Below, in pieces: positions 1 through 64,000 of a DNA stretch of 64,000 nucleotides. The notes under the pieces are model-generated. The model had not been told where the DNA came from. It worked only from the letters and a program-made list of their open reading frames with translations, and ran no database searches. The stretch is taken from positions 1 to 64,000 of IMG/VR virus record IMGVR_UViG_3300032315_001186, one strand, 5' to 3'. This DNA comes from a virus. A program made the translations under genes and the position numbers. Within the stretch, counting starts at the first letter, position 1. Every line of letters starts with the position of its first letter.

Positions 1-294
1 AACACAAACACCAACTACTACTCAAACACCTACCAATACTCCGTCTAGTACAATAACACAAACACCAACTACTACTCAAACACCTACCAATACTCCGTCT
101 AGTACAATAACACAAACACCAACGAATACTCCTACAACGTCTATAACGTCATCAGTAACACCAACGAATACTCCTACAACGTCTATAACGTCATCAGTAA
201 CCCCAACTAAAACTGTAACACCAACGAATACTCCTACAACGTCTATAACGTCATCAGTAACCCCAACTAAAACTGTAACACCAACGAATACTCC
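1..294 (+). repeat. In-frame tandem repeats encoding the Thr/Pro linker
   Basis: Two exact 54-bp units (1-54, 55-108) and the start of a third are followed by a second family. That family has a 42-bp core at 116-157, 158-199 and 218-259 and a partial copy from 278; the later copies are separated by an 18-bp spacer, giving a 60-bp period. All periods are multiples of three, so copy-number change by slippage or recombination would lengthen or shorten the linker without a frameshift. Confidence 0.9.
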
Positions 295-565
295 ATCCGT
301 TACACCTTCACAAAGTGGTTTTGTTTCTTATGCATACACTAATTTAGGTACTGGAGGAAGTGATCCTGAAGCTTGTTCGGAAGGTGGTACCACATTCTAT
401 GGTATTAGAGCGAGTTTTTCAGGCCTTCAGATCGGTGATATCCTTTATATTGATACAAATTTGAATACCCCTGCGACTGGATTTGGATTTGTTTCAAACG
501 GTATTATTCATTACCAAATTGATGGTGGTACTGGTGAAATTACAACAATTTCTGGTCTTTGTTAA
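2..565 (+). CDS. Thr/Pro-rich mucin-like protein, C-terminal part (5' end outside window)
   Basis: Reading frame open from base 2 to the TAA at 563-565; the start lies upstream of the window. The first ~100 codons are a low-complexity Thr/Pro/Ser/Asn linker built on the pattern T-P-T-x-T-P, encoded by in-frame tandem DNA repeats. The last ~85 residues form a compact domain with Ala-Cys-Ser near its start and a Gly-Leu-Cys terminus. This domain resembles the C-terminal end of the protease-like protein at 16935-18854 and the N-terminal domain of the adhesin at 10631-12751 (shared Ala-Cys-Ser, Gly-Asp/-Ala-Asp-x-x-Tyr, and final Ile-Thr/Ser-x-x-x-x-Cys positions). I infer a virion surface or fibre-like protein. 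The linker would be a good O-glycosylation substrate, and a glycosyltransferase gene starts 69 bases downstream. Function is not otherwise known. Confidence 0.75.
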   Translation, partial: TQTPTTTQTPTNTPSSTITQTPTTTQTPTNTPSSTITQTPTNTPTTSITSSVTPTNTPTTSITSSVTPTKTVTPTNTPTTSITSSVTPTKTVTPTNTPSVTPSQSGFVSYAYTNLGTGGSDPEACSEGGTTFYGIRASFSGLQIGDILYIDTNLNTPATGFGFVSNGIIHYQIDGGTGEITTISGLC

Positions 566-580
566 AACAATGTAGTAGTA

Positions 581-600
581 TTTGTTTACCTTTATAAGTG
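581..600 (+). promoter_or_regulatory. Possible promoter upstream of the glycosyltransferase cluster
   Basis: The stretch TTTGTTTACCTTTATAAGTG ends 34 bases before the ATG at 635. A very similar stretch (TTGTTACCTTTATAGTTG, 6421-6438) precedes the DNA polymerase gene. Both resemble a Bacteroidota -7 box (TAnnTTTG) except for the last base. At 6421 a TTG lies 19 bases upstream, as expected for the -33 box; here the spacing is poorer. Weak evidence based on two copies. Confidence 0.3.
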
Positions 601-634
601 TTTAATTACTTTTTTTTCAAAAGTAAATTTTACT

Positions 635-1888
635 ATGAAAATATTCATTCAAATTGCGTCATATCGAGATCCTGAGTTAAAAAAAACAATCTTGAGTTGT
701 TTAGAAAATGCTGATAAACCTGAAAATTTAGTTTTTGGAATTGCTCGTCAATTTCATCCTGAGGACAAGTTTGACGACTTGACAGAATACATGACCGATG
801 AAAGATTTAGGATTTTAAACATCCCTTATACCGAGTCAAAAGGAGCATGTTGGGCTAGAAACCAAATTCAACAATTATACAATAAAGAACAGTATACAAT
901 GCAGTTAGATTCACATATGAGGTTTGCACCTCATTGGGATACTGAAATGATTGCAATGGTCAAACAATTACAGAAAAAAGGTTATAAGAAACCATTGCTT
1001 ACTGGTTATGTCTCTTCCTTTGATCCTGACAATGATCCTGCGGCGAGAATACAAGAACCATGGAGAATGGTTTTTGATCGATTTATACCTGAAGGTGCCG
1101 TATTTTTCTTACCTGAAACGATACCAAATTGGCAATCAATGACAGAACCTGTTACTGCTAGATTTTATTCAGCACACTACGCTTTTACATTGGGTAAGTT
1201 TTGTAAAGAAGTTCAACATAATCCAGAATACTATTTTCACGGAGAAGAAATTTCTATAGCCGCTAGAGCTTATACTTGGGGATACGACTTATTCCATCCA
1301 CATAAAGTTCTTATTTGGCATGAGTATACTAGAAAAGGTAGAACCAAACAATGGGATGATGATAAACATTGGGTTGACAAAAATAATGTGTCTCATTTAA
1401 CGAACAGAAAATTGTTTGGTATGGATGGTTTAACCCAAGAGGGTCACGAAGGTAAATATGGGTTTGGTAAAGTCAGATCACTTAGAGATTATGAGAAATA
1501 TTCGGGACTACTTTTTGAAAAAAGAGCCGTTCAACAATACACACTAGATAAACATTATCCACCAAATCCTTATAACTATTCTTCTGAAGAAGAATGGAAA
1601 TCCGACTTTGCTATGATTTTTAAACATTGTATTGATATTGGGTATTCACAAGTACCTGAAAAAGATTATGATTTTTGGGTTGTAGCTTTTCACGATGAAA
1701 CAGATGAGACAATCTTCAGAAAAGATGCTGATAAATCTGAAATAGCAAGAATGATGAATGACCCTGATGGATATTGTAAAGTGTGGCGAGAGTTTCAAAC
1801 AATACATAAACCAAAATACTGGGTAGTTTGGCCACACTCCGAATCCAAAGGTTGGTGTGATAGAATTACTGGAAATTTATCATTTTAA
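635..1888 (+). CDS. GlcNAc-type glycosyltransferase (GT60-like)
   Basis: 417 residues. The N-terminus reads I-F-I-Q-I-A-S-Y-R-D-P-E-L, followed by F-G-I-x-x-Q. These are hallmarks of the GlcNAc (GT60) family, whose founding members are Skp1 hydroxyproline N-acetylglucosaminyltransferases. A metal-binding Asp-x-His motif (Q-L-D-S-H-M-R-F, about residues 90-97) and the later F-H-G-E-E-I motif fit a GT-A fold. It probably transfers a sugar from a UDP-sugar to a phage or host protein or glycan. It is the first gene of a four-gene cluster (635-5197) and directly follows the gene for a Thr/Pro-rich protein, the sort of acceptor that O-glycosyltransferases use. The acceptor is inference; the family call is solid. 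Confidence 0.8.
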   Translation: MKIFIQIASYRDPELKKTILSCLENADKPENLVFGIARQFHPEDKFDDLTEYMTDERFRILNIPYTESKGACWARNQIQQLYNKEQYTMQLDSHMRFAPHWDTEMIAMVKQLQKKGYKKPLLTGYVSSFDPDNDPAARIQEPWRMVFDRFIPEGAVFFLPETIPNWQSMTEPVTARFYSAHYAFTLGKFCKEVQHNPEYYFHGEEISIAARAYTWGYDLFHPHKVLIWHEYTRKGRTKQWDDDKHWVDKNNVSHLTNRKLFGMDGLTQEGHEGKYGFGKVRSLRDYEKYSGLLFEKRAVQQYTLDKHYPPNPYNYSSEEEWKSDFAMIFKHCIDIGYSQVPEKDYDFWVVAFHDETDETIFRKDADKSEIARMMNDPDGYCKVWREFQTIHKPKYWVVWPHSESKGWCDRITGNLSF

Positions 1889-1889
1889 A

Positions 1890-2642
1890 ATGATATTAGA
1901 TTTTGAATCTATTCCGAAATTTGTAGTAAATTTGGATAGGAGACCTGATAGATTAGAACATATTACAAATGAACTAAATTATATCGGTTGGAAATGGGAA
2001 AGATTTTCAGGAATTGATTTGAATTCTTATATGGGAATAACAAAATCAACATTATCAATTATTGACATAGCAAAAGAAAGAAAATATCCAAGAGTAATGA
2101 TTATTGAGGATGATTCTTGTTTTATGCCTTATTCCAAAAGTTTACTAAACGAACTAGAACGTAACTACACAAATTTAGATTTTGGGATTTTTAATTTATC
2201 ACCAACATTAAACAGACCTGTCAAGAGATATAAAGATAGTGAATTGTTATTGGATTTAACAACTTTACCACCGGCAAGTCCCGATGCTAGAGGAATTTAC
2301 GCAGCAAATATGATTATCTACGATGAATCAATTTACGATAAAATGTTCGAAATCGTTTTGACGGCATTCACTAACAGTGAAAATTATTTTTTTGCTTTGG
2401 ACGATTTTACATTCCAACATGTAATGTGTTGTTACCAAAGTTATTCACCAATAATTCCAATAGCGCCACAAATGCATGGAATTTCAGATATATCTGATGG
2501 TTATTACAACAATTGGTATTTACAAACTTATAATTGGAATGCTCACAGTGAAATTAAAATTCCGAATGAATTTATGGATTGGGGGGTAGTTCAAGAAATG
2601 AAAAAAAATAAAGAACACAAACAATTTTATTATGTCAGTTAA
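1890..2642 (+). CDS. Glycosyltransferase, GT25-like
   Basis: About 250 residues from the ATG at 1890, two bases after the stop of the previous gene. A GTG at 1857 is in frame but would overlap the upstream gene, so the ATG is preferred. The opening F-V-V-N-L-D-R-R-P-D-R-L matches family 25 glycosyltransferases (LPS galactosyltransferases and procollagen hydroxylysine galactosyltransferases). It is followed by I-x-I-I-E-D-D (about residues 70-76), the expected acidic metal-binding motif. It overlaps the next gene by 11 bases, implying translational coupling. It likely adds a hexose to a glycan or protein acceptor; the substrate cannot be read from sequence. Confidence 0.75.
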   Translation: MILDFESIPKFVVNLDRRPDRLEHITNELNYIGWKWERFSGIDLNSYMGITKSTLSIIDIAKERKYPRVMIIEDDSCFMPYSKSLLNELERNYTNLDFGIFNLSPTLNRPVKRYKDSELLLDLTTLPPASPDARGIYAANMIIYDESIYDKMFEIVLTAFTNSENYFFALDDFTFQHVMCCYQSYSPIIPIAPQMHGISDISDGYYNNWYLQTYNWNAHSEIKIPNEFMDWGVVQEMKKNKEHKQFYYVS

Positions 2643-3534
2643 ATTTATTACTTGTATTTTCAGTGACTTAAATGGAACTGAACTAGGTGGACGACCGAGT
2701 AGAGGTGGTCATTATCGATATAGTTTATTATCACATTTACAAATGTCAGATGCTGATTTTTTGTGTTATACTTCAGAAAGAGAACTTAAAGATCTCGAAA
2801 ATTTTTTCTATATTGAAAACAAAGTGGACCCAAAAAAATTAGAGTTAAAAATTTTTGATCTTCAGACCACTAAATTTCAAAATTTGATCTCTGAATATAA
2901 AGATGTTGAAGGAACAAAAAGAGGGGATAGATGCGTAGAAATTCAATACTCAAAGTTTCATTGGTGGTGGAATGAAGATAAATCGTATGATTTCTACTAT
3001 TGGATTGATGCTGGTCTATCCCATTGTGGTATAATACCGAACAAATATCTTGTAGATGAACATAGTTATAAGAGGTACTTTTATTCTACAATATTTGATA
3101 ATACTTTTTTAAAAAACCTTTGTGATTTCACTAGGGATAAATTTTTTATAATAACAAAAGATAATGTTAAAAATTATTGGTCTGGTACTGTAAATAGAAA
3201 ATGGTATAATGAGTTCTCTATGGATCTTCATGTAATTGGAGGTATGTTTGGGGGGCATAGAGATACTTGGGATAGGGTTGTCAATTTATTTGAAAAATAT
3301 ACCGAAGATATTCTAAAAGAAGATAAAGGGTTGCCTGCGGAAGAAAATGTTATGAGTTTAATGTATTACAATCACAAAGAATTATTCGTGACAAAATATT
3401 TTGAAACATGGTGGCATGAGGACAATTACCATTCGTTTTTCGGAAACCAAACTCAAGATGTAAAAAATAACTATTTTGAAAATACTAAAAGTTTTTACAA
3501 AATTTTAGAAGAATTAAAAAATTATTATGAGTAA
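2632..3534 (+). CDS. HtrL/YibB-like putative glycan-modifying protein
   Basis: 300 residues. The motif Y-Y-W-I-D-A-G-L (about residues 122-129), with an aromatic/charged context before it and a Gly-Gly-Met-Phe-Gly-Gly stretch later (about 203-208), recalls the HtrL/YibB family found in LPS biosynthesis loci. The following gene has the equivalent F-W-I-D-A-G and Gly-Gly-Phe-Phe-Gly-Gly motifs, so the two appear to be diverged paralogues. It overlaps both neighbours by a few bases. The biochemical activity of the family is poorly known; I infer a glycosyltransferase-type role from the cluster. Confidence 0.55.
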   Translation: MSVKFITCIFSDLNGTELGGRPSRGGHYRYSLLSHLQMSDADFLCYTSERELKDLENFFYIENKVDPKKLELKIFDLQTTKFQNLISEYKDVEGTKRGDRCVEIQYSKFHWWWNEDKSYDFYYWIDAGLSHCGIIPNKYLVDEHSYKRYFYSTIFDNTFLKNLCDFTRDKFFIITKDNVKNYWSGTVNRKWYNEFSMDLHVIGGMFGGHRDTWDRVVNLFEKYTEDILKEDKGLPAEENVMSLMYYNHKELFVTKYFETWWHEDNYHSFFGNQTQDVKNNYFENTKSFYKILEELKNYYE

Positions 3535-5197
3535 CACAACACTAGTAACAGGATTATGGAATATAAACAGAGAAAGTCTAAAAGAAGGATGGTCTAGAAG
3601 TTTTGACCACTATCTTTCGAAACTAGAACAACTATTATCAATTGAAGAAAACCTTATCATTTTCGGGGAAAAGGAACTAGAAGATTGGGTTTTAACCAAA
3701 AGGGATAGATCGAAAACTCAATTTATTGTAAGGTCTCAAGATTGGTTCAAAAATGAATTTTTTGATAAGATTCAAATTATTAGAAAAAATCCAAATTGGT
3801 ATAATCAATCAGGTTGGTTACCTGAATCTACACAAGCTCGTCTTGAAATGTATAACCCATTGGTAATGTCCAAAGTTTTTTTATTGAATGATGCTCGAAT
3901 AATGGACAGATTTAATTCAACAAATCTATTTTGGATAGACGCAGGTATAACTAATACAGTACACCCAGGTTATTTTACTCACGACAAAGTTTTAACAAAG
4001 CTAGAAAAGTTAAAAAACATAACTTTTGTCGCATTTCCATACGAAGCGAATAATGAAATTCACGGATTTGACTATTCTGAAATGTGTCGTATGACCAACA
4101 AAAAAATTGATAAAGTATGTCGTGGTGGGTTTTTTGGTGGCCCCAAAGAAAAAATAGAAAGTTTCAATTCTCTTTATTACCATCTTATGTCTGATACTTT
4201 GTCTAAGGGATATATGGGTACTGAAGAATCACTTTTTACACTTTTAACTTATATGCATCCAGAAAGTTTCCACTATTTCGAAATAGAATCTAATGGATTA
4301 ATATCTAAGTTTTTTGAAGATGTTAAAAATGATCAACACAAAATAAAAAGTGAAAGTGAAATTTTAATTTCAGGAAATGATCTAGACGTTAATAACACCG
4401 CTCTTTATGTGATAACTTTTAATAGTCCAAAACAATTTGAGACCCTCATTGAATCGATGATACAGTATGATGAAGATTTTATTCTTAAACCAAAAAAGTT
4501 TTTATTAGACAATTCAACTGATTTATCAACAACACCAAAATATCAAGCACTATGTGAAGAGTATAATTTTGAACATATTAAAAAAGATAACATCGGTATT
4601 GTTGGGGGCCGTGTATTTGTCGCCGAACATTTTGACGAATCAGGATTAGATTTTTACTACTGGTTCGAAGACGATATGGCATTCTACCCAAAAAAAGGTG
4701 AAGTGTGTAGAAATGGTTTTAATAGATTTGTTCCAAATTTATATTCAAAAACACTAAAAATAATCAAAAATGAAAACTTCGATTTTTTAAAGTTAAGTTT
4801 TACCGAATTTTACGGTTCAAATGATGTACAATTTTCTTGGTATAACATCCCCCAAGATGTTAGAATAAAGTTATTTCCTGAAAAACCATCATTACCTATT
4901 CAAGGTTTAGATCCAAATGCCCCGAGAACAAAATTTAATAACATTAAAATATATCAGGGATTACCTTATGTGGATGGTGAAATCTATTTGTCCAACTGGC
5001 CGATTGTCTTAAGTAAAACAGGTAATTATAAATGTTACTTAGAAACAAAATGGGCATTCCCATTTGAACAAACGTTAATGTCATATTGTTATCAGGAGAC
5101 GGTAAAAGGTAATATTAAACCAGGTATTTTATTATTAACTCCTACTGAGCATAACCGATTTGAATTCTATGATGCAAATTTAAGAAAAGAATGTTAA
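3527..5197 (+). CDS. Two-domain protein: YibB-like N-terminus and GT-A-like glycosyltransferase C-terminus
   Basis: 556 residues. Residues ~1-260 carry the YibB-like motifs F-W-I-D-A-G and G-G-F-F-G-G seen in the preceding gene. From about residue 280 a second domain begins (L-Y-V-I-T-F-N-S-P-K-Q-F) with a downstream W-F-E-D-D-M motif (about residues 382-387). This is the arrangement of family 2-like GT-A glycosyltransferases, where the Glu-Asp-Asp cluster binds metal and UDP-sugar. It looks like a fusion of the upstream paralogue with a glycosyltransferase. Its stop overlaps, tail to tail, the stop of the minus-strand HNH gene, marking the end of the glycan cluster. Confidence 0.6.
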   Translation: MSNTTLVTGLWNINRESLKEGWSRSFDHYLSKLEQLLSIEENLIIFGEKELEDWVLTKRDRSKTQFIVRSQDWFKNEFFDKIQIIRKNPNWYNQSGWLPESTQARLEMYNPLVMSKVFLLNDARIMDRFNSTNLFWIDAGITNTVHPGYFTHDKVLTKLEKLKNITFVAFPYEANNEIHGFDYSEMCRMTNKKIDKVCRGGFFGGPKEKIESFNSLYYHLMSDTLSKGYMGTEESLFTLLTYMHPESFHYFEIESNGLISKFFEDVKNDQHKIKSESEILISGNDLDVNNTALYVITFNSPKQFETLIESMIQYDEDFILKPKKFLLDNSTDLSTTPKYQALCEEYNFEHIKKDNIGIVGGRVFVAEHFDESGLDFYYWFEDDMAFYPKKGEVCRNGFNRFVPNLYSKTLKIIKNENFDFLKLSFTEFYGSNDVQFSWYNIPQDVRIKLFPEKPSLPIQGLDPNAPRTKFNNIKIYQGLPYVDGEIYLSNWPIVLSKTGNYKCYLETKWAFPFEQTLMSYCYQETVKGNIKPGILLLTPTEHNRFEFYDANLRKEC

Positions 5198-5814
5198 ATT
5201 AAAATTTTGTTACTTTTTTTTAAATTTTCTTCCGCCCACAAAGGTTGTAGATTTGTATAATGACAGAGTTTATAAATTTCTTCTTCAGTATCCACTGATG
5301 ACAATGGGATTACATGATCTATATGCCAACCATATAGACCATAATTTTCCCAAGACATACCCTCAGTGAATTTTTGTTCTAAATATTCTTTTAAAAATTC
5401 TGGTGAACAACCAATAATTTCATTATGGGTTTTGTTTTTTATTAATCCTTTTAACTTCAACATATATCTAAGTCTATTACTTAATTTATGTCTTAACTTA
5501 AATAAAATGTTTTCATTATATTTTTTTTTACGACTTGATTTAACTCTTGTATTGTACTTTGTGTTTCGTTTTAAAATTTTTTCTTTATTATTTTTATAAT
5601 ATTTTGTCCTATACTCGTTCCTTTTTTTACGAGTTTTATCATACCATATTTTATATTCTTCAGGATTTAATACTCTTCTTAATTTTTCTTTTTCGGATTG
5701 ACATTTTTTACACCGACTAAGATAGTATCGTATTCCTTTGGTATTGGGTGATCTTTTATTGAATTCACAAACATCTTTTTCAAGTTTACATTTAGTACAA
5801 ATTTTTTTTTCCAT
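5194..5814 (-). CDS. HNH endonuclease, probably a free-standing homing endonuclease
   Basis: 206 residues. The N-terminus has a zinc ribbon (C-T-K-C ... C-K-K-C, residues ~7-37). A long Lys/Arg-rich segment follows. The C-terminus carries a typical HNH core: W-H-I-D-H-V-I-P-L, then N-L-Q-P-L-W-A-E-E-N and a Lys-rich end. Such stand-alone HNH genes are common mobile elements in phages. It overlaps the upstream RHH gene by 23 bases in another frame and meets the plus-strand gene at 5197 tail to tail. Confidence 0.85.
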   Translation of the reverse strand: MEKKICTKCKLEKDVCEFNKRSPNTKGIRYYLSRCKKCQSEKEKLRRVLNPEEYKIWYDKTRKKRNEYRTKYYKNNKEKILKRNTKYNTRVKSSRKKKYNENILFKLRHKLSNRLRYMLKLKGLIKNKTHNEIIGCSPEFLKEYLEQKFTEGMSWENYGLYGWHIDHVIPLSSVDTEEEIYKLCHYTNLQPLWAEENLKKSNKILI

Positions 5815-5950
5815 AATGTTCTCTTAATAACTTATTTATTAATGATGATTTTTTCGTTTTATCTTTAGCCATCCTGTCAAATAATTCTCGGTCTAAACTA
5901 ATACCAAACTTGATTTTACAATCTTTTTCTTGTTTTTTTGGTCTTCCCAT
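5792..5950 (-). CDS. Small RHH-like DNA-binding protein
   Basis: 52 codons from ATG (5950-5948) to TAA (5794-5792). The protein begins M-G-R-P-K-K, followed by a short beta-like segment K-I-K-F-G-I-S-L-D and two helix-like segments, the layout of ribbon-helix-helix (Arc/CopG) repressors. Its last codons overlap the start of the HNH endonuclease, so the two are probably cotranscribed. A 7-bp inverted repeat sits 26-42 bases upstream of the start codon. I infer an autorepressor that also limits nuclease expression. Confidence 0.6.
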   Translation of the reverse strand: MGRPKKQEKDCKIKFGISLDRELFDRMAKDKTKKSSLINKLLREHYGKKNLY

Positions 5951-5966
5951 ATAATATAACTATCTA

Positions 5967-5974
5967 CAAATATA
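5967..5974 (-). promoter_or_regulatory. Possible -7 promoter box for the RHH/HNH genes
   Basis: On the minus strand this reads TATATTTG, an exact match to the Bacteroidota -7 consensus TAnnTTTG, 16 bases before the RHH start codon. No TTG lies at the usual -33 distance, so the call is moderate. Confidence 0.4.
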
Positions 5975-5975
5975 G

Positions 5976-5992
5976 TAAAAGTTTCACTTTTA
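5976..5992. promoter_or_regulatory. Palindrome, candidate RHH operator
   Basis: TAAAAGT-TTC-ACTTTTA is a perfect 7-bp inverted repeat with a 3-base centre. It lies between the divergent RHH gene (minus) and the gene at 6032 (plus), just upstream of the putative -7 box. Position and symmetry suit a dimeric RHH repressor. Confidence 0.4.
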
Positions 5993-6010
5993 TATTATAT
6001 GTTTATGATA

Positions 6011-6018
6011 TATTTATC
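6011..6018 (+). promoter_or_regulatory. Candidate late-promoter motif TATTTATC
   Basis: TATTTATC 14 bases before the ATG at 6032. It is one of about a dozen sense-strand TATTTAT motifs found close to starts in this window. It argues for the 6032 start over the in-frame ATG at 5999, which would lie upstream of the motif. Confidence 0.4.
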
Positions 6019-6031
6019 GAAAAAAGATCTA

Positions 6032-6412
6032 ATGAATTTTTACATAAATAAAAATGCAAACCTTCCACTTCTGAAAATGCAAGTGGTTAAAGATGGTCGT
6101 AGTGAGTATCAACAATTTATGCAATTATTAGAAACATCATCTATTTTTTTTACGATGATTAATAGTGAAACGGGTATACCCAAAATTGTGTCTAAACCTG
6201 CTTATATTGTTGAACTGACTAGTGTAGATGAAAATGCTCAGACAGAATATTATGTATATTTTAGATTCACGAAAAAAGATACCAATAAAGTTGGTACATA
6301 CAAAGGTCAATTTTTAATCAAATCGGAAGATGGTGATCTTATTTTACCACTAAGGGAAGAACTCAACATCTTTATTCAAGAAAGTTTTATCATAGATAGT
6401 CCTTGTTGTTGA
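6032..6412 (+). CDS. Small protein, possibly virion-associated, unknown function
   Basis: 126 residues from ATG 6032; an in-frame ATG at 5999 would add 11 residues but precedes a promoter-like motif. The C-terminal half (tyrosine-rich strand, then K-V-G-T-Y-K-G-Q-F-L-I-K, Gly-Asp-Leu, I-F-I) reads like a short beta-sandwich. It is reminiscent of the N-terminal domain of baseplate-upper (BppU-type) proteins, but I would not assign it. It ends in Cys-Cys and lies directly upstream of DNA polymerase. Confidence 0.6.
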   Translation: MNFYINKNANLPLLKMQVVKDGRSEYQQFMQLLETSSIFFTMINSETGIPKIVSKPAYIVELTSVDENAQTEYYVYFRFTKKDTNKVGTYKGQFLIKSEDGDLILPLREELNIFIQESFIIDSPCC

Positions 6413-6454
6413 CTGGTTTTTTGTTACCTTTATAGTTGAAAAGGTATAAGTAAA

Positions 6455-9211
6455 ATGATTACAACGGAGGAAATCAAAAATTTTTTGGAGGGAAACGATC
6501 CTGAGCAGTATATTGTTGCTTTGGAATTCGATTATGCCACAGAAGAAATCTGTAAGATTAAAGAAATCCCTGGTAAGGGAAAACAAATCGTAAGAGATAC
6601 TTTTATACCTTTCTGTTGGGTTGGTGATCTACGTAGTTTAAATTTCTACAAAGGATCTAAAGCCAACCAAAAAGAAGCGATGTCCAAACATAAAATTCTG
6701 ATTGAAAAATTAGAAACTTATGACAATGACAGACTGAATCAGGGTCTTACTTTTATTGTAAAATCACTCAAAGGATACAGAAACTTAATTCAATTTTTTC
6801 GTGAGGGCGGTATAGATCCTTGGGGTGAGGCGGCTAAAGATCAGTTTCTACTCTTACCACCAGTTGAGCAATATCTTATTCAAAAAGAAAAAAGGTTGTT
6901 TAAAGGTTATGAAGAATATAATGATATTACTCGATTTGTATTTGACTTAGAGACCACCACACTTGATCCAAAAGATGGTCGTATATTTATGATCGGTATG
7001 AAAACAAACAAAGGTTTTCATCAAGTGATTGAATGTCTTACAGAAGAACAAGAGAAACAAGGATTGATTGAATTTTTTAGAACAATTCATAAACTAAATC
7101 CGAGTATTATCGCTGGATATAATAGTTTTAACTTTGACTGGCATTGGATCATTGAGAGGTCGAAGGCTTTGGGGTTAGATATGAAAAAAATTTGTATAAC
7201 CTTAAACCCTGAAAGACATTTCTCACAAAAAGAACAATTACTAAAATTAGCCAATGAGGTAGAGAAATATAATCAAATTGGTATGTGGGGTTATAATGTG
7301 ATAGATATACTTCACGCTGTAAGACGAGCCCAAGCAATCAATTCGAATATTAAAAGTGCGGGTCTTAAATACATTACTCAATACTTAGAATTAGAAAGTC
7401 CAAATCGTATTTACATAGACCATCAGAACATTGGTAAGATGTATGAAAAGAAAGAGGAATATTGGTTGAATATTAACAATGGGAAATATAAGAGAGCCGA
7501 CATTCCTGAATTCGAAAATTTGGATAAAAGATTTCCTTCTGTTTATGAAAAAGTAACAGGTGACAAAATCGTTGAGATGTATCTTGACGATGACTTGGAT
7601 GAAACACTTCGAGTTGATGAAGAGTTCAATCAAGGTTCTTTTTTACTCGCATCATTGGTTCCAACCACATATGAAAGAGTATCAACTATGGGTACTGCAA
7701 CTTTGTGGAAAATGATCATGCTTGCTTGGTCTTATAAACACAAACTTGCTATTCCTAAAAAACAAGAGAAAAAAGATTTTGTAGGTGGTTTGTCACGGTT
7801 AATCAAGGTTGGGTATTCTACAAATGTTCTTAAACTTGACTTTAGTTCGCTTTATCCGTCTATCCAATTAGTACACGAAGTATTTCCCGATTGTGATGTA
7901 ACAGGTGCTCTTAGAGGATTTCTAAAGTATTTTCGTGATACTCGTATTTTATACAAACAACTTGCTGAAGAATTTTCAGATTCAGACTCAAAGAAATCTA
8001 AATCTTACGATAGAAAACAATTACCTATCAAAATATTCATCAACAGTATGTTTGGAGCTCTGTCAGCACCTCAAGTTTTCGCTTGGGGTGACATGTATAA
8101 GGGAGAACAAATAACTTGTACAGGACGACAATACCTACGACAAATGACAAAATTTTTTATGGCTCGTGGTTATGAGCCTTTAGTGATGGACACCGATGGT
8201 ATCAACTTTTCAGCACCTAAAGGTGTTGAAGATAGAGTTTACATTGGTAGAGGTAATAATTGGAAAGTTAAACAAGGTAAGGAGTATAAAGGAGCCGCGG
8301 CAGACATTGCCGAATACAACGACATATTTATGCGTGGTGAAATGGCCTTAGATAATGATGGTGTGTGGCCGAGTTGTATTAATATTGCAAGAAAAAATTA
8401 TGCACTTTTGACTAAAAAAGGTAAGATTAAATTAGTAGGAAATACAATTAAATCCAAAAAACTACCTGGTTACATAGAGGATTTTCTAGACAAAGGAATT
8501 AAATTACTCCTTCAAGGTAAAGGTAAGGATTTTGTTGAATTTTATTATGAGTATCTTACCAAGATTTACAACAAGGAAATAACTCTCGTTAAAATCGCAC
8601 AAAGAGGAAAAATAAAACAAAGTGTCAAAGATTACGAAGAAAGGTGTAAACAAAAAACTAAAGCGGGCAATCTTATGTCTAGACAAGCACACATGGAACT
8701 TGTTATTCGAAATAATATGAATGTCAATCTTGGAGATGTTATTTATTATGTTAATAATGGAACTAAGATTTCACAGGGTGACGTTGCTAAAAAAGGAGAT
8801 ACTATTACATTGAATTGTTATTTAGTCAGTCAAAATGACATTGATAATAATCCGAATCTTACTGGTGAATACAATGTACCTCGTGCTATTTCTGTATTTA
8901 ACAAACGTATTGAACCACTTTTGGTTGTTTTCAAACCTGAGGTACGAGATGTTTTGTTAATCACCGATCCTGAAAAACGAGAATATTTCACGACCCTTCA
9001 ATGTGAACTAATAAATGGTCAACCTTTTAATGAAACCGATCAAGATAGTTTAGAAAAAGATGTATTAGAAATAACTGAACAAGAAATTGACTATTGGAAT
9101 AGAAGAGGATTGAACCCAAACTACATCTATGAGTTAGCTGAAAGTGGGTGGGAGAATCATATCAATCACCAAAGTTTAACTCCATCAGAGGAAAGTATGT
9201 ACCAATTTTGA
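6455..9211 (+). CDS. DNA polymerase, family B (T4 gp43-like)
   Basis: 918 residues, close to T4 gp43 (898). The 3'-5' exonuclease motifs are present: F-D-L-E-T-T (~164-169), G-Y-N-S-F-N-F-D (~221-228) and Y-N-V-I-D-I-L (~279). The polymerase motifs are A, L-K-L-D-F-S-S-L-Y-P-S-I (~458-469); B, K-I-F-I-N-S-M-F-G-A (~526); and C, M-D-T-D-G (~578). It is the replicative polymerase with proofreading. There is no intein, unlike the helicase and NrdA in this window. A possible host-type promoter lies at 6406-6432 (TTG, 16 or 19 bases, TACCTTTA). The 3' end overlaps the convergent gene at 9166 by 46 bases. Confidence 0.97.
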   Translation: MITTEEIKNFLEGNDPEQYIVALEFDYATEEICKIKEIPGKGKQIVRDTFIPFCWVGDLRSLNFYKGSKANQKEAMSKHKILIEKLETYDNDRLNQGLTFIVKSLKGYRNLIQFFREGGIDPWGEAAKDQFLLLPPVEQYLIQKEKRLFKGYEEYNDITRFVFDLETTTLDPKDGRIFMIGMKTNKGFHQVIECLTEEQEKQGLIEFFRTIHKLNPSIIAGYNSFNFDWHWIIERSKALGLDMKKICITLNPERHFSQKEQLLKLANEVEKYNQIGMWGYNVIDILHAVRRAQAINSNIKSAGLKYITQYLELESPNRIYIDHQNIGKMYEKKEEYWLNINNGKYKRADIPEFENLDKRFPSVYEKVTGDKIVEMYLDDDLDETLRVDEEFNQGSFLLASLVPTTYERVSTMGTATLWKMIMLAWSYKHKLAIPKKQEKKDFVGGLSRLIKVGYSTNVLKLDFSSLYPSIQLVHEVFPDCDVTGALRGFLKYFRDTRILYKQLAEEFSDSDSKKSKSYDRKQLPIKIFINSMFGALSAPQVFAWGDMYKGEQITCTGRQYLRQMTKFFMARGYEPLVMDTDGINFSAPKGVEDRVYIGRGNNWKVKQGKEYKGAAADIAEYNDIFMRGEMALDNDGVWPSCINIARKNYALLTKKGKIKLVGNTIKSKKLPGYIEDFLDKGIKLLLQGKGKDFVEFYYEYLTKIYNKEITLVKIAQRGKIKQSVKDYEERCKQKTKAGNLMSRQAHMELVIRNNMNVNLGDVIYYVNNGTKISQGDVAKKGDTITLNCYLVSQNDIDNNPNLTGEYNVPRAISVFNKRIEPLLVVFKPEVRDVLLITDPEKREYFTTLQCELINGQPFNETDQDSLEKDVLEITEQEIDYWNRRGLNPNYIYELAESGWENHINHQSLTPSEESMYQF

Positions 9212-9501
9212 TATACAAAAACTAGTTCTATACAGGCACCTGTCTCTATTTGGATTTCATCCCAATGTTCATCAATTCTGTTGATATCAGGAACAATTAA
9301 AACACTCGTCAAAGCTTTAATTTTAATTCTATCAGTAGAAACACTGTTGAGGGTAATTTTACAATTCCCAACTCCTTTTACAACAATAGCATATTCACCA
9401 TTTGTGGTGTATGTTTCCTCTGAAACAACCGCTAATTCTGAAGTTTTAACTTGTATACCATTGATTATTTTTTCACTAGGTATCGATCTTATGATGGCCA
9501 T
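9166..9501 (-). CDS. Small beta-rich protein, unknown (likely virion component)
   Basis: 111 residues, starting three bases after the stop of the gp13-like gene upstream, so part of the same minus-strand transcript. Short alternating hydrophobic/polar strands (V-V-V-K-G-V-G-N-C-K-I-T-L, I-K-I-K-A, I-Q-I-E-T-G-A-C-I-E-L) and a C-terminal N-W-Y-I-L-S-S-D-G suggest a small all-beta domain like those in phage fibre or capsid-decoration proteins. No family recognised. The last 46 bases overlap the end of the polymerase gene on the other strand. Confidence 0.6.
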   Translation of the reverse strand: MAIIRSIPSEKIINGIQVKTSELAVVSEETYTTNGEYAIVVKGVGNCKITLNSVSTDRIKIKALTSVLIVPDINRIDEHWDEIQIETGACIELVFVYQNWYILSSDGVKLW

Positions 9502-9504
9502 ATT

Positions 9505-10620
9505 TTAAACTGTCGTTATTGGTACTGGAAATGCCCTGTACTGCAATTGTTTATTTAGATTTTCTGCAATTTTAGCCTCTCTTTCCATTATAAATTCAGG
9601 TCTTAACCTTTCTAATCTTTTTGTTAATTCTTCCAAAAGTACCGTTTTTTCATCTTTTGCTTCGGTAGAGAGTGAGGTGTAGTCCATTTGTAGTTCACTA
9701 TCGGGTGTTTTTAAGTTTCCACTAAATTTACCCCTCACTCTAGCTAAAGTTTCTTTTGCATAAGCAGTCAACCATCTTCTAACCCATTGTTGTGCAGGAT
9801 CATTCAAATCTTGCCAAGAAAGTGCATCTAATGGAATATCTGATGGTAATTTAACAATGTCTGGATTATCTTTCAGACACTGATCTCTATCAGCATCGTT
9901 TGTATCATAATACCAATACCACACTTTACCTCTCATCAACTCCGAATTCCCGAAGTCAAATTTTCCACCAGGTGTGTTGTATAACATTACGGCTTTTTTA
10001 CCACCAGGTAATGCTGTGACTCTGTATTGTACGTCAGGTTGTATGATCCTTCGTTTGAGGTTAATGTCTTGAAGTCTAGATAAAACATCGTAGGATGAAA
10101 AAAAGAAATACCCCCCACTTCCCCATCCAGGTTGAGCAAATCCACCAGGCCCACCAATACCAGGCCCCCCAAGTGATCCAAAAGACCATGGATCGAAAAA
10201 TGCACTATTTTGTTCAGAGGGTGAAAACCAAAGTAATTCATTGAGTTCTCTTCCTGCTGGTATTTCATAGATCTGTTGATTTTGTTGTAACTGAAAATAA
10301 TCCTTTTTAAGTACCCAAGGTCCTGAGTTTTGAAGTCCAACAATTTTTGAGTAGGCATAGGTATATTGAGTTTCCCAATCTAATGATCTTCTCACTAGTG
10401 CATTTGCGACGGATTGAGTGTCTAAATTCAGACCATACAATGAAGTCCATTGTGACTCTATTAACCAATCTTGGACATATTGGGTATAATCTCCAATGGA
10501 AAGTTCCATTAGTGAATCCATCATTTCATCTGTCAATTCTACGGAACGTAACGGGGCACCTAAGAGATTAAAAATTCTCTTGTACATTTTACTTCTTTCT
10601 GGTTCTGCTATAATATTCAT
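9505..10620 (-). CDS. Neck / head-completion protein, T4 gp13-like
   Basis: 371 residues. The C-terminal third has a helical region with A-K-E-T-L-A-R-V-R-G-K-F-S-G, a Leu-Gln-Met stretch, then E-A-K-D-E-K-T-V-L-L-E-E-L. This arrangement is seen in gp13-type neck proteins of T4-like phages (helix, Lys-Phe-Ser-Gly, Gly/Pro loop, long acidic helix). The N-terminus is helical. Residues ~145-172 are an unusual Gly/Pro-rich loop. Gp14-like and gp15-like genes follow on the plus strand further right, so the order 13-14-15-18-19 is kept although this gene is inverted. Assignment is by pattern only. Confidence 0.55.
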   Translation of the reverse strand: MNIIAEPERSKMYKRIFNLLGAPLRSVELTDEMMDSLMELSIGDYTQYVQDWLIESQWTSLYGLNLDTQSVANALVRRSLDWETQYTYAYSKIVGLQNSGPWVLKKDYFQLQQNQQIYEIPAGRELNELLWFSPSEQNSAFFDPWSFGSLGGPGIGGPGGFAQPGWGSGGYFFFSSYDVLSRLQDINLKRRIIQPDVQYRVTALPGGKKAVMLYNTPGGKFDFGNSELMRGKVWYWYYDTNDADRDQCLKDNPDIVKLPSDIPLDALSWQDLNDPAQQWVRRWLTAYAKETLARVRGKFSGNLKTPDSELQMDYTSLSTEAKDEKTVLLEELTKRLERLRPEFIMEREAKIAENLNKQLQYRAFPVPITTV

Positions 10621-10630
10621 TTTTTTTCAA

Positions 10631-12751
10631 TTAACAAGGTACACCCCATTGAGGTTTCTCAGCCGTCGTCCAAGATATTGGTGTCCCAGTATCGAAGTTA
10701 GTCGGTTGAACAGGGATTATTTCGACACACCAAGAACTAATATCTTGGTCGAACGAACTTGCGTTTAAGAACATAGAGAACATATTGTTGGCATTAGCGG
10801 TGTCCCAATAGGCTATTGATTGATTGAAATTTGAACAACCTGAAAACGTAGAACTGAAGTTTGATACACTAGTGGTATTCCAAGATACTAATGGTTGGTT
10901 AAATAACGAACATCCCGCAAACGTAGTTCCCAAATTAGTTACGTTAAAACCACTAAAAATAGGCGAATTAAATGATGAACAACTTCTAAATGTGTTTGCT
11001 AATGATACACTACCAATATTCAACATATCCCAGCTAGAAAGATTTTGGTTGAAAGAAATACATCCGAAAAACATACCACTCATAAGTGTACAACTAGACA
11101 TGTCCCAATTCGTCATTGGAGCGTTGAACAATGTACAGTTTCGGAACATTTCTGTCGTGTTAGTTACGGCTGACATTGTCCAACCTGAAAGATAAGGGAA
11201 TAAAGTTATACTATTACAATTCTCGAACCAACTGTCCATACTCGTTACACCTTGTGTGTTTAATGTGTCTGTAAGTGCGTTGAGTGTTAAACCAGTACAG
11301 TTGAAAAATGCTCCAGTAGATTGAAGTGACCCGTAATTAATTTTAAGTTGACCCCATTGACTAATAGTTTTAAAATTATTTTTACTTGTACTATTCCCAC
11401 TAAATGACCATCCCTCAATTGTACCCGTAATAGATACTGTGTAAGTACCTGGAGACACATATGTATGTGAATTTGATGAAAAAAATGTAATTGTGTCGTA
11501 CTGACCATCGCCCCAACTAACGAAGAAATTATAATTACCAAAACTCAACAATGGTAATTGAATCTGTTCATTTGATGTTGTGGTTTCCCATGTACTAACA
11601 AAAGATGTTGGAACTATTGGGTCGGTTTGCGTTGGAGTTGGTGTTGCGTTAAGTGTTTGTGTTGGTGTTAAAGTATTAGTTGGTGTTGGTGTTTGTGTTG
11701 AACTCGAGGTTGGTGTTAAAGTATTAGTTGGAGTCAAAGTACTTGTTGGGGTAACTGTGGGTGTTCGAGTTGGAGTTGTCGTGATAGTTGGAGTCACAGT
11801 TGCTGAGGGTGTATTTGAGGGTGTAACCGCTAGACAGGCACAAGCTGGTTGATTACATATATTTTCAATAATAAGTGCAGGATCAACAATATATGTATCT
11901 GGAGTACCTATAGTACTGTTCCAAAAATAATAACAATCTCCTTCAAATTGAATTCCACTGTCTTGTGGTATTTCTATACTGTTTGAAATTGCAACGATCA
12001 CCGAATTACTTGGAGGACAACAATTAATATATTCAAAAATGTTAAAAACTGTAGTTGGTGTGTTTGTCGGAGTAAGTGTTGGGGATGATGTAACAGAAGG
12101 TGTTAAACCAATAGTTTGTGTTGGTGTGACTGTAGAAGATGGTGTTGGTGTTGGATTATTAGAAGTCGGTGTTACGGTTGGTGTGGGTGTATGTGTTGGG
12201 GTTACCGTACTTGTGGGAGTATTCGATGGGGTTGCAATAATGTTATTACAAGATGTAACACTTGTAATTGTAGACCCTGAATTTTGATAATATAAAACAA
12301 AACCAGTTGTTGAGTTATCTTGTGTTGACGTAAGTGCTCTGTATCTATCCGCTGACACTACAACTATGGGTTCATCAGTTGATACACTAAAAACTTGATC
12401 ACCAGGTCCTAAGGATGAAAGAGGTTTGGTTGTATATCCAATCAACAAAAGTGGTGTAAAGGCTCCAGCCAAACGACTACACGCAACTAATGAACTCGTC
12501 CTTAGAATATTAGAATCTGAGTAGACGTAAAATTTAGTTATCGATGGTGTCGTACTCGGAAAGTCAATTGTGTTAGTGATATTTTGACCTTCACTTGCAG
12601 TAATCAAGGTATTTGTTATGTACCAAACATTGATAGTCTCATTAGGTAAAATTTGTTGATTATCTATTAATAGATTGTCACCACATCTTCGATAAGTAAT
12701 CGAACTGATTTGAGATAGTGTATTTTGTATTGTTGACTTTTTACAGAACAT
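10631..12751 (-). CDS. Mucin-like adhesin: Thr/Pro linkers, PKD domain and BspA-type repeats
   Basis: 706 residues. In order: an N-terminal domain (1-170) ending in S-G-S-T-I-T-S-V-T-S-C that resembles the C-terminal module of the protein at 16935-18854; a Thr/Pro linker (~170-235); a Cys-containing domain (~235-305); a second Thr/Pro linker (~310-375); a PKD-like domain (~385-470: V-S-W-G-D-G ... H-T-Y-x-x-P-G-T-Y-T-V-S-I); and ~7 repeats of about 24 residues with M-F-x-x-C-x-x-F-N-x-x-x-x-x-W-x-x-x (~500-690), the BspA/DUF285 surface-repeat pattern. BspA repeats and PKD domains mediate cell-surface binding, so host recognition or adherence is likely. No signal peptide is evident, so it is probably a virion component. 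The gene lies between a neck-like gene and SOD. Confidence 0.75.
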   Translation of the reverse strand: MFCKKSTIQNTLSQISSITYRRCGDNLLIDNQQILPNETINVWYITNTLITASEGQNITNTIDFPSTTPSITKFYVYSDSNILRTSSLVACSRLAGAFTPLLLIGYTTKPLSSLGPGDQVFSVSTDEPIVVVSADRYRALTSTQDNSTTGFVLYYQNSGSTITSVTSCNNIIATPSNTPTSTVTPTHTPTPTVTPTSNNPTPTPSSTVTPTQTIGLTPSVTSSPTLTPTNTPTTVFNIFEYINCCPPSNSVIVAISNSIEIPQDSGIQFEGDCYYFWNSTIGTPDTYIVDPALIIENICNQPACACLAVTPSNTPSATVTPTITTTPTRTPTVTPTSTLTPTNTLTPTSSSTQTPTPTNTLTPTQTLNATPTPTQTDPIVPTSFVSTWETTTSNEQIQLPLLSFGNYNFFVSWGDGQYDTITFFSSNSHTYVSPGTYTVSITGTIEGWSFSGNSTSKNNFKTISQWGQLKINYGSLQSTGAFFNCTGLTLNALTDTLNTQGVTSMDSWFENCNSITLFPYLSGWTMSAVTNTTEMFRNCTLFNAPMTNWDMSSCTLMSGMFFGCISFNQNLSSWDMLNIGSVSLANTFRSCSSFNSPIFSGFNVTNLGTTFAGCSLFNQPLVSWNTTSVSNFSSTFSGCSNFNQSIAYWDTANANNMFSMFLNASSFDQDISSWCVEIIPVQPTNFDTGTPISWTTAEKPQWGVPC

Positions 12752-12765
12752 ATTTCTTTTTTTTC

Positions 12766-12773
12766 TATAAATA
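12766..12773 (-). promoter_or_regulatory. Candidate late-promoter motif TATTTATA (minus strand)
   Basis: Reads TATTTATA in the sense of the minus-strand adhesin gene, 14 bases upstream of its ATG (12751) and after the stop of SOD. It has the same orientation relative to its gene as the plus-strand copies. Confidence 0.4.
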
Positions 12774-12783
12774 TATGTTCTTA

Positions 12784-13512
12784 CTATAATCTATCAGCAA
12801 CATAGTCCCAATCTACAACTCTCCAAAAATTTTTTATGTATTCATCTCTTCTATTTTGATATTTGAGATAGTATGCATGTTCCCATACGTCCAAACCAAG
12901 AAGTGGTTTCCCCCCATCTTTAACAAAACTCATCATCGGATTATCTTGATTTTGTGTTGTTACAATTTTTAATTTACCATTGTCTTTAAGTATTAACCAA
13001 ACCCAACCAGAACCGAATACACTTTTTGCCGCTTCATCAAACTTTTTTTTGAATTCCTTTACAGTACCAAAATTTGAGTTGATTCTTGATTCCAACTTCA
13101 TAGGTATTTTTGGTAAATTTGGTGTTAACATATTCCAAAACAAGGAATGATTGTATGCACCACCAGCATTATCACGAATGAGTTTTTCATTCTCCTTAAC
13201 CGATGAAACAATTTCTTCTAAAGACATAGTTTCATATCGTTTACCTTTTGTTGCTAGATTCAATTTATCAACGTATCCTTTGTAATGTTTCGTATAGTGA
13301 ACATTCATCGTTGTTGGATCGATGAAAGCTTTTAATGATGTAAAAGAATACGGTAGTGGTTCAAAAATAACATTACCGTGTTTGATCTTGGATTTTTTTT
13401 GTTCTTCAATTACCCTTCTACGTTCCTCAATTTTCTGTTCAATTAAATCAATTCTATTTTCCAAATATTTCATACCCACCAAGACTTTAGTGTCTTCAAT
13501 AAGTATTTTCAA
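12784..13512 (-). CDS. Superoxide dismutase, Fe/Mn type, with N-terminal coiled-coil extension
   Basis: 242 residues. Residues ~50-242 are a complete Fe/Mn SOD. Metal ligands are His72 (N-V-H-Y-T-K-H), His122 (Y-N-H-S-L-F-W), Asp208 and His212 (G-L-D-V-W-E-H-A-Y-Y). The N-Q-D-N-P and Y-Q-N-R-R contexts look more Mn- than Fe-type. Residues 1-45 are an extra charged helix, probably coiled coil, absent from ordinary SODs; it may anchor the enzyme to another protein. The ATG overlaps the stop of the helicase gene (ATGA). The enzyme would dismutate superoxide in the infected cell, or in the particle if packaged. Confidence 0.93.
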   Translation of the reverse strand: MKILIEDTKVLVGMKYLENRIDLIEQKIEERRRVIEEQKKSKIKHGNVIFEPLPYSFTSLKAFIDPTTMNVHYTKHYKGYVDKLNLATKGKRYETMSLEEIVSSVKENEKLIRDNAGGAYNHSLFWNMLTPNLPKIPMKLESRINSNFGTVKEFKKKFDEAAKSVFGSGWVWLILKDNGKLKIVTTQNQDNPMMSFVKDGGKPLLGLDVWEHAYYLKYQNRRDEYIKNFWRVVDWDYVADRL

Positions 13513-16373
13513 TTTCTCTTTTCGTTAATAGATTGAAGTATATTTTCAAGAGCATCCCCTTCAAACAACATTGTATCACCCATCACTGTGTTGATAATTC
13601 TTTTTTTCTTATCTAGAATATCATAGATAATTCCTTCAATTGTATTTTCAAATAAAGGATAGTAAACCACAACAGTATTTTTTTGTCCATATCGGTATGC
13701 TCTATCTTCAGCTTGAGAATGATCGGATGGTAAAAATGACAAGTCATTCATAATCACAGTTTCTGCTGCGGTCAAAGTTAAACCAACACCTGCGGCTTTG
13801 ATGTTACCAACAAATACTTTTACTTTATCGTCGGTTTGGAATTTATCCACAGCGTCTTGTCTTTCTCCTTTTGGAGTCGATCCGTCAAGTTTTACCGCGA
13901 CTTTTTTGAAGTGGTTGTAAATTGCATTCAGGGAATCTGTGAAGTTACAAAAAATAATAACTTTTTTATCTTGATCTAAAATGTTTTCACATAATTCTAT
14001 CGTTTGAGCAACCTTTTCGTTTGCAATAATTTGTCTGACTTTTGCGATTTTGGAAAATTGCATAGTAAGAGAATTGGATTCTCCACCTTTGTCGTACCAC
14101 TCGTAATACTCACCCATCACATCTTCATATTCTTTGGATCTTAATCTCATATAAACTGGTGTGATAATTTTTTCAGGTAGATCCAAAACATCATTTTTCA
14201 AACGACGTAGGACAAATGGCTTGGTTCTTTCATAGAGTTCTTCAAGATTAGAAGCCCCACTTACATTCCAAATTTTTCGATTACCAGCACGGAATTGATA
14301 TCCGTTACAATATCTTTTTACATAGGCCATCCAATTTTGCGCGACATTACAATCAACAAGATTGAGTAAATTAAAATAATTAATAGGACGAGACGTGACA
14401 GGTGTTCCAGTCAACAACCAAACTTTGTCTGTTATCCTAGCGATATCATTTACAAGTTTTGTTCTTTGTGCTTGTGTATTACAAATTGCGTGAGCCTCAT
14501 CAACAATAATTAAATCAAAACCCGAATTACGTATAATTGATTCTACGTCTTTTTCCAGACTATGAAAATTTTTAAGGATATCGTAGTTGATAATAACATA
14601 ATCAGCGTCTTCCCATTTTTTACCCTCAACAATTGAAATGGTCTTATCAGAATAATTTTCAATTTCTCTTTTCCAATTTATTTTAAGAGATGCTGGACAA
14701 ATTACAAGTATTTTTTTGGATTGTGACTCTACTGAAGCCACAACAGCAGAAGTTGTGTTGTGTGTAACAATACAATGTTCTGCTACATATAATTTGTCTG
14801 GAGCATCTACAGAAATACATGTACAATAATCTTCACCTTGTTTTTCAATTTTACTGATGTATCTACCCGTTTGATATTTTTGTGGTTCGTTGTATCTCTC
14901 TGATTTCCTTTTTAATCTGAACGGGTTCATACCCTTAGGTAGTTTTACATTCACTCTATATGATGGTCTACATTCAACCCGTCTACCATCTTTTTTATAA
15001 AAACTTCTCCTCCATTTTTTTCTTACAATCCCACCTAGTGTGTGAACAATCTCACATAGATCATCACAAAGTTTTTCAGATACTGTTGAGAATTCGGTTC
15101 CACAAAACTTTCCATTTTCTGATAACATACAATGTCCATCGGTATCCATTAGCCCTTGGAGTATAGCCAAACGATCCTCCACAGAAGAATATTTGTAGAT
15201 GTCAGGTATAAATTTATTATGAGAACGAGTATTAGCTAGTGATAAATTTTTTAGGACATCACCAATAAAAATAGAACAATTACGTTTATTACCTTCTGAT
15301 CTATTCTCATTAATAGAAATGTTATTGAATAATTCATCAAAATCATCTTTATGTATTTGAAATCTACATAAACTATTAATGATGTGACCATCACCCAACA
15401 TTAAACCCAAAAGGTATGGTTCTATTGGTAATTGATGATTATTTTGAAATTCAATTGGTTTCACAATTGGTATTTGCCATTTGTTTGCACCATTTGATCC
15501 TTTATAGTGAGTATTGATTGAGTATGTTCTGAAATGATTGTATCCACGTCCTTTGTCCTCTATTGTCTGATTTTCGTACATTTGTTTTGTAGACAATATC
15601 AAAGATTTTTTAAGTCTACTATTGTTTGAATTTTTTCCGTGATTTGAGGAAGATACTGACCAGAGATGTTCATCGTCCGTAAATATTGAGTATCCATCGT
15701 TGAACGTAATTTTATACGTTTCTTTTTTTCCCTGTGGGAAAACCCCAATTACATTATATGGTTTTCCATCCGAACCGATTACTTTATCTCCAATAACAAT
15801 TTCACCCATTTTCTTAGTACCAGTTGGTGTGTAAATCAAAGTATTATTGATCATTGCTTTACCAAGTCCCAAATCATCAGCTAAAATGTATTTTTTATTC
15901 TCACATAAAGTTTTAACCGCTTCTTTTTGGTGTTCGAGTAAAGGTCTATAACTGTATTTTTCAAAATCTATTTCTACATTTTTGACTTTGTTGTCTTTAA
16001 TGATCGCAACTTTTGGAATCCAAAAATCGTGAAGTCCTTGTTTCTCAAAATAATAACCCCAAATATGATAAGCGGTTTCTTTTTCAACCAAGAGTTTTTC
16101 AATCCAAATTTGATTTGGAACTTCTGTAAACATTTTTTCATCCGCAATTTTGTTTGCAAAATATGAATCTAATGTTACCCACTTTTTAGCAACCTTTGGT
16201 TCTTTTTTGTGAAACTTAATTATGTACTCCGTTTGAGTGGCATTTGGAAAAAACTTAGAGTTCGTCAATTTTTTTTGACGAAGTTTTAAAATATAGTTAT
16301 TCGCCCCCGAATAATTATCCAATATATCGAGCGCTTGATTCTCCCTTGCGTTTAGTTGATTTTCCAAAAACAA
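13509..16373 (-). CDS. SNF2/UvsW-like superfamily 2 helicase interrupted by an intein
   Basis: 954 residues including a 367-residue intein (residues 173-539). The extein of ~587 residues has the SF2 motifs: I (D-D-L-G-L-G-K | T), II (V-D-E-A-H, D-E-x-H type), III (L-L-T-G-T-P-V) and VI (Q-A-E-D-R-A-Y-R-Y-G-Q). The D-E-A-H, T-G-T-P and R-x-x-R-x-G-Q set fits SNF2-type ATPases. A DNA translocase or branch-migration role in replication/recombination is likely. The start is TTG (16373, or the next TTG at 16367); no ATG is available. The gene is followed by SOD with a 4-base overlap. Confidence 0.88.
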   Translation of the reverse strand: MFLENQLNARENQALDILDNYSGANNYILKLRQKKLTNSKFFPNATQTEYIIKFHKKEPKVAKKWVTLDSYFANKIADEKMFTEVPNQIWIEKLLVEKETAYHIWGYYFEKQGLHDFWIPKVAIIKDNKVKNVEIDFEKYSYRPLLEHQKEAVKTLCENKKYILADDLGLGKAMINNTLIYTPTGTKKMGEIVIGDKVIGSDGKPYNVIGVFPQGKKETYKITFNDGYSIFTDDEHLWSVSSSNHGKNSNNSRLKKSLILSTKQMYENQTIEDKGRGYNHFRTYSINTHYKGSNGANKWQIPIVKPIEFQNNHQLPIEPYLLGLMLGDGHIINSLCRFQIHKDDFDELFNNISINENRSEGNKRNCSIFIGDVLKNLSLANTRSHNKFIPDIYKYSSVEDRLAILQGLMDTDGHCMLSENGKFCGTEFSTVSEKLCDDLCEIVHTLGGIVRKKWRRSFYKKDGRRVECRPSYRVNVKLPKGMNPFRLKRKSERYNEPQKYQTGRYISKIEKQGEDYCTCISVDAPDKLYVAEHCIVTHNTTSAVVASVESQSKKILVICPASLKINWKREIENYSDKTISIVEGKKWEDADYVIINYDILKNFHSLEKDVESIIRNSGFDLIIVDEAHAICNTQAQRTKLVNDIARITDKVWLLTGTPVTSRPINYFNLLNLVDCNVAQNWMAYVKRYCNGYQFRAGNRKIWNVSGASNLEELYERTKPFVLRRLKNDVLDLPEKIITPVYMRLRSKEYEDVMGEYYEWYDKGGESNSLTMQFSKIAKVRQIIANEKVAQTIELCENILDQDKKVIIFCNFTDSLNAIYNHFKKVAVKLDGSTPKGERQDAVDKFQTDDKVKVFVGNIKAAGVGLTLTAAETVIMNDLSFLPSDHSQAEDRAYRYGQKNTVVVYYPLFENTIEGIIYDILDKKKRIINTVMGDTMLFEGDALENILQSINEKRN
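14757..15857 (-). other. Intein with LAGLIDADG endonuclease in the helicase P-loop
   Basis: Codons for residues 173-539 of the helicase. It lies directly after the Walker A lysine (G-L-G-K) and before T-T-S-A. The first residue is Ala, not Cys or Ser; it then reads M-I-N-N-T-L-I-Y-T-P-T-G, a standard block A. Block B has D-D-E-H-L-W. Two dodecapeptides are visible: Y-L-L-G-L-M-L-G-D-G and L-A-I-L-Q-G-L-M-D-T-D-G. The C-terminus is V-T-H-N followed by Thr. Ala1 inteins are known (class 2, KlbA type) and skip the first acyl shift. Splicing restores the P-loop G-L-G-K-T. Confidence 0.9.
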
Positions 16374-16400
16374 ATAAATTAAATATAATAATGAAATAGA

Positions 16401-16408
16401 TATTTATC
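16401..16408 (+). promoter_or_regulatory. Candidate late-promoter motif TATTTATC
   Basis: Four bases before the ATG at 16413. If this is a -10 element the transcript would be leaderless or nearly so. Confidence 0.4.
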
Positions 16409-16412
16409 AAGT

Positions 16413-16928
16413 ATGACACAAAATCAAGTTCCAATAACAAGGTTAGGTAAGTTTTTCGGTCAAGAAGATTTTGATTTGGATATAAATATGGGTAGAGAAT
16501 GGCTCGATGGTGATATGAATTTCACCATTGTTGTATATCGTGTAAACAAACAAAAAACAAATCAAGATGATGTGTATGGTGAGGCTTTACCTCAGTCCAT
16601 AGAGTTCTTACCACCAATTTCTGTAAATGCGTATTTACAAATTCTACAACCAGACAATTCGTTTTTGGGTAATTCTAAAATACTACAAAATGAACCAGGT
16701 AATATAAAATTTGCAATCTACCAAAAAGATTTGGACGATTTACAAATATCTATCAGTTTGGGTGACTACATAGGTTATTGGATCACAGAAAATCAAGTGA
16801 GATATTATTCTGTTGTTGATAAAGGTATTCCAAACTACGACAACAAACATACCTATGGTGGGTATAAACCTTTCTATGTAAGTTACATTGCAACCCCAGT
16901 GACTGCTAATGAATTTATGGGGATTTAA
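16413..16928 (+). CDS. Neck protein, T4 gp14-like (tentative)
   Basis: 171 residues. The pattern D-V-Y-G-E-A followed by I-S-V-N-A-Y-L-Q-I, then L-G-D-Y-I-G-Y-W and a terminal aromatic strand (K-P-F-Y-V-S-Y-I), resembles the layout of gp14-type neck proteins in T4-like phages (Y-G-E, beta strands, 'P-x-x-G-D-x-I-Y/W', 'F-Y'). Its position supports this: it lies between a gp13-like gene and a gp15-like gene. The sequence similarity itself is weak. It is followed 6 bases later by the protease gene. Confidence 0.45.
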   Translation: MTQNQVPITRLGKFFGQEDFDLDINMGREWLDGDMNFTIVVYRVNKQKTNQDDVYGEALPQSIEFLPPISVNAYLQILQPDNSFLGNSKILQNEPGNIKFAIYQKDLDDLQISISLGDYIGYWITENQVRYYSVVDKGIPNYDNKHTYGGYKPFYVSYIATPVTANEFMGI

Positions 16929-16934
16929 GTTTAA

Positions 16935-18854
16935 ATGATGAAAACTCAAATTATTAGAGAATTAATTCAGAAATTAAGATCTGAAAACAAAGACGATAAT
17001 GTTACTGGAATATCATATAGTAATAAGATTATCAATGGGAAATTTACGAACCACTTAAGTGTTACATTTTATGTTCAACGTAAAATTAATAAAGATGAGA
17101 TAAATCCTCAATTTTTAATACCTGATAAAATTGAATATTCAGGATATGAATTTTTAACGGATGTTAGTACGGTTGAAGTTGATTATTCTTCAGCTGAATG
17201 TCCCGATAGTTTTTATGATTGGCAAACTAATCCAATCCCATTCGAGAAAGTATCTAAACTCTCGGGTGGTACTAATATTTTATTTTGTACATTAGGGGGG
17301 TTAGTCATTGATAACACCACCAACTCTCTCGCGGGATTGACTAATGCTCATTGTGGTTGGTGGAAAAACATAAATTCAGATGTAAATCCTTTTTTTCCTT
17401 TGAATTATGGAACAACACAAATATATTACAATGGTACAAACAACGATGCTCAAATTGTTGGTATCCAAAAAAGATATAGTCCAGGTTTTAGACCACCAAC
17501 AACAACTAAAGTTGATGCTGCTTTATTAACAGTACCATATGATTTAATAGATTTTACAACATCTTATCGACAGGTAGGACTTACAGGTTGGACACAACCT
17601 ATGGATTTTGCCACAACAGAAGAAATAGATAATTTGATTTTTACAAAAGGAAATTTATACAGTACAGGAATAACCACAGGTGCTAAGGGTGAGGGTGAAA
17701 TGAAGTTGGTGTGTGTAGCAACACACTTTTATCATGAATTCCGAGGTATTCCACAAGTTGAGGATATGGTTGTTTATGTTGCTAGTGCTACAACAACACC
17801 CAATGGTACCGCGTGTCCTTACCCGATTTATTATGGTGATAGTGGATCAATTGTTTCGGCAGACATAAATGGTGTACGTAAAATAATTGGATTGGGAAGT
17901 TTGATGGTTACATATCGTACACCTTCAGGTGATCCTCTTTATGGTGCTGGGGTAGTAAGAATTGATAACATTGTCGAAAGTCTTGATATTTCACCTTGGA
18001 CAGGTCAAACAGATATTTCTTTTTCGAGCACTGCGAACACAGAAACGTATTATACAGAATCAAATTACAATAACAAAACCATACAATTATCTGGTAAAAC
18101 TTTTTGGCAATGGGGACAAATTGTAACCACACCCACACCATCTGTCACTGTCACCCCAACTTTATCCTATAATTCAACACCATATCCAACAGTTACTCCG
18201 ACAATCACACAAACAGTCACTCGTACCCCAGATCCCAATTGTTCACCATTTACGAATGTTATTTGTTATACTTATCGAATTGATTTTCTACCCCTTGGAA
18301 TTTCAAATTCCTTTTATCCCACACTATCTATTTGGGTAACATACAAAGATTGTTTTGACCCAAATATTATTAAGTTGGTAGAAGTCCCATTAAATATTCC
18401 AAAATTTATATGTTCATCAGAAGTACCAATTGTGGTTAATAGTAAAGAAAATACAGCTACAGATGGATGTCCTGACATTGAGGACTTCACATCAATCACA
18501 AAACTTGAGGTTTGTGGTTCACATTGTCCACCACCTAATCCAACCCCATCCGCAACTCCTACAAATTATTTATTGTATAGTAATTTACTACCAGCACAAG
18601 GATCTACGACTTTTGAATTAGCATGTTCTAGACTCACCTCGGAAACTGCAATTTTATGGGGTTATAGTACAAAACCCTTGAGTGAGATGGGGTTAGCGGA
18701 TGTGATTTATGATATAAACACAAATCTACCAAAACAAACATTTGGTCTTAGATTTAGAGCATTTAGTGCGACCCCAGATGTCTCGACTCAAAAATATGTT
18801 ATTTATTGGCAGAATAGTGGTAGTTCGATAACATCTGTTGAACCTTGTATTTAA
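16935..18854 (+). CDS. Trypsin-like (Nal1-type) serine protease with Thr/Pro linkers and C-terminal Cys module
   Basis: 639 residues. Residues 20-85 resemble the prodomain-like N-terminus of bacterial Nal1-type proteases (V-T-G-I-S, F-Y-V-Q-R-K, I-P-D-K-I, T-D-V). The chymotrypsin-fold core has a full triad: His139 (T-N-A-H-C), Asp194 (V-D-A-A-L-L) and Ser303 (G-D-S-G-S). After ~390 come a Thr/Pro linker, a Cys-containing domain (~440-530), a short Thr/Pro linker, and a final ~95-residue module with A-C-S-R-L and S-G-S-S-I-T-S-V-E-P-C that resembles the N-terminus of the adhesin at 10631. There is no signal peptide. It may be a virion protease for host surface proteins or maturation; it sits inside the neck/tail gene set. 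Confidence 0.8.
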   Translation: MMKTQIIRELIQKLRSENKDDNVTGISYSNKIINGKFTNHLSVTFYVQRKINKDEINPQFLIPDKIEYSGYEFLTDVSTVEVDYSSAECPDSFYDWQTNPIPFEKVSKLSGGTNILFCTLGGLVIDNTTNSLAGLTNAHCGWWKNINSDVNPFFPLNYGTTQIYYNGTNNDAQIVGIQKRYSPGFRPPTTTKVDAALLTVPYDLIDFTTSYRQVGLTGWTQPMDFATTEEIDNLIFTKGNLYSTGITTGAKGEGEMKLVCVATHFYHEFRGIPQVEDMVVYVASATTTPNGTACPYPIYYGDSGSIVSADINGVRKIIGLGSLMVTYRTPSGDPLYGAGVVRIDNIVESLDISPWTGQTDISFSSTANTETYYTESNYNNKTIQLSGKTFWQWGQIVTTPTPSVTVTPTLSYNSTPYPTVTPTITQTVTRTPDPNCSPFTNVICYTYRIDFLPLGISNSFYPTLSIWVTYKDCFDPNIIKLVEVPLNIPKFICSSEVPIVVNSKENTATDGCPDIEDFTSITKLEVCGSHCPPPNPTPSATPTNYLLYSNLLPAQGSTTFELACSRLTSETAILWGYSTKPLSEMGLADVIYDINTNLPKQTFGLRFRAFSATPDVSTQKYVIYWQNSGSSITSVEPCI

Positions 18855-18909
18855 TACTCAGTCTTTACCTATTCGATCATTTAATATCAATATAATATCT
18901 TCTGATTAA

Positions 18910-18917
18910 TATTTACC
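18910..18917 (+). promoter_or_regulatory. Candidate late-promoter motif (TATTTACC variant)
   Basis: Four bases before the ATG at 18922; the sixth and seventh positions differ by one base from the TATTTATC form. Confidence 0.3.
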
Positions 18918-18921
18918 ATAA

Positions 18922-20460
18922 ATGGCTCTACCTAAAAAAGTAATACCAAATATTAATTTAGTCCCTCCAAAAATTTTACTTGAGAGGAGAGAACAATTAT
19001 TACAGGATATTACAGAAGACGGAACATATCTTCCAAAGAATTTGGGTTATGCCGAAATGGATAGAGGATTTTTAGATTTTGTTAAAAATGAACTTAAAAC
19101 AGTTGTTGAGGGAAAAGTAATTCCAACAATTGACATTCTTATAACAACACAAAACTGGGCACAATTTACTCAAACTTGGTCTTTTCAAGATTTGAACGGC
19201 AACACCGAACCACCCTTTATTACGGTGGTGAGAGTTCCTGAAGTAAAATATGGTACAAATCCTGCGACTCTTTATAATATCCCAAACCAAAAAGAATTTT
19301 TCTATGCAGCTGTACCTACTTGGAATGGTAATGTAAAGGGGCTTGACATTTATAAAATACCACAACCAGTACCTGTTGATATCTCGTTTAGTGTAAAAAT
19401 TGTTTGTAATCGAATGAGAGAACTCAACGAGTTTAACAAAAATGTTCTTCAGACATTCGCATCACGTCAAGCGTACACTAAAGTTAATGGGCACTTTATC
19501 CCAATTGTAAACACAAACATAAGTGATGAATCTGTCACACAGGTTGATAAAAGAAGATTTTACATCCAAAATTATGATTTCACACTTTTGGGATTCCTAT
19601 TAGATCAAGATAAGTTCGAGGTAGCACCTGCGGTCTCTAGAGTTCTTAATGTTTTTGAGACCAATATGAAACCCATAAATCGTAAAAGAAAAAGATTCCC
19701 TGTGAATGAAGGTGTCTTTGATCTTACGATTCAAGCGGTAAGAAACTCCCCTGTTATTAGGACAATCAGTGTTGATTATACAGGTACTTTTACAATTTTA
19801 TCAACCCAAAATGTGAGTACCTATGATTTGTTTGTTAGGTTAAACACCAGTACAGAGTTTGACTATTATGGGACAAATGTTGTCAATTTTGAGGTGAATA
19901 CTGGTGACCAGTTACGATTTGAAATTACTCAAGAAAATGCCGACCCAACTTCTACCATAACATATGGGGTATCTTTTTTAGGTTCACCACAAAATTTAAC
20001 TTTCGATTTACCAACCCCGTCAATTACCCCAACAAACACAATAACCCCTTCTATTACACCAACGAGTAGTTTGACACCAACACCATCAATAACCCCAACA
20101 AAGTCAACAACACCAACGAATAGTTTGACACCAACACCTACTATCACTCCGACAAAAACTTCTAGTTTATGTCAATCTTTGGAATTAATTTGTAATAATT
20201 ATGAAATAACCAATACAACGTCTTCAGCACAACCACTTTTATTAGTATATTCAGCATGTACAAATCAACCGACAGTATCATCAATTACTTTGAGTTCTGG
20301 ACAAACCACTAACTTTTGTGCAGTAGCATACACAATAGCTTATTCTGGTGGTCATATAATTAATCAAACGGGAACTTGTGGAAAATTCTGTTCTTCATTT
20401 ACAAACATTTTCCTACATATACCAAATTTGACTCCAACACCTACTCCAAGTCTATCGTAA
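18922..20460 (+). CDS. Tail sheath stabiliser / tail terminator, gp15-like, with Thr/Pro-rich C-terminus
   Basis: 512 residues. Residues ~60-245 resemble T4 gp15: V-D-I-S-F-S-V-K-I-V-C-N-R, then N-x-F-N-K-x-V-L-Q-T-F, N-G-H-F-I-P-I, S-D-E-S-V and R-R-F-Y-I-Q-N-Y-D-F-T-L-L-G. T4 gp15 caps the tail tube and locks the last sheath ring. An extra beta-like domain (~250-350) follows, then a Thr/Pro linker (~355-415), a Cys-rich domain (~415-500) and a Thr/Pro end. The gene lies just upstream of the sheath gene, as expected for gp15. The mucin-like tail would project from the head-tail joint. Confidence 0.65.
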   Translation: MALPKKVIPNINLVPPKILLERREQLLQDITEDGTYLPKNLGYAEMDRGFLDFVKNELKTVVEGKVIPTIDILITTQNWAQFTQTWSFQDLNGNTEPPFITVVRVPEVKYGTNPATLYNIPNQKEFFYAAVPTWNGNVKGLDIYKIPQPVPVDISFSVKIVCNRMRELNEFNKNVLQTFASRQAYTKVNGHFIPIVNTNISDESVTQVDKRRFYIQNYDFTLLGFLLDQDKFEVAPAVSRVLNVFETNMKPINRKRKRFPVNEGVFDLTIQAVRNSPVIRTISVDYTGTFTILSTQNVSTYDLFVRLNTSTEFDYYGTNVVNFEVNTGDQLRFEITQENADPTSTITYGVSFLGSPQNLTFDLPTPSITPTNTITPSITPTSSLTPTPSITPTKSTTPTNSLTPTPTITPTKTSSLCQSLELICNNYEITNTTSSAQPLLLVYSACTNQPTVSSITLSSGQTTNFCAVAYTIAYSGGHIINQTGTCGKFCSSFTNIFLHIPNLTPTPTPSLS

Positions 20461-20617
20461 TCAGTCCTCACCATAGATATCTTTTTTCTTAGTACAGTTT
20501 TGATCTATAAGTTTTTCTAAGAACTTATAGATTTTTATTCCGTTGTCATCACAATATTTTTTCAATTTATTGTGGGAATCCACCGAAATTTTAATGTTTT
20601 TGGTTGATTTTTTCATT
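20461..20617 (-). pseudogene. Frameshifted small RHH-like gene
   Basis: From ATG 20617 the frame reads M-K-K-S-T-K-N-I-K-I-S-V and then hits a stop after four more codons. Removing one C from the run CCC at 20580-20582 opens the frame to a TGA at 20463-20461 and gives a 51-residue protein. It contains N-K-L-K-K-Y-C-D-D-N-G-I and a second helix Y-K-F-L-E-K-L-I, a convincing ribbon-helix-helix layout. Either the gene is broken or the base is a sequence error. It fills most of the gap between the gp15-like and sheath genes. Confidence 0.55.
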
Positions 20618-20695
20618 AAGGATAAAAAAAGATAATTTTTTCCTCCTAATATAAATAAGTTTTTATAAAAAAAAATACTTTATCGATTAAGATAA

Positions 20696-20703
20696 TATTT
20701 ATA
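20696..20703 (+). promoter_or_regulatory. Candidate late-promoter motif TATTTATA upstream of sheath gene
   Basis: TATTTATA 34 bases before the sheath ATG at 20738, followed by an A-rich leader without a Shine-Dalgarno sequence. Confidence 0.4.
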
Positions 20704-20737
20704 TCAATAAAACCTAAAAAAATAAAAAAATCATCAT

Positions 20738-23700
20738 ATGGCGACTACCAATAAAATATTCGTATCCCCTGGTGTTTACACATCGGAAAGGGATTTAAGT
20801 TTTGTAGCACAAAGTGTAGGTGTTACAACCCTAGGGTTGGTTGGCGAAACCTTAACAGGTCCCGCTTTCGAACCTATTTTCATAACTAATTACGACGAAT
20901 TTGAGGCGTTTTTCGGTGGGACTATTCCCGAAAAATTTGTCAACACTCAGATACCTAAGTATGAATTAGCTTATATCGCTAAATCTTATCTACAACAATC
21001 CAATCAGTTGTTTGTAACACGTGTTTTGGGTCTTTCAGGTTATGATGCGGGGCCAGGTTGGTCTTTATCAATTCAAGCAAATGTGGACGGAACCACTGTA
21101 GGTTTGAATGGTTCTTCTTCCAACTATACAATTAGTTTCGTTGCCACTACTGGTGGTACCGTCACTCTCACACCTGTAGGTACGACATTAGTTGGTACAA
21201 ACTTGAATAACCCTTTTACTCTTTTAAATGGAAATCAATCATCTTTCAATACTGAATTGAGTACTCAACTTACAGGTATTGTAAATGCTTCTGGTAATAC
21301 TAGTGGTACTTCAGTTTATTATTTTGGTACAATTACAGACGCGGCTTACAGTGCTTTGAGTTCTTATACAGGTGAAACCAATGTGTTTGGTATGTCTGGT
21401 CTTACTAACTCTACCGCAGAATACACTTCTCCAAACAATGATGCTTGGTATTACTCTAATTTTAACGAAAGTACCAATGGTAATTATACAGGATACTCTT
21501 TCTTTAGTGTGGTAACTTCATTAACAGATGCGGGTGGTGGAACTTATAATGGAACTATATCTGGTACTGTATTTAATTTTTCAGGTGTTTCGTATTTGGA
21601 TTATAACAATGTGGTAGTAGCTACTTTACGTTCAAGAGGTATTTCAAATTATGGTTCTGGTGGAACAGGTCCAAGATACCAAGTAACTGGACTTACAAGT
21701 GTTGTATTAAACACTACGGGGTCATACTCTGCTATTACAGAAAATCCATTCTCTCGTTTTGCTATTTCAGGTGTTACAGATGGCGCCGCTTCTCCTGAGA
21801 ATTTCTCTTTCGTTGTTTCCTTATCACAAACAGACCAAAACTACCTACCATCTGTGTTGGGTCGATCTAACTTTGGAAAAAGTAGAACTGAGGTTCCAAT
21901 AATGGTCGAGGAAGTTTACCCAACCTTATTAACGTATGGGTATAATAAAGGTTTTATCAGGGGTCTTAAAACTGACTTGATTGCCACCCCCGGTTTAAGG
22001 TATAATCCTACTACTGATTCTATTGCCAATTATTTGGAAAGATATAGGGCTGCTGAATCTCCTTGGGTTGTATCACAACTTCGTGGTAGTACCGTTGAAA
22101 GATTATTTAAAATTTTAACGATATCTGATGGTGATTCGGCCAACACTCAAATCAAAATTTCTATACAAAATATTTCATTTAATAATGTGTCCTTTGATTT
22201 AGGTGTTCGTGACTTTTTCGATACAGATACCAATCCAGTTTATTTGGAGAAGTTTACTAATTGTAATATGGACCCTTCATCGAATAATTACATCGGTGTT
22301 AAGATCGGTACTTCTGACGGAGAATATGCTTTGAATTCTAAATATATTATGTTAGAATTGGATTCGGATGCACCTATCGATTCATTACCTTGTGGTTTCG
22401 AAGGATATGTTATGAGGGAGTATCCCAATGCAATCCCTCCTTTCCCAATTTACAAAACCGCTTACTATTTCCCTGGTGAAGTTATTTACAACCCCCCATT
22501 TGGAACTACGACAGGACCTGTTTCTTCTCGTGGTATGTCAAATGCGGTTCAGAGTTCAGGAGACAGAGTAAGAACAACCTTCTTAGGTATCTCAAGTCAA
22601 ATTGGTTATGATGTTGATTTTTATCAGTATAAAGGAGCTCAGTATCCCGTAAGTATTTGTGATTCTGAAGTGGCTGAACCATGGGATTACATTACTCAAG
22701 GTTTCCATATGGACTCAGGGGCTACTGTTGTTCAAATTGCAGTAGGACCAACTTCGGGAACTCCTGCATTCCAGTGTGGTGATGCATCATTCCAATCGGA
22801 TCCCGAAACTTCGGAAAACCCTTACTATCAGATTCAAGCTCGTAAGTTTACGTTCTTAGTTCAGAAAGGTTTTGATGGTTGGGATGTTTATCGTGAATAT
22901 CGTACAAATGGAGATAGTTTTATACTCGGTGGTGCTGGATATCAGAGAGGTGCTTGTTCAACAACAAGATATCCGAATGCCACAGGGTGGGGAGCATTTA
23001 AACCTATTAGTGTTTCAAACTTCACAGATTACACTAATACTGACTACTATGCATATTTGTTGGGTATTAGTACATTCAATAACCCTGAATCCACAAACAT
23101 CAATGTGTTCGCAACCCCTGGTATTGACTATGTTAATAACTCAAATCTTGTAGAAGACGCAATTTCGATGATTACTTATCAGAGGGCTGACTCGATTTAT
23201 ATCGTCACCACACCTGATTGTAATGTGTTTTTACCAACTAGTAACGATAATTTCATTTATCCGACCGAAGCGGTTGATAACTTGGATAATACAGGTATCG
23301 ATTCTAACTATACGGCTACCTACTATCCTTGGATACTTGTAAGGGATACTGTAAATAACACTCAAATTTATATTCCACCAACCAACGAGGTTTGTAGAAA
23401 CTTAGCATTAACTGATAACATCGCATTCCCTTGGTTTGCAACTGCGGGTTACACACGTGGTTTGGTCAATGCTATCAAAGCTCGTAAGAAGTTGACACAA
23501 GAAGATAGAGACACTTTGTATCAAGGTCGTATCAATCCTATCGCAACTTTCTCGGATGTTGGTACTGTTATTTGGGGTAATAAAACACTTCAAATATCCG
23601 ACACAGCATTGAACAGAATTAATGTGAGAAGATTGTTACTACAAGCTAGAAAACTTATTTCTGCTGTTGCAGTAAGATTGTTGTTCGAACAAAACGACGC

Positions 23701-23923
23701 TAAGGTTCGTCAGGATTTCTTGGATAGTGTTAATCCGATCTTGGATGCTATCAGAAGAGATAGAGGTCTTTATGACTTCAGAGTAACCGTAAGTAGCTCT
23801 CCTGAGGATTTGGATAGAAACACCCTTTCAGGAAAAATTTATTTAAAACCAACTAAGGCACTTGAATTTATTGATATTGAGTTCTTGATAACTCCAACTG
23901 GAGCATCATTTGAAAATATCTAA
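20738..23923 (+). CDS. Tail sheath protein (gp18-like), enlarged
   Basis: 1061 residues against 659 in T4 gp18. The N-terminus F-V-S-P-G-V-Y-T-S-E-R-D is the classic sheath start, and Y-I-A-K-S-Y-L-Q-Q-S-N-Q-L-F-V-T-R-V follows at ~85-102. The C-terminal domain shows the conserved end F-R-V-T-V-S-S-S-P-E-D-L-D-R-N, then K-I-Y-L-K-P-T-K-A-L-E-F-I-D-I-E-F. Extra length sits in a Gly/Ser/Thr-rich region (~105-370) between the two, probably surface-exposed domains. Forms the contractile sheath around the gp19 tube. Confidence 0.93.
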   Translation: MATTNKIFVSPGVYTSERDLSFVAQSVGVTTLGLVGETLTGPAFEPIFITNYDEFEAFFGGTIPEKFVNTQIPKYELAYIAKSYLQQSNQLFVTRVLGLSGYDAGPGWSLSIQANVDGTTVGLNGSSSNYTISFVATTGGTVTLTPVGTTLVGTNLNNPFTLLNGNQSSFNTELSTQLTGIVNASGNTSGTSVYYFGTITDAAYSALSSYTGETNVFGMSGLTNSTAEYTSPNNDAWYYSNFNESTNGNYTGYSFFSVVTSLTDAGGGTYNGTISGTVFNFSGVSYLDYNNVVVATLRSRGISNYGSGGTGPRYQVTGLTSVVLNTTGSYSAITENPFSRFAISGVTDGAASPENFSFVVSLSQTDQNYLPSVLGRSNFGKSRTEVPIMVEEVYPTLLTYGYNKGFIRGLKTDLIATPGLRYNPTTDSIANYLERYRAAESPWVVSQLRGSTVERLFKILTISDGDSANTQIKISIQNISFNNVSFDLGVRDFFDTDTNPVYLEKFTNCNMDPSSNNYIGVKIGTSDGEYALNSKYIMLELDSDAPIDSLPCGFEGYVMREYPNAIPPFPIYKTAYYFPGEVIYNPPFGTTTGPVSSRGMSNAVQSSGDRVRTTFLGISSQIGYDVDFYQYKGAQYPVSICDSEVAEPWDYITQGFHMDSGATVVQIAVGPTSGTPAFQCGDASFQSDPETSENPYYQIQARKFTFLVQKGFDGWDVYREYRTNGDSFILGGAGYQRGACSTTRYPNATGWGAFKPISVSNFTDYTNTDYYAYLLGISTFNNPESTNINVFATPGIDYVNNSNLVEDAISMITYQRADSIYIVTTPDCNVFLPTSNDNFIYPTEAVDNLDNTGIDSNYTATYYPWILVRDTVNNTQIYIPPTNEVCRNLALTDNIAFPWFATAGYTRGLVNAIKARKKLTQEDRDTLYQGRINPIATFSDVGTVIWGNKTLQISDTALNRINVRRLLLQARKLISAVAVRLLFEQNDAKVRQDFLDSVNPILDAIRRDRGLYDFRVTVSSSPEDLDRNTLSGKIYLKPTKALEFIDIEFLITPTGASFENI

Positions 23924-23929
23924 TAGTTA

Positions 23930-24754
23930 ATGATTTCACACACCAAACAGGCTTTAATTTCGGAGGGTTTCGATGCTTTCGGAACCCCCGAATTAAAGTA
24001 TTATGCATTTGATTGGGATGATAACATAATGCATATGCCGACCAAGATTATGGTTCTTGATGATAAAGGATCTGAAGTTGGAATGTCCACCGAAGATTTT
24101 GCTAAGTATCGTGGAATTATAGGTAAGGAAAATTTCCCGTATGAGGGGACCACCATTGTGGACTATGCTCAAAACCCCTTTCGTAATTTTAGAACGGAAG
24201 GAGACAGACAATTTATCATTGATAGTATGAAGGGAAAACCTGGACCAGTATGGTCCGACTTTGTGGAGGCAATTAATAATGGTTCTATTTTTTCAATTAT
24301 TACGGCTAGAGGACATAACCCAAACACTATAAAGCAAGCCATATACAATATGATTGTGACTAATTACAATGGAATTAATAAAGATTTATTACTTAAAAAC
24401 CTAAAAAAATATAGAAAGGTATCAGGAAATAGAATCAACACAAGAGACTTGATAAATTATTATATGGATTTGAATAAGTATTATCCTGTGTCTTATGGAA
24501 GTGAGAATAGTGCAGCTAGTCCTGAAGAACTCAAAGTAAAAGCACTACAAGAATTTATTGATTATGTAAAAAGACATGCAAAAAAATTGAAGAAAAAACT
24601 TTATTTGAAAGACAATGTCAAAGGAACATTTACACCTACAATTGGATTTTCAGATGATGATATAAGAAACTTAGAAAAAATTAAACAAGAATTTATTAAA
24701 GAACCTATATTAAAGACATATTCAACCGCGAGCGGGAAAAAAACCAGATTCTAA
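23930..24754 (+). CDS. HAD-superfamily phosphohydrolase
   Basis: 274 residues, starting 6 bases after the sheath gene. Motif I is F-D-W-D-D-N (Asp28 nucleophile, Asp30 acid/base). Motif II is I-I-T-A-R-G-H (~123-129, Thr). A C-terminal G-F-S-D-D-D-I supplies the motif IV acidic residues. The central Lys-rich helical part (~145-230) would be a cap. A phosphatase acting on a nucleotide, sugar or polynucleotide end is likely; the substrate cannot be told. Placement inside the tail operon is unusual for a metabolic enzyme. Confidence 0.75.
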   Translation: MISHTKQALISEGFDAFGTPELKYYAFDWDDNIMHMPTKIMVLDDKGSEVGMSTEDFAKYRGIIGKENFPYEGTTIVDYAQNPFRNFRTEGDRQFIIDSMKGKPGPVWSDFVEAINNGSIFSIITARGHNPNTIKQAIYNMIVTNYNGINKDLLLKNLKKYRKVSGNRINTRDLINYYMDLNKYYPVSYGSENSAASPEELKVKALQEFIDYVKRHAKKLKKKLYLKDNVKGTFTPTIGFSDDDIRNLEKIKQEFIKEPILKTYSTASGKKTRF

Positions 24755-24797
24755 TAGAGAATATCCGAAAAAAAAACAAAGTAAATAGATAAATTTT

Positions 24798-26441
24798 TCA
24801 ACGCTCAAATTTCTTCAAAAACACAATTGTACCACAATCAAAAATTCTTTCAATATTTCGAGAAACCATAATTTGTTTTTCGGTTAACTTAATATCAAAA
24901 CCTTCTTTTTTCAATTTTTCTTTTCTAAAATTCATTCTATGTACTCTTTTTTTTCCAATGATATACCAATAATTTGGTTTATTAATATTGGTCTGAGTAA
25001 ACCCTAGTTTACGATACAAATGCCCCTGACTCCAACGACGATCTGCATAACTAATTATTTGAGTTGGGTGATAGTTTTTTATGAAGTGATTAAGTAATTT
25101 GTCAGCCCCCCCTACAACTATCGTATCTGTTTTATTACAAAACCTACTTAATTCATATCCACTATGATGTGAACCGATACCTAGTCTTGGTTTTGTAAAG
25201 GTCATCAAAGATACTAATTCTTGATTATAGTATAAACCTAAATTAATTTTTGAATTTATTTTTCCTTGTAAATGGTGTGTGTCCAAAAAACTAGACGATG
25301 TTTGGGGGTCTACAATTTTAATAACACACTTTCTTGCAAACACTCTGTCCAAGGTAAGACCTAACAAATTTTTTAATTTGGACTTAATAATGTTTTTTTT
25401 GAATAACCATTCGTCTTCAAAGATGTGAATTAGTCGTATATTATTTTGTTCACAAATTTGGGTTTTATTCAAATGATAATTCTTTCCAACCTTATTTTCA
25501 GAATGCCAATACAGACCATTAAACTCAATTGCCAGATTATGTGAAGGTATAAAAATATCGATTTGATATGGAGGAATTATGGATAGCGATGATGTGATTG
25601 TCTGAACACCACAAGAAAGTAAAAATTGATTGATTTCTTTTTCTATGTTGGATACACTAGATGAACAGTTTGGACACCCATGCTTGGATAAATGATCGTA
25701 GGGGAGTTGATCGAATATCCCGTGTGTTGGACAAATTATTTTAATCTTTGTGTGTGAGTTATGATATTCCACAAGAGAATAATCATATTTGTCAGAATGA
25801 ATTTTTTCAGATCTTTCGATAAATTCAGATTCATTTAAACTAAACTTTTCTTTCTTTCGGTCAATTGAACATTTTTTACAACCTTGCCCGCACAAGTGTT
25901 TCGAAGGGGTTTGTTCAAAAACACCATGTTTTGGACACAAGATTTTTACATTTTTTGTAGATTTGATAAGATGCACCAATGAATAATCATAATAAGTTCC
26001 GTGTTTTTCAATTGCTTTATTAACAAAAGTTTCAGTGTTAGAACGGGGTTTACTCCTACTACAAGAAGGACAACCCTGACCAATCATATGTTGAGAAGGA
26101 AGTTTTTCAAAAATCCCATGAACAGGACATATAATTTTTACCTTGGTTTCTGAATTATCATAATTAGTTAATGAGTAGTCATATAGATCCCCAAACCTAT
26201 TTTTTACTTTGGTTAAAAACTCTTGGGTATTTGTAACCCTGTCTAAACAAAACTTACAACCATTTTTACCACGTAAATGTTCACTAGGTAATTGCATAAA
26301 ACTGTAATTGTGTAAATTACAAATTAATTTCACTTTAATAGTGGATTTTACATAATCAACAAATTCATAATTGAATTTATCAGAATATAATTTTTTTGAT
26401 TTTTCAATAAATTTTGATCTGTCGTAAAATATTTTAGGCAT
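24798..26441 (-). CDS. Homing endonuclease with four zinc-ribbon repeats and a Vsr/EDxHD-like nuclease domain
   Basis: 547 residues. Residues 1-260 hold four ~60-residue repeats, each with a Tyr-rich helix, V-K-I-I-C-P-x-H-G-x-F and G-C-P/K-x-C: DNA-binding zinc units. A nuclease core follows (~285-350): Y-Q-I-D-I-F-I-P ... A-I-E-F-N-G-L-Y-W-H ... I-R-L-I-H-I-F-E-D-E-W, like the EDxHD/Vsr-related family. The C-terminal ~190 residues (L-V-S-L-M-T-F, Y-E-L-S-R-F-C, S-Y-A-D-R-R-W-S-Q-G, N-Y-W-Y-I) form a domain often attached to such phage nucleases. It is inserted against the direction of the tail operon, between the HAD gene and the tail tube gene. Confidence 0.85.
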   Translation of the reverse strand: MPKIFYDRSKFIEKSKKLYSDKFNYEFVDYVKSTIKVKLICNLHNYSFMQLPSEHLRGKNGCKFCLDRVTNTQEFLTKVKNRFGDLYDYSLTNYDNSETKVKIICPVHGIFEKLPSQHMIGQGCPSCSRSKPRSNTETFVNKAIEKHGTYYDYSLVHLIKSTKNVKILCPKHGVFEQTPSKHLCGQGCKKCSIDRKKEKFSLNESEFIERSEKIHSDKYDYSLVEYHNSHTKIKIICPTHGIFDQLPYDHLSKHGCPNCSSSVSNIEKEINQFLLSCGVQTITSSLSIIPPYQIDIFIPSHNLAIEFNGLYWHSENKVGKNYHLNKTQICEQNNIRLIHIFEDEWLFKKNIIKSKLKNLLGLTLDRVFARKCVIKIVDPQTSSSFLDTHHLQGKINSKINLGLYYNQELVSLMTFTKPRLGIGSHHSGYELSRFCNKTDTIVVGGADKLLNHFIKNYHPTQIISYADRRWSQGHLYRKLGFTQTNINKPNYWYIIGKKRVHRMNFRKEKLKKEGFDIKLTEKQIMVSRNIERIFDCGTIVFLKKFER

Positions 26442-26476
26442 GGATATATTTATTAAGTGTATTTAAAAAGTACGAC

Positions 26477-26484
26477 TATAAATA
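26477..26484 (+). promoter_or_regulatory. TATAAATA motif upstream of the tail tube gene
   Basis: Exact T4 late-promoter core TATAAATA, 18 bases before the ATG at 26503 and followed by an A-run. It is the only copy in this sense orientation that I noticed; other genes show TATTTAT instead. Confidence 0.45.
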
Positions 26485-26502
26485 TAATCAAAAAAAAATA
26501 AA

Positions 26503-26991
26503 ATGGCAGATTTACTGATGAAAATGCCGGTTCCATACGAACCGAAAAGAGTAAATAGATTTATATTAAGATTTGACTCTACCCTTGGGATTAACGAATG
26601 GTTTGTTGAATCGACGGATAGACCTTCGATTGATATCACATCTGTGGCAATCCCTTTCCTAAACACAGAAACCTATGTAGCTGGTAGGTTTAAATGGAAC
26701 GCTATGAACGTAGTATTCAGAGACCCAATTGGACCTTCGGCAACACAAGCCCTTATGGAGTGGGTACGATTACATGCGGAATCTGTCACAGGTCGTATGG
26801 GATACGCCGCAGGATATAAAAAGAATGTGGATCTAGAAATGTTAGACCCAACGGGTGTAGTGGTTGAAAAATGGATATTGGACTCTTGTATGATTACGAA
26901 GTCAGCTTGGAATCAAGCACAATATGGTCAAGATGGTTTGGCAACATTGTCTGTCACTTTACAACCTGATCGTTGTATTCTTGTTTACTAA
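26503..26991 (+). CDS. Tail tube protein (gp19-like)
   Basis: 162 residues, matching T4 gp19 (163) in length. It has the family pattern N-R-F-I-L-R-F near the start, F-K-W-N-A-M-N-V-V-F-R-D-P-I, W-V-R-L-H-A-E, then L-D-P-T-G-V-V-V-E-K-W-I-L-D and a final strand ending Q-P-D-R-C. It stacks as hexamers to form the inner tube through which DNA passes. A strong terminator follows. Confidence 0.92.
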   Translation: MADLLMKMPVPYEPKRVNRFILRFDSTLGINEWFVESTDRPSIDITSVAIPFLNTETYVAGRFKWNAMNVVFRDPIGPSATQALMEWVRLHAESVTGRMGYAAGYKKNVDLEMLDPTGVVVEKWILDSCMITKSAWNQAQYGQDGLATLSVTLQPDRCILVY

Positions 26992-27006
26992 AAAAATCTA
27001 CAATAC

Positions 27007-27044
27007 TTAAAAATCTCGTGTAGCAATATACGAGATTTTTTTTT
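27007..27044 (+). terminator. Rho-independent terminator after the tail tube gene
   Basis: AAATCTCG / CGAGATTT stem extended by further pairs to a GCAA tetraloop (27023-27026), followed by a run of T to 27044. Confidence 0.9.
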
Positions 27045-27045
27045 G

Positions 27046-27053
27046 TATTTATT
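27046..27053 (+). promoter_or_regulatory. Candidate late-promoter motif TATTTATT
   Basis: Immediately after the terminator and 40 bases before the ATG of the methyltransferase-like gene, consistent with a new transcription unit. Confidence 0.35.
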
Positions 27054-27093
27054 TTTCTTTGGTTGCGTCTTACATTAAAAAAAAAGAAATAAT

Positions 27094-27639
27094 ATGCCAT
27101 CATTACAAATTAAAGATTTAGAGGATATCATATCTATGTGTGATTCGAATATGTCGACATATAAGTATTTTATTGAGACTGGTACATATCACGGGGAGAC
27201 AACTCTTAGAATGGAGGGTTTCTTTGAAAGAATATTTACCATAGAACTTAGTACATATCTTTATCAACTTTTCACATCTAGGAATTACGATAAAAATAAA
27301 ATTACTGCTTTACTTGGTGATAGTGGAGAGGAACTTTCTAAAGTTATCCCACATCTAGACGGGGATGCTATTTTTTTCTTAGATGGTCACTATTCATCTG
27401 GTGAAACCGCACAGGGAGTTAAGGATTGTCCACTTTTAGAAGAACTTGAAGTAATTAACAGGAATCTCCAGCACGGTGCAATTGTTATCATCGACGATCT
27501 TAGACTTTTTGGAACCAAGATGAATGAGGATTGGACTTACATAACCAAGGAATCATTGTTAGAAAAGATTGAAAAAAGAGTGGAGAAATCATTTGATATC
27601 AACGACAGATTTGTCATTTTACTATCTAAAAAGAAATAA
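27094..27639 (+). CDS. SAM-dependent methyltransferase-like protein
   Basis: 181 residues. F-I-E-T-G-T-Y-H-G-E-T-T (~27-38) is a glycine-rich SAM-binding motif. It is followed by I-F-T-I-E-L (acidic end of strand 2), L-L-G-D-S-G, F-F-L-D-G-H-Y-S-S-G-E-T-A and I-V-I-I-D-D. This pattern is common in small class I methyltransferases adjacent to glycan or O-methylation loci. The target is unknown; modification of a virion protein or glycan is possible. It lies between the tail tube gene and its paralogue, three bases before the latter. Confidence 0.65.
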   Translation: MPSLQIKDLEDIISMCDSNMSTYKYFIETGTYHGETTLRMEGFFERIFTIELSTYLYQLFTSRNYDKNKITALLGDSGEELSKVIPHLDGDAIFFLDGHYSSGETAQGVKDCPLLEELEVINRNLQHGAIVIIDDLRLFGTKMNEDWTYITKESLLEKIEKRVEKSFDINDRFVILLSKKK

Positions 27640-27641
27640 TT

Positions 27642-28004
27642 ATGATAGAGATTCCAAATCCGATAGAACCATTAATGGCGAACAGGTACGCGATAGAAGT
27701 CGTAGGAACCGAGATTCCTAGTTATTTGTTTAGAGAATTCAAAATTTTCAATGAGGGGGACGAACTTATTTTTACGACAGAATTTTATGAAACAGTCAAT
27801 TTTTGTTTTAACCCAAATGAGTTCTTCAAAATTACAGCAGTAAAAATATTATATCTAGATCCTATAGGTAGTGTTGTCAATGAATTATTGTTTGAAACAA
27901 AATCTATGAATTATGAAAAAACCGCATCATATGGTAGTGACGACCTACTGACTAATAAAATGAGGTTTGTAATTGGAAAAACACACAACTTCATTACTTT
28001 GTGA
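27642..28004 (+). CDS. Tail-tube-like protein (gp19/gp48/gp54-type paralogue)
   Basis: 120 residues. Its end, L-D-P-I-G-S-V-V-N-E-L-L-F-E-T then Y-G-S-D-D-L-L-T, aligns with the tail tube protein's L-D-P-T-G-V-V-V-E-K-W-I-L-D then Y-G-Q-D-G-L-A-T. The N-terminal A-N-R-Y-A-I-E-V-V matches V-N-R-F-I-L-R-F. It is shorter than the tube. T4 uses tube-like proteins gp48/gp54 to join the tube to the baseplate, so a tube-initiator role is likely. Confidence 0.6.
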   Translation: MIEIPNPIEPLMANRYAIEVVGTEIPSYLFREFKIFNEGDELIFTTEFYETVNFCFNPNEFFKITAVKILYLDPIGSVVNELLFETKSMNYEKTASYGSDDLLTNKMRFVIGKTHNFITL

Positions 28005-28038
28005 AAACAAAAATTAAAACAAAATTATATTTTAAGCC

Positions 28039-28788
28039 ATGGACGAAAATTTAAAAAAATACGGACAAGAAAATTTTTCATTACCACATGACGTTGTAAA
28101 ACTACCAAGTGGTGGTAAATTCTACCCAAATAAAAAAAAGTCGGTTAAAGTTGGATATCTAACAGCAAGTGATGAAAATTTATTAATGGCGAGTAATACA
28201 GATGACTTAATTATCAACCTATTAAGGTCAAAGGTGTACGAACCGGATTTGAGACCTGATGATATGATAAACGGAGATTTAGAAGCTATTCTAATTTTTC
28301 TCCGAAACACATCTTTTGGTCACGAATACAACCTTCAATCTGTAGACCCAACTACGGGGAAATCATTCTCAGTTGTAATACCTTTGGATGAACTAGAATT
28401 CAGAAAACCAAACGTAGAACCAGATGAAAACGGAACTTGGACTATTACATTACCCAAGTCACAATCTACTGTGACTCTTCGTCCTTTAATTTATAAAGAA
28501 ATAACCGATATAAACCGACAAGTTGAATCTTATCCCCAAGGTAGAGTAGCACCAAGAGTTACTTGGAGATTACACAAACAAATCTTGTCGGTAAATGGGG
28601 ACAACCAACCTCAAACAATTCACAAATTCGTGGACTCTATGCCGATAATGGATTCCAAATACATTAAAAACTTTTTGGAAGAAAACGAACCCAAAATAGA
28701 TTTAAAACGCACAGTTATAGCCCCGTCAGGAAACAAGGTAGATGTAGAAATCACCTTTGGGGCGGAGTTTTTTCGTGTTTTCTTCTGA
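28039..28788 (+). CDS. T4 gp26-like baseplate / tail assembly protein
   Basis: 249 residues. L-P-S-G-G-K-F-Y-P (~21-29) and G-Y-L-T-A-S-D-E-N are the signature of the T4 baseplate (gp26) family; the C-terminus I-T-F-G-A-E-F-F matches the family's F-G-x-x-F-F ending. In T4 it belongs to the baseplate hub assembly pathway. A small ORF in the +1 frame overlaps its end, where T4 has gene 51. Confidence 0.75.
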   Translation: MDENLKKYGQENFSLPHDVVKLPSGGKFYPNKKKSVKVGYLTASDENLLMASNTDDLIINLLRSKVYEPDLRPDDMINGDLEAILIFLRNTSFGHEYNLQSVDPTTGKSFSVVIPLDELEFRKPNVEPDENGTWTITLPKSQSTVTLRPLIYKEITDINRQVESYPQGRVAPRVTWRLHKQILSVNGDNQPQTIHKFVDSMPIMDSKYIKNFLEENEPKIDLKRTVIAPSGNKVDVEITFGAEFFRVFF

Positions 28789-28921
28789 TTATAGAGGCTA
28801 TCAAATAGACGAGTTTTTTTTATTAAATCAGAGATTAAACGTTTCGTACTCTGATTATTTGAGTATGCCTATTTTTTGGAGAAGGAAATTATTAGAAAAA
28901 ATCAACAATCAATCTATCTAA
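28775..28921 (+). CDS. Small overlapping ORF, gp51-like / tail assembly chaperone (tentative)
   Basis: 48 codons from a GTG at 28775 (a TTG at 28757 is also in frame) to TAA at 28919-28921, in the +1 frame relative to the gp26-like gene, which it overlaps by 14 bases. It contains D-E-F-F-L-L-N-Q-R-L-N-V-S-Y-S-D-Y-L-S-M-P, the helical 'x-Y-x-x-x-x-x-M-P' layout typical of the C-terminal partner of tail assembly chaperones, and ends R-R-K-L-L-E-K-I. It sits directly before the tape-measure-like gene. It could be an independent gene or a frameshift extension. Confidence 0.5.
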   Translation: MFSSDYRGYQIDEFFLLNQRLNVSYSDYLSMPIFWRRKLLEKINNQSI

Positions 28922-28938
28922 GAAATTGTTGTAGTGGC

Positions 28939-28946
28939 TATTTATT
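28939..28946 (+). promoter_or_regulatory. Candidate late-promoter motif TATTTATT
   Basis: Three bases before the ATG at 28950. Confidence 0.35.
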
Positions 28947-28949
28947 GAT

Positions 28950-30950
28950 ATGGATGAAAACGGACAAATTGGGGGATTTTTTGAAGAGTTAAAAAAATTT
29001 TCACAACAAGCCCTTGCTAGTTTGAGTAATTTGAGTGGAGAGGCTTATGAATTAAATAAACAGATCCTAGAGGCAAATGCTTCACTAGCAGGTACTTTTG
29101 GACGAACCCAAAGTTCAGTACAAGGTCTTCGAAAAGAATTAGTTATTGCACTACCCGAGGTGGTTCGTTTGGGTGGAAACCTATCTGATGTAGTTAACAT
29201 ACAAGATAAAATATCTAAAAATTTAGGAACAAACAGGATATTACTAGGCGAAACTACGTCCGATTTGTTTGTCGCGATGAAAGCTCTAGGACAGGCAGAT
29301 TATGGAGCCGTAGTTGCATCATTTCAAGATGCTGGAATTCAAGTTAGTTTAATAAAAGATCGAATGCAAGAAACTGCGAATATAGCTCGATTGGTTGGTC
29401 AAAATAGTTCGGCGATATTCGAGTTAGTTCAACAAAATTTGAGTAAACTAAACGAGTTTGGATTCAAAAATGGAGTAGAGGGACTCTCAAGAATGGCAGC
29501 TAAAGCGGCAGTTATGAGGTTTGACATGTATCAAGTTTTTACGTTTGCTGAAAAAGTATTCTCTCCTGAAGGAGCTATCGAAGCGGTGTCGGCCTTTCAA
29601 AGATTAGGGGTTGCTGTTGGTGATTTAGCGGACCCATTTAGGTTAATGTATTTGGCGTCCGAAGATGTTGAAGGATTGACAGACCAAGTCGTTCAAATGA
29701 CAAGTAAATTCACGTTCTTTGATGAGAAAAGTAAGGAATTCAAAGTGTTCCCCTATGCTAAAAGAGATCTACAAGATATTGCCAAGACTATGGGTATATC
29801 GTATGAAAACCTAGTCAAAATGTCTATGGCACAAACTAAACTTAATCAGATCTCTTCAGAATTTAAGTTTTCTGGTTTTGATAAAGATGATCAACAATTA
29901 ATTGCCAATTTTGCACAATTTAGTAAAGAGAAAAACGCTTTCATAGTGAAGGTCGATGGTAAAGAGAAATTAATTGCTGAATTGGGTAAGAAAGATGTTG
30001 AAGCACTTAGAGGAAGACCTGAAACTTTGGAGGAAATCGGACAAGCCCCACAGTCGGAACAAAAATTACTAAAAACTACAATTGATAGTTTAGTAAGTTT
30101 ATTGGCAGGCATACCAGTAGGTAGTAAAATGACTCAAGATTTAACACAAGCTGTAAGAGCAAGTATTGAAGCGACGAACGTAGCGCCAAGAACTTTAACG
30201 ACAGGAATGAGAGGGGGACTTGAAAGGGTTGACACTACATATGAAAATTTCCCTAAACTTATCAAAGAAATGTATCAAGATTTGTCTAGTGGAAATTTTG
30301 ATTTAACTAAATATACAAAAAAACTTACTGACGCTTCTGAGGGATATGTGAACGATTTAGAGAAACTCGGAAAAAAAATTCAATCTTTTGATTTTACTGG
30401 TGAAATATCAAAAAGAATCAGTGGAGATAATTTGATTGCCAAAGGAGTTGATTTTGGTGTAAATCTTACTGAAGTTTTAATTGGAAAGGTGGATAATATA
30501 TTTGTAGACCCTTTAAGACAGAGTGTATCCAATGCAACTACTCAATTAAGTAATATCAATACGACAACAGTAAATAATAATTTAAATAATTTAGGTACAC
30601 AATCGAGTAAGACAGCGGCAGAGTTAGGAAATTTACAATCGACAATTAAAAATAAGTCCACAGTTATATCACAACCTACTAACATTAGCAGTGCACCTCC
30701 TATAATCCCCCAAAATATACAGACTATGGTGGTCACAACACCTCCAGGATCTACGAATCAAAATGTATCATTTTCGCCAATAACGGGGGGGATCGAGTTG
30801 AAGGTCGTAACCCAAGACGGACGAAGTTTGGATGTAACTAATCAAATCGTGAATAGTTCCGAATTTCAAAGAAAAGTTGTTGAATTAATTTCAGAAAGAA
30901 TGAATCAACCAACATACAGTAATTTACCAAATTCGACAAGAACTACGTAG
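28950..30950 (+). CDS. Tape-measure / baseplate hub-like protein (gp29 position)
   Basis: 666 residues, mostly helical and rich in Ala, Gln, Ser, Leu, with a low-complexity Asn/Thr/Ser/Pro stretch (~530-620) before a short C-terminal domain. The position after gp26/gp51-like genes and before hub genes, and a length close to T4 gp29 (590), suggest the tape measure/hub protein that sets tail length. No decisive motif was recognised, so this rests on composition and order. If it is the tape measure, its length implies a tail not much longer than T4's. Confidence 0.55.
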   Translation: MDENGQIGGFFEELKKFSQQALASLSNLSGEAYELNKQILEANASLAGTFGRTQSSVQGLRKELVIALPEVVRLGGNLSDVVNIQDKISKNLGTNRILLGETTSDLFVAMKALGQADYGAVVASFQDAGIQVSLIKDRMQETANIARLVGQNSSAIFELVQQNLSKLNEFGFKNGVEGLSRMAAKAAVMRFDMYQVFTFAEKVFSPEGAIEAVSAFQRLGVAVGDLADPFRLMYLASEDVEGLTDQVVQMTSKFTFFDEKSKEFKVFPYAKRDLQDIAKTMGISYENLVKMSMAQTKLNQISSEFKFSGFDKDDQQLIANFAQFSKEKNAFIVKVDGKEKLIAELGKKDVEALRGRPETLEEIGQAPQSEQKLLKTTIDSLVSLLAGIPVGSKMTQDLTQAVRASIEATNVAPRTLTTGMRGGLERVDTTYENFPKLIKEMYQDLSSGNFDLTKYTKKLTDASEGYVNDLEKLGKKIQSFDFTGEISKRISGDNLIAKGVDFGVNLTEVLIGKVDNIFVDPLRQSVSNATTQLSNINTTTVNNNLNNLGTQSSKTAAELGNLQSTIKNKSTVISQPTNISSAPPIIPQNIQTMVVTTPPGSTNQNVSFSPITGGIELKVVTQDGRSLDVTNQIVNSSEFQRKVVELISERMNQPTYSNLPNSTRTT

Positions 30951-30968
30951 AAAAAAATCAAGGATGGG

Positions 30969-30976
30969 TATTTATT
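30969..30976 (+). promoter_or_regulatory. Candidate late-promoter motif TATTTATT
   Basis: 12 bases before the ATG at 30989, in the 38-base gap after the tape-measure-like gene. Confidence 0.35.
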
Positions 30977-30988
30977 TGTAAATAATAT

Positions 30989-33900
30989 ATGCCATCTAGA
31001 TTAACATTTGATGCCACTTCAGCGGTAAGAAACAGTTTGTTAGTTAGGAATTTAAAACCATACTACAAACCAGGCGCTTTTGGATATTCAGTATCAAACC
31101 AACCAAATCAGTACGAACCGAGTCAATATTCCGTTATTGATTCTCCTGATCAGTTAATTGATTTAGCACCATTTGCTGATGGCTTATACTTAACAAATGA
31201 ATTCGGACCTTATGGGGGATATAATAAGGATATTTCAGGATTAATATCTGTATCTCAAAATCCAACAAATAGAGGTCCTTATGGTCCATTCCCCCCCTAT
31301 ACAGACGCACTTAAGGTATTTTCGGAAAGTTTTCAAAAAAAAGGTCAAATAAAAAATGAATATTCACCGAGAGATGGTTTTATAAGATACTATGATATTG
31401 GTGATATCGTTAAGGTACAAAAAAATGCAACCTATTGGGATCCACCAAGTTTCAGACCTTCTTCCTACTCACCTTTCAGTGTTTTATTACAAGAAATACC
31501 TGAAGGGTCTAACGGGCCTGTAACGGACGACTCGAGGCTGGCACAATTGAGTGTTGAGTTTCTTAAAAACGCATATCAACAAAGAGTAGATCAAAACGTT
31601 CGAACTGAAACTCTCGGTAGGGTTAACATATTAAATGGTCTCCAAGATCCAATCAACTTATCATTAATTGTTGCGGGTAAGAGACCGTTAATTTTTAGAG
31701 ATTATAAAATCACATCGGGTGGTGGAAATATTTTATCACAAGGACAAGATATTGTCCAAAGAATCGCAGGATTTACTTTACCATTGTCACCTATCCCAGG
31801 TGATTATTTTACAGTAGATAATGAACAAAGAACTATAAATTCAACACAATCTTTAGCAAGAGCTAGTGAGGGTGGAACTAGAGGTGGCGTATTTGGATTA
31901 TTTGGAAGTAGACCAACGTCTCCTTCACAACTTTTTTTAGATTACACAGGTGAAGGCCAAAGAGCACAACTAACAAACAACTTAGATTACAACAGATACA
32001 GACCAAGGTATAACACTGGTGGAAGAGGGATCGTATCGGCAATTGGACAGGCAATTTTTGGGTCTCAAGCTCAAGATTTAGGTCAAGGATTATACTATGT
32101 AGGTTCACCAGATAGAGAACCAATTTACTTAAATTCACCCCCCGGTGCAGTTCCAATCAACGAGTTTGGACAAGAAGTTTTAGCTCCTGTTTATGGACCA
32201 CAAGTATTGGGTAAAGAATATGAAGGTCAAGAACTTTCAGAACAATTAAACTTTGGTTTTGTTGGAGCAACATATCAGAGTCAAGGAGATATAACGGGAG
32301 GGTTTTCTTGGGTTAATAGTCGAGTAGCTCCAGATGCGGGAAAACGAGTTGGTCCTGATGGGACAGCTTTAACCGAAGATCCTGACTATTCTGTAATAGC
32401 CAATCAGTTTGTTGCAAGTGAGTCATCAAACACAAGATATGAATTTAAACCTGGATCTATTCTTGATGATACACAAAGGTTAGTTGAGTCAATGCCTTTG
32501 GACGGCAATAGATACTCACATGTTGGGAATGCTATAAATCAGACAAGTAAAATTTTTAGCGACGGATACAAATTGATTACCAAAGGGTCAAGAGTTTTGA
32601 GTTTCACACCAGGTCAACTCAATATCCCTTTGGAATATTGCCGAGTTTTTACTAAAGATACTCCGTACATTTCATATGGGGATTTACAAAAATCGGATGG
32701 AAACATTCGAAAAGCTTCGTATTCAATATTGGATAAGACTTATCAACTTAACATTGCGCCCGAAAAAGGGGGTGACTCGATATTACGCGGAGAAGGTGGT
32801 GTCAAAAAGTATATGTTTTCTATTGAAAATTTGGCTTGGAGAACCTCGTCAAGACCTGGACTTAGATACCAAGATTTACCGAAATGTGAACAAGGACCGA
32901 ATGGGGGAAGAATTATGTGGTTTCCTCCGTATGATTTGGATTTTAGTGAGGACACGAGACCACAATTTAACGAAACAACATTTTTGGGTAGACCTGAACC
33001 AATATACACCTACAGAAATACGACAAGAACTGGTACGTTAAAATGGAAAATCTTAGTAGACCATCCATCGGTATTGGATTTGGTCGCTCAAAAAGTTTTG
33101 GCAAATGAGGGTTCAAGAGAAATAGCCGATCAGGTAATTAATTCATTTTTTGCTGGTTGTAAAAAATATGATTTGTATGAGTTAGCGACATTTTATAATA
33201 ATGTCCCATTAACAGAACTTCAAGCGTGGCAAGAAGTTGTAAACAATCCAAATGTTACGCAGGAACAATTCCAAGATGCCATCAATAATAATCAACCAGA
33301 CCCACAAAGTGTTAGTATAACAACAGTCGAGCAACCACAAATTCCTAATTTACAAGAATATCTAAATTTTGGATTTTATTTTGATAATGATATACCAAAA
33401 TCTAACGATGCAAACTACGAACCATTATACTCGGCATATACATCAGTTGCAACCAAAAATAACTATCGGGCAAACACTAAACCACAAAACCAAGTCCAAC
33501 CTGTTCAAGAATTTTTTACCTCAGTAGTTCAAGGTAATTTCGAAAAAATGAAAGAGTTGTGTCAGAAAATGTACGATATTCTTTCACAGAACTCAGACGT
33601 AAAGATTAAAATTAATTTGTTCTCATCGGCATCTGAACCTGGAAGAATCTCATACAATCAGAGTCTTTCAGAAAGAAGAAATCAATCCGCACTAACTTTC
33701 TTTAAAAACTACAAATTCAGTGGGGGTAAAAGTTTATCGGAATATATCAATAACAGTAGATTAACTTTTCAATTAAATGCGGTCGGTGAAACAACCACCG
33801 TAAACCCCAAGAGGGGGGATGGTCAATGTGGTAATTCAGTAAATTGTGGAAGTGTTTTGACAGGTAATAGCAAAATATATTCTACTGCGGCTATGGCGTG

Positions 33901-35914
33901 TAGACAGGCAAACATCCAAGGTATTCAGGTAATCTCCGATCCGAGGAATCCAACACCAGCAAATGTAGGTTCTAACATTGTATTGACACAAGATGGTCGA
34001 GAAAACCAAGCATCAGCAAGACCGACACCAGTATCAGTTAATCAACCTACCAAAGACTTATACAAGGGTGCGTCTAAAAAACTTTTGAGACTATTGTTAA
34101 ATGAATGTGATTATTTTGAAGTACTCAAAGAAACAGATTTCTTTGCATACGACTCAATTAAGAATAAATTAAAACATTTCAATCCATCATTTCATTCAAT
34201 GACCCCCGAAGGATTAAATTCACGACTTACTTTCATTCAACAATGTTCAAGACCTGGTGATACCATTCCGACAATAGGGCCGGATGGACAACCAATATAC
34301 AATGACGCTTTAAACACATCTTTTGGAGCCCCACCAGTATTAGTGTTAAGAGTTGGGGATTTTTACAATACCAAGATAATTCCAACTTCATTTGGTATTA
34401 CTTACGAGAAAACTTACGATATGAACCCTGAGGGTATAGGGTTTCAACCTATGATTGCAAACATCACTATGAACTTTAATTTTATTGGTGGATCAGGTCT
34501 TGCTAAACCGATAGAAACACTCCAAAATGCTCTATCGTTTAACTACTATGCGAATACTGAAGTTTACGATGAGAGAGCAGAAACAACCGACACGTCGTTT
34601 AATGCTCTCGATAAACAAATTATTGAAAAACTACAGAACACTTTACCAGGTGTAGGTGTAGCAAATAACATTTATACCCTACAAAACGCTGGTGGAGACA
34701 CTATTGGACTTTTTGTTAGAACAGGTGAAAATATTTCAGGGGTTACAGGTAATTTGAACTACAAAACATTTGTCAACACTTTTGTGGAGGCAACAAAATT
34801 TTATTATACAACTACGATTAGTTTTTTTGATAATATTTTGAAAAAGTATGGGTATGGTCTTTTATCTTTAATGAATACAACGAGCGGAAATAATAGAGGA
34901 TATTCTGAAGGAGTTTTGGGGACTTTACCAACTTACTTATACGGAAAACCACTTTTGTATCAAAGAAATGTCGACTCCGTTTTTAGAATATTACAATCTT
35001 ATGTTGAATCAAAGGCTTTGAATATATTTAGTGCGGCAACACTAAATAGTTCAGGAGTTGTAACGTTCAGTATTGGAGAATTCAGTGATCCGTCAGTCAC
35101 AGAAACGGACAAAGAAATATTCAAAGGAAATTATCAAAGATTTTTAGACACCTATAGATCAAGTTTTATAAACGAGGCGACTGAAATGGTGTCTAACTTG
35201 GTAGAGTTCGAACAAAATTATGTTTTTCAAATAGATAGATCCAATTATATTATTGCAGAACAGGTAGATGGAAAAATTGATTCTAAGGGTATTGCTGTAA
35301 TTTATAAATTCTCAGGGTCAACATCTCAAAGAACACAACTTGGACTTGATATAGATAGTATATCAACAAACAATACTTCTTTTTTGAGTTCTTTGGAAAC
35401 AGGAGGGTTATATTTAGATAACTTTCAATCTAATTTGAACCAACCTTTAACAAATCCTTATAATTCTTATATTTTCAGTATTGATATGTTAGCAACTACA
35501 TCTTTTAGTTCGTCTAATGCTTTAATAAGTGCTCCACAACAAGCAGAGTTTTTGATTTTAAATAAAATTTATAGAGACAACACGGCACTACAAAATTTTG
35601 TGGCAGATTTGGTGGTTGGTTTATCTGAATATTCTAAGAGTGTAATTACCCAATACTATGGAACTTTTTTAAAAGTTACCTATGATGGTCTTACAAAAGC
35701 TGGAGTTGATCTTCTAGAAAACTATAAATTAACACTTGGTAAAAATTTTGTGAACTACACACCATCATTTTCCTTGACCGAAGAAAGAGTAATTAATTTC
35801 CAACAAGATTTGACAAACGATATTGGTTATACATCTAATTTACAACAATTGTACTCACCGAATAATCCAAATACAAGTCCTATCAATTTTAATCTCAAAA
35901 AGAAATTCAACTAA
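30989..35914 (+). CDS. Giant baseplate/tail protein with an embedded OmpA-like domain
   Basis: 1641 residues. No overall family recognised. Residues ~850-975 look like an OmpA-type peptidoglycan-binding domain: K-I-K-I-N-L-F-S-S-A-S, then Y-N-Q-S-L-S-E-R-R-N-Q-S-A-L (the N-x-x-L-S-x-x-R core), L-N-A-V-G-E-T and a closing A-C-R-Q-A-N-I-Q. The C-terminal part has long beta/helix mixtures ending in a basic tail. The stop overlaps the start of the gp53-like gene (TAATGG). Position between tape measure and gp53/hub genes indicates a baseplate component. Confidence 0.7.
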   Translation: MPSRLTFDATSAVRNSLLVRNLKPYYKPGAFGYSVSNQPNQYEPSQYSVIDSPDQLIDLAPFADGLYLTNEFGPYGGYNKDISGLISVSQNPTNRGPYGPFPPYTDALKVFSESFQKKGQIKNEYSPRDGFIRYYDIGDIVKVQKNATYWDPPSFRPSSYSPFSVLLQEIPEGSNGPVTDDSRLAQLSVEFLKNAYQQRVDQNVRTETLGRVNILNGLQDPINLSLIVAGKRPLIFRDYKITSGGGNILSQGQDIVQRIAGFTLPLSPIPGDYFTVDNEQRTINSTQSLARASEGGTRGGVFGLFGSRPTSPSQLFLDYTGEGQRAQLTNNLDYNRYRPRYNTGGRGIVSAIGQAIFGSQAQDLGQGLYYVGSPDREPIYLNSPPGAVPINEFGQEVLAPVYGPQVLGKEYEGQELSEQLNFGFVGATYQSQGDITGGFSWVNSRVAPDAGKRVGPDGTALTEDPDYSVIANQFVASESSNTRYEFKPGSILDDTQRLVESMPLDGNRYSHVGNAINQTSKIFSDGYKLITKGSRVLSFTPGQLNIPLEYCRVFTKDTPYISYGDLQKSDGNIRKASYSILDKTYQLNIAPEKGGDSILRGEGGVKKYMFSIENLAWRTSSRPGLRYQDLPKCEQGPNGGRIMWFPPYDLDFSEDTRPQFNETTFLGRPEPIYTYRNTTRTGTLKWKILVDHPSVLDLVAQKVLANEGSREIADQVINSFFAGCKKYDLYELATFYNNVPLTELQAWQEVVNNPNVTQEQFQDAINNNQPDPQSVSITTVEQPQIPNLQEYLNFGFYFDNDIPKSNDANYEPLYSAYTSVATKNNYRANTKPQNQVQPVQEFFTSVVQGNFEKMKELCQKMYDILSQNSDVKIKINLFSSASEPGRISYNQSLSERRNQSALTFFKNYKFSGGKSLSEYINNSRLTFQLNAVGETTTVNPKRGDGQCGNSVNCGSVLTGNSKIYSTAAMACRQANIQGIQVISDPRNPTPANVGSNIVLTQDGRENQASARPTPVSVNQPTKDLYKGASKKLLRLLLNECDYFEVLKETDFFAYDSIKNKLKHFNPSFHSMTPEGLNSRLTFIQQCSRPGDTIPTIGPDGQPIYNDALNTSFGAPPVLVLRVGDFYNTKIIPTSFGITYEKTYDMNPEGIGFQPMIANITMNFNFIGGSGLAKPIETLQNALSFNYYANTEVYDERAETTDTSFNALDKQIIEKLQNTLPGVGVANNIYTLQNAGGDTIGLFVRTGENISGVTGNLNYKTFVNTFVEATKFYYTTTISFFDNILKKYGYGLLSLMNTTSGNNRGYSEGVLGTLPTYLYGKPLLYQRNVDSVFRILQSYVESKALNIFSAATLNSSGVVTFSIGEFSDPSVTETDKEIFKGNYQRFLDTYRSSFINEATEMVSNLVEFEQNYVFQIDRSNYIIAEQVDGKIDSKGIAVIYKFSGSTSQRTQLGLDIDSISTNNTSFLSSLETGGLYLDNFQSNLNQPLTNPYNSYIFSIDMLATTSFSSSNALISAPQQAEFLILNKIYRDNTALQNFVADLVVGLSEYSKSVITQYYGTFLKVTYDGLTKAGVDLLENYKLTLGKNFVNYTPSFSLTEERVINFQQDLTNDIGYTSNLQQLYSPNNPNTSPINFNLKKKFN

Positions 35915-36234
35915 TGGAACAATATTACAACAGATACAAAGAGTTTTTAATCAACGGAGAACAGACCGTTGTACCATTTGTTCCATTACCATCTAAAGGG
36001 ACCGATCAAAGATATATTTATAAAACCGCTGTGAGTAGATTGGATAAAATATCACAACAATATTATAACACCCCCTTCTTCGGTTGGTTAATTTTACAAG
36101 CTAATCCACAATTTGGAGGGTTAGAATGGAATATTCCTGACAATTCAATAATAACCATTCCGTTCCCTTTGGTATCATCTCTTCAAGATTACCAAAACGC
36201 TTTAAACAACTACTTCTTATATTATGGCAGATAA
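35914..36234 (+). CDS. Baseplate wedge protein, gp53-like
   Basis: 106 residues. R-Y-I-Y-K-T-A-V-S-R-L-D-K-I-S-Q-Q-Y-Y, F-F-G-W-L-I-L-Q-A-N and I-P-D-N-S-I-I-T-I-P-F-P form the pattern of gp53/LysM-like baseplate proteins (Ile-x-x-x-Tyr-Tyr, Trp-x-Ile-x-x-x-Asn, Ile-Pro). It overlaps the neighbours by 1 base at the 5' end and 11 bases at the 3' end, so the three genes are translationally coupled. It is shorter than T4 gp53 (196). Confidence 0.65.
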   Translation: MEQYYNRYKEFLINGEQTVVPFVPLPSKGTDQRYIYKTAVSRLDKISQQYYNTPFFGWLILQANPQFGGLEWNIPDNSIITIPFPLVSSLQDYQNALNNYFLYYGR

Positions 36235-39200
36235 TCTTTCAAGAGTAAATGAAGATGTATTCGTTGTTCAGAGTTACGACAATATCGTTTTGGTTGACCC
36301 AAACAAAGTAATTAACCAAGACGGACAAGTCAGAGAGAGAGGTATAAGACAAGAAGATTTTGTAATGTATGCGAATCTAGAAGCTCAAATGTTACCGAGA
36401 ACCAAGCTTATCCAGGGGCAAGCACAAGATGATGGAATACAGACTCAAGTGTTAGCGTCTATAAATTTTTTGAGACCTGGAGGAAAGACCTTTTTAGACA
36501 ACACTTATACAGATCAATTTACGGGGTTAAACTCTTTGACCGCTGAAGGCATCAATCAACCAAGTATTCAACAAATAAGTAAACCAAACAAATCTTCTGA
36601 ATTTTATTACACTCAAAACACAATAAATAAACAAGACACGGGTCTTTTGGGTATTGAAAGTATTGCGATAAAAAACACGAGATCATTTACGCCTACAGTG
36701 GATATGGTTTTGATAGACACACACGGAAGAGCTTTATTTGAAAAAGGTGAAAACTCAGAGTATGCTTTTTTCTTTAATTTACCATATCCGACGTTTTATT
36801 TAACAATCAAAGGGTATTATGGTAAAGCTATTAAATACCAATTGATTCTCACCAAGTTTTCAGCGGCATTTGAATCAGCGACAGGTAACTACAGAATAAC
36901 ATTACAATTTTATTCATACAAGTATACGGTTCTTGCAGAAACACAAATAGGTGCTTTGTTTGCAACACCATTTATGTACGCTAGTGATTTCAAAATAACA
37001 ACAGAACAATCACCATCAATCTCGGCATCTCAAGTTTCTGTTGGTGATGACAAAAAAACGGCAATAAACGTAAGAACTACTCGTGGTCGACAATTTATAT
37101 CAGATGTGTATAAAAAATACAAGTCGCTAGGTTTATTAGATCCTGATTTCCCAGAAGTTTCTTTTCCTGAATTTAGAGCACAACTCCAATCATTACAGAA
37201 AAATTTAGAAACAACTTTTGGACAATCAGATTTTACACCACTAACAAACGCGGATGAATATTTCGAAATACTACAAACATTCAGAACGGCTATTACAGAT
37301 CCCACAACAGAGTCTAGTTGGTTCAGAAAATACATTGACACCGATAAACTATTTATTCTTAACCAAGTTAATAATAAACCCCAAACTCAAGTTTGGATTT
37401 TGAATCAACAAACAAGATCCAATAGTCAATTTGTCGAAAACGCACTTACTGAGTTACAACAAATTGTAACAAAATACAAAAGTGTTTTACAAAAAAACTC
37501 AACGTTTGGAGTTGGTGGAACTTTTACAGTAGAGAAGTTAAGATATACTAGTCAAATAAAGACAATAGAACAAATAGATGCCTCGAAGAGTAAAGATAAG
37601 GCTCTAGTTCAAGAAAATAGTTTTGTTAAACTATTAAATGCAAATGATATTGACTGGATTGCAACTTACGAGGCGAGGTACAAAAGAAAACCGTTGAACG
37701 AGTTGGAATGGACAACACTTAGAAATGAAGAAACACAATTTTTTCAAACTATTTTGGATGAAGCATTAAAAGATGTCAAGTTCCCAAATTATACGTTTGT
37801 TTTTTCAGATGGTGTGGGACAATTTGAAGAAATAATCTATAAAACTTTCGGTGAGCTAGAAAAACAAAGATCGATTGTAATTGAAAAACTATCTCTTTTT
37901 TTATCAAAAAAAATTGAAGGACCGAATGGTTTAGGATTCAAACCTACTATGAGAAATGTAATGGGTATTATTTTTGCCTCTGTAGAGGCCTTTTATAGGT
38001 TATTGAATCTCGTACATAAGGATGCCTGGTCACAAAGAAATAACCCTTTAAAAAAATTGGCTTGTTATGGTCAAGGAAATGATGGGGTTTCACCTGATAT
38101 CAAAAACAACAATAAAGATGTTAATCAAAACAACCTAGTTAATCAGGAGGTTTATCCATGGCCTTTGTATTTAACCAAACAGATAGAAAAAGATGGGAAA
38201 CAGAATTATGTTGTAATGTATCCTGGCGAACAATCAGAGTTACAAAGGACAAGAGCGTCTGATTATCAGATTTGGCCTGAAGTCCAATTCGTTGAAGAAT
38301 ATATCAGAGGGATAACCAAAAGTTATCAAAGCGAATCTCAACAATCGGGCAACTTAAGTGAAAATGATATCGGACGAATAATCAATAGGATTACAGTTAA
38401 TGCGGTTGAATTTCCAACAAGTAATGCTATACTAAGTGACTTACAAGATGTAAAGTTCCTATATGAAATATATGAGAGAGTACTTTTACAAACCTTTTGG
38501 GATCGACTATCAAGACCTAATGCTGAGAAAGTTGGTATTATTGATAGTTTGTCTGAAATGGAACTGATAAATATTCGAAATGCATTGAATTCATTTTCTA
38601 ACCCATTAATTACAAAATTATTAAAGAACACGGCTTTTAGTTCTGCAAATTATTTACAAGTTTTGAGAAACATATCGAACGAGGGGGTTGGTATTTCATG
38701 GCAACAATTTATAAGAGGAATTTTTACATCTGATTATTTAAGAGCAAAAACACAAAAAGATTTTTCTATTTTATCTGTAGCAACAATTAGTTCAGGTGCA
38801 CAGAATTCAAGCAAAGATACAAGTATATTGAAAAATGTCCAAGAGTTTATTAAGAGTAGTTCATCAAACACAACTGATTTATTGGATTTGTACCCGTTTG
38901 TAGATAATTCTTGGGTACAACAAAATCTATCGAATGTAAATAATAATTCATCGTACAATAGTACTACACGGAGTTTGTTTTTGAACGATACTCTAAATTA
39001 CATTACTAATTTTCAAACTATTGCAAACACCGAAAACAATATTAACAGACCATTTGTTAACAATTCTTATTTGTCCTTCACAGAACCTAATATTGTAATT
39101 TCTAATTTTCCACAACAAATCGGGTCTAATAATTTTGTGGACTTTAACACATACTACACAGAAAACAGAACTTTATCTAAATTTGCAATCACAGAAGGTT

Positions 39201-42200
39201 CTTTAAGTTATAATGGAAATACAGGTAATCTCACACCAAATCAAACGGTATCTATGTTGAATACCCCGTATTTTACAAACGCATTTATCGAAGGTGTACA
39301 AAACGATAGAAATGACATTCAGTATCCATATCTAAAAGCCGCATATCTATTCTTGAATAGTTTACCATTATCCACTTTGAGGGAACCTCTCAAAGACATC
39401 GTAGACGTAACATCTAATGTTAACAATGTTTCTAAGGATTATTTATTTGCAACACTGACAAAGTTTGGTGCTATACATAGATTACCTTATGCATGGATCT
39501 TAAAATATGGTTCCATATGGCACCGATATAAAAAGTATGTTGAGTCTGGGGTCGACATTTTAGATTCTGTGTGGAAAAATGTGGATGTTGGACAAATATA
39601 CTATCCAACAACAAACAGTTTACAACATCAATATGTTACAAAAGATTTGTATGGTAGTGGAATTACAATATACGCTCAAACAGAAATTTTGAATCCAGGT
39701 TCAATTGAATCCATTCAGAAAAAGTATGTTGGATTTTATCCATCCCTTGTAAATGATGTTTTATTCTTTTATACTGGGTTGGATTTTTTAACAGGTTATA
39801 CAAATAATGATTTAGATAAATTTGTTGATGAAGGTTTGAACATTGGAGCTACAGACGCAACAATGAGAGAGGGAATTGGGTTCGATCCTAATTTCACAAA
39901 TCGTTACGCTTCTTTGGATTTTCAGGGTTGGTTTATGACCTTCAATACCAAAACATCCACAAAATTCAATACCACTGCTCGAAACAAAACTATAGTTTTA
40001 CCTAGTTTTGGTACTAATTACAATCAAGTAAAGTACGAGTGTTTCAAGAATAACGGAACAAGGTTGATTATGTCACAACCAATTTTAAACAACACGGCAG
40101 TTAACGATGGGTCAATTAGATTTTTCTGGGGAGCTCCTAATTTTGGGTATTTCGACAATAGCAGTATTACAAAACCAGCATACAATGAATATGTCAATTT
40201 AATACAACCATCCAAAGATAATAGTAATGCGTTCGAAATGTCAAATAAGTATTCAAATATTGAAGAAATTTTTGGTGTTTTTAAGACAGAAATATTGGAT
40301 GAATTTGAAACAGAATTTTTAAATTTTTCTAGATCTAGTCGACAATTTAATAGTCAAGAACTTTTGTCTGATGATTTTGTGAACAGATCATTCCAACAAG
40401 TTTTTGCAAATTGTTTAGTTGTTGATGAAGTTTCTAAAGAACTGACACAAACAAATTATGTGAATACTTGTGTAACAAAACAAGGTAAGGTATTAACAGA
40501 GGCCATACAAAAATTCTTAAATTATAATATTGCTTTCAAATTTGGCAACCCAGGAAATTTTGATAGAAAGTTATTTGGAAGTGTCACTACAGACGATAGG
40601 TATAGAGTTTTTGATGGATACGATTTTTCTCCATATGTACTTGGATCTTTACCAGGGGATGGATCGGGAATTAGTTTAGTTCAATCAGAATTAAACAATC
40701 CAGAGTCGTGGAAAACCTTGAAGACTTATGTTGGATTCGCAAGTGTAGATGGTATGAAGTATAGTGACAATGGAAGTTATATTACAGATTTTTTTATCAC
40801 TATGAATGTGGGGTTTACACCTGAGAACATACAAATAGTTGCACCACTCGTAAAAATATTTGCGACACAAAAACTAGGAGAACCGTTTAACAATTATACA
40901 AGAAGTGATTTCGTTACAGAAATAAATGATTTTTATACCACAAAAAATAATTTCTTGAATTTAGTTTTAAATTCACTTTTCAACCTATTACAAAAACAAT
41001 TACCCCAAGTAGAAGAATCAACAGTGAAACCTCTATTAACTGCAATCGACGGGGTTCAACCTAAAATTGAGTTATATCAAGCATTCAAGTCTTTTAATGA
41101 CAAATGGATAGCTGGCGCTAATTTTGACGAAAAAACGATATTTGAGGAAGTTTTATTTTTAGACAGAGCAAACAGAGATGTTGGAGATGTTCTTGTAGAT
41201 CCATTTAAATTACTAGAATTCTTTAATTCTTATGCAAGTTTAGACGCACGTGTTATTGATTTTGTCAGTAAAATTTTAGTTGACAATAAATTTTTTATGA
41301 TGCCAATACCTGCCTACATTAATTGGTGGGGTCAAGGTGAAGTCCGAAATGGTGTTGAACCAAAATCTCAAACGGTTGAAGACATTGCAAATAATTTATT
41401 CGGGATATACAATAATGTAGATACACGTGATTCCAAACCAGCATTTTTGTGTTATTATGTTGGAAATCCAAGCGAACATTTAGATTTGAATCAGAACTCA
41501 AATTATGGATGGAGATCGGATGGTTTTGATTTTGCAAACCAATCTCAAAATAGTTTGGCAACCACAAACACTAAACAAAATTGGGCAAACACAAATAGGG
41601 TGGTTGGTTTTAATGTGGATTTTGGAACTCGTAATCAAAGTATATTTAGTTCCATTAATTTGGATCAAAATCTCGGGGCATCTACCACTGAAGCAAATAA
41701 GGTAATTACAGAAATGGCAGCACAAGCAGGTGGATTAAGAACAAGTTTAGGTAGTGTAAGTTTATACAATCTTTATAAGACAAGGAGTTATAACGTACGA
41801 GTTGAGGCTTTGGGATGTGCACTTATTCAACCTACCATGTATTTCAATTTACGATATGTACCCATGTTTAATGGTGCATACCAAATACAATCAGTAGAAC
41901 ATAGAATAGAAGCGGGCTCTTTTAAAACATATTTCGAGGGAATAAGAATGCCTTTTTATTCATTAGCTAAAATTGACACACAACTTTTATCAATCAATAA
42001 CAACTTATTAAGCGAATTAGTTCAACAAGTTAGAAGATTGAAACAATCGAGTGCACCAACAACTGGAACTACAAATAATATAAGTATAGTAAACTCAATT
42101 CAAACAAACCTTCGTTATACTACCGCTCAACCCATATTTTGTGATGCAAGTATACGAAGTTCAGAGTTACCATATAAAAATTGGGAAGGTACTGAAGGTT

Positions 42201-42757
42201 TTGTATCTGGAATCACCTATGCTAATTTTAGTAACATTTTGAAACAAAAAACTACAGACCCGAGAGTAAGAGCAATGGTATTCTACACCGCATACAATAA
42301 TGGACATGACGACAACCAATTTATTACGTTCAACTACGACCTAGGAGGTACCCCGTTAGGTGGATACCCAATACCAAACATAAGTTATGGCGGATTGAAT
42401 AGTTATATGTCAGATGTTTATACTTGTAAACAATTTCCAAATGGTGGTAGAGTTCCATTCGCTACCTTTGCAAGTTTTGAAAAATCAATTGAGTTTATCA
42501 AAAACTTGTATTTTACAACAAATAGTAACAATCTTTTAATACCTGATACTAAAATTGGTTATAATAATAAGTGGGTAACTGAAGCAGATTATGTTGAAAA
42601 TATGTTAAACCTTTGGGCTTACTATTGGTCAAGAAAAAGATTCCAAACTTCAGAAGATTTCCAAAAATGGAAAACGAATAATACTGATCAGACAGAAACA
42701 TTTGCAAAAGTAGGAAAGGAAGTTTATCAAAAACTTAAACAATTTAAGTTGATTTAA
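36224..42757 (+). CDS. Giant baseplate hub protein (gp27/gp5-position)
   Basis: 2177 residues. The N-terminal region (~130-240) has I-K-G-Y-Y-G-K-A and a following strand-rich segment like hub proteins. Residues ~1840-1920 carry Y-N-V-R-V-E-A-L-G-C-A-L-I-Q-P, Y-V-P-M-F-N-G-A-Y-Q-I-Q-S-V-E-H and F-E-G-I-R-M-P, the OB-fold/hub pattern where 'G-x-Y-x-I-x-x-V-x-H' recurs in tail hub proteins. The last ~190 residues form a distinct C-terminal domain with R-A-M-V-F-Y-T-A-Y-N-N-G and F-A-T-F-A-S-F-E-K-S-I-E-F-I; a peptidoglycan hydrolase (FlgJ-like) is conceivable but not shown. The middle is unassigned. Confidence 0.6.
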   Translation: MADNLSRVNEDVFVVQSYDNIVLVDPNKVINQDGQVRERGIRQEDFVMYANLEAQMLPRTKLIQGQAQDDGIQTQVLASINFLRPGGKTFLDNTYTDQFTGLNSLTAEGINQPSIQQISKPNKSSEFYYTQNTINKQDTGLLGIESIAIKNTRSFTPTVDMVLIDTHGRALFEKGENSEYAFFFNLPYPTFYLTIKGYYGKAIKYQLILTKFSAAFESATGNYRITLQFYSYKYTVLAETQIGALFATPFMYASDFKITTEQSPSISASQVSVGDDKKTAINVRTTRGRQFISDVYKKYKSLGLLDPDFPEVSFPEFRAQLQSLQKNLETTFGQSDFTPLTNADEYFEILQTFRTAITDPTTESSWFRKYIDTDKLFILNQVNNKPQTQVWILNQQTRSNSQFVENALTELQQIVTKYKSVLQKNSTFGVGGTFTVEKLRYTSQIKTIEQIDASKSKDKALVQENSFVKLLNANDIDWIATYEARYKRKPLNELEWTTLRNEETQFFQTILDEALKDVKFPNYTFVFSDGVGQFEEIIYKTFGELEKQRSIVIEKLSLFLSKKIEGPNGLGFKPTMRNVMGIIFASVEAFYRLLNLVHKDAWSQRNNPLKKLACYGQGNDGVSPDIKNNNKDVNQNNLVNQEVYPWPLYLTKQIEKDGKQNYVVMYPGEQSELQRTRASDYQIWPEVQFVEEYIRGITKSYQSESQQSGNLSENDIGRIINRITVNAVEFPTSNAILSDLQDVKFLYEIYERVLLQTFWDRLSRPNAEKVGIIDSLSEMELINIRNALNSFSNPLITKLLKNTAFSSANYLQVLRNISNEGVGISWQQFIRGIFTSDYLRAKTQKDFSILSVATISSGAQNSSKDTSILKNVQEFIKSSSSNTTDLLDLYPFVDNSWVQQNLSNVNNNSSYNSTTRSLFLNDTLNYITNFQTIANTENNINRPFVNNSYLSFTEPNIVISNFPQQIGSNNFVDFNTYYTENRTLSKFAITEGSLSYNGNTGNLTPNQTVSMLNTPYFTNAFIEGVQNDRNDIQYPYLKAAYLFLNSLPLSTLREPLKDIVDVTSNVNNVSKDYLFATLTKFGAIHRLPYAWILKYGSIWHRYKKYVESGVDILDSVWKNVDVGQIYYPTTNSLQHQYVTKDLYGSGITIYAQTEILNPGSIESIQKKYVGFYPSLVNDVLFFYTGLDFLTGYTNNDLDKFVDEGLNIGATDATMREGIGFDPNFTNRYASLDFQGWFMTFNTKTSTKFNTTARNKTIVLPSFGTNYNQVKYECFKNNGTRLIMSQPILNNTAVNDGSIRFFWGAPNFGYFDNSSITKPAYNEYVNLIQPSKDNSNAFEMSNKYSNIEEIFGVFKTEILDEFETEFLNFSRSSRQFNSQELLSDDFVNRSFQQVFANCLVVDEVSKELTQTNYVNTCVTKQGKVLTEAIQKFLNYNIAFKFGNPGNFDRKLFGSVTTDDRYRVFDGYDFSPYVLGSLPGDGSGISLVQSELNNPESWKTLKTYVGFASVDGMKYSDNGSYITDFFITMNVGFTPENIQIVAPLVKIFATQKLGEPFNNYTRSDFVTEINDFYTTKNNFLNLVLNSLFNLLQKQLPQVEESTVKPLLTAIDGVQPKIELYQAFKSFNDKWIAGANFDEKTIFEEVLFLDRANRDVGDVLVDPFKLLEFFNSYASLDARVIDFVSKILVDNKFFMMPIPAYINWWGQGEVRNGVEPKSQTVEDIANNLFGIYNNVDTRDSKPAFLCYYVGNPSEHLDLNQNSNYGWRSDGFDFANQSQNSLATTNTKQNWANTNRVVGFNVDFGTRNQSIFSSINLDQNLGASTTEANKVITEMAAQAGGLRTSLGSVSLYNLYKTRSYNVRVEALGCALIQPTMYFNLRYVPMFNGAYQIQSVEHRIEAGSFKTYFEGIRMPFYSLAKIDTQLLSINNNLLSELVQQVRRLKQSSAPTTGTTNNISIVNSIQTNLRYTTAQPIFCDASIRSSELPYKNWEGTEGFVSGITYANFSNILKQKTTDPRVRAMVFYTAYNNGHDDNQFITFNYDLGGTPLGGYPIPNISYGGLNSYMSDVYTCKQFPNGGRVPFATFASFEKSIEFIKNLYFTTNSNNLLIPDTKIGYNNKWVTEADYVENMLNLWAYYWSRKRFQTSEDFQKWKTNNTDQTETFAKVGKEVYQKLKQFKLI

Positions 42758-42770
42758 TTCAATATCAATA

Positions 42771-43017
42771 TATTTATAATAAATCCACCGAAAAACCCAT
42801 CGGTTTTCAGCCGATGGGATGGAAGGTGTGAATTGACTAAAAAAAACCAAATGAAAAACATCCAAATTAAAGGATATAAACAAACATCGTCAGGAACTGA
42901 CGATTACAGACGTGGAGATGAAATAAGACCAACTATTGTTCACACAATCAATGAAGCGTCCAAAATTCTGAACTTAGTTTCAGAAACCCAACCATCTTTA
43001 GTGGTTGGGTAGTTCAA
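42771..43017 (+). repeat. Element copy A: promoter-like motif, hairpin, small ORF, hairpin
   Basis: TATTTATA (42771-42778), a perfect 8-bp hairpin CCCATCGG/CCGATGGG (42796-42818), a 53-codon ORF (42851-43012), and a perfect 9-bp hairpin ACCCAACCA/TGGTTGGGT (42986-43010) that overlaps the ORF end. From the A-run before the ORF through its stop it is almost identical to copy B at 54316-54551 (five base differences in the ORF). The region 42758-43029 contains no other gene. Confidence 0.85.
42851..43012 (+). CDS. 53-residue protein of a duplicated element, unknown function
   Basis: ATG to TAG. Small, charged N-terminal half (K-N-I-Q-I-K-G-Y, D-D-Y-R-R-G-D-E-I-R) and an amphipathic C-terminal half (I-N-E-A-S-K-I-L-N-L-V). 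It differs from the copy at 54386 by three residues: His31 for Gly, Thr46 for Ser, Pro48 for Ser (all five base changes alter the protein). The start is preceded by an A-rich leader. No family recognised. Confidence 0.6.
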   Translation: MKNIQIKGYKQTSSGTDDYRRGDEIRPTIVHTINEASKILNLVSETQPSLVVG

Positions 43018-43029
43018 TGAAAAAAGATT

Positions 43030-43254
43030 ATGGAACTACAAAATATTTTAGACAATTATTTGGGTAAAAGAACGCGTTATACCCAAAAACAAGTAGCAAA
43101 TGGCTTTAGTGAGGTTTGCGATTTAGATACAGGTGACTGTTATACTGTTAGAGAAAGAGACGGATTAATTGAGAGAGTTGACAATACAATGAGAACAAAT
43201 AAAAAAATCCAAGTAGAAACATCTCACGGAATTAAACAATTATTAAATGGATAA
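43030..43254 (+). CDS. Small hypothetical protein
   Basis: 74 residues. Features seen: R-Y-T-Q-K-Q-V-A, C-D-L-D-T-G-D-C-Y-T-V-R-E-R-D-G-L-I-E-R, basic overall. The Cys-Asp-Leu-Asp-Thr-Gly-Asp-Cys stretch is unusual but too short to call. It starts 17 bases after the stop of the small ORF of element copy A and is followed by the next gene after three bases, so it is probably in an operon with it. Confidence 0.6.
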   Translation: MELQNILDNYLGKRTRYTQKQVANGFSEVCDLDTGDCYTVRERDGLIERVDNTMRTNKKIQVETSHGIKQLLNG

Positions 43255-43257
43255 CAT

Positions 43258-43908
43258 ATGTCTATAGAAAAAAAAATTCTTCAAGAAATCAGACGCCATC
43301 ACCAAATTAACAAATATGTGACGGAACAAGAAGTTGCACCTGATGCAGCACCACCAATTCTAGATCCCAATGCTCCACCACTCGGTGCTACAGACCCTAT
43401 GCTTCCACAAGAGGCACCAAAACCTGAAGTTATTGATGTATCTCAAGATGACGAAGTTGAAAAAATCGGTTCTGAAGGTCAGACTGACGAAACTGAATCA
43501 GGAACCGAGGAACTTGAGATTACGGATCTAGTAAATGCTCAAAAGGATATACAAAGTAAACAAGAAGAATACTTCGATAAGATGTTTAAACAATTAGAGA
43601 CACTTCAATCAAAAGTAGGTGAAATGGATCAGTTAATTGATAAAATCAATTCGTTAGAAACAAAAGTTGAAAAATACAGACCCAAAACCGCTCAAGAAAA
43701 ATTAGAATTGAGAAGTTTGGATTCAGGCCCATTCAACCAAAAGTTGACAGATTTTTTTGATGAAAAAGAAGAAGACCTTGAAAAGTCGGGAAAAAATGAG
43801 TATATTCTGACATCAGACGAAGTAGAAAACATTGTACCATCAGAAGTTAAAAAAAGTTTTGATATTACTCTACCTACACCTGATACAAATTTCAGATCCT
43901 ATTATTGA
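43258..43908 (+). CDS. Acidic coiled-coil protein, unknown function
   Basis: 216 residues. N-terminal basic helix (I-L-Q-E-I-R-R-H-H), a Pro/Ala-rich and acidic disordered region (~22-85), a coiled coil (~90-145, heptad-like L/M/I spacing), and an acidic C-terminal part. The composition recalls scaffold or assembly-chaperone proteins, but nothing decisive. A strong terminator follows, so it closes the preceding transcription unit. Confidence 0.55.
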   Translation: MSIEKKILQEIRRHHQINKYVTEQEVAPDAAPPILDPNAPPLGATDPMLPQEAPKPEVIDVSQDDEVEKIGSEGQTDETESGTEELEITDLVNAQKDIQSKQEEYFDKMFKQLETLQSKVGEMDQLIDKINSLETKVEKYRPKTAQEKLELRSLDSGPFNQKLTDFFDEKEEDLEKSGKNEYILTSDEVENIVPSEVKKSFDITLPTPDTNFRSYY

Positions 43909-43932
43909 TTTTTTTATATTTTATCGTATATT

Positions 43933-43960
43933 AAAAGGGTTATTAAACCCTTTTTTTTTT
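43933..43960 (+). terminator. Rho-independent terminator before the replication genes
   Basis: AAAAGGGTT / AACCCTTTT stem with a 4-base loop followed by an uninterrupted T-run to 43960. Confidence 0.9.
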
Positions 43961-43989
43961 ATTCACTATTTTAAATTTCTAAAAACAAC

Positions 43990-44820
43990 ATGATGAGTTC
44001 ATTAGACGCCGTTTTGGCACAGTACGAGAAAAACCATTCAGGTGATGGTTTATCTCAAGAGGAAAAAATGAAGAAATACTTCGCTTGTATCCTCCCACAA
44101 AATTCCTCAACAGGACAAAAAAGAGTACGAATTCTCCCTACCAAAGATGGTTCGTCCCCATTCAAAGAAGTTTACTACCATGAACTTCAAGTCGGTGGAA
44201 AATGGGTAAAACTGTATGACCCAGGTAAAAATGATAATGAGAGGTCTCCTTTGAACGAGCTCTACGAAGAGTTGAGGTCTACAGGAAAAGAGTCAGACAA
44301 AGAGTTGGCGAAACAATATAATTCAAGAAAGTTTTATATTGTAAAAGTCATCGATCGTGATGCTGAAGAAGAGGGTGTAAAGTTTTGGAGGTTCAAACAC
44401 AACTACAAAAATGATGGGATTCTTGATAAGATCATTCCTATTTGGAGACAAAAGGGTGATATCACAGACTCCGAAAAAGGTCGAGATTTAATTATTGAGA
44501 TGGCAAAACAAAAAACACCCAAAGGTGCGGAGTATACCGCAATCCAAACCATCATGCATGATGACCCTAACCCACTACACACTGATCCAAAAATCAAAGA
44601 AGAGTGGATTAAGGATGAACTAACGTGGAATGATGTATACTCTAAAAAACCAGTCGAGTATCTTGAAGCAATTTCAAGAGGAGAAACACCACGTTGGGAC
44701 TCTAATGCTAATAAGTACGTTTACGGAGATTCAACTGAATCACAAACAAGTATGGGCGGTGCGTCATCCTATGAAGATCCACAAATCAACGCTGAACCAG
44801 ATGAGGATCTTCCCTTCTAA
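43990..44820 (+). CDS. Single-stranded DNA-binding protein (gp32-like)
   Basis: 276 residues; a second ATG directly follows the first. The N-terminal and middle parts fit gp32-type SSBs: K-R-V-R-I-L-P-T, Y-Y-H-E-L-Q-V-G-G-K-W, F-Y-I-V-K-V-I-D-R-D, F-W-R-F-K-H-N. The C-terminus is acidic and ends D-E-D-L-P-F, the typical SSB protein-interaction tip. The zinc-binding Cys/His set of T4 gp32 is absent (one Cys only). It heads the replication cluster just after a terminator and is followed by RpiB. Confidence 0.85.
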   Translation: MMSSLDAVLAQYEKNHSGDGLSQEEKMKKYFACILPQNSSTGQKRVRILPTKDGSSPFKEVYYHELQVGGKWVKLYDPGKNDNERSPLNELYEELRSTGKESDKELAKQYNSRKFYIVKVIDRDAEEEGVKFWRFKHNYKNDGILDKIIPIWRQKGDITDSEKGRDLIIEMAKQKTPKGAEYTAIQTIMHDDPNPLHTDPKIKEEWIKDELTWNDVYSKKPVEYLEAISRGETPRWDSNANKYVYGDSTESQTSMGGASSYEDPQINAEPDEDLPF

Positions 44821-44832
44821 GATTAGAAAAAA

Positions 44833-45279
44833 ATGAAAAAAGTATACATTGCTTCAGACCACGCAGGAGTAGATTTGAAAGAACTACTTGTGAAAAGATT
44901 ACAGTCGGATGGTTTAGATGTTGAGGATCTAGGTCCTAACACCTATGATGCGGTCGACTACCCTGACTTCGCTCACAAAGTATCCAAGAAAATCTCAAAT
45001 GAACCTGAGAATTTTGGAATACTCCTGTGTGGATCTGGTAATGGTGTATCAATTACATCCAACAAATGGGCAAATGTTAGAGCGGCAGTTTGTTGGAACT
45101 CTGAGACGGCATCTCTAGCAAGGTTACACAACAATGCAAACATATTGTGTATACCTGCTAGATTCGTCTCTGTAGAAGATGCTATCGATATTTTGGATTA
45201 TTTTATGGAAACCAAATTCGAAGGTGGAAGACACGAAAGAAGAGTCAACAAAATTCACATACCAACACATTTAATTTAA
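44833..45279 (+). CDS. rpiB: Ribose-5-phosphate isomerase B (LacA/RpiB family)
   Basis: 148 residues, full length for RpiB. A-S-D-H-A-G-V-D-L-K (~7-16), D-L-G-P ... D-Y-P-D-F-A, L-L-C-G-S-G-N-G (catalytic Cys in C-G-S-G), R-A-A-V-C, L-H-N-N-A-N-I-L and F-E-G-G-R-H-E-R-R-V are all conserved family motifs. It interconverts ribose-5-phosphate and ribulose-5-phosphate. Placed between SSB and UvsX with a few bases on either side, it probably raises ribose phosphate supply for nucleotide synthesis alongside NrdA/NrdB. Confidence 0.95.
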   Translation: MKKVYIASDHAGVDLKELLVKRLQSDGLDVEDLGPNTYDAVDYPDFAHKVSKKISNEPENFGILLCGSGNGVSITSNKWANVRAAVCWNSETASLARLHNNANILCIPARFVSVEDAIDILDYFMETKFEGGRHERRVNKIHIPTHLI

Positions 45280-45282
45280 GTT

Positions 45283-46296
45283 ATGGCAATTAAGAAAAAA
45301 GATTTTACAGATATTAAGAAAAAGTTTTCCACATCCGCTAAATACAAGCCTCAAGAGTACTTTGATTTAGGCCGTGAATTTTTGGATGCCGTTGGCTTAC
45401 CAGGCCCAGCGATTGGTCACATCAATATGTTACTCGGTCACTCTGACACGGGAAAAACCACCGCATTAATCAAAACAGCGATTGATGCTCAAAGGAGAAA
45501 TATTCTACCCGTATTTATTATAACCGAACAGAAATGGGATTTTGGTCATGCAAAAATGATGGGTTTCGAATGTGAAGAAATTGTTGATGAGTCGACAGGT
45601 GAAATAGATTGGGAGGGGTTCTTTTTATTCAACAATAATTTTTTGTACATAGAACAAATCACAGATTATATCAATGAAATTTTGGATGCCCAGGAAAAAG
45701 GAGAAATTGATTATGATTTAGTTTTCCTTTGGGATAGTGTGGGATCGGTACCTTGTAAAATGACTTATGACGGTAAAGGTGGTAAACAACACAATGCATC
45801 TGTTCTATCTGATAAAATTGGTATGGGCATCAATCAAAGAATTTCTGGAACAAGAAAATCTGAATCAAAATTCCAAAACTCACTGGTAATTGTTGCCCAA
45901 CCTTGGGTTGAGCTTCCTGATAATCCATTTGGACAACCCAAAATCAAGAGTAAAGGTGGTGAATCTATTTGGTTAAACTCATCGATCGTATTGTTGTTTG
46001 GGAATCAAAAGGGTGCTGGTACAACTAAAATTACGGCAACCAAGGACAAGAGAACTGTCAAATTTGCATCTCGTACCAAAATTTCAGTATTGAAAAACCA
46101 CATTAATGGTTTGGGTTATGAGGATGGTAAAATCATTGTAACACCTCATGGGTTTATTTCGGGTAAAGATAGTACCGAAGAAAAAACTTCTGTTGAAAAA
46201 TACAAAAAAGAATACGCCGATTATTGGAAAGAAATTCTCGGATTGGAAGGTGATTTTACATTGAAGGAAGAAACTGAGATAGATAATGAACAATAG
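45283..46296 (+). CDS. uvsX: UvsX/RecA-like recombinase
   Basis: 337 residues. Walker A is G-H-S-D-T-G-K-T (52-59); Walker B-like L-V-F-L-W-D-S-V (~145-152) and a loop with S-L-V-I-V-A-Q-P-W-V follow; G-G-E-S-I-W-L matches the strand-exchange region. Size and motifs fit T4 UvsX (391) rather than bacterial RecA. The acidic C-terminus (E-I-D-N-E-Q) is typical. It catalyses strand invasion for recombination-dependent replication. Its TAG shares the G with the GTG start of the next gene. Confidence 0.85.
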   Translation: MAIKKKDFTDIKKKFSTSAKYKPQEYFDLGREFLDAVGLPGPAIGHINMLLGHSDTGKTTALIKTAIDAQRRNILPVFIITEQKWDFGHAKMMGFECEEIVDESTGEIDWEGFFLFNNNFLYIEQITDYINEILDAQEKGEIDYDLVFLWDSVGSVPCKMTYDGKGGKQHNASVLSDKIGMGINQRISGTRKSESKFQNSLVIVAQPWVELPDNPFGQPKIKSKGGESIWLNSSIVLLFGNQKGAGTTKITATKDKRTVKFASRTKISVLKNHINGLGYEDGKIIVTPHGFISGKDSTEEKTSVEKYKKEYADYWKEILGLEGDFTLKEETEIDNEQ

Positions 46297-47303
46297 TGAA
46301 AACATTATTAATTGATGGAGATAATTTATTCAATCTCGGATTCTTTGGTGTCAGAGACTTCTTTGTTGACGGAACACACATCGGTGGATTATACCATTTC
46401 ATCGACGCCATTCGTAAACAATTGGACGAACACGATTACGACAAAGTATTTGTCGTTTGGGATGACGAACATAACTCAAGTAGGCGACGAGAAATATACC
46501 CTTACTATAAGTTAAATCGTAGAGAAAGACTGAATGAGTTCCAAAGAGAATCATTCAATATTCAAAAAAACAAAGTCCAAAATTATCTAGAGGAGTTTTT
46601 TATAAGACAACTTAAAGTTCCTTACAATGAGGGTGATGATTTAATTTCCTACTATTGTCTACACGCAGAAAAAGAAACAATTACCATTTTTTCTTCAGAT
46701 AAAGATTTACTTCAACTTTTAAATTCACGAATTAGTGTTTATTCTCCACTTCACAAAAAATATTTTTACGAAGGTGATAAAATAAAACTTGATGAAATAG
46801 AAGTTCCTCACGTTAACTTACTACTTGCTAAAATTTTATTAGGCGACAAATCTGATAATGTTTTTGGAATATTAAACTTCGGTGAAAAAACTTTGGTTAA
46901 ATTTTTTCCAGAGGTATTGGAACATCCAACAACACTTGAACATATTCTAAGTAAAACAACAGAAATATATCAAACTAAAAAATTGAAGGGTTTAGAGAAT
47001 CTGATGAGTGGTAGATGTAAGAATTCGGAAGAGGGAATGGAGTTTTTCAATAAAAGAAGAATGATTATGGATTTACACAACCCTATGATAACTGAAAATG
47101 CAAAAGAGTTGGTTCTAGAAAACATTCGAGATAATATAGACCCTGAAGGAAGAAGTTACAAAAATGTTATTCGAATGATGACACAAGATGGGTTTTTTAA
47201 GTATCTCCCTAAAACAGATGAAGGGTTTGTTGAGTTCCTTCGTCCGTTTATGAAGTTAACAAGAAAAGAAAAAAGAAAATTCAACAGAGAAGAAAAAAGT
47301 TAA
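46296..47303 (+). CDS. 5'-3' exonuclease / RNase H (T4 Rnh, FEN-like)
   Basis: 335 residues; GTG start overlapping the stop of uvsX (TAGTG). The nuclease motifs are L-L-I-D-G-D-N-L at the start, V-V-W-D-D-E ... R-R-R-E-I-Y-P-Y-Y-K, N-E-G-D-D-L-I, F-S-S-D-K-D-L-L-Q-L-L and L-L-G-D-K-S-D-N: all the conserved acidic residues of the PIN-like 5' nuclease superfamily. It removes RNA primers on lagging-strand fragments. Confidence 0.9.
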   Translation: MKTLLIDGDNLFNLGFFGVRDFFVDGTHIGGLYHFIDAIRKQLDEHDYDKVFVVWDDEHNSSRRREIYPYYKLNRRERLNEFQRESFNIQKNKVQNYLEEFFIRQLKVPYNEGDDLISYYCLHAEKETITIFSSDKDLLQLLNSRISVYSPLHKKYFYEGDKIKLDEIEVPHVNLLLAKILLGDKSDNVFGILNFGEKTLVKFFPEVLEHPTTLEHILSKTTEIYQTKKLKGLENLMSGRCKNSEEGMEFFNKRRMIMDLHNPMITENAKELVLENIRDNIDPEGRSYKNVIRMMTQDGFFKYLPKTDEGFVEFLRPFMKLTRKEKRKFNREEKS

Positions 47304-47309
47304 AAAAAT

Positions 47310-47340
47310 TTGAAAAACCCAAAAAAACCCTTATATTTTA
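47310..47340 (+). promoter_or_regulatory. Bacteroidota-type promoter
   Basis: TTG (47310-47312), 19 bases, then TATATTTT (47332-47339), close to the Bacteroidota consensus TTG-N19-TAnnTTTG. It lies in a 53-base intergenic gap, 17 bases before the ATG at 47357. Confidence 0.5.
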
Positions 47341-47356
47341 ATAAATTCAATAAATT

Positions 47357-47806
47357 ATGAAAGAACAAGATTTAACTAAGTTAGAATTCCTTATCACATT
47401 GAATAACAATATTGTTATTCAAAGATATTTCAATGTGAAAAATTACAATCCCGTGGCTGAGAGATCACTCGAAGTTTATGATTACATGAGATATTTTGTC
47501 GAAGAGTTTCTTACGGAACAGAAAATGAGAACCACAGTTTATATGATGGATCTCGTGGATGAGATTATGGAGGATCCTACAATATTGGAGACCTCTATGA
47601 CCGATGGACCTGAAATTTTTCACTTCAAAATAATGAAAGAAAATATGACAATTTGTCATAGATCACTAGATGCAAAAATTTTTCCACCTAAAATAAGATA
47701 CACCGTAGACATACGTCAGCAAGTAAAAAGTGTACTTAAGGACCTTACTGACATTTTTGCAGCGAAAGATTTTGAGACAAATTACCTTGACTATAGTCTA
47801 GTTTGA
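47357..47806 (+). CDS. Conserved-looking hypothetical protein in the replication cluster
   Basis: 149 residues. Recognisable only by composition: Y-M-R-Y-F-V-E-E-F, a Met-rich helix (V-Y-M-M-D-L-V-D-E-I-M), Y-T-V-D-I-R-Q-Q-V-K and an acidic end. It looks like a small mixed alpha/beta protein. It has its own promoter-like sequence upstream and a TATTTATC motif immediately downstream, before the helicase. No function assigned. Confidence 0.7.
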   Translation: MKEQDLTKLEFLITLNNNIVIQRYFNVKNYNPVAERSLEVYDYMRYFVEEFLTEQKMRTTVYMMDLVDEIMEDPTILETSMTDGPEIFHFKIMKENMTICHRSLDAKIFPPKIRYTVDIRQQVKSVLKDLTDIFAAKDFETNYLDYSLV

Positions 47807-47809
47807 TTG

Positions 47810-47817
47810 TATTTATC
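47810..47817 (+). promoter_or_regulatory. Candidate late-promoter motif TATTTATC
   Basis: 20 bases before the helicase ATG (47838), with an A-rich leader. Confidence 0.35.
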
Positions 47818-47837
47818 AATACACAAAATAAAAAATT

Positions 47838-49220
47838 ATGTCGAGAAACTTTGAATATTTAGGAGAAACTTTCCAATTACAACTTATCAATCAACTTATT
47901 GTTGAGAAGGATTTTTCACACACTATTCTCGACGTATTAGAATCAACACACTTCGAAAACAAGTATTTCAAAACACTTGTTCAACTGATAAAAGAGTATT
48001 ACATCAAGTATGAATGCTCACCCTCCTTTGAAACGCTTTATCAAATTGTTAAAAGTGAATTTCCACAAGAACTGATGTTGAAGATATTGAATGACACAAT
48101 ATCAAAAATTCAAAAAGCCCCCATCGATGGTCTTGCCTTTGTACAAGAAAAAGCCCTGAAGTTCTGTAAACAACAAGAATTACAGAAAGCCATTACCAAA
48201 TCGCAAAAGATATTGGATAGTGGGGAGTTCGAAAACTACGACAAGTTAGAGGAATTGATTAAATCAGCTCTTCAGATTGGAGAAAACAACAAAAACATTG
48301 TAGATGTTTTCGATGATCTCGAGGACCTTCTTAAAGAAGATTTCAGACACCCAATTCCTATGGGTATACCTGGTATCGACAACCTATTAAAAGGTGGACT
48401 AGCAAAGGGAGAAATAGGTGTAATACTCGCTCCGACAGGGGTTGGTAAATCGACCATTCTTACTAAGATCGCAAACACAGCATTTAACTTAGGATTCAAT
48501 GTACTTCAAATATTTTTTGAGGACAACTTGAAAGTAATCCAAAGAAAACACTTCACACTTTGGACTGGAATTTCTCCCGATGACTTACCAAATCATAAAG
48601 ATGATGTAATCGCTAAAGCTGAAGAAATCCGAAACACTTCTCAAAATAATTTATACCTTAAAAAACTAGCATCAGATACATATACTATGACTCAAATCAA
48701 AAGTATGGTAAGAAAAATGATAGCGGACGGTAATCCAATTGATATGATTGTTTTGGATTATATTGATTGTGTCGTACCTGATAAAAACTTGGGAGATGAA
48801 TGGAAAAGTGAAGGTTCTGTGATGAGGGGATATGAGGCGATGTGTCATGAAATTGGTGTTGCAGGTTGGACTGCAACCCAAGGAAATAGGAGTAGTATAT
48901 CCTCTGAGATCGTAACTACCGATCAAATGGGTGGATCTATTAAGAAAGCACAAGTTGGTCACGTAATTATTACAGTTGCTAAGACCTTACAACAAAAAGA
49001 AGCGGGTCTTGCGACAATGGCCGTTACGAAGTCTAGAATAGGTAAGGATGGAGTAGTATTTGAAAATTGTAAATTTGATAATGAAATGCTCGTTATTGAT
49101 ACAGAAAATTCTGTAACTTTCTTAGGATTCGAAGAGAACAAAGAAGAAAGAAAAAGAGACAGAATTAAAGAACTTATGGAACAAAGACAACAAAGATTGT
49201 CAGAAAAAACAAACAACTAA
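47838..49220 (+). CDS. Replicative DNA helicase, DnaB/gp41-like
   Basis: 460 residues. An N-terminal helical domain (1-150) is followed by the RecA-like ATPase core: Walker [10 protein letters not shown] (198-206), Walker B I-V-L-D-Y-I-D (~309-315), and a C-terminal motif T-K-S-R-I-G-K-D-G. Size is close to T4 gp41 (475). It unwinds the parental duplex on the lagging-strand template. No intein here, although gp41-type helicases often carry split inteins in marine phages. Followed 16 bases later by nrdB. Confidence 0.9.
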
Positions 49221-49236
49221 TTTAAATTTAATAACT

Positions 49237-50199
49237 ATGGAAAAGATTTTACAAGAAAATCCGAATCGTTTTGTCCTATTCCCAATCCAACATGAAGATT
49301 TGTGGAAACTCTACAAACAAGCCCAATCTTGTTTTTGGACAGCTGAAGAAATTGATCTACAACAAGATCTAACTGATTGGGAAAAATTAAATGAGGGTGA
49401 AAAATATTTTGTCAAGAATGTATTGGCGTTTTTCGCCGCCTCAGACGGGATCGTAAATGAAAACCTTGCTGAAAACTTCGTAAAAGAAGTTCAGTATACT
49501 GAAGCAAAGTTTTTTTACGGGTTTCAAATCATGATGGAAAACGTTCACTCAGAAACTTACTCTCTGTTGATTGACACCTATATCAAAGATAAAGAAGAAC
49601 AAAATATATTGTTCAATGCAATAGAAACTATTCCTGCCGTTAAGAAGAAAGCGGACTGGGCACTTAAATGGATTGGATCGTCCTCCTTTACGGAAAGGTT
49701 AATTGCCTTTGCGGCAGTAGAGGGTATATTCTTTTCTGGTTCATTTTGTTCAATCTTTTGGCTTAAAAGACGTGGATTAATGCCTGGGTTGAGTTTTTCC
49801 AATGAATTAATATCTCGGGATGAGGGACTACATACCAATTTTGCGGTTCATTTGTATCGTCATCACATCCAAGACCAACTATCAAAAGAGAGAGTTTTAG
49901 AAATTCTAACCTCAGCACTTACGATTGAAAAAGAGTTTATTACCGAATCACTTCCAGTAGATTTAATCGGAATGAACTCTAAACTAATGTGTCAGTACTT
50001 GGAGTATGTTACTGATAGACTGTTAGTTGATTTGGGTATTGGTAAAGTTTATAATTCAGAAAACCCATTTGATTTTATGCAAAATATTGCATTAGAAAAC
50101 AAAACAAACTTTTTTGAAAAACGAGTATCTGATTATTCTAAACGAGGGGTGGGGGATGTAATTGAAACCAAAGAAATAAATTTTGAAGAAGATTTTTAA
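49237..50199 (+). CDS. nrdB: Ribonucleotide reductase class I, small (beta) subunit
   Basis: 320 residues. Metal ligands are visible: Asp70 (A-S-D-G-I), Glu101 and His104 (E-N-V-H-S-E), with S-R-D-E-G-L-H supplying the later Glu and His. The radical tyrosine is Tyr94 in K-F-F-Y-G-F-Q. The surrounding sequence ([17 protein letters not shown]) is very like the eukaryotic-type class Ia R2. The C-terminus (E-I-N-F-E-E-D-F) is the usual acidic tail that docks into NrdA. Together with NrdA it makes dNDPs for phage DNA. Confidence 0.97.
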
Positions 50200-50211
50200 A
50201 AATAAAAAGTA

Positions 50212-51402
50212 ATGGAAGTTGTAAAAAGAGACGGAACAAGAGAATATGTGAAATTTGAAAAAATTTCATCAAGAATCAAAAAGCAAACATATGGTTTGAA
50301 TGAAGATTATGTTGATTACTTTGAAGTATCAAAAAAAGTAATTGCTGGTTTATATGACGGAGTGACAACGGAGGAACTAGATCGATTGGCTGCGGAAACA
50401 TCAGCATCACTAGTAACTAATCATCCTGATTATTCTACCTTGGCGGCACGTATTGCGATTACGTCGTTGTATAAAAGAGTTGATAAAAGGTTCACGGCTA
50501 CAGCAGATAAGTTATATCATTACATCAATCCTAAAACAGGAGAGAAAGCGGGTATGATTTCAGATGAAGTGTACAAAGTAATTGTTCAACACGGAAAAGA
50601 ATTGGATGCGATGGTTGTCCATGATCGTGATTTTAATTTTGATTACTTTGGTTTCAAAACCTTAGAAAAAAGTTATCTACTTAAAATGTTTGGTGAGGTT
50701 GCAGAAACCCCCCAACATTTATACATGAGGGTTGCTGTAGGTATTTGGCTTGATAATTTGGAAATGGTACAAAAAACCTATGATATGTTATCACAAGGGT
50801 TATTTACCCATGCAACACCTACGTTATTTAATTCTGGAACCAAACGACCACAATTGAGTTCTTGTTTCTTGTTAGATATTGATGATGATTCAATTCCTGG
50901 AATTTACAAGACATTATCAGATTGTGCGGTGATATCTCAAAATGCTGGAGGTATAGGTGTAAATATTCACAAAATAAGAGCTAAAGGTGCTTATATTAAA
51001 GGAACCAATGGATCTTCAAATGGTATTATCCCTATGTTGAAGGTGTTTAATGAAACTGCCCGGTATGTTGATCAGTGTTTTGTTCCAGATACAAAAGTTA
51101 AAACAAATCTTGGTTATAAAAAAATTTCAGAGATTACTGTTGGTGATATGGTTTTGAATTCAAACGGTACTTACAATCCAGTATCAAATGTCAAGAAGTT
51201 CGAAAAGAATGAAAGAGATTTTATAACCATCAATTCTTCTATTGGTGAGAATACTGTAACACGAGGGCACCTATATCTTACAATAAAAAATGGTAAGAAA
51301 GATGAAAACTTAACATATAAAATTCAAAACAAGTTGGTAAAAGCGGAATGGGTTGAAGCTGAAAATTTGACAACTGAAGATATTTTGATTAAAATGAAAT
51401 AA
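50212..51402 (+). CDS. nrdA: NrdA N-terminal part fused to an N-terminal split-intein fragment
   Basis: 396 residues. Residues 1-288 are the N-terminal part of class Ia RNR alpha, with the ATP-cone (V-K-R-D-G-T-R-E) and S-S-C-F-L, the first active-site Cys; they end N-E-T-A-R-Y-V-D-Q. Residues 289-396 are intein-like: Cys1 then F-V-P-D-T-K-V (block A), V-G-D-M-V, and T-V-T-R-G-H (block B). The gene stops at TAA (51400-51402). The rest of NrdA starts at the ATG at 51412 in the same frame, after TTTAAAACT. Confidence 0.92.
   Translation: MEVVKRDGTREYVKFEKISSRIKKQTYGLNEDYVDYFEVSKKVIAGLYDGVTTEELDRLAAETSASLVTNHPDYSTLAARIAITSLYKRVDKRFTATADKLYHYINPKTGEKAGMISDEVYKVIVQHGKELDAMVVHDRDFNFDYFGFKTLEKSYLLKMFGEVAETPQHLYMRVAVGIWLDNLEMVQKTYDMLSQGLFTHATPTLFNSGTKRPQLSSCFLLDIDDDSIPGIYKTLSDCAVISQNAGGIGVNIHKIRAKGAYIKGTNGSSNGIIPMLKVFNETARYVDQCFVPDTKVKTNLGYKKISEITVGDMVLNSNGTYNPVSNVKKFEKNERDFITINSSIGENTVTRGHLYLTIKNGKKDENLTYKIQNKLVKAEWVEAENLTTEDILIKMK
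51076..51399 (+). other. N-terminal intein fragment (IntN) of NrdA intein 1
   Basis: Codons for residues 289-396 of the first NrdA ORF. Block A begins with Cys1, and block B has T-V-T-R-G-H. The length (108) suits a split-intein N-half. It lacks any endonuclease. Confidence 0.85.
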
Positions 51403-51411
51403 TTTAAAACT

Positions 51412-51609
51412 ATGAAAAATACAAATATTCAATTAGACCATCAAATTTTAGATGGTGAAATCGAAAGTGAAATTGTTAATCTAAATTTAGATGAGATTGA
51501 GTTAGTAACTATAGACTCCATTCAGGAAACAAAAATAGATACTGAAGTATATGATTTGGAAATCGAGCAACTCCCAAATTATACTACAGATATAAGTTTA
51601 GTTCACAAT
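51412..51609 (+). other. C-terminal intein fragment (IntC) of NrdA intein 1, followed by Gly
   Basis: Residues 1-66 of the second ORF. Block F/G is recognisable (V-Y-D-L-E-I-E-Q-L-P-N-Y, I-S-L-V-H-N). The first ~30 residues are extra, variable sequence. The +1 residue is Gly67, whereas standard inteins need Cys, Ser or Thr there. Confidence 0.8.
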
Positions 51610-54288
51610 GGCGGGGGTAGGAGAAAAGGTTCTATTGCGGTATATCTTGAACCTTGGCATGCAGATGTATTTGACTTTTTAGACCTTAGAAAAAACCATG
51701 GTAAGGAAGAAATGAGAGCTCGTGATTTGTTTTTAGCTATGTGGACACCAAACCTATTTATGGAAAGAGTTGAGAGTGATGGACTATGGTCTTTATTTTC
51801 ACCTGAGGAAGTGCCTGGTTTGATTGATGCATATGATACACCTGATTCGAAAGCTTTCACTGAGCTTTATACAAAATACGAACGGGAGGGTAGAGCCATC
51901 AAAACTATCAAAGCTCGTGAACTTTGGGAAAAGATTTTGGATTCACAAATCGAGACTGGTACTCCATATATGTTGTACAAAGATGCGGCCAACTACAAGT
52001 CTAATCAAAAAAATTTGGGTACAATCAAATCGTCAAATTTGTGTATAGCAGGAGACCAAAGGGTTGTGACTTCCCTTGGGTATTTAACTGCAAAAGAACT
52101 CAATGAAATTGGTCAAAAGTTGGAATTGTTTAACAATAAAGAAATGGTTTTATCATCTGAAATGAAGTTAAGAGCAGAACAGGAAGATGTATACAAAATC
52201 ATTTTAGAAAATGGGATGGAACATAAAGTGACACCATACCATGGTATTCCAGTTTTAAAATCTTCTCGTAAAATTGAAAGGGTTGAGTGTAAAGACTTGA
52301 GAGTAGGTGACGTGGTTATGGTACAAACGAAGAAAGGTTTATTTGGTACCAAAGAAATGATAGATGAGGCTTTTTTGTTGGGTATGTATCAATCAGATGG
52401 GACACAAAGTGAGGGATCAATTATGCTTGATTTGTGGGAAAATGATTTTGATTTAGTCGAGGATATAGAAAATAGACTTCAAAAATTGTATTCTAAATAT
52501 GAATACAAACCAAGATACTCGAACAAAGGAGGAAAATTCATAGATTGTACTGTTTCATTTTCACCTGTTAAGAAAAAGAGATTAACAACCGACTTTTTCA
52601 AAAAAACTTTCCCATTTAACAAAGGATATGTACCAAGTTGGATTTGGGAATCAAATGAAGAAACACAATGGTCATATCTAAAAGGTTTGTTCTATGCCGA
52701 TGGTTCAGTATTCGTTAGTAAATCGCGAGGTAACCCAATTCAATTGTGTTATGCCGATATAAATTTAGATTTTCTCAAAGAGCTACAACTTATTTTCAAT
52801 AATTTAGGACTTCAATCTTCCATTAGATTACTTACAAAGGGTGGGGATAGACTACTACCAAATGGTAAAGGAGGACAATCAATTTATAAAACCAAAGATT
52901 GTTATAGATTAATAATTGGAAATAAAAATGATGCTTTGATATTGAATACTAAGACTGGATTTTTAGACAGAAAAAATATTATCTTAGATGAAAAAGAATA
53001 CAGAGATAACACCAAAAAAGGTCATAAAGTTAAATCTATTGAGTATGTAGGTAAAGAGGATGTCTATTGCCCAACAATCAATAACGATGAACACCTTTTT
53101 GTTTCACAAGGAATGTTAACATACAATTGCACTGAAATTCTAGAATATACAGACAAAAACGAGATTGCGGTTTGTAATTTAGCGTCAGTAGCACTTCCTA
53201 AATTTGTGGACATTCCATCAGGAAAAGTACGTGAGAAAAACAAAAAGTTGCGGACTTACAACTTCCAAAAGTTATATGAAGTTGTTTATCAAATGACAAT
53301 TAACTTGAATCAAGTAATCGATATAAATTATTATCCTACAATAGAAACAAGAACTTCAAATTTCAAACATAGACCCATAGGACTAGGAGTGCAGGGTTTA
53401 GCGGATACTTTTGCAATGTTATCCCTACCTTTTGAAAGTCCTGAGGCTCAAAAATTGAATAGTGAAATATTTGAAACAATTTATTTTGCGGCGTTGTCAG
53501 CATCAAAAGATTTGGCAATAAAACATGGTCCATATGAAACATACGAAGGATCACCAGCATCATTTGGAAAGTTACAATTTGATTTGTGGGATGTCAGTAT
53601 GGAGAATCTTTCTGGTTTATGGGATTGGAGTACATTAAAATCTCAAATTGAAAAACATGGACTTAGAAATTCCTTACTTGTAGCTCCGATGCCTACCGCG
53701 AGTACCGCACAAATTCTTGGTAATAACGAATGTTTTGAACCTTTTACAACTAACTTATACAAAAGAAATGTATTAAGTGGTGAATTTGTAATCATCAATA
53801 AACATTTGGTTGAGGATTTGGTTAACCTTGGACTTTGGAACGATAGAATTCGATTGAAACTATTTGACGGAAATGGGTCAGTCCAAAAGATAGATGAAAT
53901 ACCATCTGAGATCAGAGAAGTTTACAAAACTGTTTGGGAAATGAAGGGTAAAACTATTTTGGATATGGCTCGAGACAGAGCAATTTTTATTGACCAATCA
54001 CAATCTCTAAATATTTTTATGCAAGATGTAACACAGTCTAAGTTATCTTCGGCACATATGTATGGATGGAAATTAGGATTGAAAACAGGAATGTATTATT
54101 TGAGAACTAAGGCTAAAGCTGCGGCGATCAAAGGATTGGGTGTTGATATGTCAGCGTTGAATACTCCAGAAATACAAGAAAGTTTCAAACCCAAACCACT
54201 CGAAAACAATAATTTGACATTGACAGAAGATATGATAAACAAAGTTTGTTCTTTAGATGATCCAAATTGTTTGACATGTAGTTCATAG
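51412..54288 (+). CDS. nrdA: NrdA C-terminal part: C-terminal intein fragment, extein, second intein, extein
   Basis: 958 residues. Residues 1-66 are an intein C-half ending in Y-D-L-E-I-E and L-V-H-N; extein follows at 67 (G-G-G-R-R-K-G ... Y-L-E-P-W-H). Residues 211-572 are a second intein with two LAGLIDADG motifs. Residue 573 is Cys in N-L-C-T-E, the cysteine that becomes the thiyl radical. The C-terminal extein runs to 958 and ends N-C-L-T-C-S-S, the redox-active Cys pair. Joined, the exteins give about 818 residues, a normal class Ia size. Confidence 0.92.
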   Translation: MKNTNIQLDHQILDGEIESEIVNLNLDEIELVTIDSIQETKIDTEVYDLEIEQLPNYTTDISLVHNGGGRRKGSIAVYLEPWHADVFDFLDLRKNHGKEEMRARDLFLAMWTPNLFMERVESDGLWSLFSPEEVPGLIDAYDTPDSKAFTELYTKYEREGRAIKTIKARELWEKILDSQIETGTPYMLYKDAANYKSNQKNLGTIKSSNLCIAGDQRVVTSLGYLTAKELNEIGQKLELFNNKEMVLSSEMKLRAEQEDVYKIILENGMEHKVTPYHGIPVLKSSRKIERVECKDLRVGDVVMVQTKKGLFGTKEMIDEAFLLGMYQSDGTQSEGSIMLDLWENDFDLVEDIENRLQKLYSKYEYKPRYSNKGGKFIDCTVSFSPVKKKRLTTDFFKKTFPFNKGYVPSWIWESNEETQWSYLKGLFYADGSVFVSKSRGNPIQLCYADINLDFLKELQLIFNNLGLQSSIRLLTKGGDRLLPNGKGGQSIYKTKDCYRLIIGNKNDALILNTKTGFLDRKNIILDEKEYRDNTKKGHKVKSIEYVGKEDVYCPTINNDEHLFVSQGMLTYNCTEILEYTDKNEIAVCNLASVALPKFVDIPSGKVREKNKKLRTYNFQKLYEVVYQMTINLNQVIDINYYPTIETRTSNFKHRPIGLGVQGLADTFAMLSLPFESPEAQKLNSEIFETIYFAALSASKDLAIKHGPYETYEGSPASFGKLQFDLWDVSMENLSGLWDWSTLKSQIEKHGLRNSLLVAPMPTASTAQILGNNECFEPFTTNLYKRNVLSGEFVIINKHLVEDLVNLGLWNDRIRLKLFDGNGSVQKIDEIPSEIREVYKTVWEMKGKTILDMARDRAIFIDQSQSLNIFMQDVTQSKLSSAHMYGWKLGLKTGMYYLRTKAKAAAIKGLGVDMSALNTPEIQESFKPKPLENNNLTLTEDMINKVCSLDDPNCLTCSS
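52042..53127 (+). other. NrdA intein 2 with LAGLIDADG endonuclease
   Basis: Residues 211-572 of the second ORF (362 residues). Starts Cys-Ile-Ala-Gly-Asp; block B has K-V-T-P-Y-H-G-I; dodecapeptides at F-L-L-G-M-Y-Q-S-D-G and Y-L-K-G-L-F-Y-A-D-G. It ends L-T-Y-N followed by Cys, so Tyr replaces the usual penultimate His. It lies between N-L and the catalytic Cys of the extein. Confidence 0.92.
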
Positions 54289-54315
54289 AACTACATCACA
54301 AAATTCAAGGTGGTA

Positions 54316-54551
54316 TATTTATATGAAACCCATCAGTCTTCAACCGATGGAATAAAAGATGGGAATTGATTGTAAAAAAAACCAAATGAAAAACATCCAA
54401 ATTAAAGGATATAAACAAACATCGTCAGGAACTGACGATTACAGACGTGGAGATGAAATAAGACCAACTATTGTTGGTACAATCAATGAAGCGTCCAAAA
54501 TTCTGAACTTAGTTTCAGAATCCCAATCATCTTTAGTGGTTGGGTAGTTCA
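54316..54551 (+). repeat. Element copy B of the small duplicated element
   Basis: TATTTATA (54316-54323), a weakened hairpin (CCCATCAG/CCGATGG, 54329-54350), the 53-codon ORF (54386-54547) and a 3' hairpin with one mismatch. Near-identical to copy A about 11.5 kb upstream. The two copies bracket the replication genes. The region 54289-54556 contains no other gene. Confidence 0.85.
54386..54547 (+). CDS. 53-residue protein, second copy of the duplicated element
   Basis: ATG to TAG; three residues differ from the copy at 42851 (Gly31, Ser46, Ser48). An in-frame ATG at 54359 exists but would read through the hairpin leader, which is not open in copy A, so the 54386 start is preferred. It lies nine bases before the gp25-like gene. 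Confidence 0.6.
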   Translation: MKNIQIKGYKQTSSGTDDYRRGDEIRPTIVGTINEASKILNLVSESQSSLVVG

Positions 54552-54556
54552 AACGT

Positions 54557-55018
54557 ATGGCTCAAGGAAAGACATATGGAATAAGTTTTCCATTCGTGGA
54601 TAGTATGAAAGGTAAGTATTTGGAGTTAACTGAATATGTTGCTGAAGAAATCCGAACGAATCTTATTCATCTTTTACTCACAAGAAAAGGTAGTAGATAT
54701 TTTCTACCGAATTTTGGGACTAGATTGTATGAATACATTTTTCAACCAATGGACGGACCTACCTTTTCTGAAATTGAATCTGAGATACGAGACTCTGTAC
54801 AACAATTTTTACCCAACTTACAAATCACAAATATAGTCATACAGGCAGCTTCTGATGAAGCTGCTGGTATGACAGTGACAACTGCGGGAAATGTGGTTAA
54901 TCCTGAGTTATCAATACCAAATCAAAATGTCTCAGAATATACAGCTAAAGTTAGAATTGATTACGCAATTTCTAACGATGTCTTTAATTCTAAAGATTTT
55001 GTAATTATTAATATCTAA
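54557..55018 (+). CDS. Baseplate wedge protein, gp25-like (GPW/gp25 family)
   Basis: 153 residues, the usual size for gp25. F-P-F (residues ~11-13), V-A-E-E-I-R-T-N-L-I-H-L-L-L-T-R-K-G-S-R and F-L-P-N-F-G-T-R-L-Y-E-Y-I-F are the signature of this family, in which the phrase T-x-x-G-x-R-x-x-x-P-x-F-G-x-x-L is diagnostic. It is a sheath-initiating wedge component. It is followed one base later by the gp6-like gene. Confidence 0.9.
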   Translation: MAQGKTYGISFPFVDSMKGKYLELTEYVAEEIRTNLIHLLLTRKGSRYFLPNFGTRLYEYIFQPMDGPTFSEIESEIRDSVQQFLPNLQITNIVIQAASDEAAGMTVTTAGNVVNPELSIPNQNVSEYTAKVRIDYAISNDVFNSKDFVIINI

Positions 55019-55019
55019 T

Positions 55020-56861
55020 ATGGCTGAAAGAAAAATATCATACACTGCGAGAGATTTTGTAACTATAAGACAGGAACTCATCAATTATACAAGGACATAT
55101 TATCCTGAGTTAATTGACAACTTTAACGACGCTGCCGTATTTTCGGTATTTCTAGATCTTAACGCTGCGGTTGCGGACAATCTTCACTATAATATAGACA
55201 GAAGTATTCAGGAGACCGTACTTCAATTTGCACAACAAAGATCATCAATTTACAACATAGCAAGGACATATGGATTAAAAATTCCAGGTCAAAGACCTTC
55301 AGTTGCTTTGGTTGATTTTTCGATAACGGTACCTGCGTTTGGGGACAAAGAAGATGAACGGTACTTAGGTATTCTAAGAAGGGGAAGTCAAGTAATTGGC
55401 GCAGGTCAAATATTTGAAACGGTATATGACGTTAATTTTGCATCACCTTTCAATATTGATGGGATTCCAAATAGGTTGAAAATACCTAATTTCGACGTAA
55501 ATAATAATTTAATTAATTACACAATAACCAAAAGAGAAACTGTAGTTAATGGAATTACAAAGGTCTTCAAAAGAACCATTCTTCCAAATGATGTAACACC
55601 CTTCTTTAGTTTTTTCTTACCTGAAAAAAATGTCTTAGGAATTACATCGATGATACAAAAGCCTGGAACTGCCTATTCGAATATTCCATCGGATCAAGAA
55701 TTTTTAGGTGCTCAAGGTAGATGGTATGAAGTCCCAGCGTTGGCTGAGAGTCGCATATTTGTTGAGGATCCATCAAAACCATCCGATGATCCAGCAATCA
55801 AAGTAGGTGTATACATTGAAACTCAAAACAGGTTTATCACAGAATACACACCCGAAGGTTTTTATAAAATTACTTTTGGTGGAGGTACTAACACTGCGGA
55901 TGACCAACTTAGAGAATTTACCGCTTTAGATGTACCACTCAAGGTACAACGATATCAAAATAACTCACTAGCGTTGGGGGCTATACCACAAGCAAATTCG
56001 ACGTTATTTATTCAATATAGAATCGGTGGTGGACTTGGTACAAATTTAGGGGTCAATGTAATTAATCAAATTGGGTCTGTAAATTTCTTTGTAAATGGTC
56101 CATCTGAGACAATTAATACCCAAGTAATTAATTCTTTGGTTTGTAATAACCCAACTGCCGCTATTGGAGGTGCAGGATACCCATCGACTGAGGAGATTAG
56201 AAATTACGTAACATACAATTTTAGTGCTCAAAATAGAGCGGTAACAATCCAGGATTATGAAGCTGTCTTAAGAAATATGCCACCACAATTTGGTGCACCT
56301 GCAAAAGTTTCAATAACGGAAAATAATAATAAAATAAATGTTAGTGTTTTGTCTTATGATCAAAATGGTAAATTAATTCCTGAGGTATCTCAAACTTTGA
56401 AAAATAACATTGCGGAGTATCTTTCAAACTATAGAATGATAAATGATTATGTTACAATTGGCAGTGCTCAGGTTATTGACATTGCAATAGATACTTCAGT
56501 GGTCTTAGATGCGTCACAAAATCAAGGAGTTGTTATCACTAATATAATTGATAAGATCTCTACATTTTTCAGTCCCGCCATTAGAGGTATGGGACAAAAT
56601 ATAGTACTATCGGAACTTTATAGAATCATACAAAATGAAAATGGAGTATTGAGTATAAACGACATTTCAGTTTTTGGAAGAGTTGGTGGACAATATTCAT
56701 CCGCACAAACTTCAATGCCATACTCAAATTCTGAAACTAAAAAAATATCTTTGGTTGATAATACAATTTTCGCAGAACCAAATCAAATTTATCAAATCAG
56801 ATTCCCAAATAGAGATATTACTGTAAGAACCAAAAACTACCAGTCAATTATTTTGACGTAA
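55020..56861 (+). CDS. Baseplate wedge protein, gp6-like (baseplate J type)
   Basis: 613 residues, close to T4 gp6 (660). N-terminal Y-T-A-R-D-F-V-T-I-R-Q-E-L and D-N-F-N-D-A-A-V-F-S-V-F-L-D-L-N-A are typical of gp6; G-L-G-T-N-L-G-V-N-V and A-I-G-G-A-G-Y-P-S-T-E-E-I-R, and Q-N-R-A-V-T-I-Q-D-Y-E-A-V-L, are baseplate-J-type motifs. It forms the wedge backbone with gp25 and gp53. It is coupled to gp25. Confidence 0.88.
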   Translation: MAERKISYTARDFVTIRQELINYTRTYYPELIDNFNDAAVFSVFLDLNAAVADNLHYNIDRSIQETVLQFAQQRSSIYNIARTYGLKIPGQRPSVALVDFSITVPAFGDKEDERYLGILRRGSQVIGAGQIFETVYDVNFASPFNIDGIPNRLKIPNFDVNNNLINYTITKRETVVNGITKVFKRTILPNDVTPFFSFFLPEKNVLGITSMIQKPGTAYSNIPSDQEFLGAQGRWYEVPALAESRIFVEDPSKPSDDPAIKVGVYIETQNRFITEYTPEGFYKITFGGGTNTADDQLREFTALDVPLKVQRYQNNSLALGAIPQANSTLFIQYRIGGGLGTNLGVNVINQIGSVNFFVNGPSETINTQVINSLVCNNPTAAIGGAGYPSTEEIRNYVTYNFSAQNRAVTIQDYEAVLRNMPPQFGAPAKVSITENNNKINVSVLSYDQNGKLIPEVSQTLKNNIAEYLSNYRMINDYVTIGSAQVIDIAIDTSVVLDASQNQGVVITNIIDKISTFFSPAIRGMGQNIVLSELYRIIQNENGVLSINDISVFGRVGGQYSSAQTSMPYSNSETKKISLVDNTIFAEPNQIYQIRFPNRDITVRTKNYQSIILT

Positions 56862-56912
56862 GAATTCACTTATCGATTCGTAGAATTACATTTTGAAAAA
56901 TAGTAGTATTAC

Positions 56913-56920
56913 TATTTATC
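56913..56920 (+). promoter_or_regulatory. Candidate late-promoter motif TATTTATC
   Basis: 16 bases before the ATG at 56937, in the 75-base gap after gp6. Confidence 0.4.
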
Positions 56921-56936
56921 AAAAAAAGACATTTTT

Positions 56937-59900
56937 ATGTCCAATAGTTACAGAATCAGAACCCAAGTAGGGGTAGACAAACAAATCAATATTCAATTGG
57001 ATCAAGATTTTGACCAATTAGAAATTTTATCTTTGAAGATTCGACAAGAAGAGGCATATCCACGTTTTTGTGCGGACTACGGAGTTGTTGCAGGGAGAGT
57101 TATTGTAAATGATGGATTTGGTGTTCCAAATGTTAAGATAAGTATATTTGTCCCTATAGATCAAGTTGACTTACAAAATCCAATAATATCAACTTTATAT
57201 CCGTATAGAGATGTAACAGATGTTAATGATGATGGTTATAGATACAATCTTTTACCCTATGATAAACAACATGGTGGTCACACACCAACAGGTACTTTTC
57301 CCTCGAAACAAGACATCATTACCAATCCAGCACTGATAGAAATATACGATAAATATTACAAATATACTGTTAAAACCAACGCTAGTGGGGATTTTCTAAT
57401 AATGGGGGTACCACTTGGTGAACAAAAATTGGTCATGGATTGTGATTTATCTGACATCGGACCGTTCTCATTAGCACCACAAGATTTAGTTGACATAGGA
57501 CTTGCAACACCTGAAGAGATAGACGGTAACAAATTTCCATCATCTAACAATCTAGACTTACTACCACAGATAATCAATCAAGTAAAAACAATTCAAGTTC
57601 AACCTTTTTGGGGTGATCCTGAAACCTGTCAAATAAGGATTACACGAGAAGATTTTAACTTACTTGATTCAGGAGTTAAAATTATACCTTCAGCCATTTT
57701 TATGGGATCTTTGTTTTCCAATGTAGATGAACAAAGCTTAAGTAAAAGATGTAGACCTAAAAATGGAATTGGTAAACTTTGTAATCTAACGAGTGGTCCT
57801 GGTGAAATAGTTGCGGTTCGTCAAACAATTTTCAATGATGAAAATGGGTATCCTATTCTAGAACAAGCTGAACTACCAAATGGTGGTAAAGTTATCGATG
57901 TTGATGGTACATTTGTTTTTAATGTTCCTATGAATATGGATTACGTAACAACTAACGAGTTTGGAGAACAAATCATTAGTTTGGATCCATCTGTCGGTAT
58001 TCCAACATCAGGAAAATATCGGTTCAAAATTAAGTATGATCAACCACCAACTTTTCAAAAAAGAGAAATACGAAGAGGTTATTATTTGGTACCAAATATA
58101 AAAGAGTATGGATGGTCTGTATCACAAACCGATCCTGCCTACAATATTAGTACTAACTCAACGGAGTATAAAAAATTCCAAAGTTCGTATTATTTTGGAC
58201 TAGATTGGAGTGGTTATACAAACGGATTTACAATAACTAACAATGAATTTATAGATAGGATGACCGAGATGGTAAATTGTCAAGACACATTTTATCAACT
58301 CAAATATAGAAAAGTTTACACAACTGCAGCCTTAATAGATAATTTTAAAAGTGGTGATTTTGTAAATAGATTTGTAGCCATCAAAGATATTACTGATGAA
58401 ACTTGTGAAGGTACAATCAATAAATTTCCATCGACCGATGCAAATTATAAATTTGATTTTATTTTTTTTGTTGCAAATATCTTATTAACTATTTTAGGTC
58501 CGATATTACTTGTCCTTATTGTTCAACTACATGTACTTTCATTATTACTAACATTCATCAGAGAATTTTTTATAGTTGTGTTGTTACCAGTACTTAAACT
58601 AGTTTACAGGTTATGTAATTGGGCAAACAAAATCGGGTTCAAGGTAAAATGTAAAAAACCACCATCACCATCAGAAATTAGGAAAAGATTTCCAGATTTG
58701 AAAAAACTTAAAATACCGATGTTAACTTATCCTGATTGTCAAGCTTGTGATTGTTCTAGTGATGATATATTAGGTGGTGGTGGATTTGATGATACAAGTT
58801 GTAATGCTGATTTGAACATTGCTGAAAATTGGACACAACCATACAATGCTGGACCAAATGGTGAAAGTATAGAATTCGATAAGATTCAATATATGTTTGC
58901 AGGATGGGGTTGGGATGAAGTAGAACCAAGAGGACATCCTTATGAACAGAGAATCCCAAAAGCAGAGATGGGAGGAAATTCATACAGAAATTGGTATTAT
59001 TATGTAAATTCGTTACCCCCATGGGAAACTATCAATATGTTTTCACTAAAAGGAAACTATTTTAATCACCCTAATGTGGGGGCTACGAGTGGAGGTATTA
59101 GTAGAATAGGTGTAACATTCAATCCAGATTTCAATGTTGGAAAACAACATTACGACAACGCAATTGCTCTAATAGTAGATGAACAATGTTTCACATCACT
59201 TTCAGGACAAACATTATTAACATTCCAAAACCCGAATTTATCTAAGGATATTAACGCAGTTAATGTTATATCAGGTGTAACTTATACAAATATAGATATA
59301 GAAGTAAATTATGCCAATTTTTCAAACACTAATTTACAAAACAGTTCAGTTAATTATAGGATTGGAGGAAATGCCCCATTACAAACGACAGATTCGAAGT
59401 ACTTTTTTCCTTCAGACTTGGAATACTTTCAGGTAATAACTGGAATGTCTTACAATCAGTTTGTTTCGTTAAACGTAACAAACAGCTCTTCTGGAGGTAT
59501 TAATTTTCTATGTTTTAATGTGACTTTTGATTTATTACCAGACCCAAATATTAATGTAAATGCACAAAATTACCAAACATTAAATGAACACACGATTGAA
59601 TATACGGATTGTTTTGGAGTTCAACAAATTGAAAGTTTAGTACCAGGACAATACTCAAGATGTGTCAGAACCCAACAAGGACAACAACCTCAAATAACAA
59701 ATCAATGGACTGATCCGGCTAATCACACACAACCAGGTAGTGCAATACCAATTTCACCGCAAATACTATTCACTACAAACTGTTCTAATCAACCCACTCC
59801 ACCACCTCAGAACGTATATGTACTGTCAGATAGTTTATACAAAAGATTGTCAAAACAATTTACTTTATATTGGGATCCTCAAGGGTTCCAAACAGGTGCA

Positions 59901-62213
59901 CCTTTTTCAGCCCCGAACTTGAGTGATTATTTGAGTTATTATAAAGGAGAACAACTTTACATAATTTTTATGGTAAGAGGGGTTGATCCATACAGTGGGA
60001 AACATAAAGTAAAATATGATTTATCTAGGTTATTTGGGTATGATACAAGTTTTAACCCAAACACAATAACTGTTGAGGGAAATTATTATTTAAATGTCCC
60101 AATACAGGCGGGGGGTCGTTGTGTTAGACACGACCAATTGGTAACCAATTCAGATACACAACCAGACGGAAATAATTCAAACGCGACTTTAAAACTTTAC
60201 TTTGATTCATACCTATTCCAGCCTGGTATAAATTGGAATTCTTACAATTCAGATTTACATTTATATTATTCCTCATTGGATGGTACACAAATAGACAAGT
60301 TCCAAGCACCTGGTTATTTCAATAACCAATTCAGTTTAGGACCCACTCTGTCAATAACTGATGTTGATCAAACTACAACATCGTTAAAATTGGAAGTAAA
60401 AGTACAGGGGACGAATGCATATAGTCAGGAGGAGTATATTGAAGGCGGTTCATACATTAGATATGGACCTTCAGGGGTCAATTCTTTTCCAGGTAATATA
60501 AAACCTACTGTATATTTTGGTCCATCCTATATCAATGGTTCGTATTCTACATCAACACCACCGCCAAACAGACCTATTTTACAAATGACCGATCAATTTA
60601 AATTGGTAATGAGAACGGACAGATTACCTACAGGTACTGATTTGGATACATTGGGTACCAATACATTTTCATTTCAGTGTAGCACAAGTTTAGGTTTTTA
60701 CTTTATTTCAGAATCTGGTGCAACAAATGTTATTTTGGGTGACTTGGTACCAGACCCACCTTTAGACGATTTGAATGATGATATTGTAACGGGTAACACA
60801 ACTCAAAAAATTTTGGAAAGTTTAACTTGTCAAGGATTGGTTGATTTGGATTGTTATGTGGGTTATGGTTCTAATTTAATCATTAAACCTTCTACAGACC
60901 CATGTAACACGAATACGAATAGGAATTTACCAGTAATCAAAGATGGGTGTTATGTACTTTTGAATGAACCTTTTGGTAGTTTGTTTGGGAGAAATAACGA
61001 TTTCACAATATTAAGTGAATGGAAACTTAGGTTTCGTACAACACTTGCACTATGTCGTGGTGTTGTTTCACAAAGTTTTAATAATTCTTGGGTTAATGGA
61101 GGTCTATTTGCATTTCCGTTCAGTAGTAATGTTTTTTTCGATTCTAATAACAAACCATTTGTTAGGAGAGTAGGACCTAATGTCCAAGGACAATCTGTTG
61201 AGTATAGTTTTTGTGGATTACAATTAGCATTTGAAGAACAATCAAATAACTTTTATTACAGATCTAGTCCTTACAGTTTAACTTCAGGATTTATTGGTGC
61301 GTCGTATAGTCCAAACTTTTACAGAAGACAGTCAAATTCGAAATACTTGAAATACCCGACCACTATGGTAGATTTGGGTCCCCAATTTTTTTGGACAAAA
61401 GATGTGTACTATTCGAATGATTACTACGGGTATAATATGGACAATTTGGATCCAACCTCATATGGCCCAACAGAAAATTTAACGTCTGTATTTGCCCTGT
61501 CACGTATTCTCAATACTAACGAATTTTTCTCGGCAGGTGTTGTAAGAGGTTTATTTTCTAGATCTAACTTAAGAGTTGATGGTGATTACGCTCAAATGTT
61601 ACAAATAAATTCTCAATACGGTATAAATCCATTTAATGCTGAAAATTATCCCGACGATGGAACAACTTCATCTTCAATATATTTTGGACTAACTCCGTCC
61701 AATTTTATAGGTTTAAGGCCCAAACCAGTATTTGGTATTTTTTATTCTGGTGAAACTACGGATAGAGATTTGATTTCACCCAAAAGGATCGACTACACCC
61801 TAACAGGATCGGTTGTAGATTTTGTTGCCGACAGTTTGCCTGTTATAAACCAGACAGTTCCATTTTACCCATGGAAAAATAATGGTTTTTCGAATATAGC
61901 CAACAATGGTGTTTTCTCCATATTCGGAAGTGAATCAAATAGTTGGATTACAGATAAAACCACGTTTTCACCCTTCACTTATCAAAGATTGGACAGATTT
62001 TATTTTCCTTTCTTTGTTGGTGGAAACCAACAGGTTCAAAATTCTTTGGGATATATCTATCAAACAGATCCTACAGGTTTGAATTTACCTAGTGTTGTGC
62101 CTGGAACAACAAATTTAGAAACATTAACTTCAGGGCCTTTCTACTTTTATTTTGGTATTAAAAATGGTGCTACAGCGATAGATAAATTTAGACAAAAATA
62201 TATTCCGAACTAA
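56937..62213 (+). CDS. Giant baseplate protein (gp7 position) with membrane-like segments
   Basis: 1758 residues (T4 gp7: 1032). N-terminal part (~50-145) contains a carboxypeptidase-regulatory-like beta domain (G-R-V-I-V-N-D-G-F-G-V-P-N-V ... T-N-A-S-G-D-F-L-I). Around residues 505-562 there are two to three long hydrophobic stretches (F-I-F-F-V-A-N-I-L-L-T-I-L-G, L-L-V-L-I-V-Q-L) followed by a basic, Cys-rich segment (C-Q-A-C-D-C). The remaining ~1190 residues look like repeated beta domains. Position directly after gp25 and gp6 gives the gp7 call; the sequence itself does not prove it. Confidence 0.6.
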   Translation: MSNSYRIRTQVGVDKQINIQLDQDFDQLEILSLKIRQEEAYPRFCADYGVVAGRVIVNDGFGVPNVKISIFVPIDQVDLQNPIISTLYPYRDVTDVNDDGYRYNLLPYDKQHGGHTPTGTFPSKQDIITNPALIEIYDKYYKYTVKTNASGDFLIMGVPLGEQKLVMDCDLSDIGPFSLAPQDLVDIGLATPEEIDGNKFPSSNNLDLLPQIINQVKTIQVQPFWGDPETCQIRITREDFNLLDSGVKIIPSAIFMGSLFSNVDEQSLSKRCRPKNGIGKLCNLTSGPGEIVAVRQTIFNDENGYPILEQAELPNGGKVIDVDGTFVFNVPMNMDYVTTNEFGEQIISLDPSVGIPTSGKYRFKIKYDQPPTFQKREIRRGYYLVPNIKEYGWSVSQTDPAYNISTNSTEYKKFQSSYYFGLDWSGYTNGFTITNNEFIDRMTEMVNCQDTFYQLKYRKVYTTAALIDNFKSGDFVNRFVAIKDITDETCEGTINKFPSTDANYKFDFIFFVANILLTILGPILLVLIVQLHVLSLLLTFIREFFIVVLLPVLKLVYRLCNWANKIGFKVKCKKPPSPSEIRKRFPDLKKLKIPMLTYPDCQACDCSSDDILGGGGFDDTSCNADLNIAENWTQPYNAGPNGESIEFDKIQYMFAGWGWDEVEPRGHPYEQRIPKAEMGGNSYRNWYYYVNSLPPWETINMFSLKGNYFNHPNVGATSGGISRIGVTFNPDFNVGKQHYDNAIALIVDEQCFTSLSGQTLLTFQNPNLSKDINAVNVISGVTYTNIDIEVNYANFSNTNLQNSSVNYRIGGNAPLQTTDSKYFFPSDLEYFQVITGMSYNQFVSLNVTNSSSGGINFLCFNVTFDLLPDPNINVNAQNYQTLNEHTIEYTDCFGVQQIESLVPGQYSRCVRTQQGQQPQITNQWTDPANHTQPGSAIPISPQILFTTNCSNQPTPPPQNVYVLSDSLYKRLSKQFTLYWDPQGFQTGAPFSAPNLSDYLSYYKGEQLYIIFMVRGVDPYSGKHKVKYDLSRLFGYDTSFNPNTITVEGNYYLNVPIQAGGRCVRHDQLVTNSDTQPDGNNSNATLKLYFDSYLFQPGINWNSYNSDLHLYYSSLDGTQIDKFQAPGYFNNQFSLGPTLSITDVDQTTTSLKLEVKVQGTNAYSQEEYIEGGSYIRYGPSGVNSFPGNIKPTVYFGPSYINGSYSTSTPPPNRPILQMTDQFKLVMRTDRLPTGTDLDTLGTNTFSFQCSTSLGFYFISESGATNVILGDLVPDPPLDDLNDDIVTGNTTQKILESLTCQGLVDLDCYVGYGSNLIIKPSTDPCNTNTNRNLPVIKDGCYVLLNEPFGSLFGRNNDFTILSEWKLRFRTTLALCRGVVSQSFNNSWVNGGLFAFPFSSNVFFDSNNKPFVRRVGPNVQGQSVEYSFCGLQLAFEEQSNNFYYRSSPYSLTSGFIGASYSPNFYRRQSNSKYLKYPTTMVDLGPQFFWTKDVYYSNDYYGYNMDNLDPTSYGPTENLTSVFALSRILNTNEFFSAGVVRGLFSRSNLRVDGDYAQMLQINSQYGINPFNAENYPDDGTTSSSIYFGLTPSNFIGLRPKPVFGIFYSGETTDRDLISPKRIDYTLTGSVVDFVADSLPVINQTVPFYPWKNNGFSNIANNGVFSIFGSESNSWITDKTTFSPFTYQRLDRFYFPFFVGGNQQVQNSLGYIYQTDPTGLNLPSVVPGTTNLETLTSGPFYFYFGIKNGATAIDKFRQKYIPN

Positions 62214-62217
62214 AATT

Positions 62218-63963
62218 ATGGATGTACAAAATTATCTAGTTGTAAAACCTGACTTGCTAAATGCCGCAGCACCTCAGACGGATATAAATATTAATACACA
62301 ACTCAATGAAACTCAATCACAACTTATTGAGTATGAACAAACGTCTAACGTAAGTCTGATTACTGTATTTGATAATGAAAGACAAGATTCTAATATTTTT
62401 AGACCGACATATAAAATAAATTATATTTACGAAAATAATATAGTAGGTTACTGTCCAAACCCATCTTGGGAAAATTATTTGAATAATTTACACTATGTTG
62501 ACCCTATAACATCTTTAGTTTCACAACAATGGAGTGGACTTCCATCTTATCAAGAATTTGAGTTTATACGAACAGATGTAACGAATACACAACTTAATAT
62601 ACCTGGACTTTTTGATGGATTTATAACAAAAAGTGCATCTTCTTATAATTGGGCGGTAAGATTATCATATCCTTTTGAAAACCTTACGGGAGTGACTATG
62701 TCATATAATTTTGGACCAAACAACTCATTCACATGGAAATCGGATGATGGGGTACCTTTTATAATATCTACAGGATCTGATAATGGGTTACAAATACTTC
62801 AGTTTAATTGTCCTGTTAAACATGGTTTGTCTATTGGGGAATATGTTCAATTACTGTCTGGATTTACGTACAACAATATTGATACATATCAAGTTTATAG
62901 TTTGGGTAATAACACTTACGGTTCGGACGAATATATTTTCAACCTTTATAATGTTGGATACACGGGTAATACTTTTTTTTCAAGTAAAACTGGAACTTTC
63001 AAAAGAATAATTGACATTTATAATTCAGGAGAAACCAAGTCTAGGTATTATGTAAGAAATCATAAAATTATATCTAATGCTCAGGATACCATTACTACTC
63101 GAAGTGCTTTTGAAGAAAATTCTTATGCAAACAAATCTTCCTACCAACTGTCGGCATTAACACCAAATAAGATCGCTAAGATATTTCAGTATCAAAGTTC
63201 ATATACATATAACGTAACATTTGAGCGTGATTTAGATTTAACAAATTTATTAGACAACAACAAACGACCTGTTTCAGAAATATTTGCGTCGTTCCAATGG
63301 GTAGGATATTTTGGATGGCATAATCGATTACAGAGGGGTTGGCAATTTAATTTAACAAGCGGTGCGACAAATACATGGTTCGATTTCACCAATTCGGACT
63401 CAATAGAAGATGTTAGAACATCCCAATATTCAAGAGTTTCTAGAGGATTATTCAACACAACTCCAAATTATTTCAATTTTACAATCAATTTACCAAAACA
63501 AAGTGGTGATACAGTTCTTGGAGATTTTTGTGAGTTTAACGACACAGAACAATTGGAAAGGGTCATATCTCCGTATATGAATAAATTTACTTACAATCAA
63601 TCGTTATTTACAACTGATGTCACCGCAAATCAAACAAATCCGAATGGGTTTTATTATCAAGTTCATTTTCCTGTAAGAATTAAAACTTTTTCTAATTATG
63701 TAGAAACTGCACCCCCCAATTTGGTGGATGTAGTTCCTAGTTACGCTTTTTTTTCAGAAAATCAAAATCTTTGGTTGTGGAGAGATCTCTACACTTATGG
63801 GTTTATCGATGATGAAGGAAGAGGAGTTGACTTTCCATTTCTAAATGAAGCACATTACCCATTTGGAAACATAACATTCAGATTGTTCTCTGATGAATCA
63901 TCTTTCAATCCAATTGATTATTATCAAATAACAATACAACCTTTAATAGATCCGTGTGAATAA
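62218..63963 (+). CDS. Baseplate protein (gp8 position), unknown fold
   Basis: 581 residues, aromatic- and Asn-rich, mostly beta. Visible: Y-K-I-N-Y-I-Y-E-N-N-I-V-G-Y, F-Q-W-V-G-Y-F-G-W-H-N-R-L-Q-R-G-W, and a final D-P-C-E. The gene starts four bases after the giant protein, so they are cotranslated. Order gp25-gp6-gp7-gp8 suggests the gp8-like wedge component; no specific match seen. Confidence 0.5.
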   Translation: MDVQNYLVVKPDLLNAAAPQTDININTQLNETQSQLIEYEQTSNVSLITVFDNERQDSNIFRPTYKINYIYENNIVGYCPNPSWENYLNNLHYVDPITSLVSQQWSGLPSYQEFEFIRTDVTNTQLNIPGLFDGFITKSASSYNWAVRLSYPFENLTGVTMSYNFGPNNSFTWKSDDGVPFIISTGSDNGLQILQFNCPVKHGLSIGEYVQLLSGFTYNNIDTYQVYSLGNNTYGSDEYIFNLYNVGYTGNTFFSSKTGTFKRIIDIYNSGETKSRYYVRNHKIISNAQDTITTRSAFEENSYANKSSYQLSALTPNKIAKIFQYQSSYTYNVTFERDLDLTNLLDNNKRPVSEIFASFQWVGYFGWHNRLQRGWQFNLTSGATNTWFDFTNSDSIEDVRTSQYSRVSRGLFNTTPNYFNFTINLPKQSGDTVLGDFCEFNDTEQLERVISPYMNKFTYNQSLFTTDVTANQTNPNGFYYQVHFPVRIKTFSNYVETAPPNLVDVVPSYAFFSENQNLWLWRDLYTYGFIDDEGRGVDFPFLNEAHYPFGNITFRLFSDESSFNPIDYYQITIQPLIDPCE

Positions 63964-64000
63964 AATCGAAGTTATATTTAATAACCAATCAAAAGATTTG
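63956..64000 (+). CDS. Start of the next gene (3' end outside window), tentative
   Basis: GTG at 63956 overlaps the previous stop by eight bases and opens a frame of 15 codons to the window edge, beginning N-K-I-E-V-I-F-N-N-Q-S. It fits the coupled-overlap style of neighbouring genes, but it is too short to judge. Confidence 0.35.
   Translation, partial: MNKIEVIFNNQSKDL

Follow-up and report, generated by a model that had tools for sequence, protein, structure and literature searches.

The tail-gene block of the uncultured, contractile-tailed phage analysed here encodes an optional protease, residues 1–395 of which are predicted, from the sequence and from a structural model, to form a full-length serine protease of the NAL1 type with a trypsin fold. 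The enzyme is tentatively regarded, at close to an even chance, as one that is mounted on the virion and cleaves host surface proteins; we infer both its location and its substrate. The window, that is, the whole stretch of DNA analysed (64 kb out of a 73-kb virus record derived from a metagenome), carries the gene as a single open reading frame (ORF) with the following parts:

16935–18854 (+): NAL1-like protease ORF, 639 aa, recognised by its phrog_20754 "protease" match (5e-10) and by NAL1 matches
16935–18119 (+): protease domain, residues 1–395, with a NAL1_N-like part (~23–85) and a trypsin fold (~107–357), from the AlphaFold model and VIA
17349–17351 (+): codon of the predicted catalytic His139 (LTNAHC), pairing with the NAL1 His
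17514–17516 (+): codon of the predicted catalytic Asp194 (KVDAAL), pairing with the NAL1 Asp ("raDgaF")
17841–17843 (+): codon of the predicted nucleophile Ser303 (GDSGS)
18126–18236 (+): Thr/Pro-rich linker 1, residues 398–434, from sequence composition
18237–18530 (+): module M2, residues 435–532, with seven Cys and M2 matches in the L005 and L007 orthologues
18564–18848 (+): module M1, residues 544–638, with two Cys, from an iterated HMM search

Fold and catalytic triad

Structure comparison: The AlphaFold model of the protease domain was computed with a 30-member alignment as input (pLDDT 85.3, pTM 0.89). Its best matches among PDB structures were all rice NAL1 (7y77, 8pn2 and 8has; VIA Z 28.8 and rmsd 3.7 for 7y77, with 314 residues aligned at 18 % identity), and because the alignment spans model residues 2–362 it takes in the N-terminal domain. 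Rice NAL1 shares this domain, the trypsin fold and the order and context of the triad with the window protein, but is a plant intracellular regulator without Thr/Pro stalk, Cys modules or phage context. The next-best matches, Streptomyces griseus protease B and alpha-lytic protease (S1 family; VIA Z ~17, residues 107–357), have the trypsin-fold core in common with the window protein, whereas they are secreted bacterial enzymes with cleaved pro-regions and without a NAL1_N domain. Among predicted viral proteins the best structural match was A0A7S9XDX3, an uncharacterized protein of 449 aa from the unclassified Virus NIOZ-UU157 (Foldseek E 4e-28, TM 0.77).

Sequence comparison: A PDB sequence search led to NARROW LEAF 1 at 8e-4 with the single sequence and at 4e-9 with the 30-member profile. 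The phrog_20754 match comprised residues 21–199, and thus only the N-terminal half of a protein that has a stalk and modules in addition. Pfam NAL1_N (PF25608) was sub-threshold on the window protein (0.019); of the records of 33 relatives, 25 contain it at E≤0.01 and two above its curated cut-off. Pfam Trypsin_2 (PF13365) gave no match at its curated cut-off or at E≤0.001 in the virus's own record, and weakly matched one of six A2 members (0.08). The Nal1-like N-terminus proposed in the first-pass annotation is borne out by the structural alignment from residue 2 and by the NAL1_N matches in the relatives.

Triad conservation: A profile search across IMG/VR yielded 176 confirmed viral loci, which is a minimum for the family, and 80 of them were retained. 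Triad residues were assigned by sequence alignment with the NAL1 residues, not by geometry in the model, and were counted in 62 non-redundant homologous domains on other viral contigs. His was present in 60/62, Asp in 59/62 and Ser in 60/62, with all three together in 59/62; one homologue has Glu in the Asp column, possibly through an alignment shift. All three residues were invariant in the 30-sequence alignment, and conservation at an identity of mostly ~30–40 % excludes a chance match. The complete His139/Asp194/Ser303 triad, as originally placed, therefore stands. Two of the 62 copies are dead (L020, 10630–11925; L019, 4033–6093) and each adjoins an active copy; clearly dead copies were found only alongside active ones. 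Contig 3300016472_000307 (L005/L010/L020) carries six NAL1-like ORFs, which flank one gp15-like gene on both sides; one of these is dead, and an 897-aa paralogue additionally has a dead second domain.

Tail-gene setting, optional presence and variability

Gene order: The protease gene is followed and preceded by these genes:

16413–16928 (+): g171, a conserved gene of the virion block that immediately precedes the protease, 93 % identical in relatives and in conserved order
18922–20460 (+): g512, tail terminator with the T4 gp15 fold in residues 39–234, from Foldseek and VIA
20738–23923 (+): tail sheath (phrog_23, 5e-58; Phage_sheath_1, 1e-7)
26503–26991 (+): tail tube (phrog_4542, 6e-24)

A baseplate hub gene follows sheath and tube. 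The g512 model, of moderate quality (pLDDT 69), matched the T4 neck–tail complex 9mkb (1e-7) and gp15 4huh (9e-7) by Foldseek and the T4 gp15 fold by VIA (Z 12.5). Its beta-sandwich part (residues ~260–352) resembled generic beta-sandwich domains (Z ~8.5) and was set aside as evidence. A lineage-specific, Thr/Pro-linked Cys module begins at residue ~364; the gp15-like proteins of most relatives stop at ~350 aa and are without this extension. The order helicase(−)/g171/gp15-like/sheath/g274/tube is shared by many viral contigs, and protease homologues of ~30 % identity lie directly 5′ of the sheath gene in five further loci (L028, L029 and L042–L044). The neck and tail gene setting described at first reading was thus recovered. 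No clear Shine–Dalgarno-like sequence was seen ahead of the starts at 16413, 16935, 18922 and 20738.

Optional presence: In a set of 63 distinct gp15-like loci, the g171–gp15 interval could be read in 54 and contained a protease in 3; the gp15–sheath interval could be read in 60 and contained one in a single locus. At the empty site in L093, L099 and L103 the g171 stop codon abuts the gp15 start, and the gp15-like N-part of L093 is 93 % identical. As judged from these sequences, the protease is optional cargo at the g171/gp15-like junction, and its absence from close relatives makes a core part in tail assembly improbable for this phage group. Relatives without the protease mostly also have no Thr/Pro proteins at that position.

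Hypervariability: The window was compared with the two relatives nearest to it. In identity, the surrounding genes gave 93–94 % (g171), 90 % (gp15 N-part), 90–91 % (superoxide dismutase) and 87 % (helicase); the protease domain gave 58 % and the protease C-terminus 40–53 %. The dN/dS ratio was 0.24–0.28 for the protease, whereas g171 and the gp15 N-part both gave 0.04. These pairwise ratios are all below 1 and the synonymous sites almost saturated, so that no positive selection is claimed. Within the protease, residues 137–200, 265–300 and 321–345 drop to 39–54 % identity, whereas residues 301–320 remain at 85–95 %. The two relatives are 98–99 % identical to each other in g171 and the gp15 N-part, yet their proteases are mosaic, with residues 201–264 identical and residues 137–200, 265–300 and 321–345 at 45–54 %. 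By homology with the trypsin fold, the variable blocks probably include active-site loops and the specificity-pocket wall.

Other genes: An Fe/Mn superoxide dismutase gene (12784–13512, −; PF02777, 1.8e-41; ~90 % identical in relatives) adjoins the helicase gene (13509–16373, −), in which an intein-like insertion of ~370 aa, missing from the 585-aa allele in L005, breaks the Walker A motif (GLGK/A...HN/T). For the ribonucleotide reductase large subunit (50212–54288, +) there are seemingly two ORFs, between which a natural split intein is divided: "...YVDQ/CFVPDTKVKTNLGY..." is the end of ORF1, and ORF2 opens with a C-intein ending "...DISLVHN/GGG". A second intein-like insert starts inside ORF2 ("CIAGDQRVVTSLGY").

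Thr/Pro stalks, Cys modules and neighbouring genes

Modules: The Thr/Pro linkers and Cys-containing modules reported for the ORF are present: in addition to linker 1, a second, short linker (residues ~533–543) lies between M2 and M1, and in the C-terminal part the richest run of 30 residues is 70 % T/S/P. Neither an N-terminal hydrophobic stretch nor a signal peptide or transmembrane segment was detected in a sequence scan of the 639-aa protein, and as the hydrophobic stretch is absent Sec export is not expected. The window contains one further copy of M1:

12248–12538 (−): second M1 copy (E 3e-32), inside the Thr/Pro-rich, DUF285 adhesin-like protein encoded at 10631–12751 (−)

The latter protein contains both Thr/Pro linkers and DUF285 repeats (1.1e-43). 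M1 was also found twice at the C-terminus of the L020 gp15-like protein by the iterated HMM search, which agrees with the earlier suggestion that a Cys module is common to other phage proteins. A relative's gp15-like protein (L007, 7953–10472) ends its Thr/Pro stalk with a Fib_succ_major (FISUMP) domain, which is another exchangeable tip. The lack of a clear Shine–Dalgarno signal and the FISUMP and DUF285 domains are hints of a Bacteroidota host. A glycosyltransferase-like gene cluster, including an HtrL_YibB family protein, occupies 635–5197 (+); as a speculation, its products might modify Thr/Pro stalks.

Neighbours: A Thr/Pro-rich gene adjoins the protease in 29 of 37 distinct loci and lies immediately upstream of it in 25, vs 7.6 % of other ORFs (p = 1e-16, a nominal value, as the 37 loci are partly related); in 9/37 the protease itself is within a Thr/Pro-rich ORF. 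Nearby genes in other protease loci encode tail-fibre, RCC1-repeat and further virion-like proteins. On a 323-kb contig (L054, 3788–7975) the Thr/Pro-rich gene immediately 5′ of the protease has RCC1 repeats (PF00415, 9.5e-21).

Display: The proposal that the protease is displayed on the particle gains indirect support from M1 on tail-terminator and adhesin-like proteins, from the optional and hypervariable nature of the gene and from its large Thr/Pro-rich neighbours. Covalent display is not general, since most homologues are stand-alone enzymes of ~420 aa without a stalk.

Role of the enzyme and its family

Proposed mechanism and alternatives: As a virion-mounted enzyme, the protease would be expressed late, together with the tail genes, and its stalk and M1/M2 modules would mount it on the particle near neck or tail; stand-alone homologues would instead attach by binding their Thr/Pro-rich fibre neighbours. 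The mounted protease would cut host cell-surface proteins at adsorption or penetration, and its specificity loops would diversify, tracking host variation. For the S-layer or gliding proteins suggested at first reading as targets, the analysis yielded no evidence. Variable virion cargo is favoured over a core maturation protease because the gene is optional, hypervariable and placed beside genes for Thr/Pro-rich proteins, and because one relative has six copies. The main rival is processing within the phage, in which the protease would cut the adjacent Thr/Pro-rich fibre or adhesin proteins, or itself, during assembly, so that enzyme and substrate co-diversify; we consider this rather unlikely. 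It draws its strongest argument from the adjoining Thr/Pro-rich ORF (29/37 loci), with the protease immediately downstream in 25/37, and is consistent with the stand-alone form of the majority of homologues and with jumbo-phage peptidases that track virion type and whose presumed substrates are virion proteins (PMC7824862). A variable phage fibre with which the enzyme co-varies would, moreover, give a pattern similar to that expected of host-driven loop variation. The fusion of the enzyme to a Thr/Pro-rich ORF in 9/37 loci, which would be odd for a stalk cutter, argues most strongly against processing, as do multiple copies per genome, some of them dead, and relatives that share the neck and tail genes without the enzyme, a weaker point if the fibre is equally optional.

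A late, soluble protease that acts inside the cell on host proteins of defence, lysis or takeover, its tail link being genetic only, is improbable in our judgement. The absence of a signal peptide and transmembrane segment would suit such an effector, as would plant NAL1, which works within cells and degrades TOPLESS-type corepressors (PMC12915138); the Thr/Pro stalk and modules common to tail-terminator and adhesin-like proteins, the position beside tail or Thr/Pro-rich genes at most loci and a PADLOC defence-system scan that gave no match speak against it. Dead paralogues, the dead second domain of the 897-aa paralogue and the hypervariable loops could also be read as a protease fold that serves mainly as a binding module, an adhesin-like pseudo-enzyme scaffold; with all three catalytic residues in 59/62 homologues and the GDSGS block among the best-conserved parts, this is very improbable.

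Other phage proteases: The prohead proteases of the T4 gp21 and phiKZ types are likewise serine proteases of large myophages; they differ in belonging to the prohead serine peptidase superfamily (PMC7824862) and in being conserved core head enzymes instead of optional cargo. A prohead protease homologue was ruled out by the NAL1/trypsin fold and by the distribution of the gene, which is missing in most of the relatives that share the tail genes, and the earlier statement that the usual T4-like prohead protease is unrelated holds in both fold and distribution. A "trypsin-like" protease has been reported in the T4-like Sinorhizobium phage phiM9 (PMC10783043). This protein, phiM9_102, has a Trypsin_2 annotation and structural genes nearby, but is 230 aa long, has an N-terminal hydrophobic segment and is encoded on the opposite strand beside the capsid gene; it was rejected as a family member, as the family HMM gave no match.

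Distribution and novelty: A tblastn search of 50,697 GenBank phages with three queries returned only a distant relative, a NAL1-like ORF of the 484-kb uncultured phage LR756508 (family HMM E 2e-17), which keeps the His and GDSGS motifs but is 336 aa long, is without Thr/Pro-rich neighbours and has 27 % identity to the consensus. In bacterial and archaeal genomes two pattern scans gave no confirmed relative, a pattern-limited result, and the NAL1_N profile matches in Methanosarcina acetivorans; for these two reasons the family may be of cellular origin. In a literature search with subscription papers largely outside its reach, neither a virion-borne NAL1-like protease nor a phage-specific NAL1 branch used as modular, hypervariable and sometimes arrayed tail-block cargo was found. 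The catalytic family itself is known (NAL1).

Significance: Phage particles that carry enzymes against polysaccharides and peptidoglycan are well known; enzymes on the particle that act on surface proteins of the host are much less well established. It is possible, at somewhat less than an even chance, that the large phage-specific NAL1-like branch consists of exchangeable, fast-diversifying enzymes mounted on the virion against host surface proteins, with Thr/Pro stalks in the neck and tail block and as many as six copies, active and dead, arrayed in one genome, and so would be the protein-cutting counterpart of polysaccharide-depolymerase tailspikes. The family combines its at least 176 viral loci with an intact predicted active site, an optional slot among tail genes and a conserved catalytic core surrounded by variable loops. 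It thereby makes host recognition through protein cleavage on the virion open to direct testing, and it supplies a series of small, naturally diversified proteases for which specificity profiling is possible.
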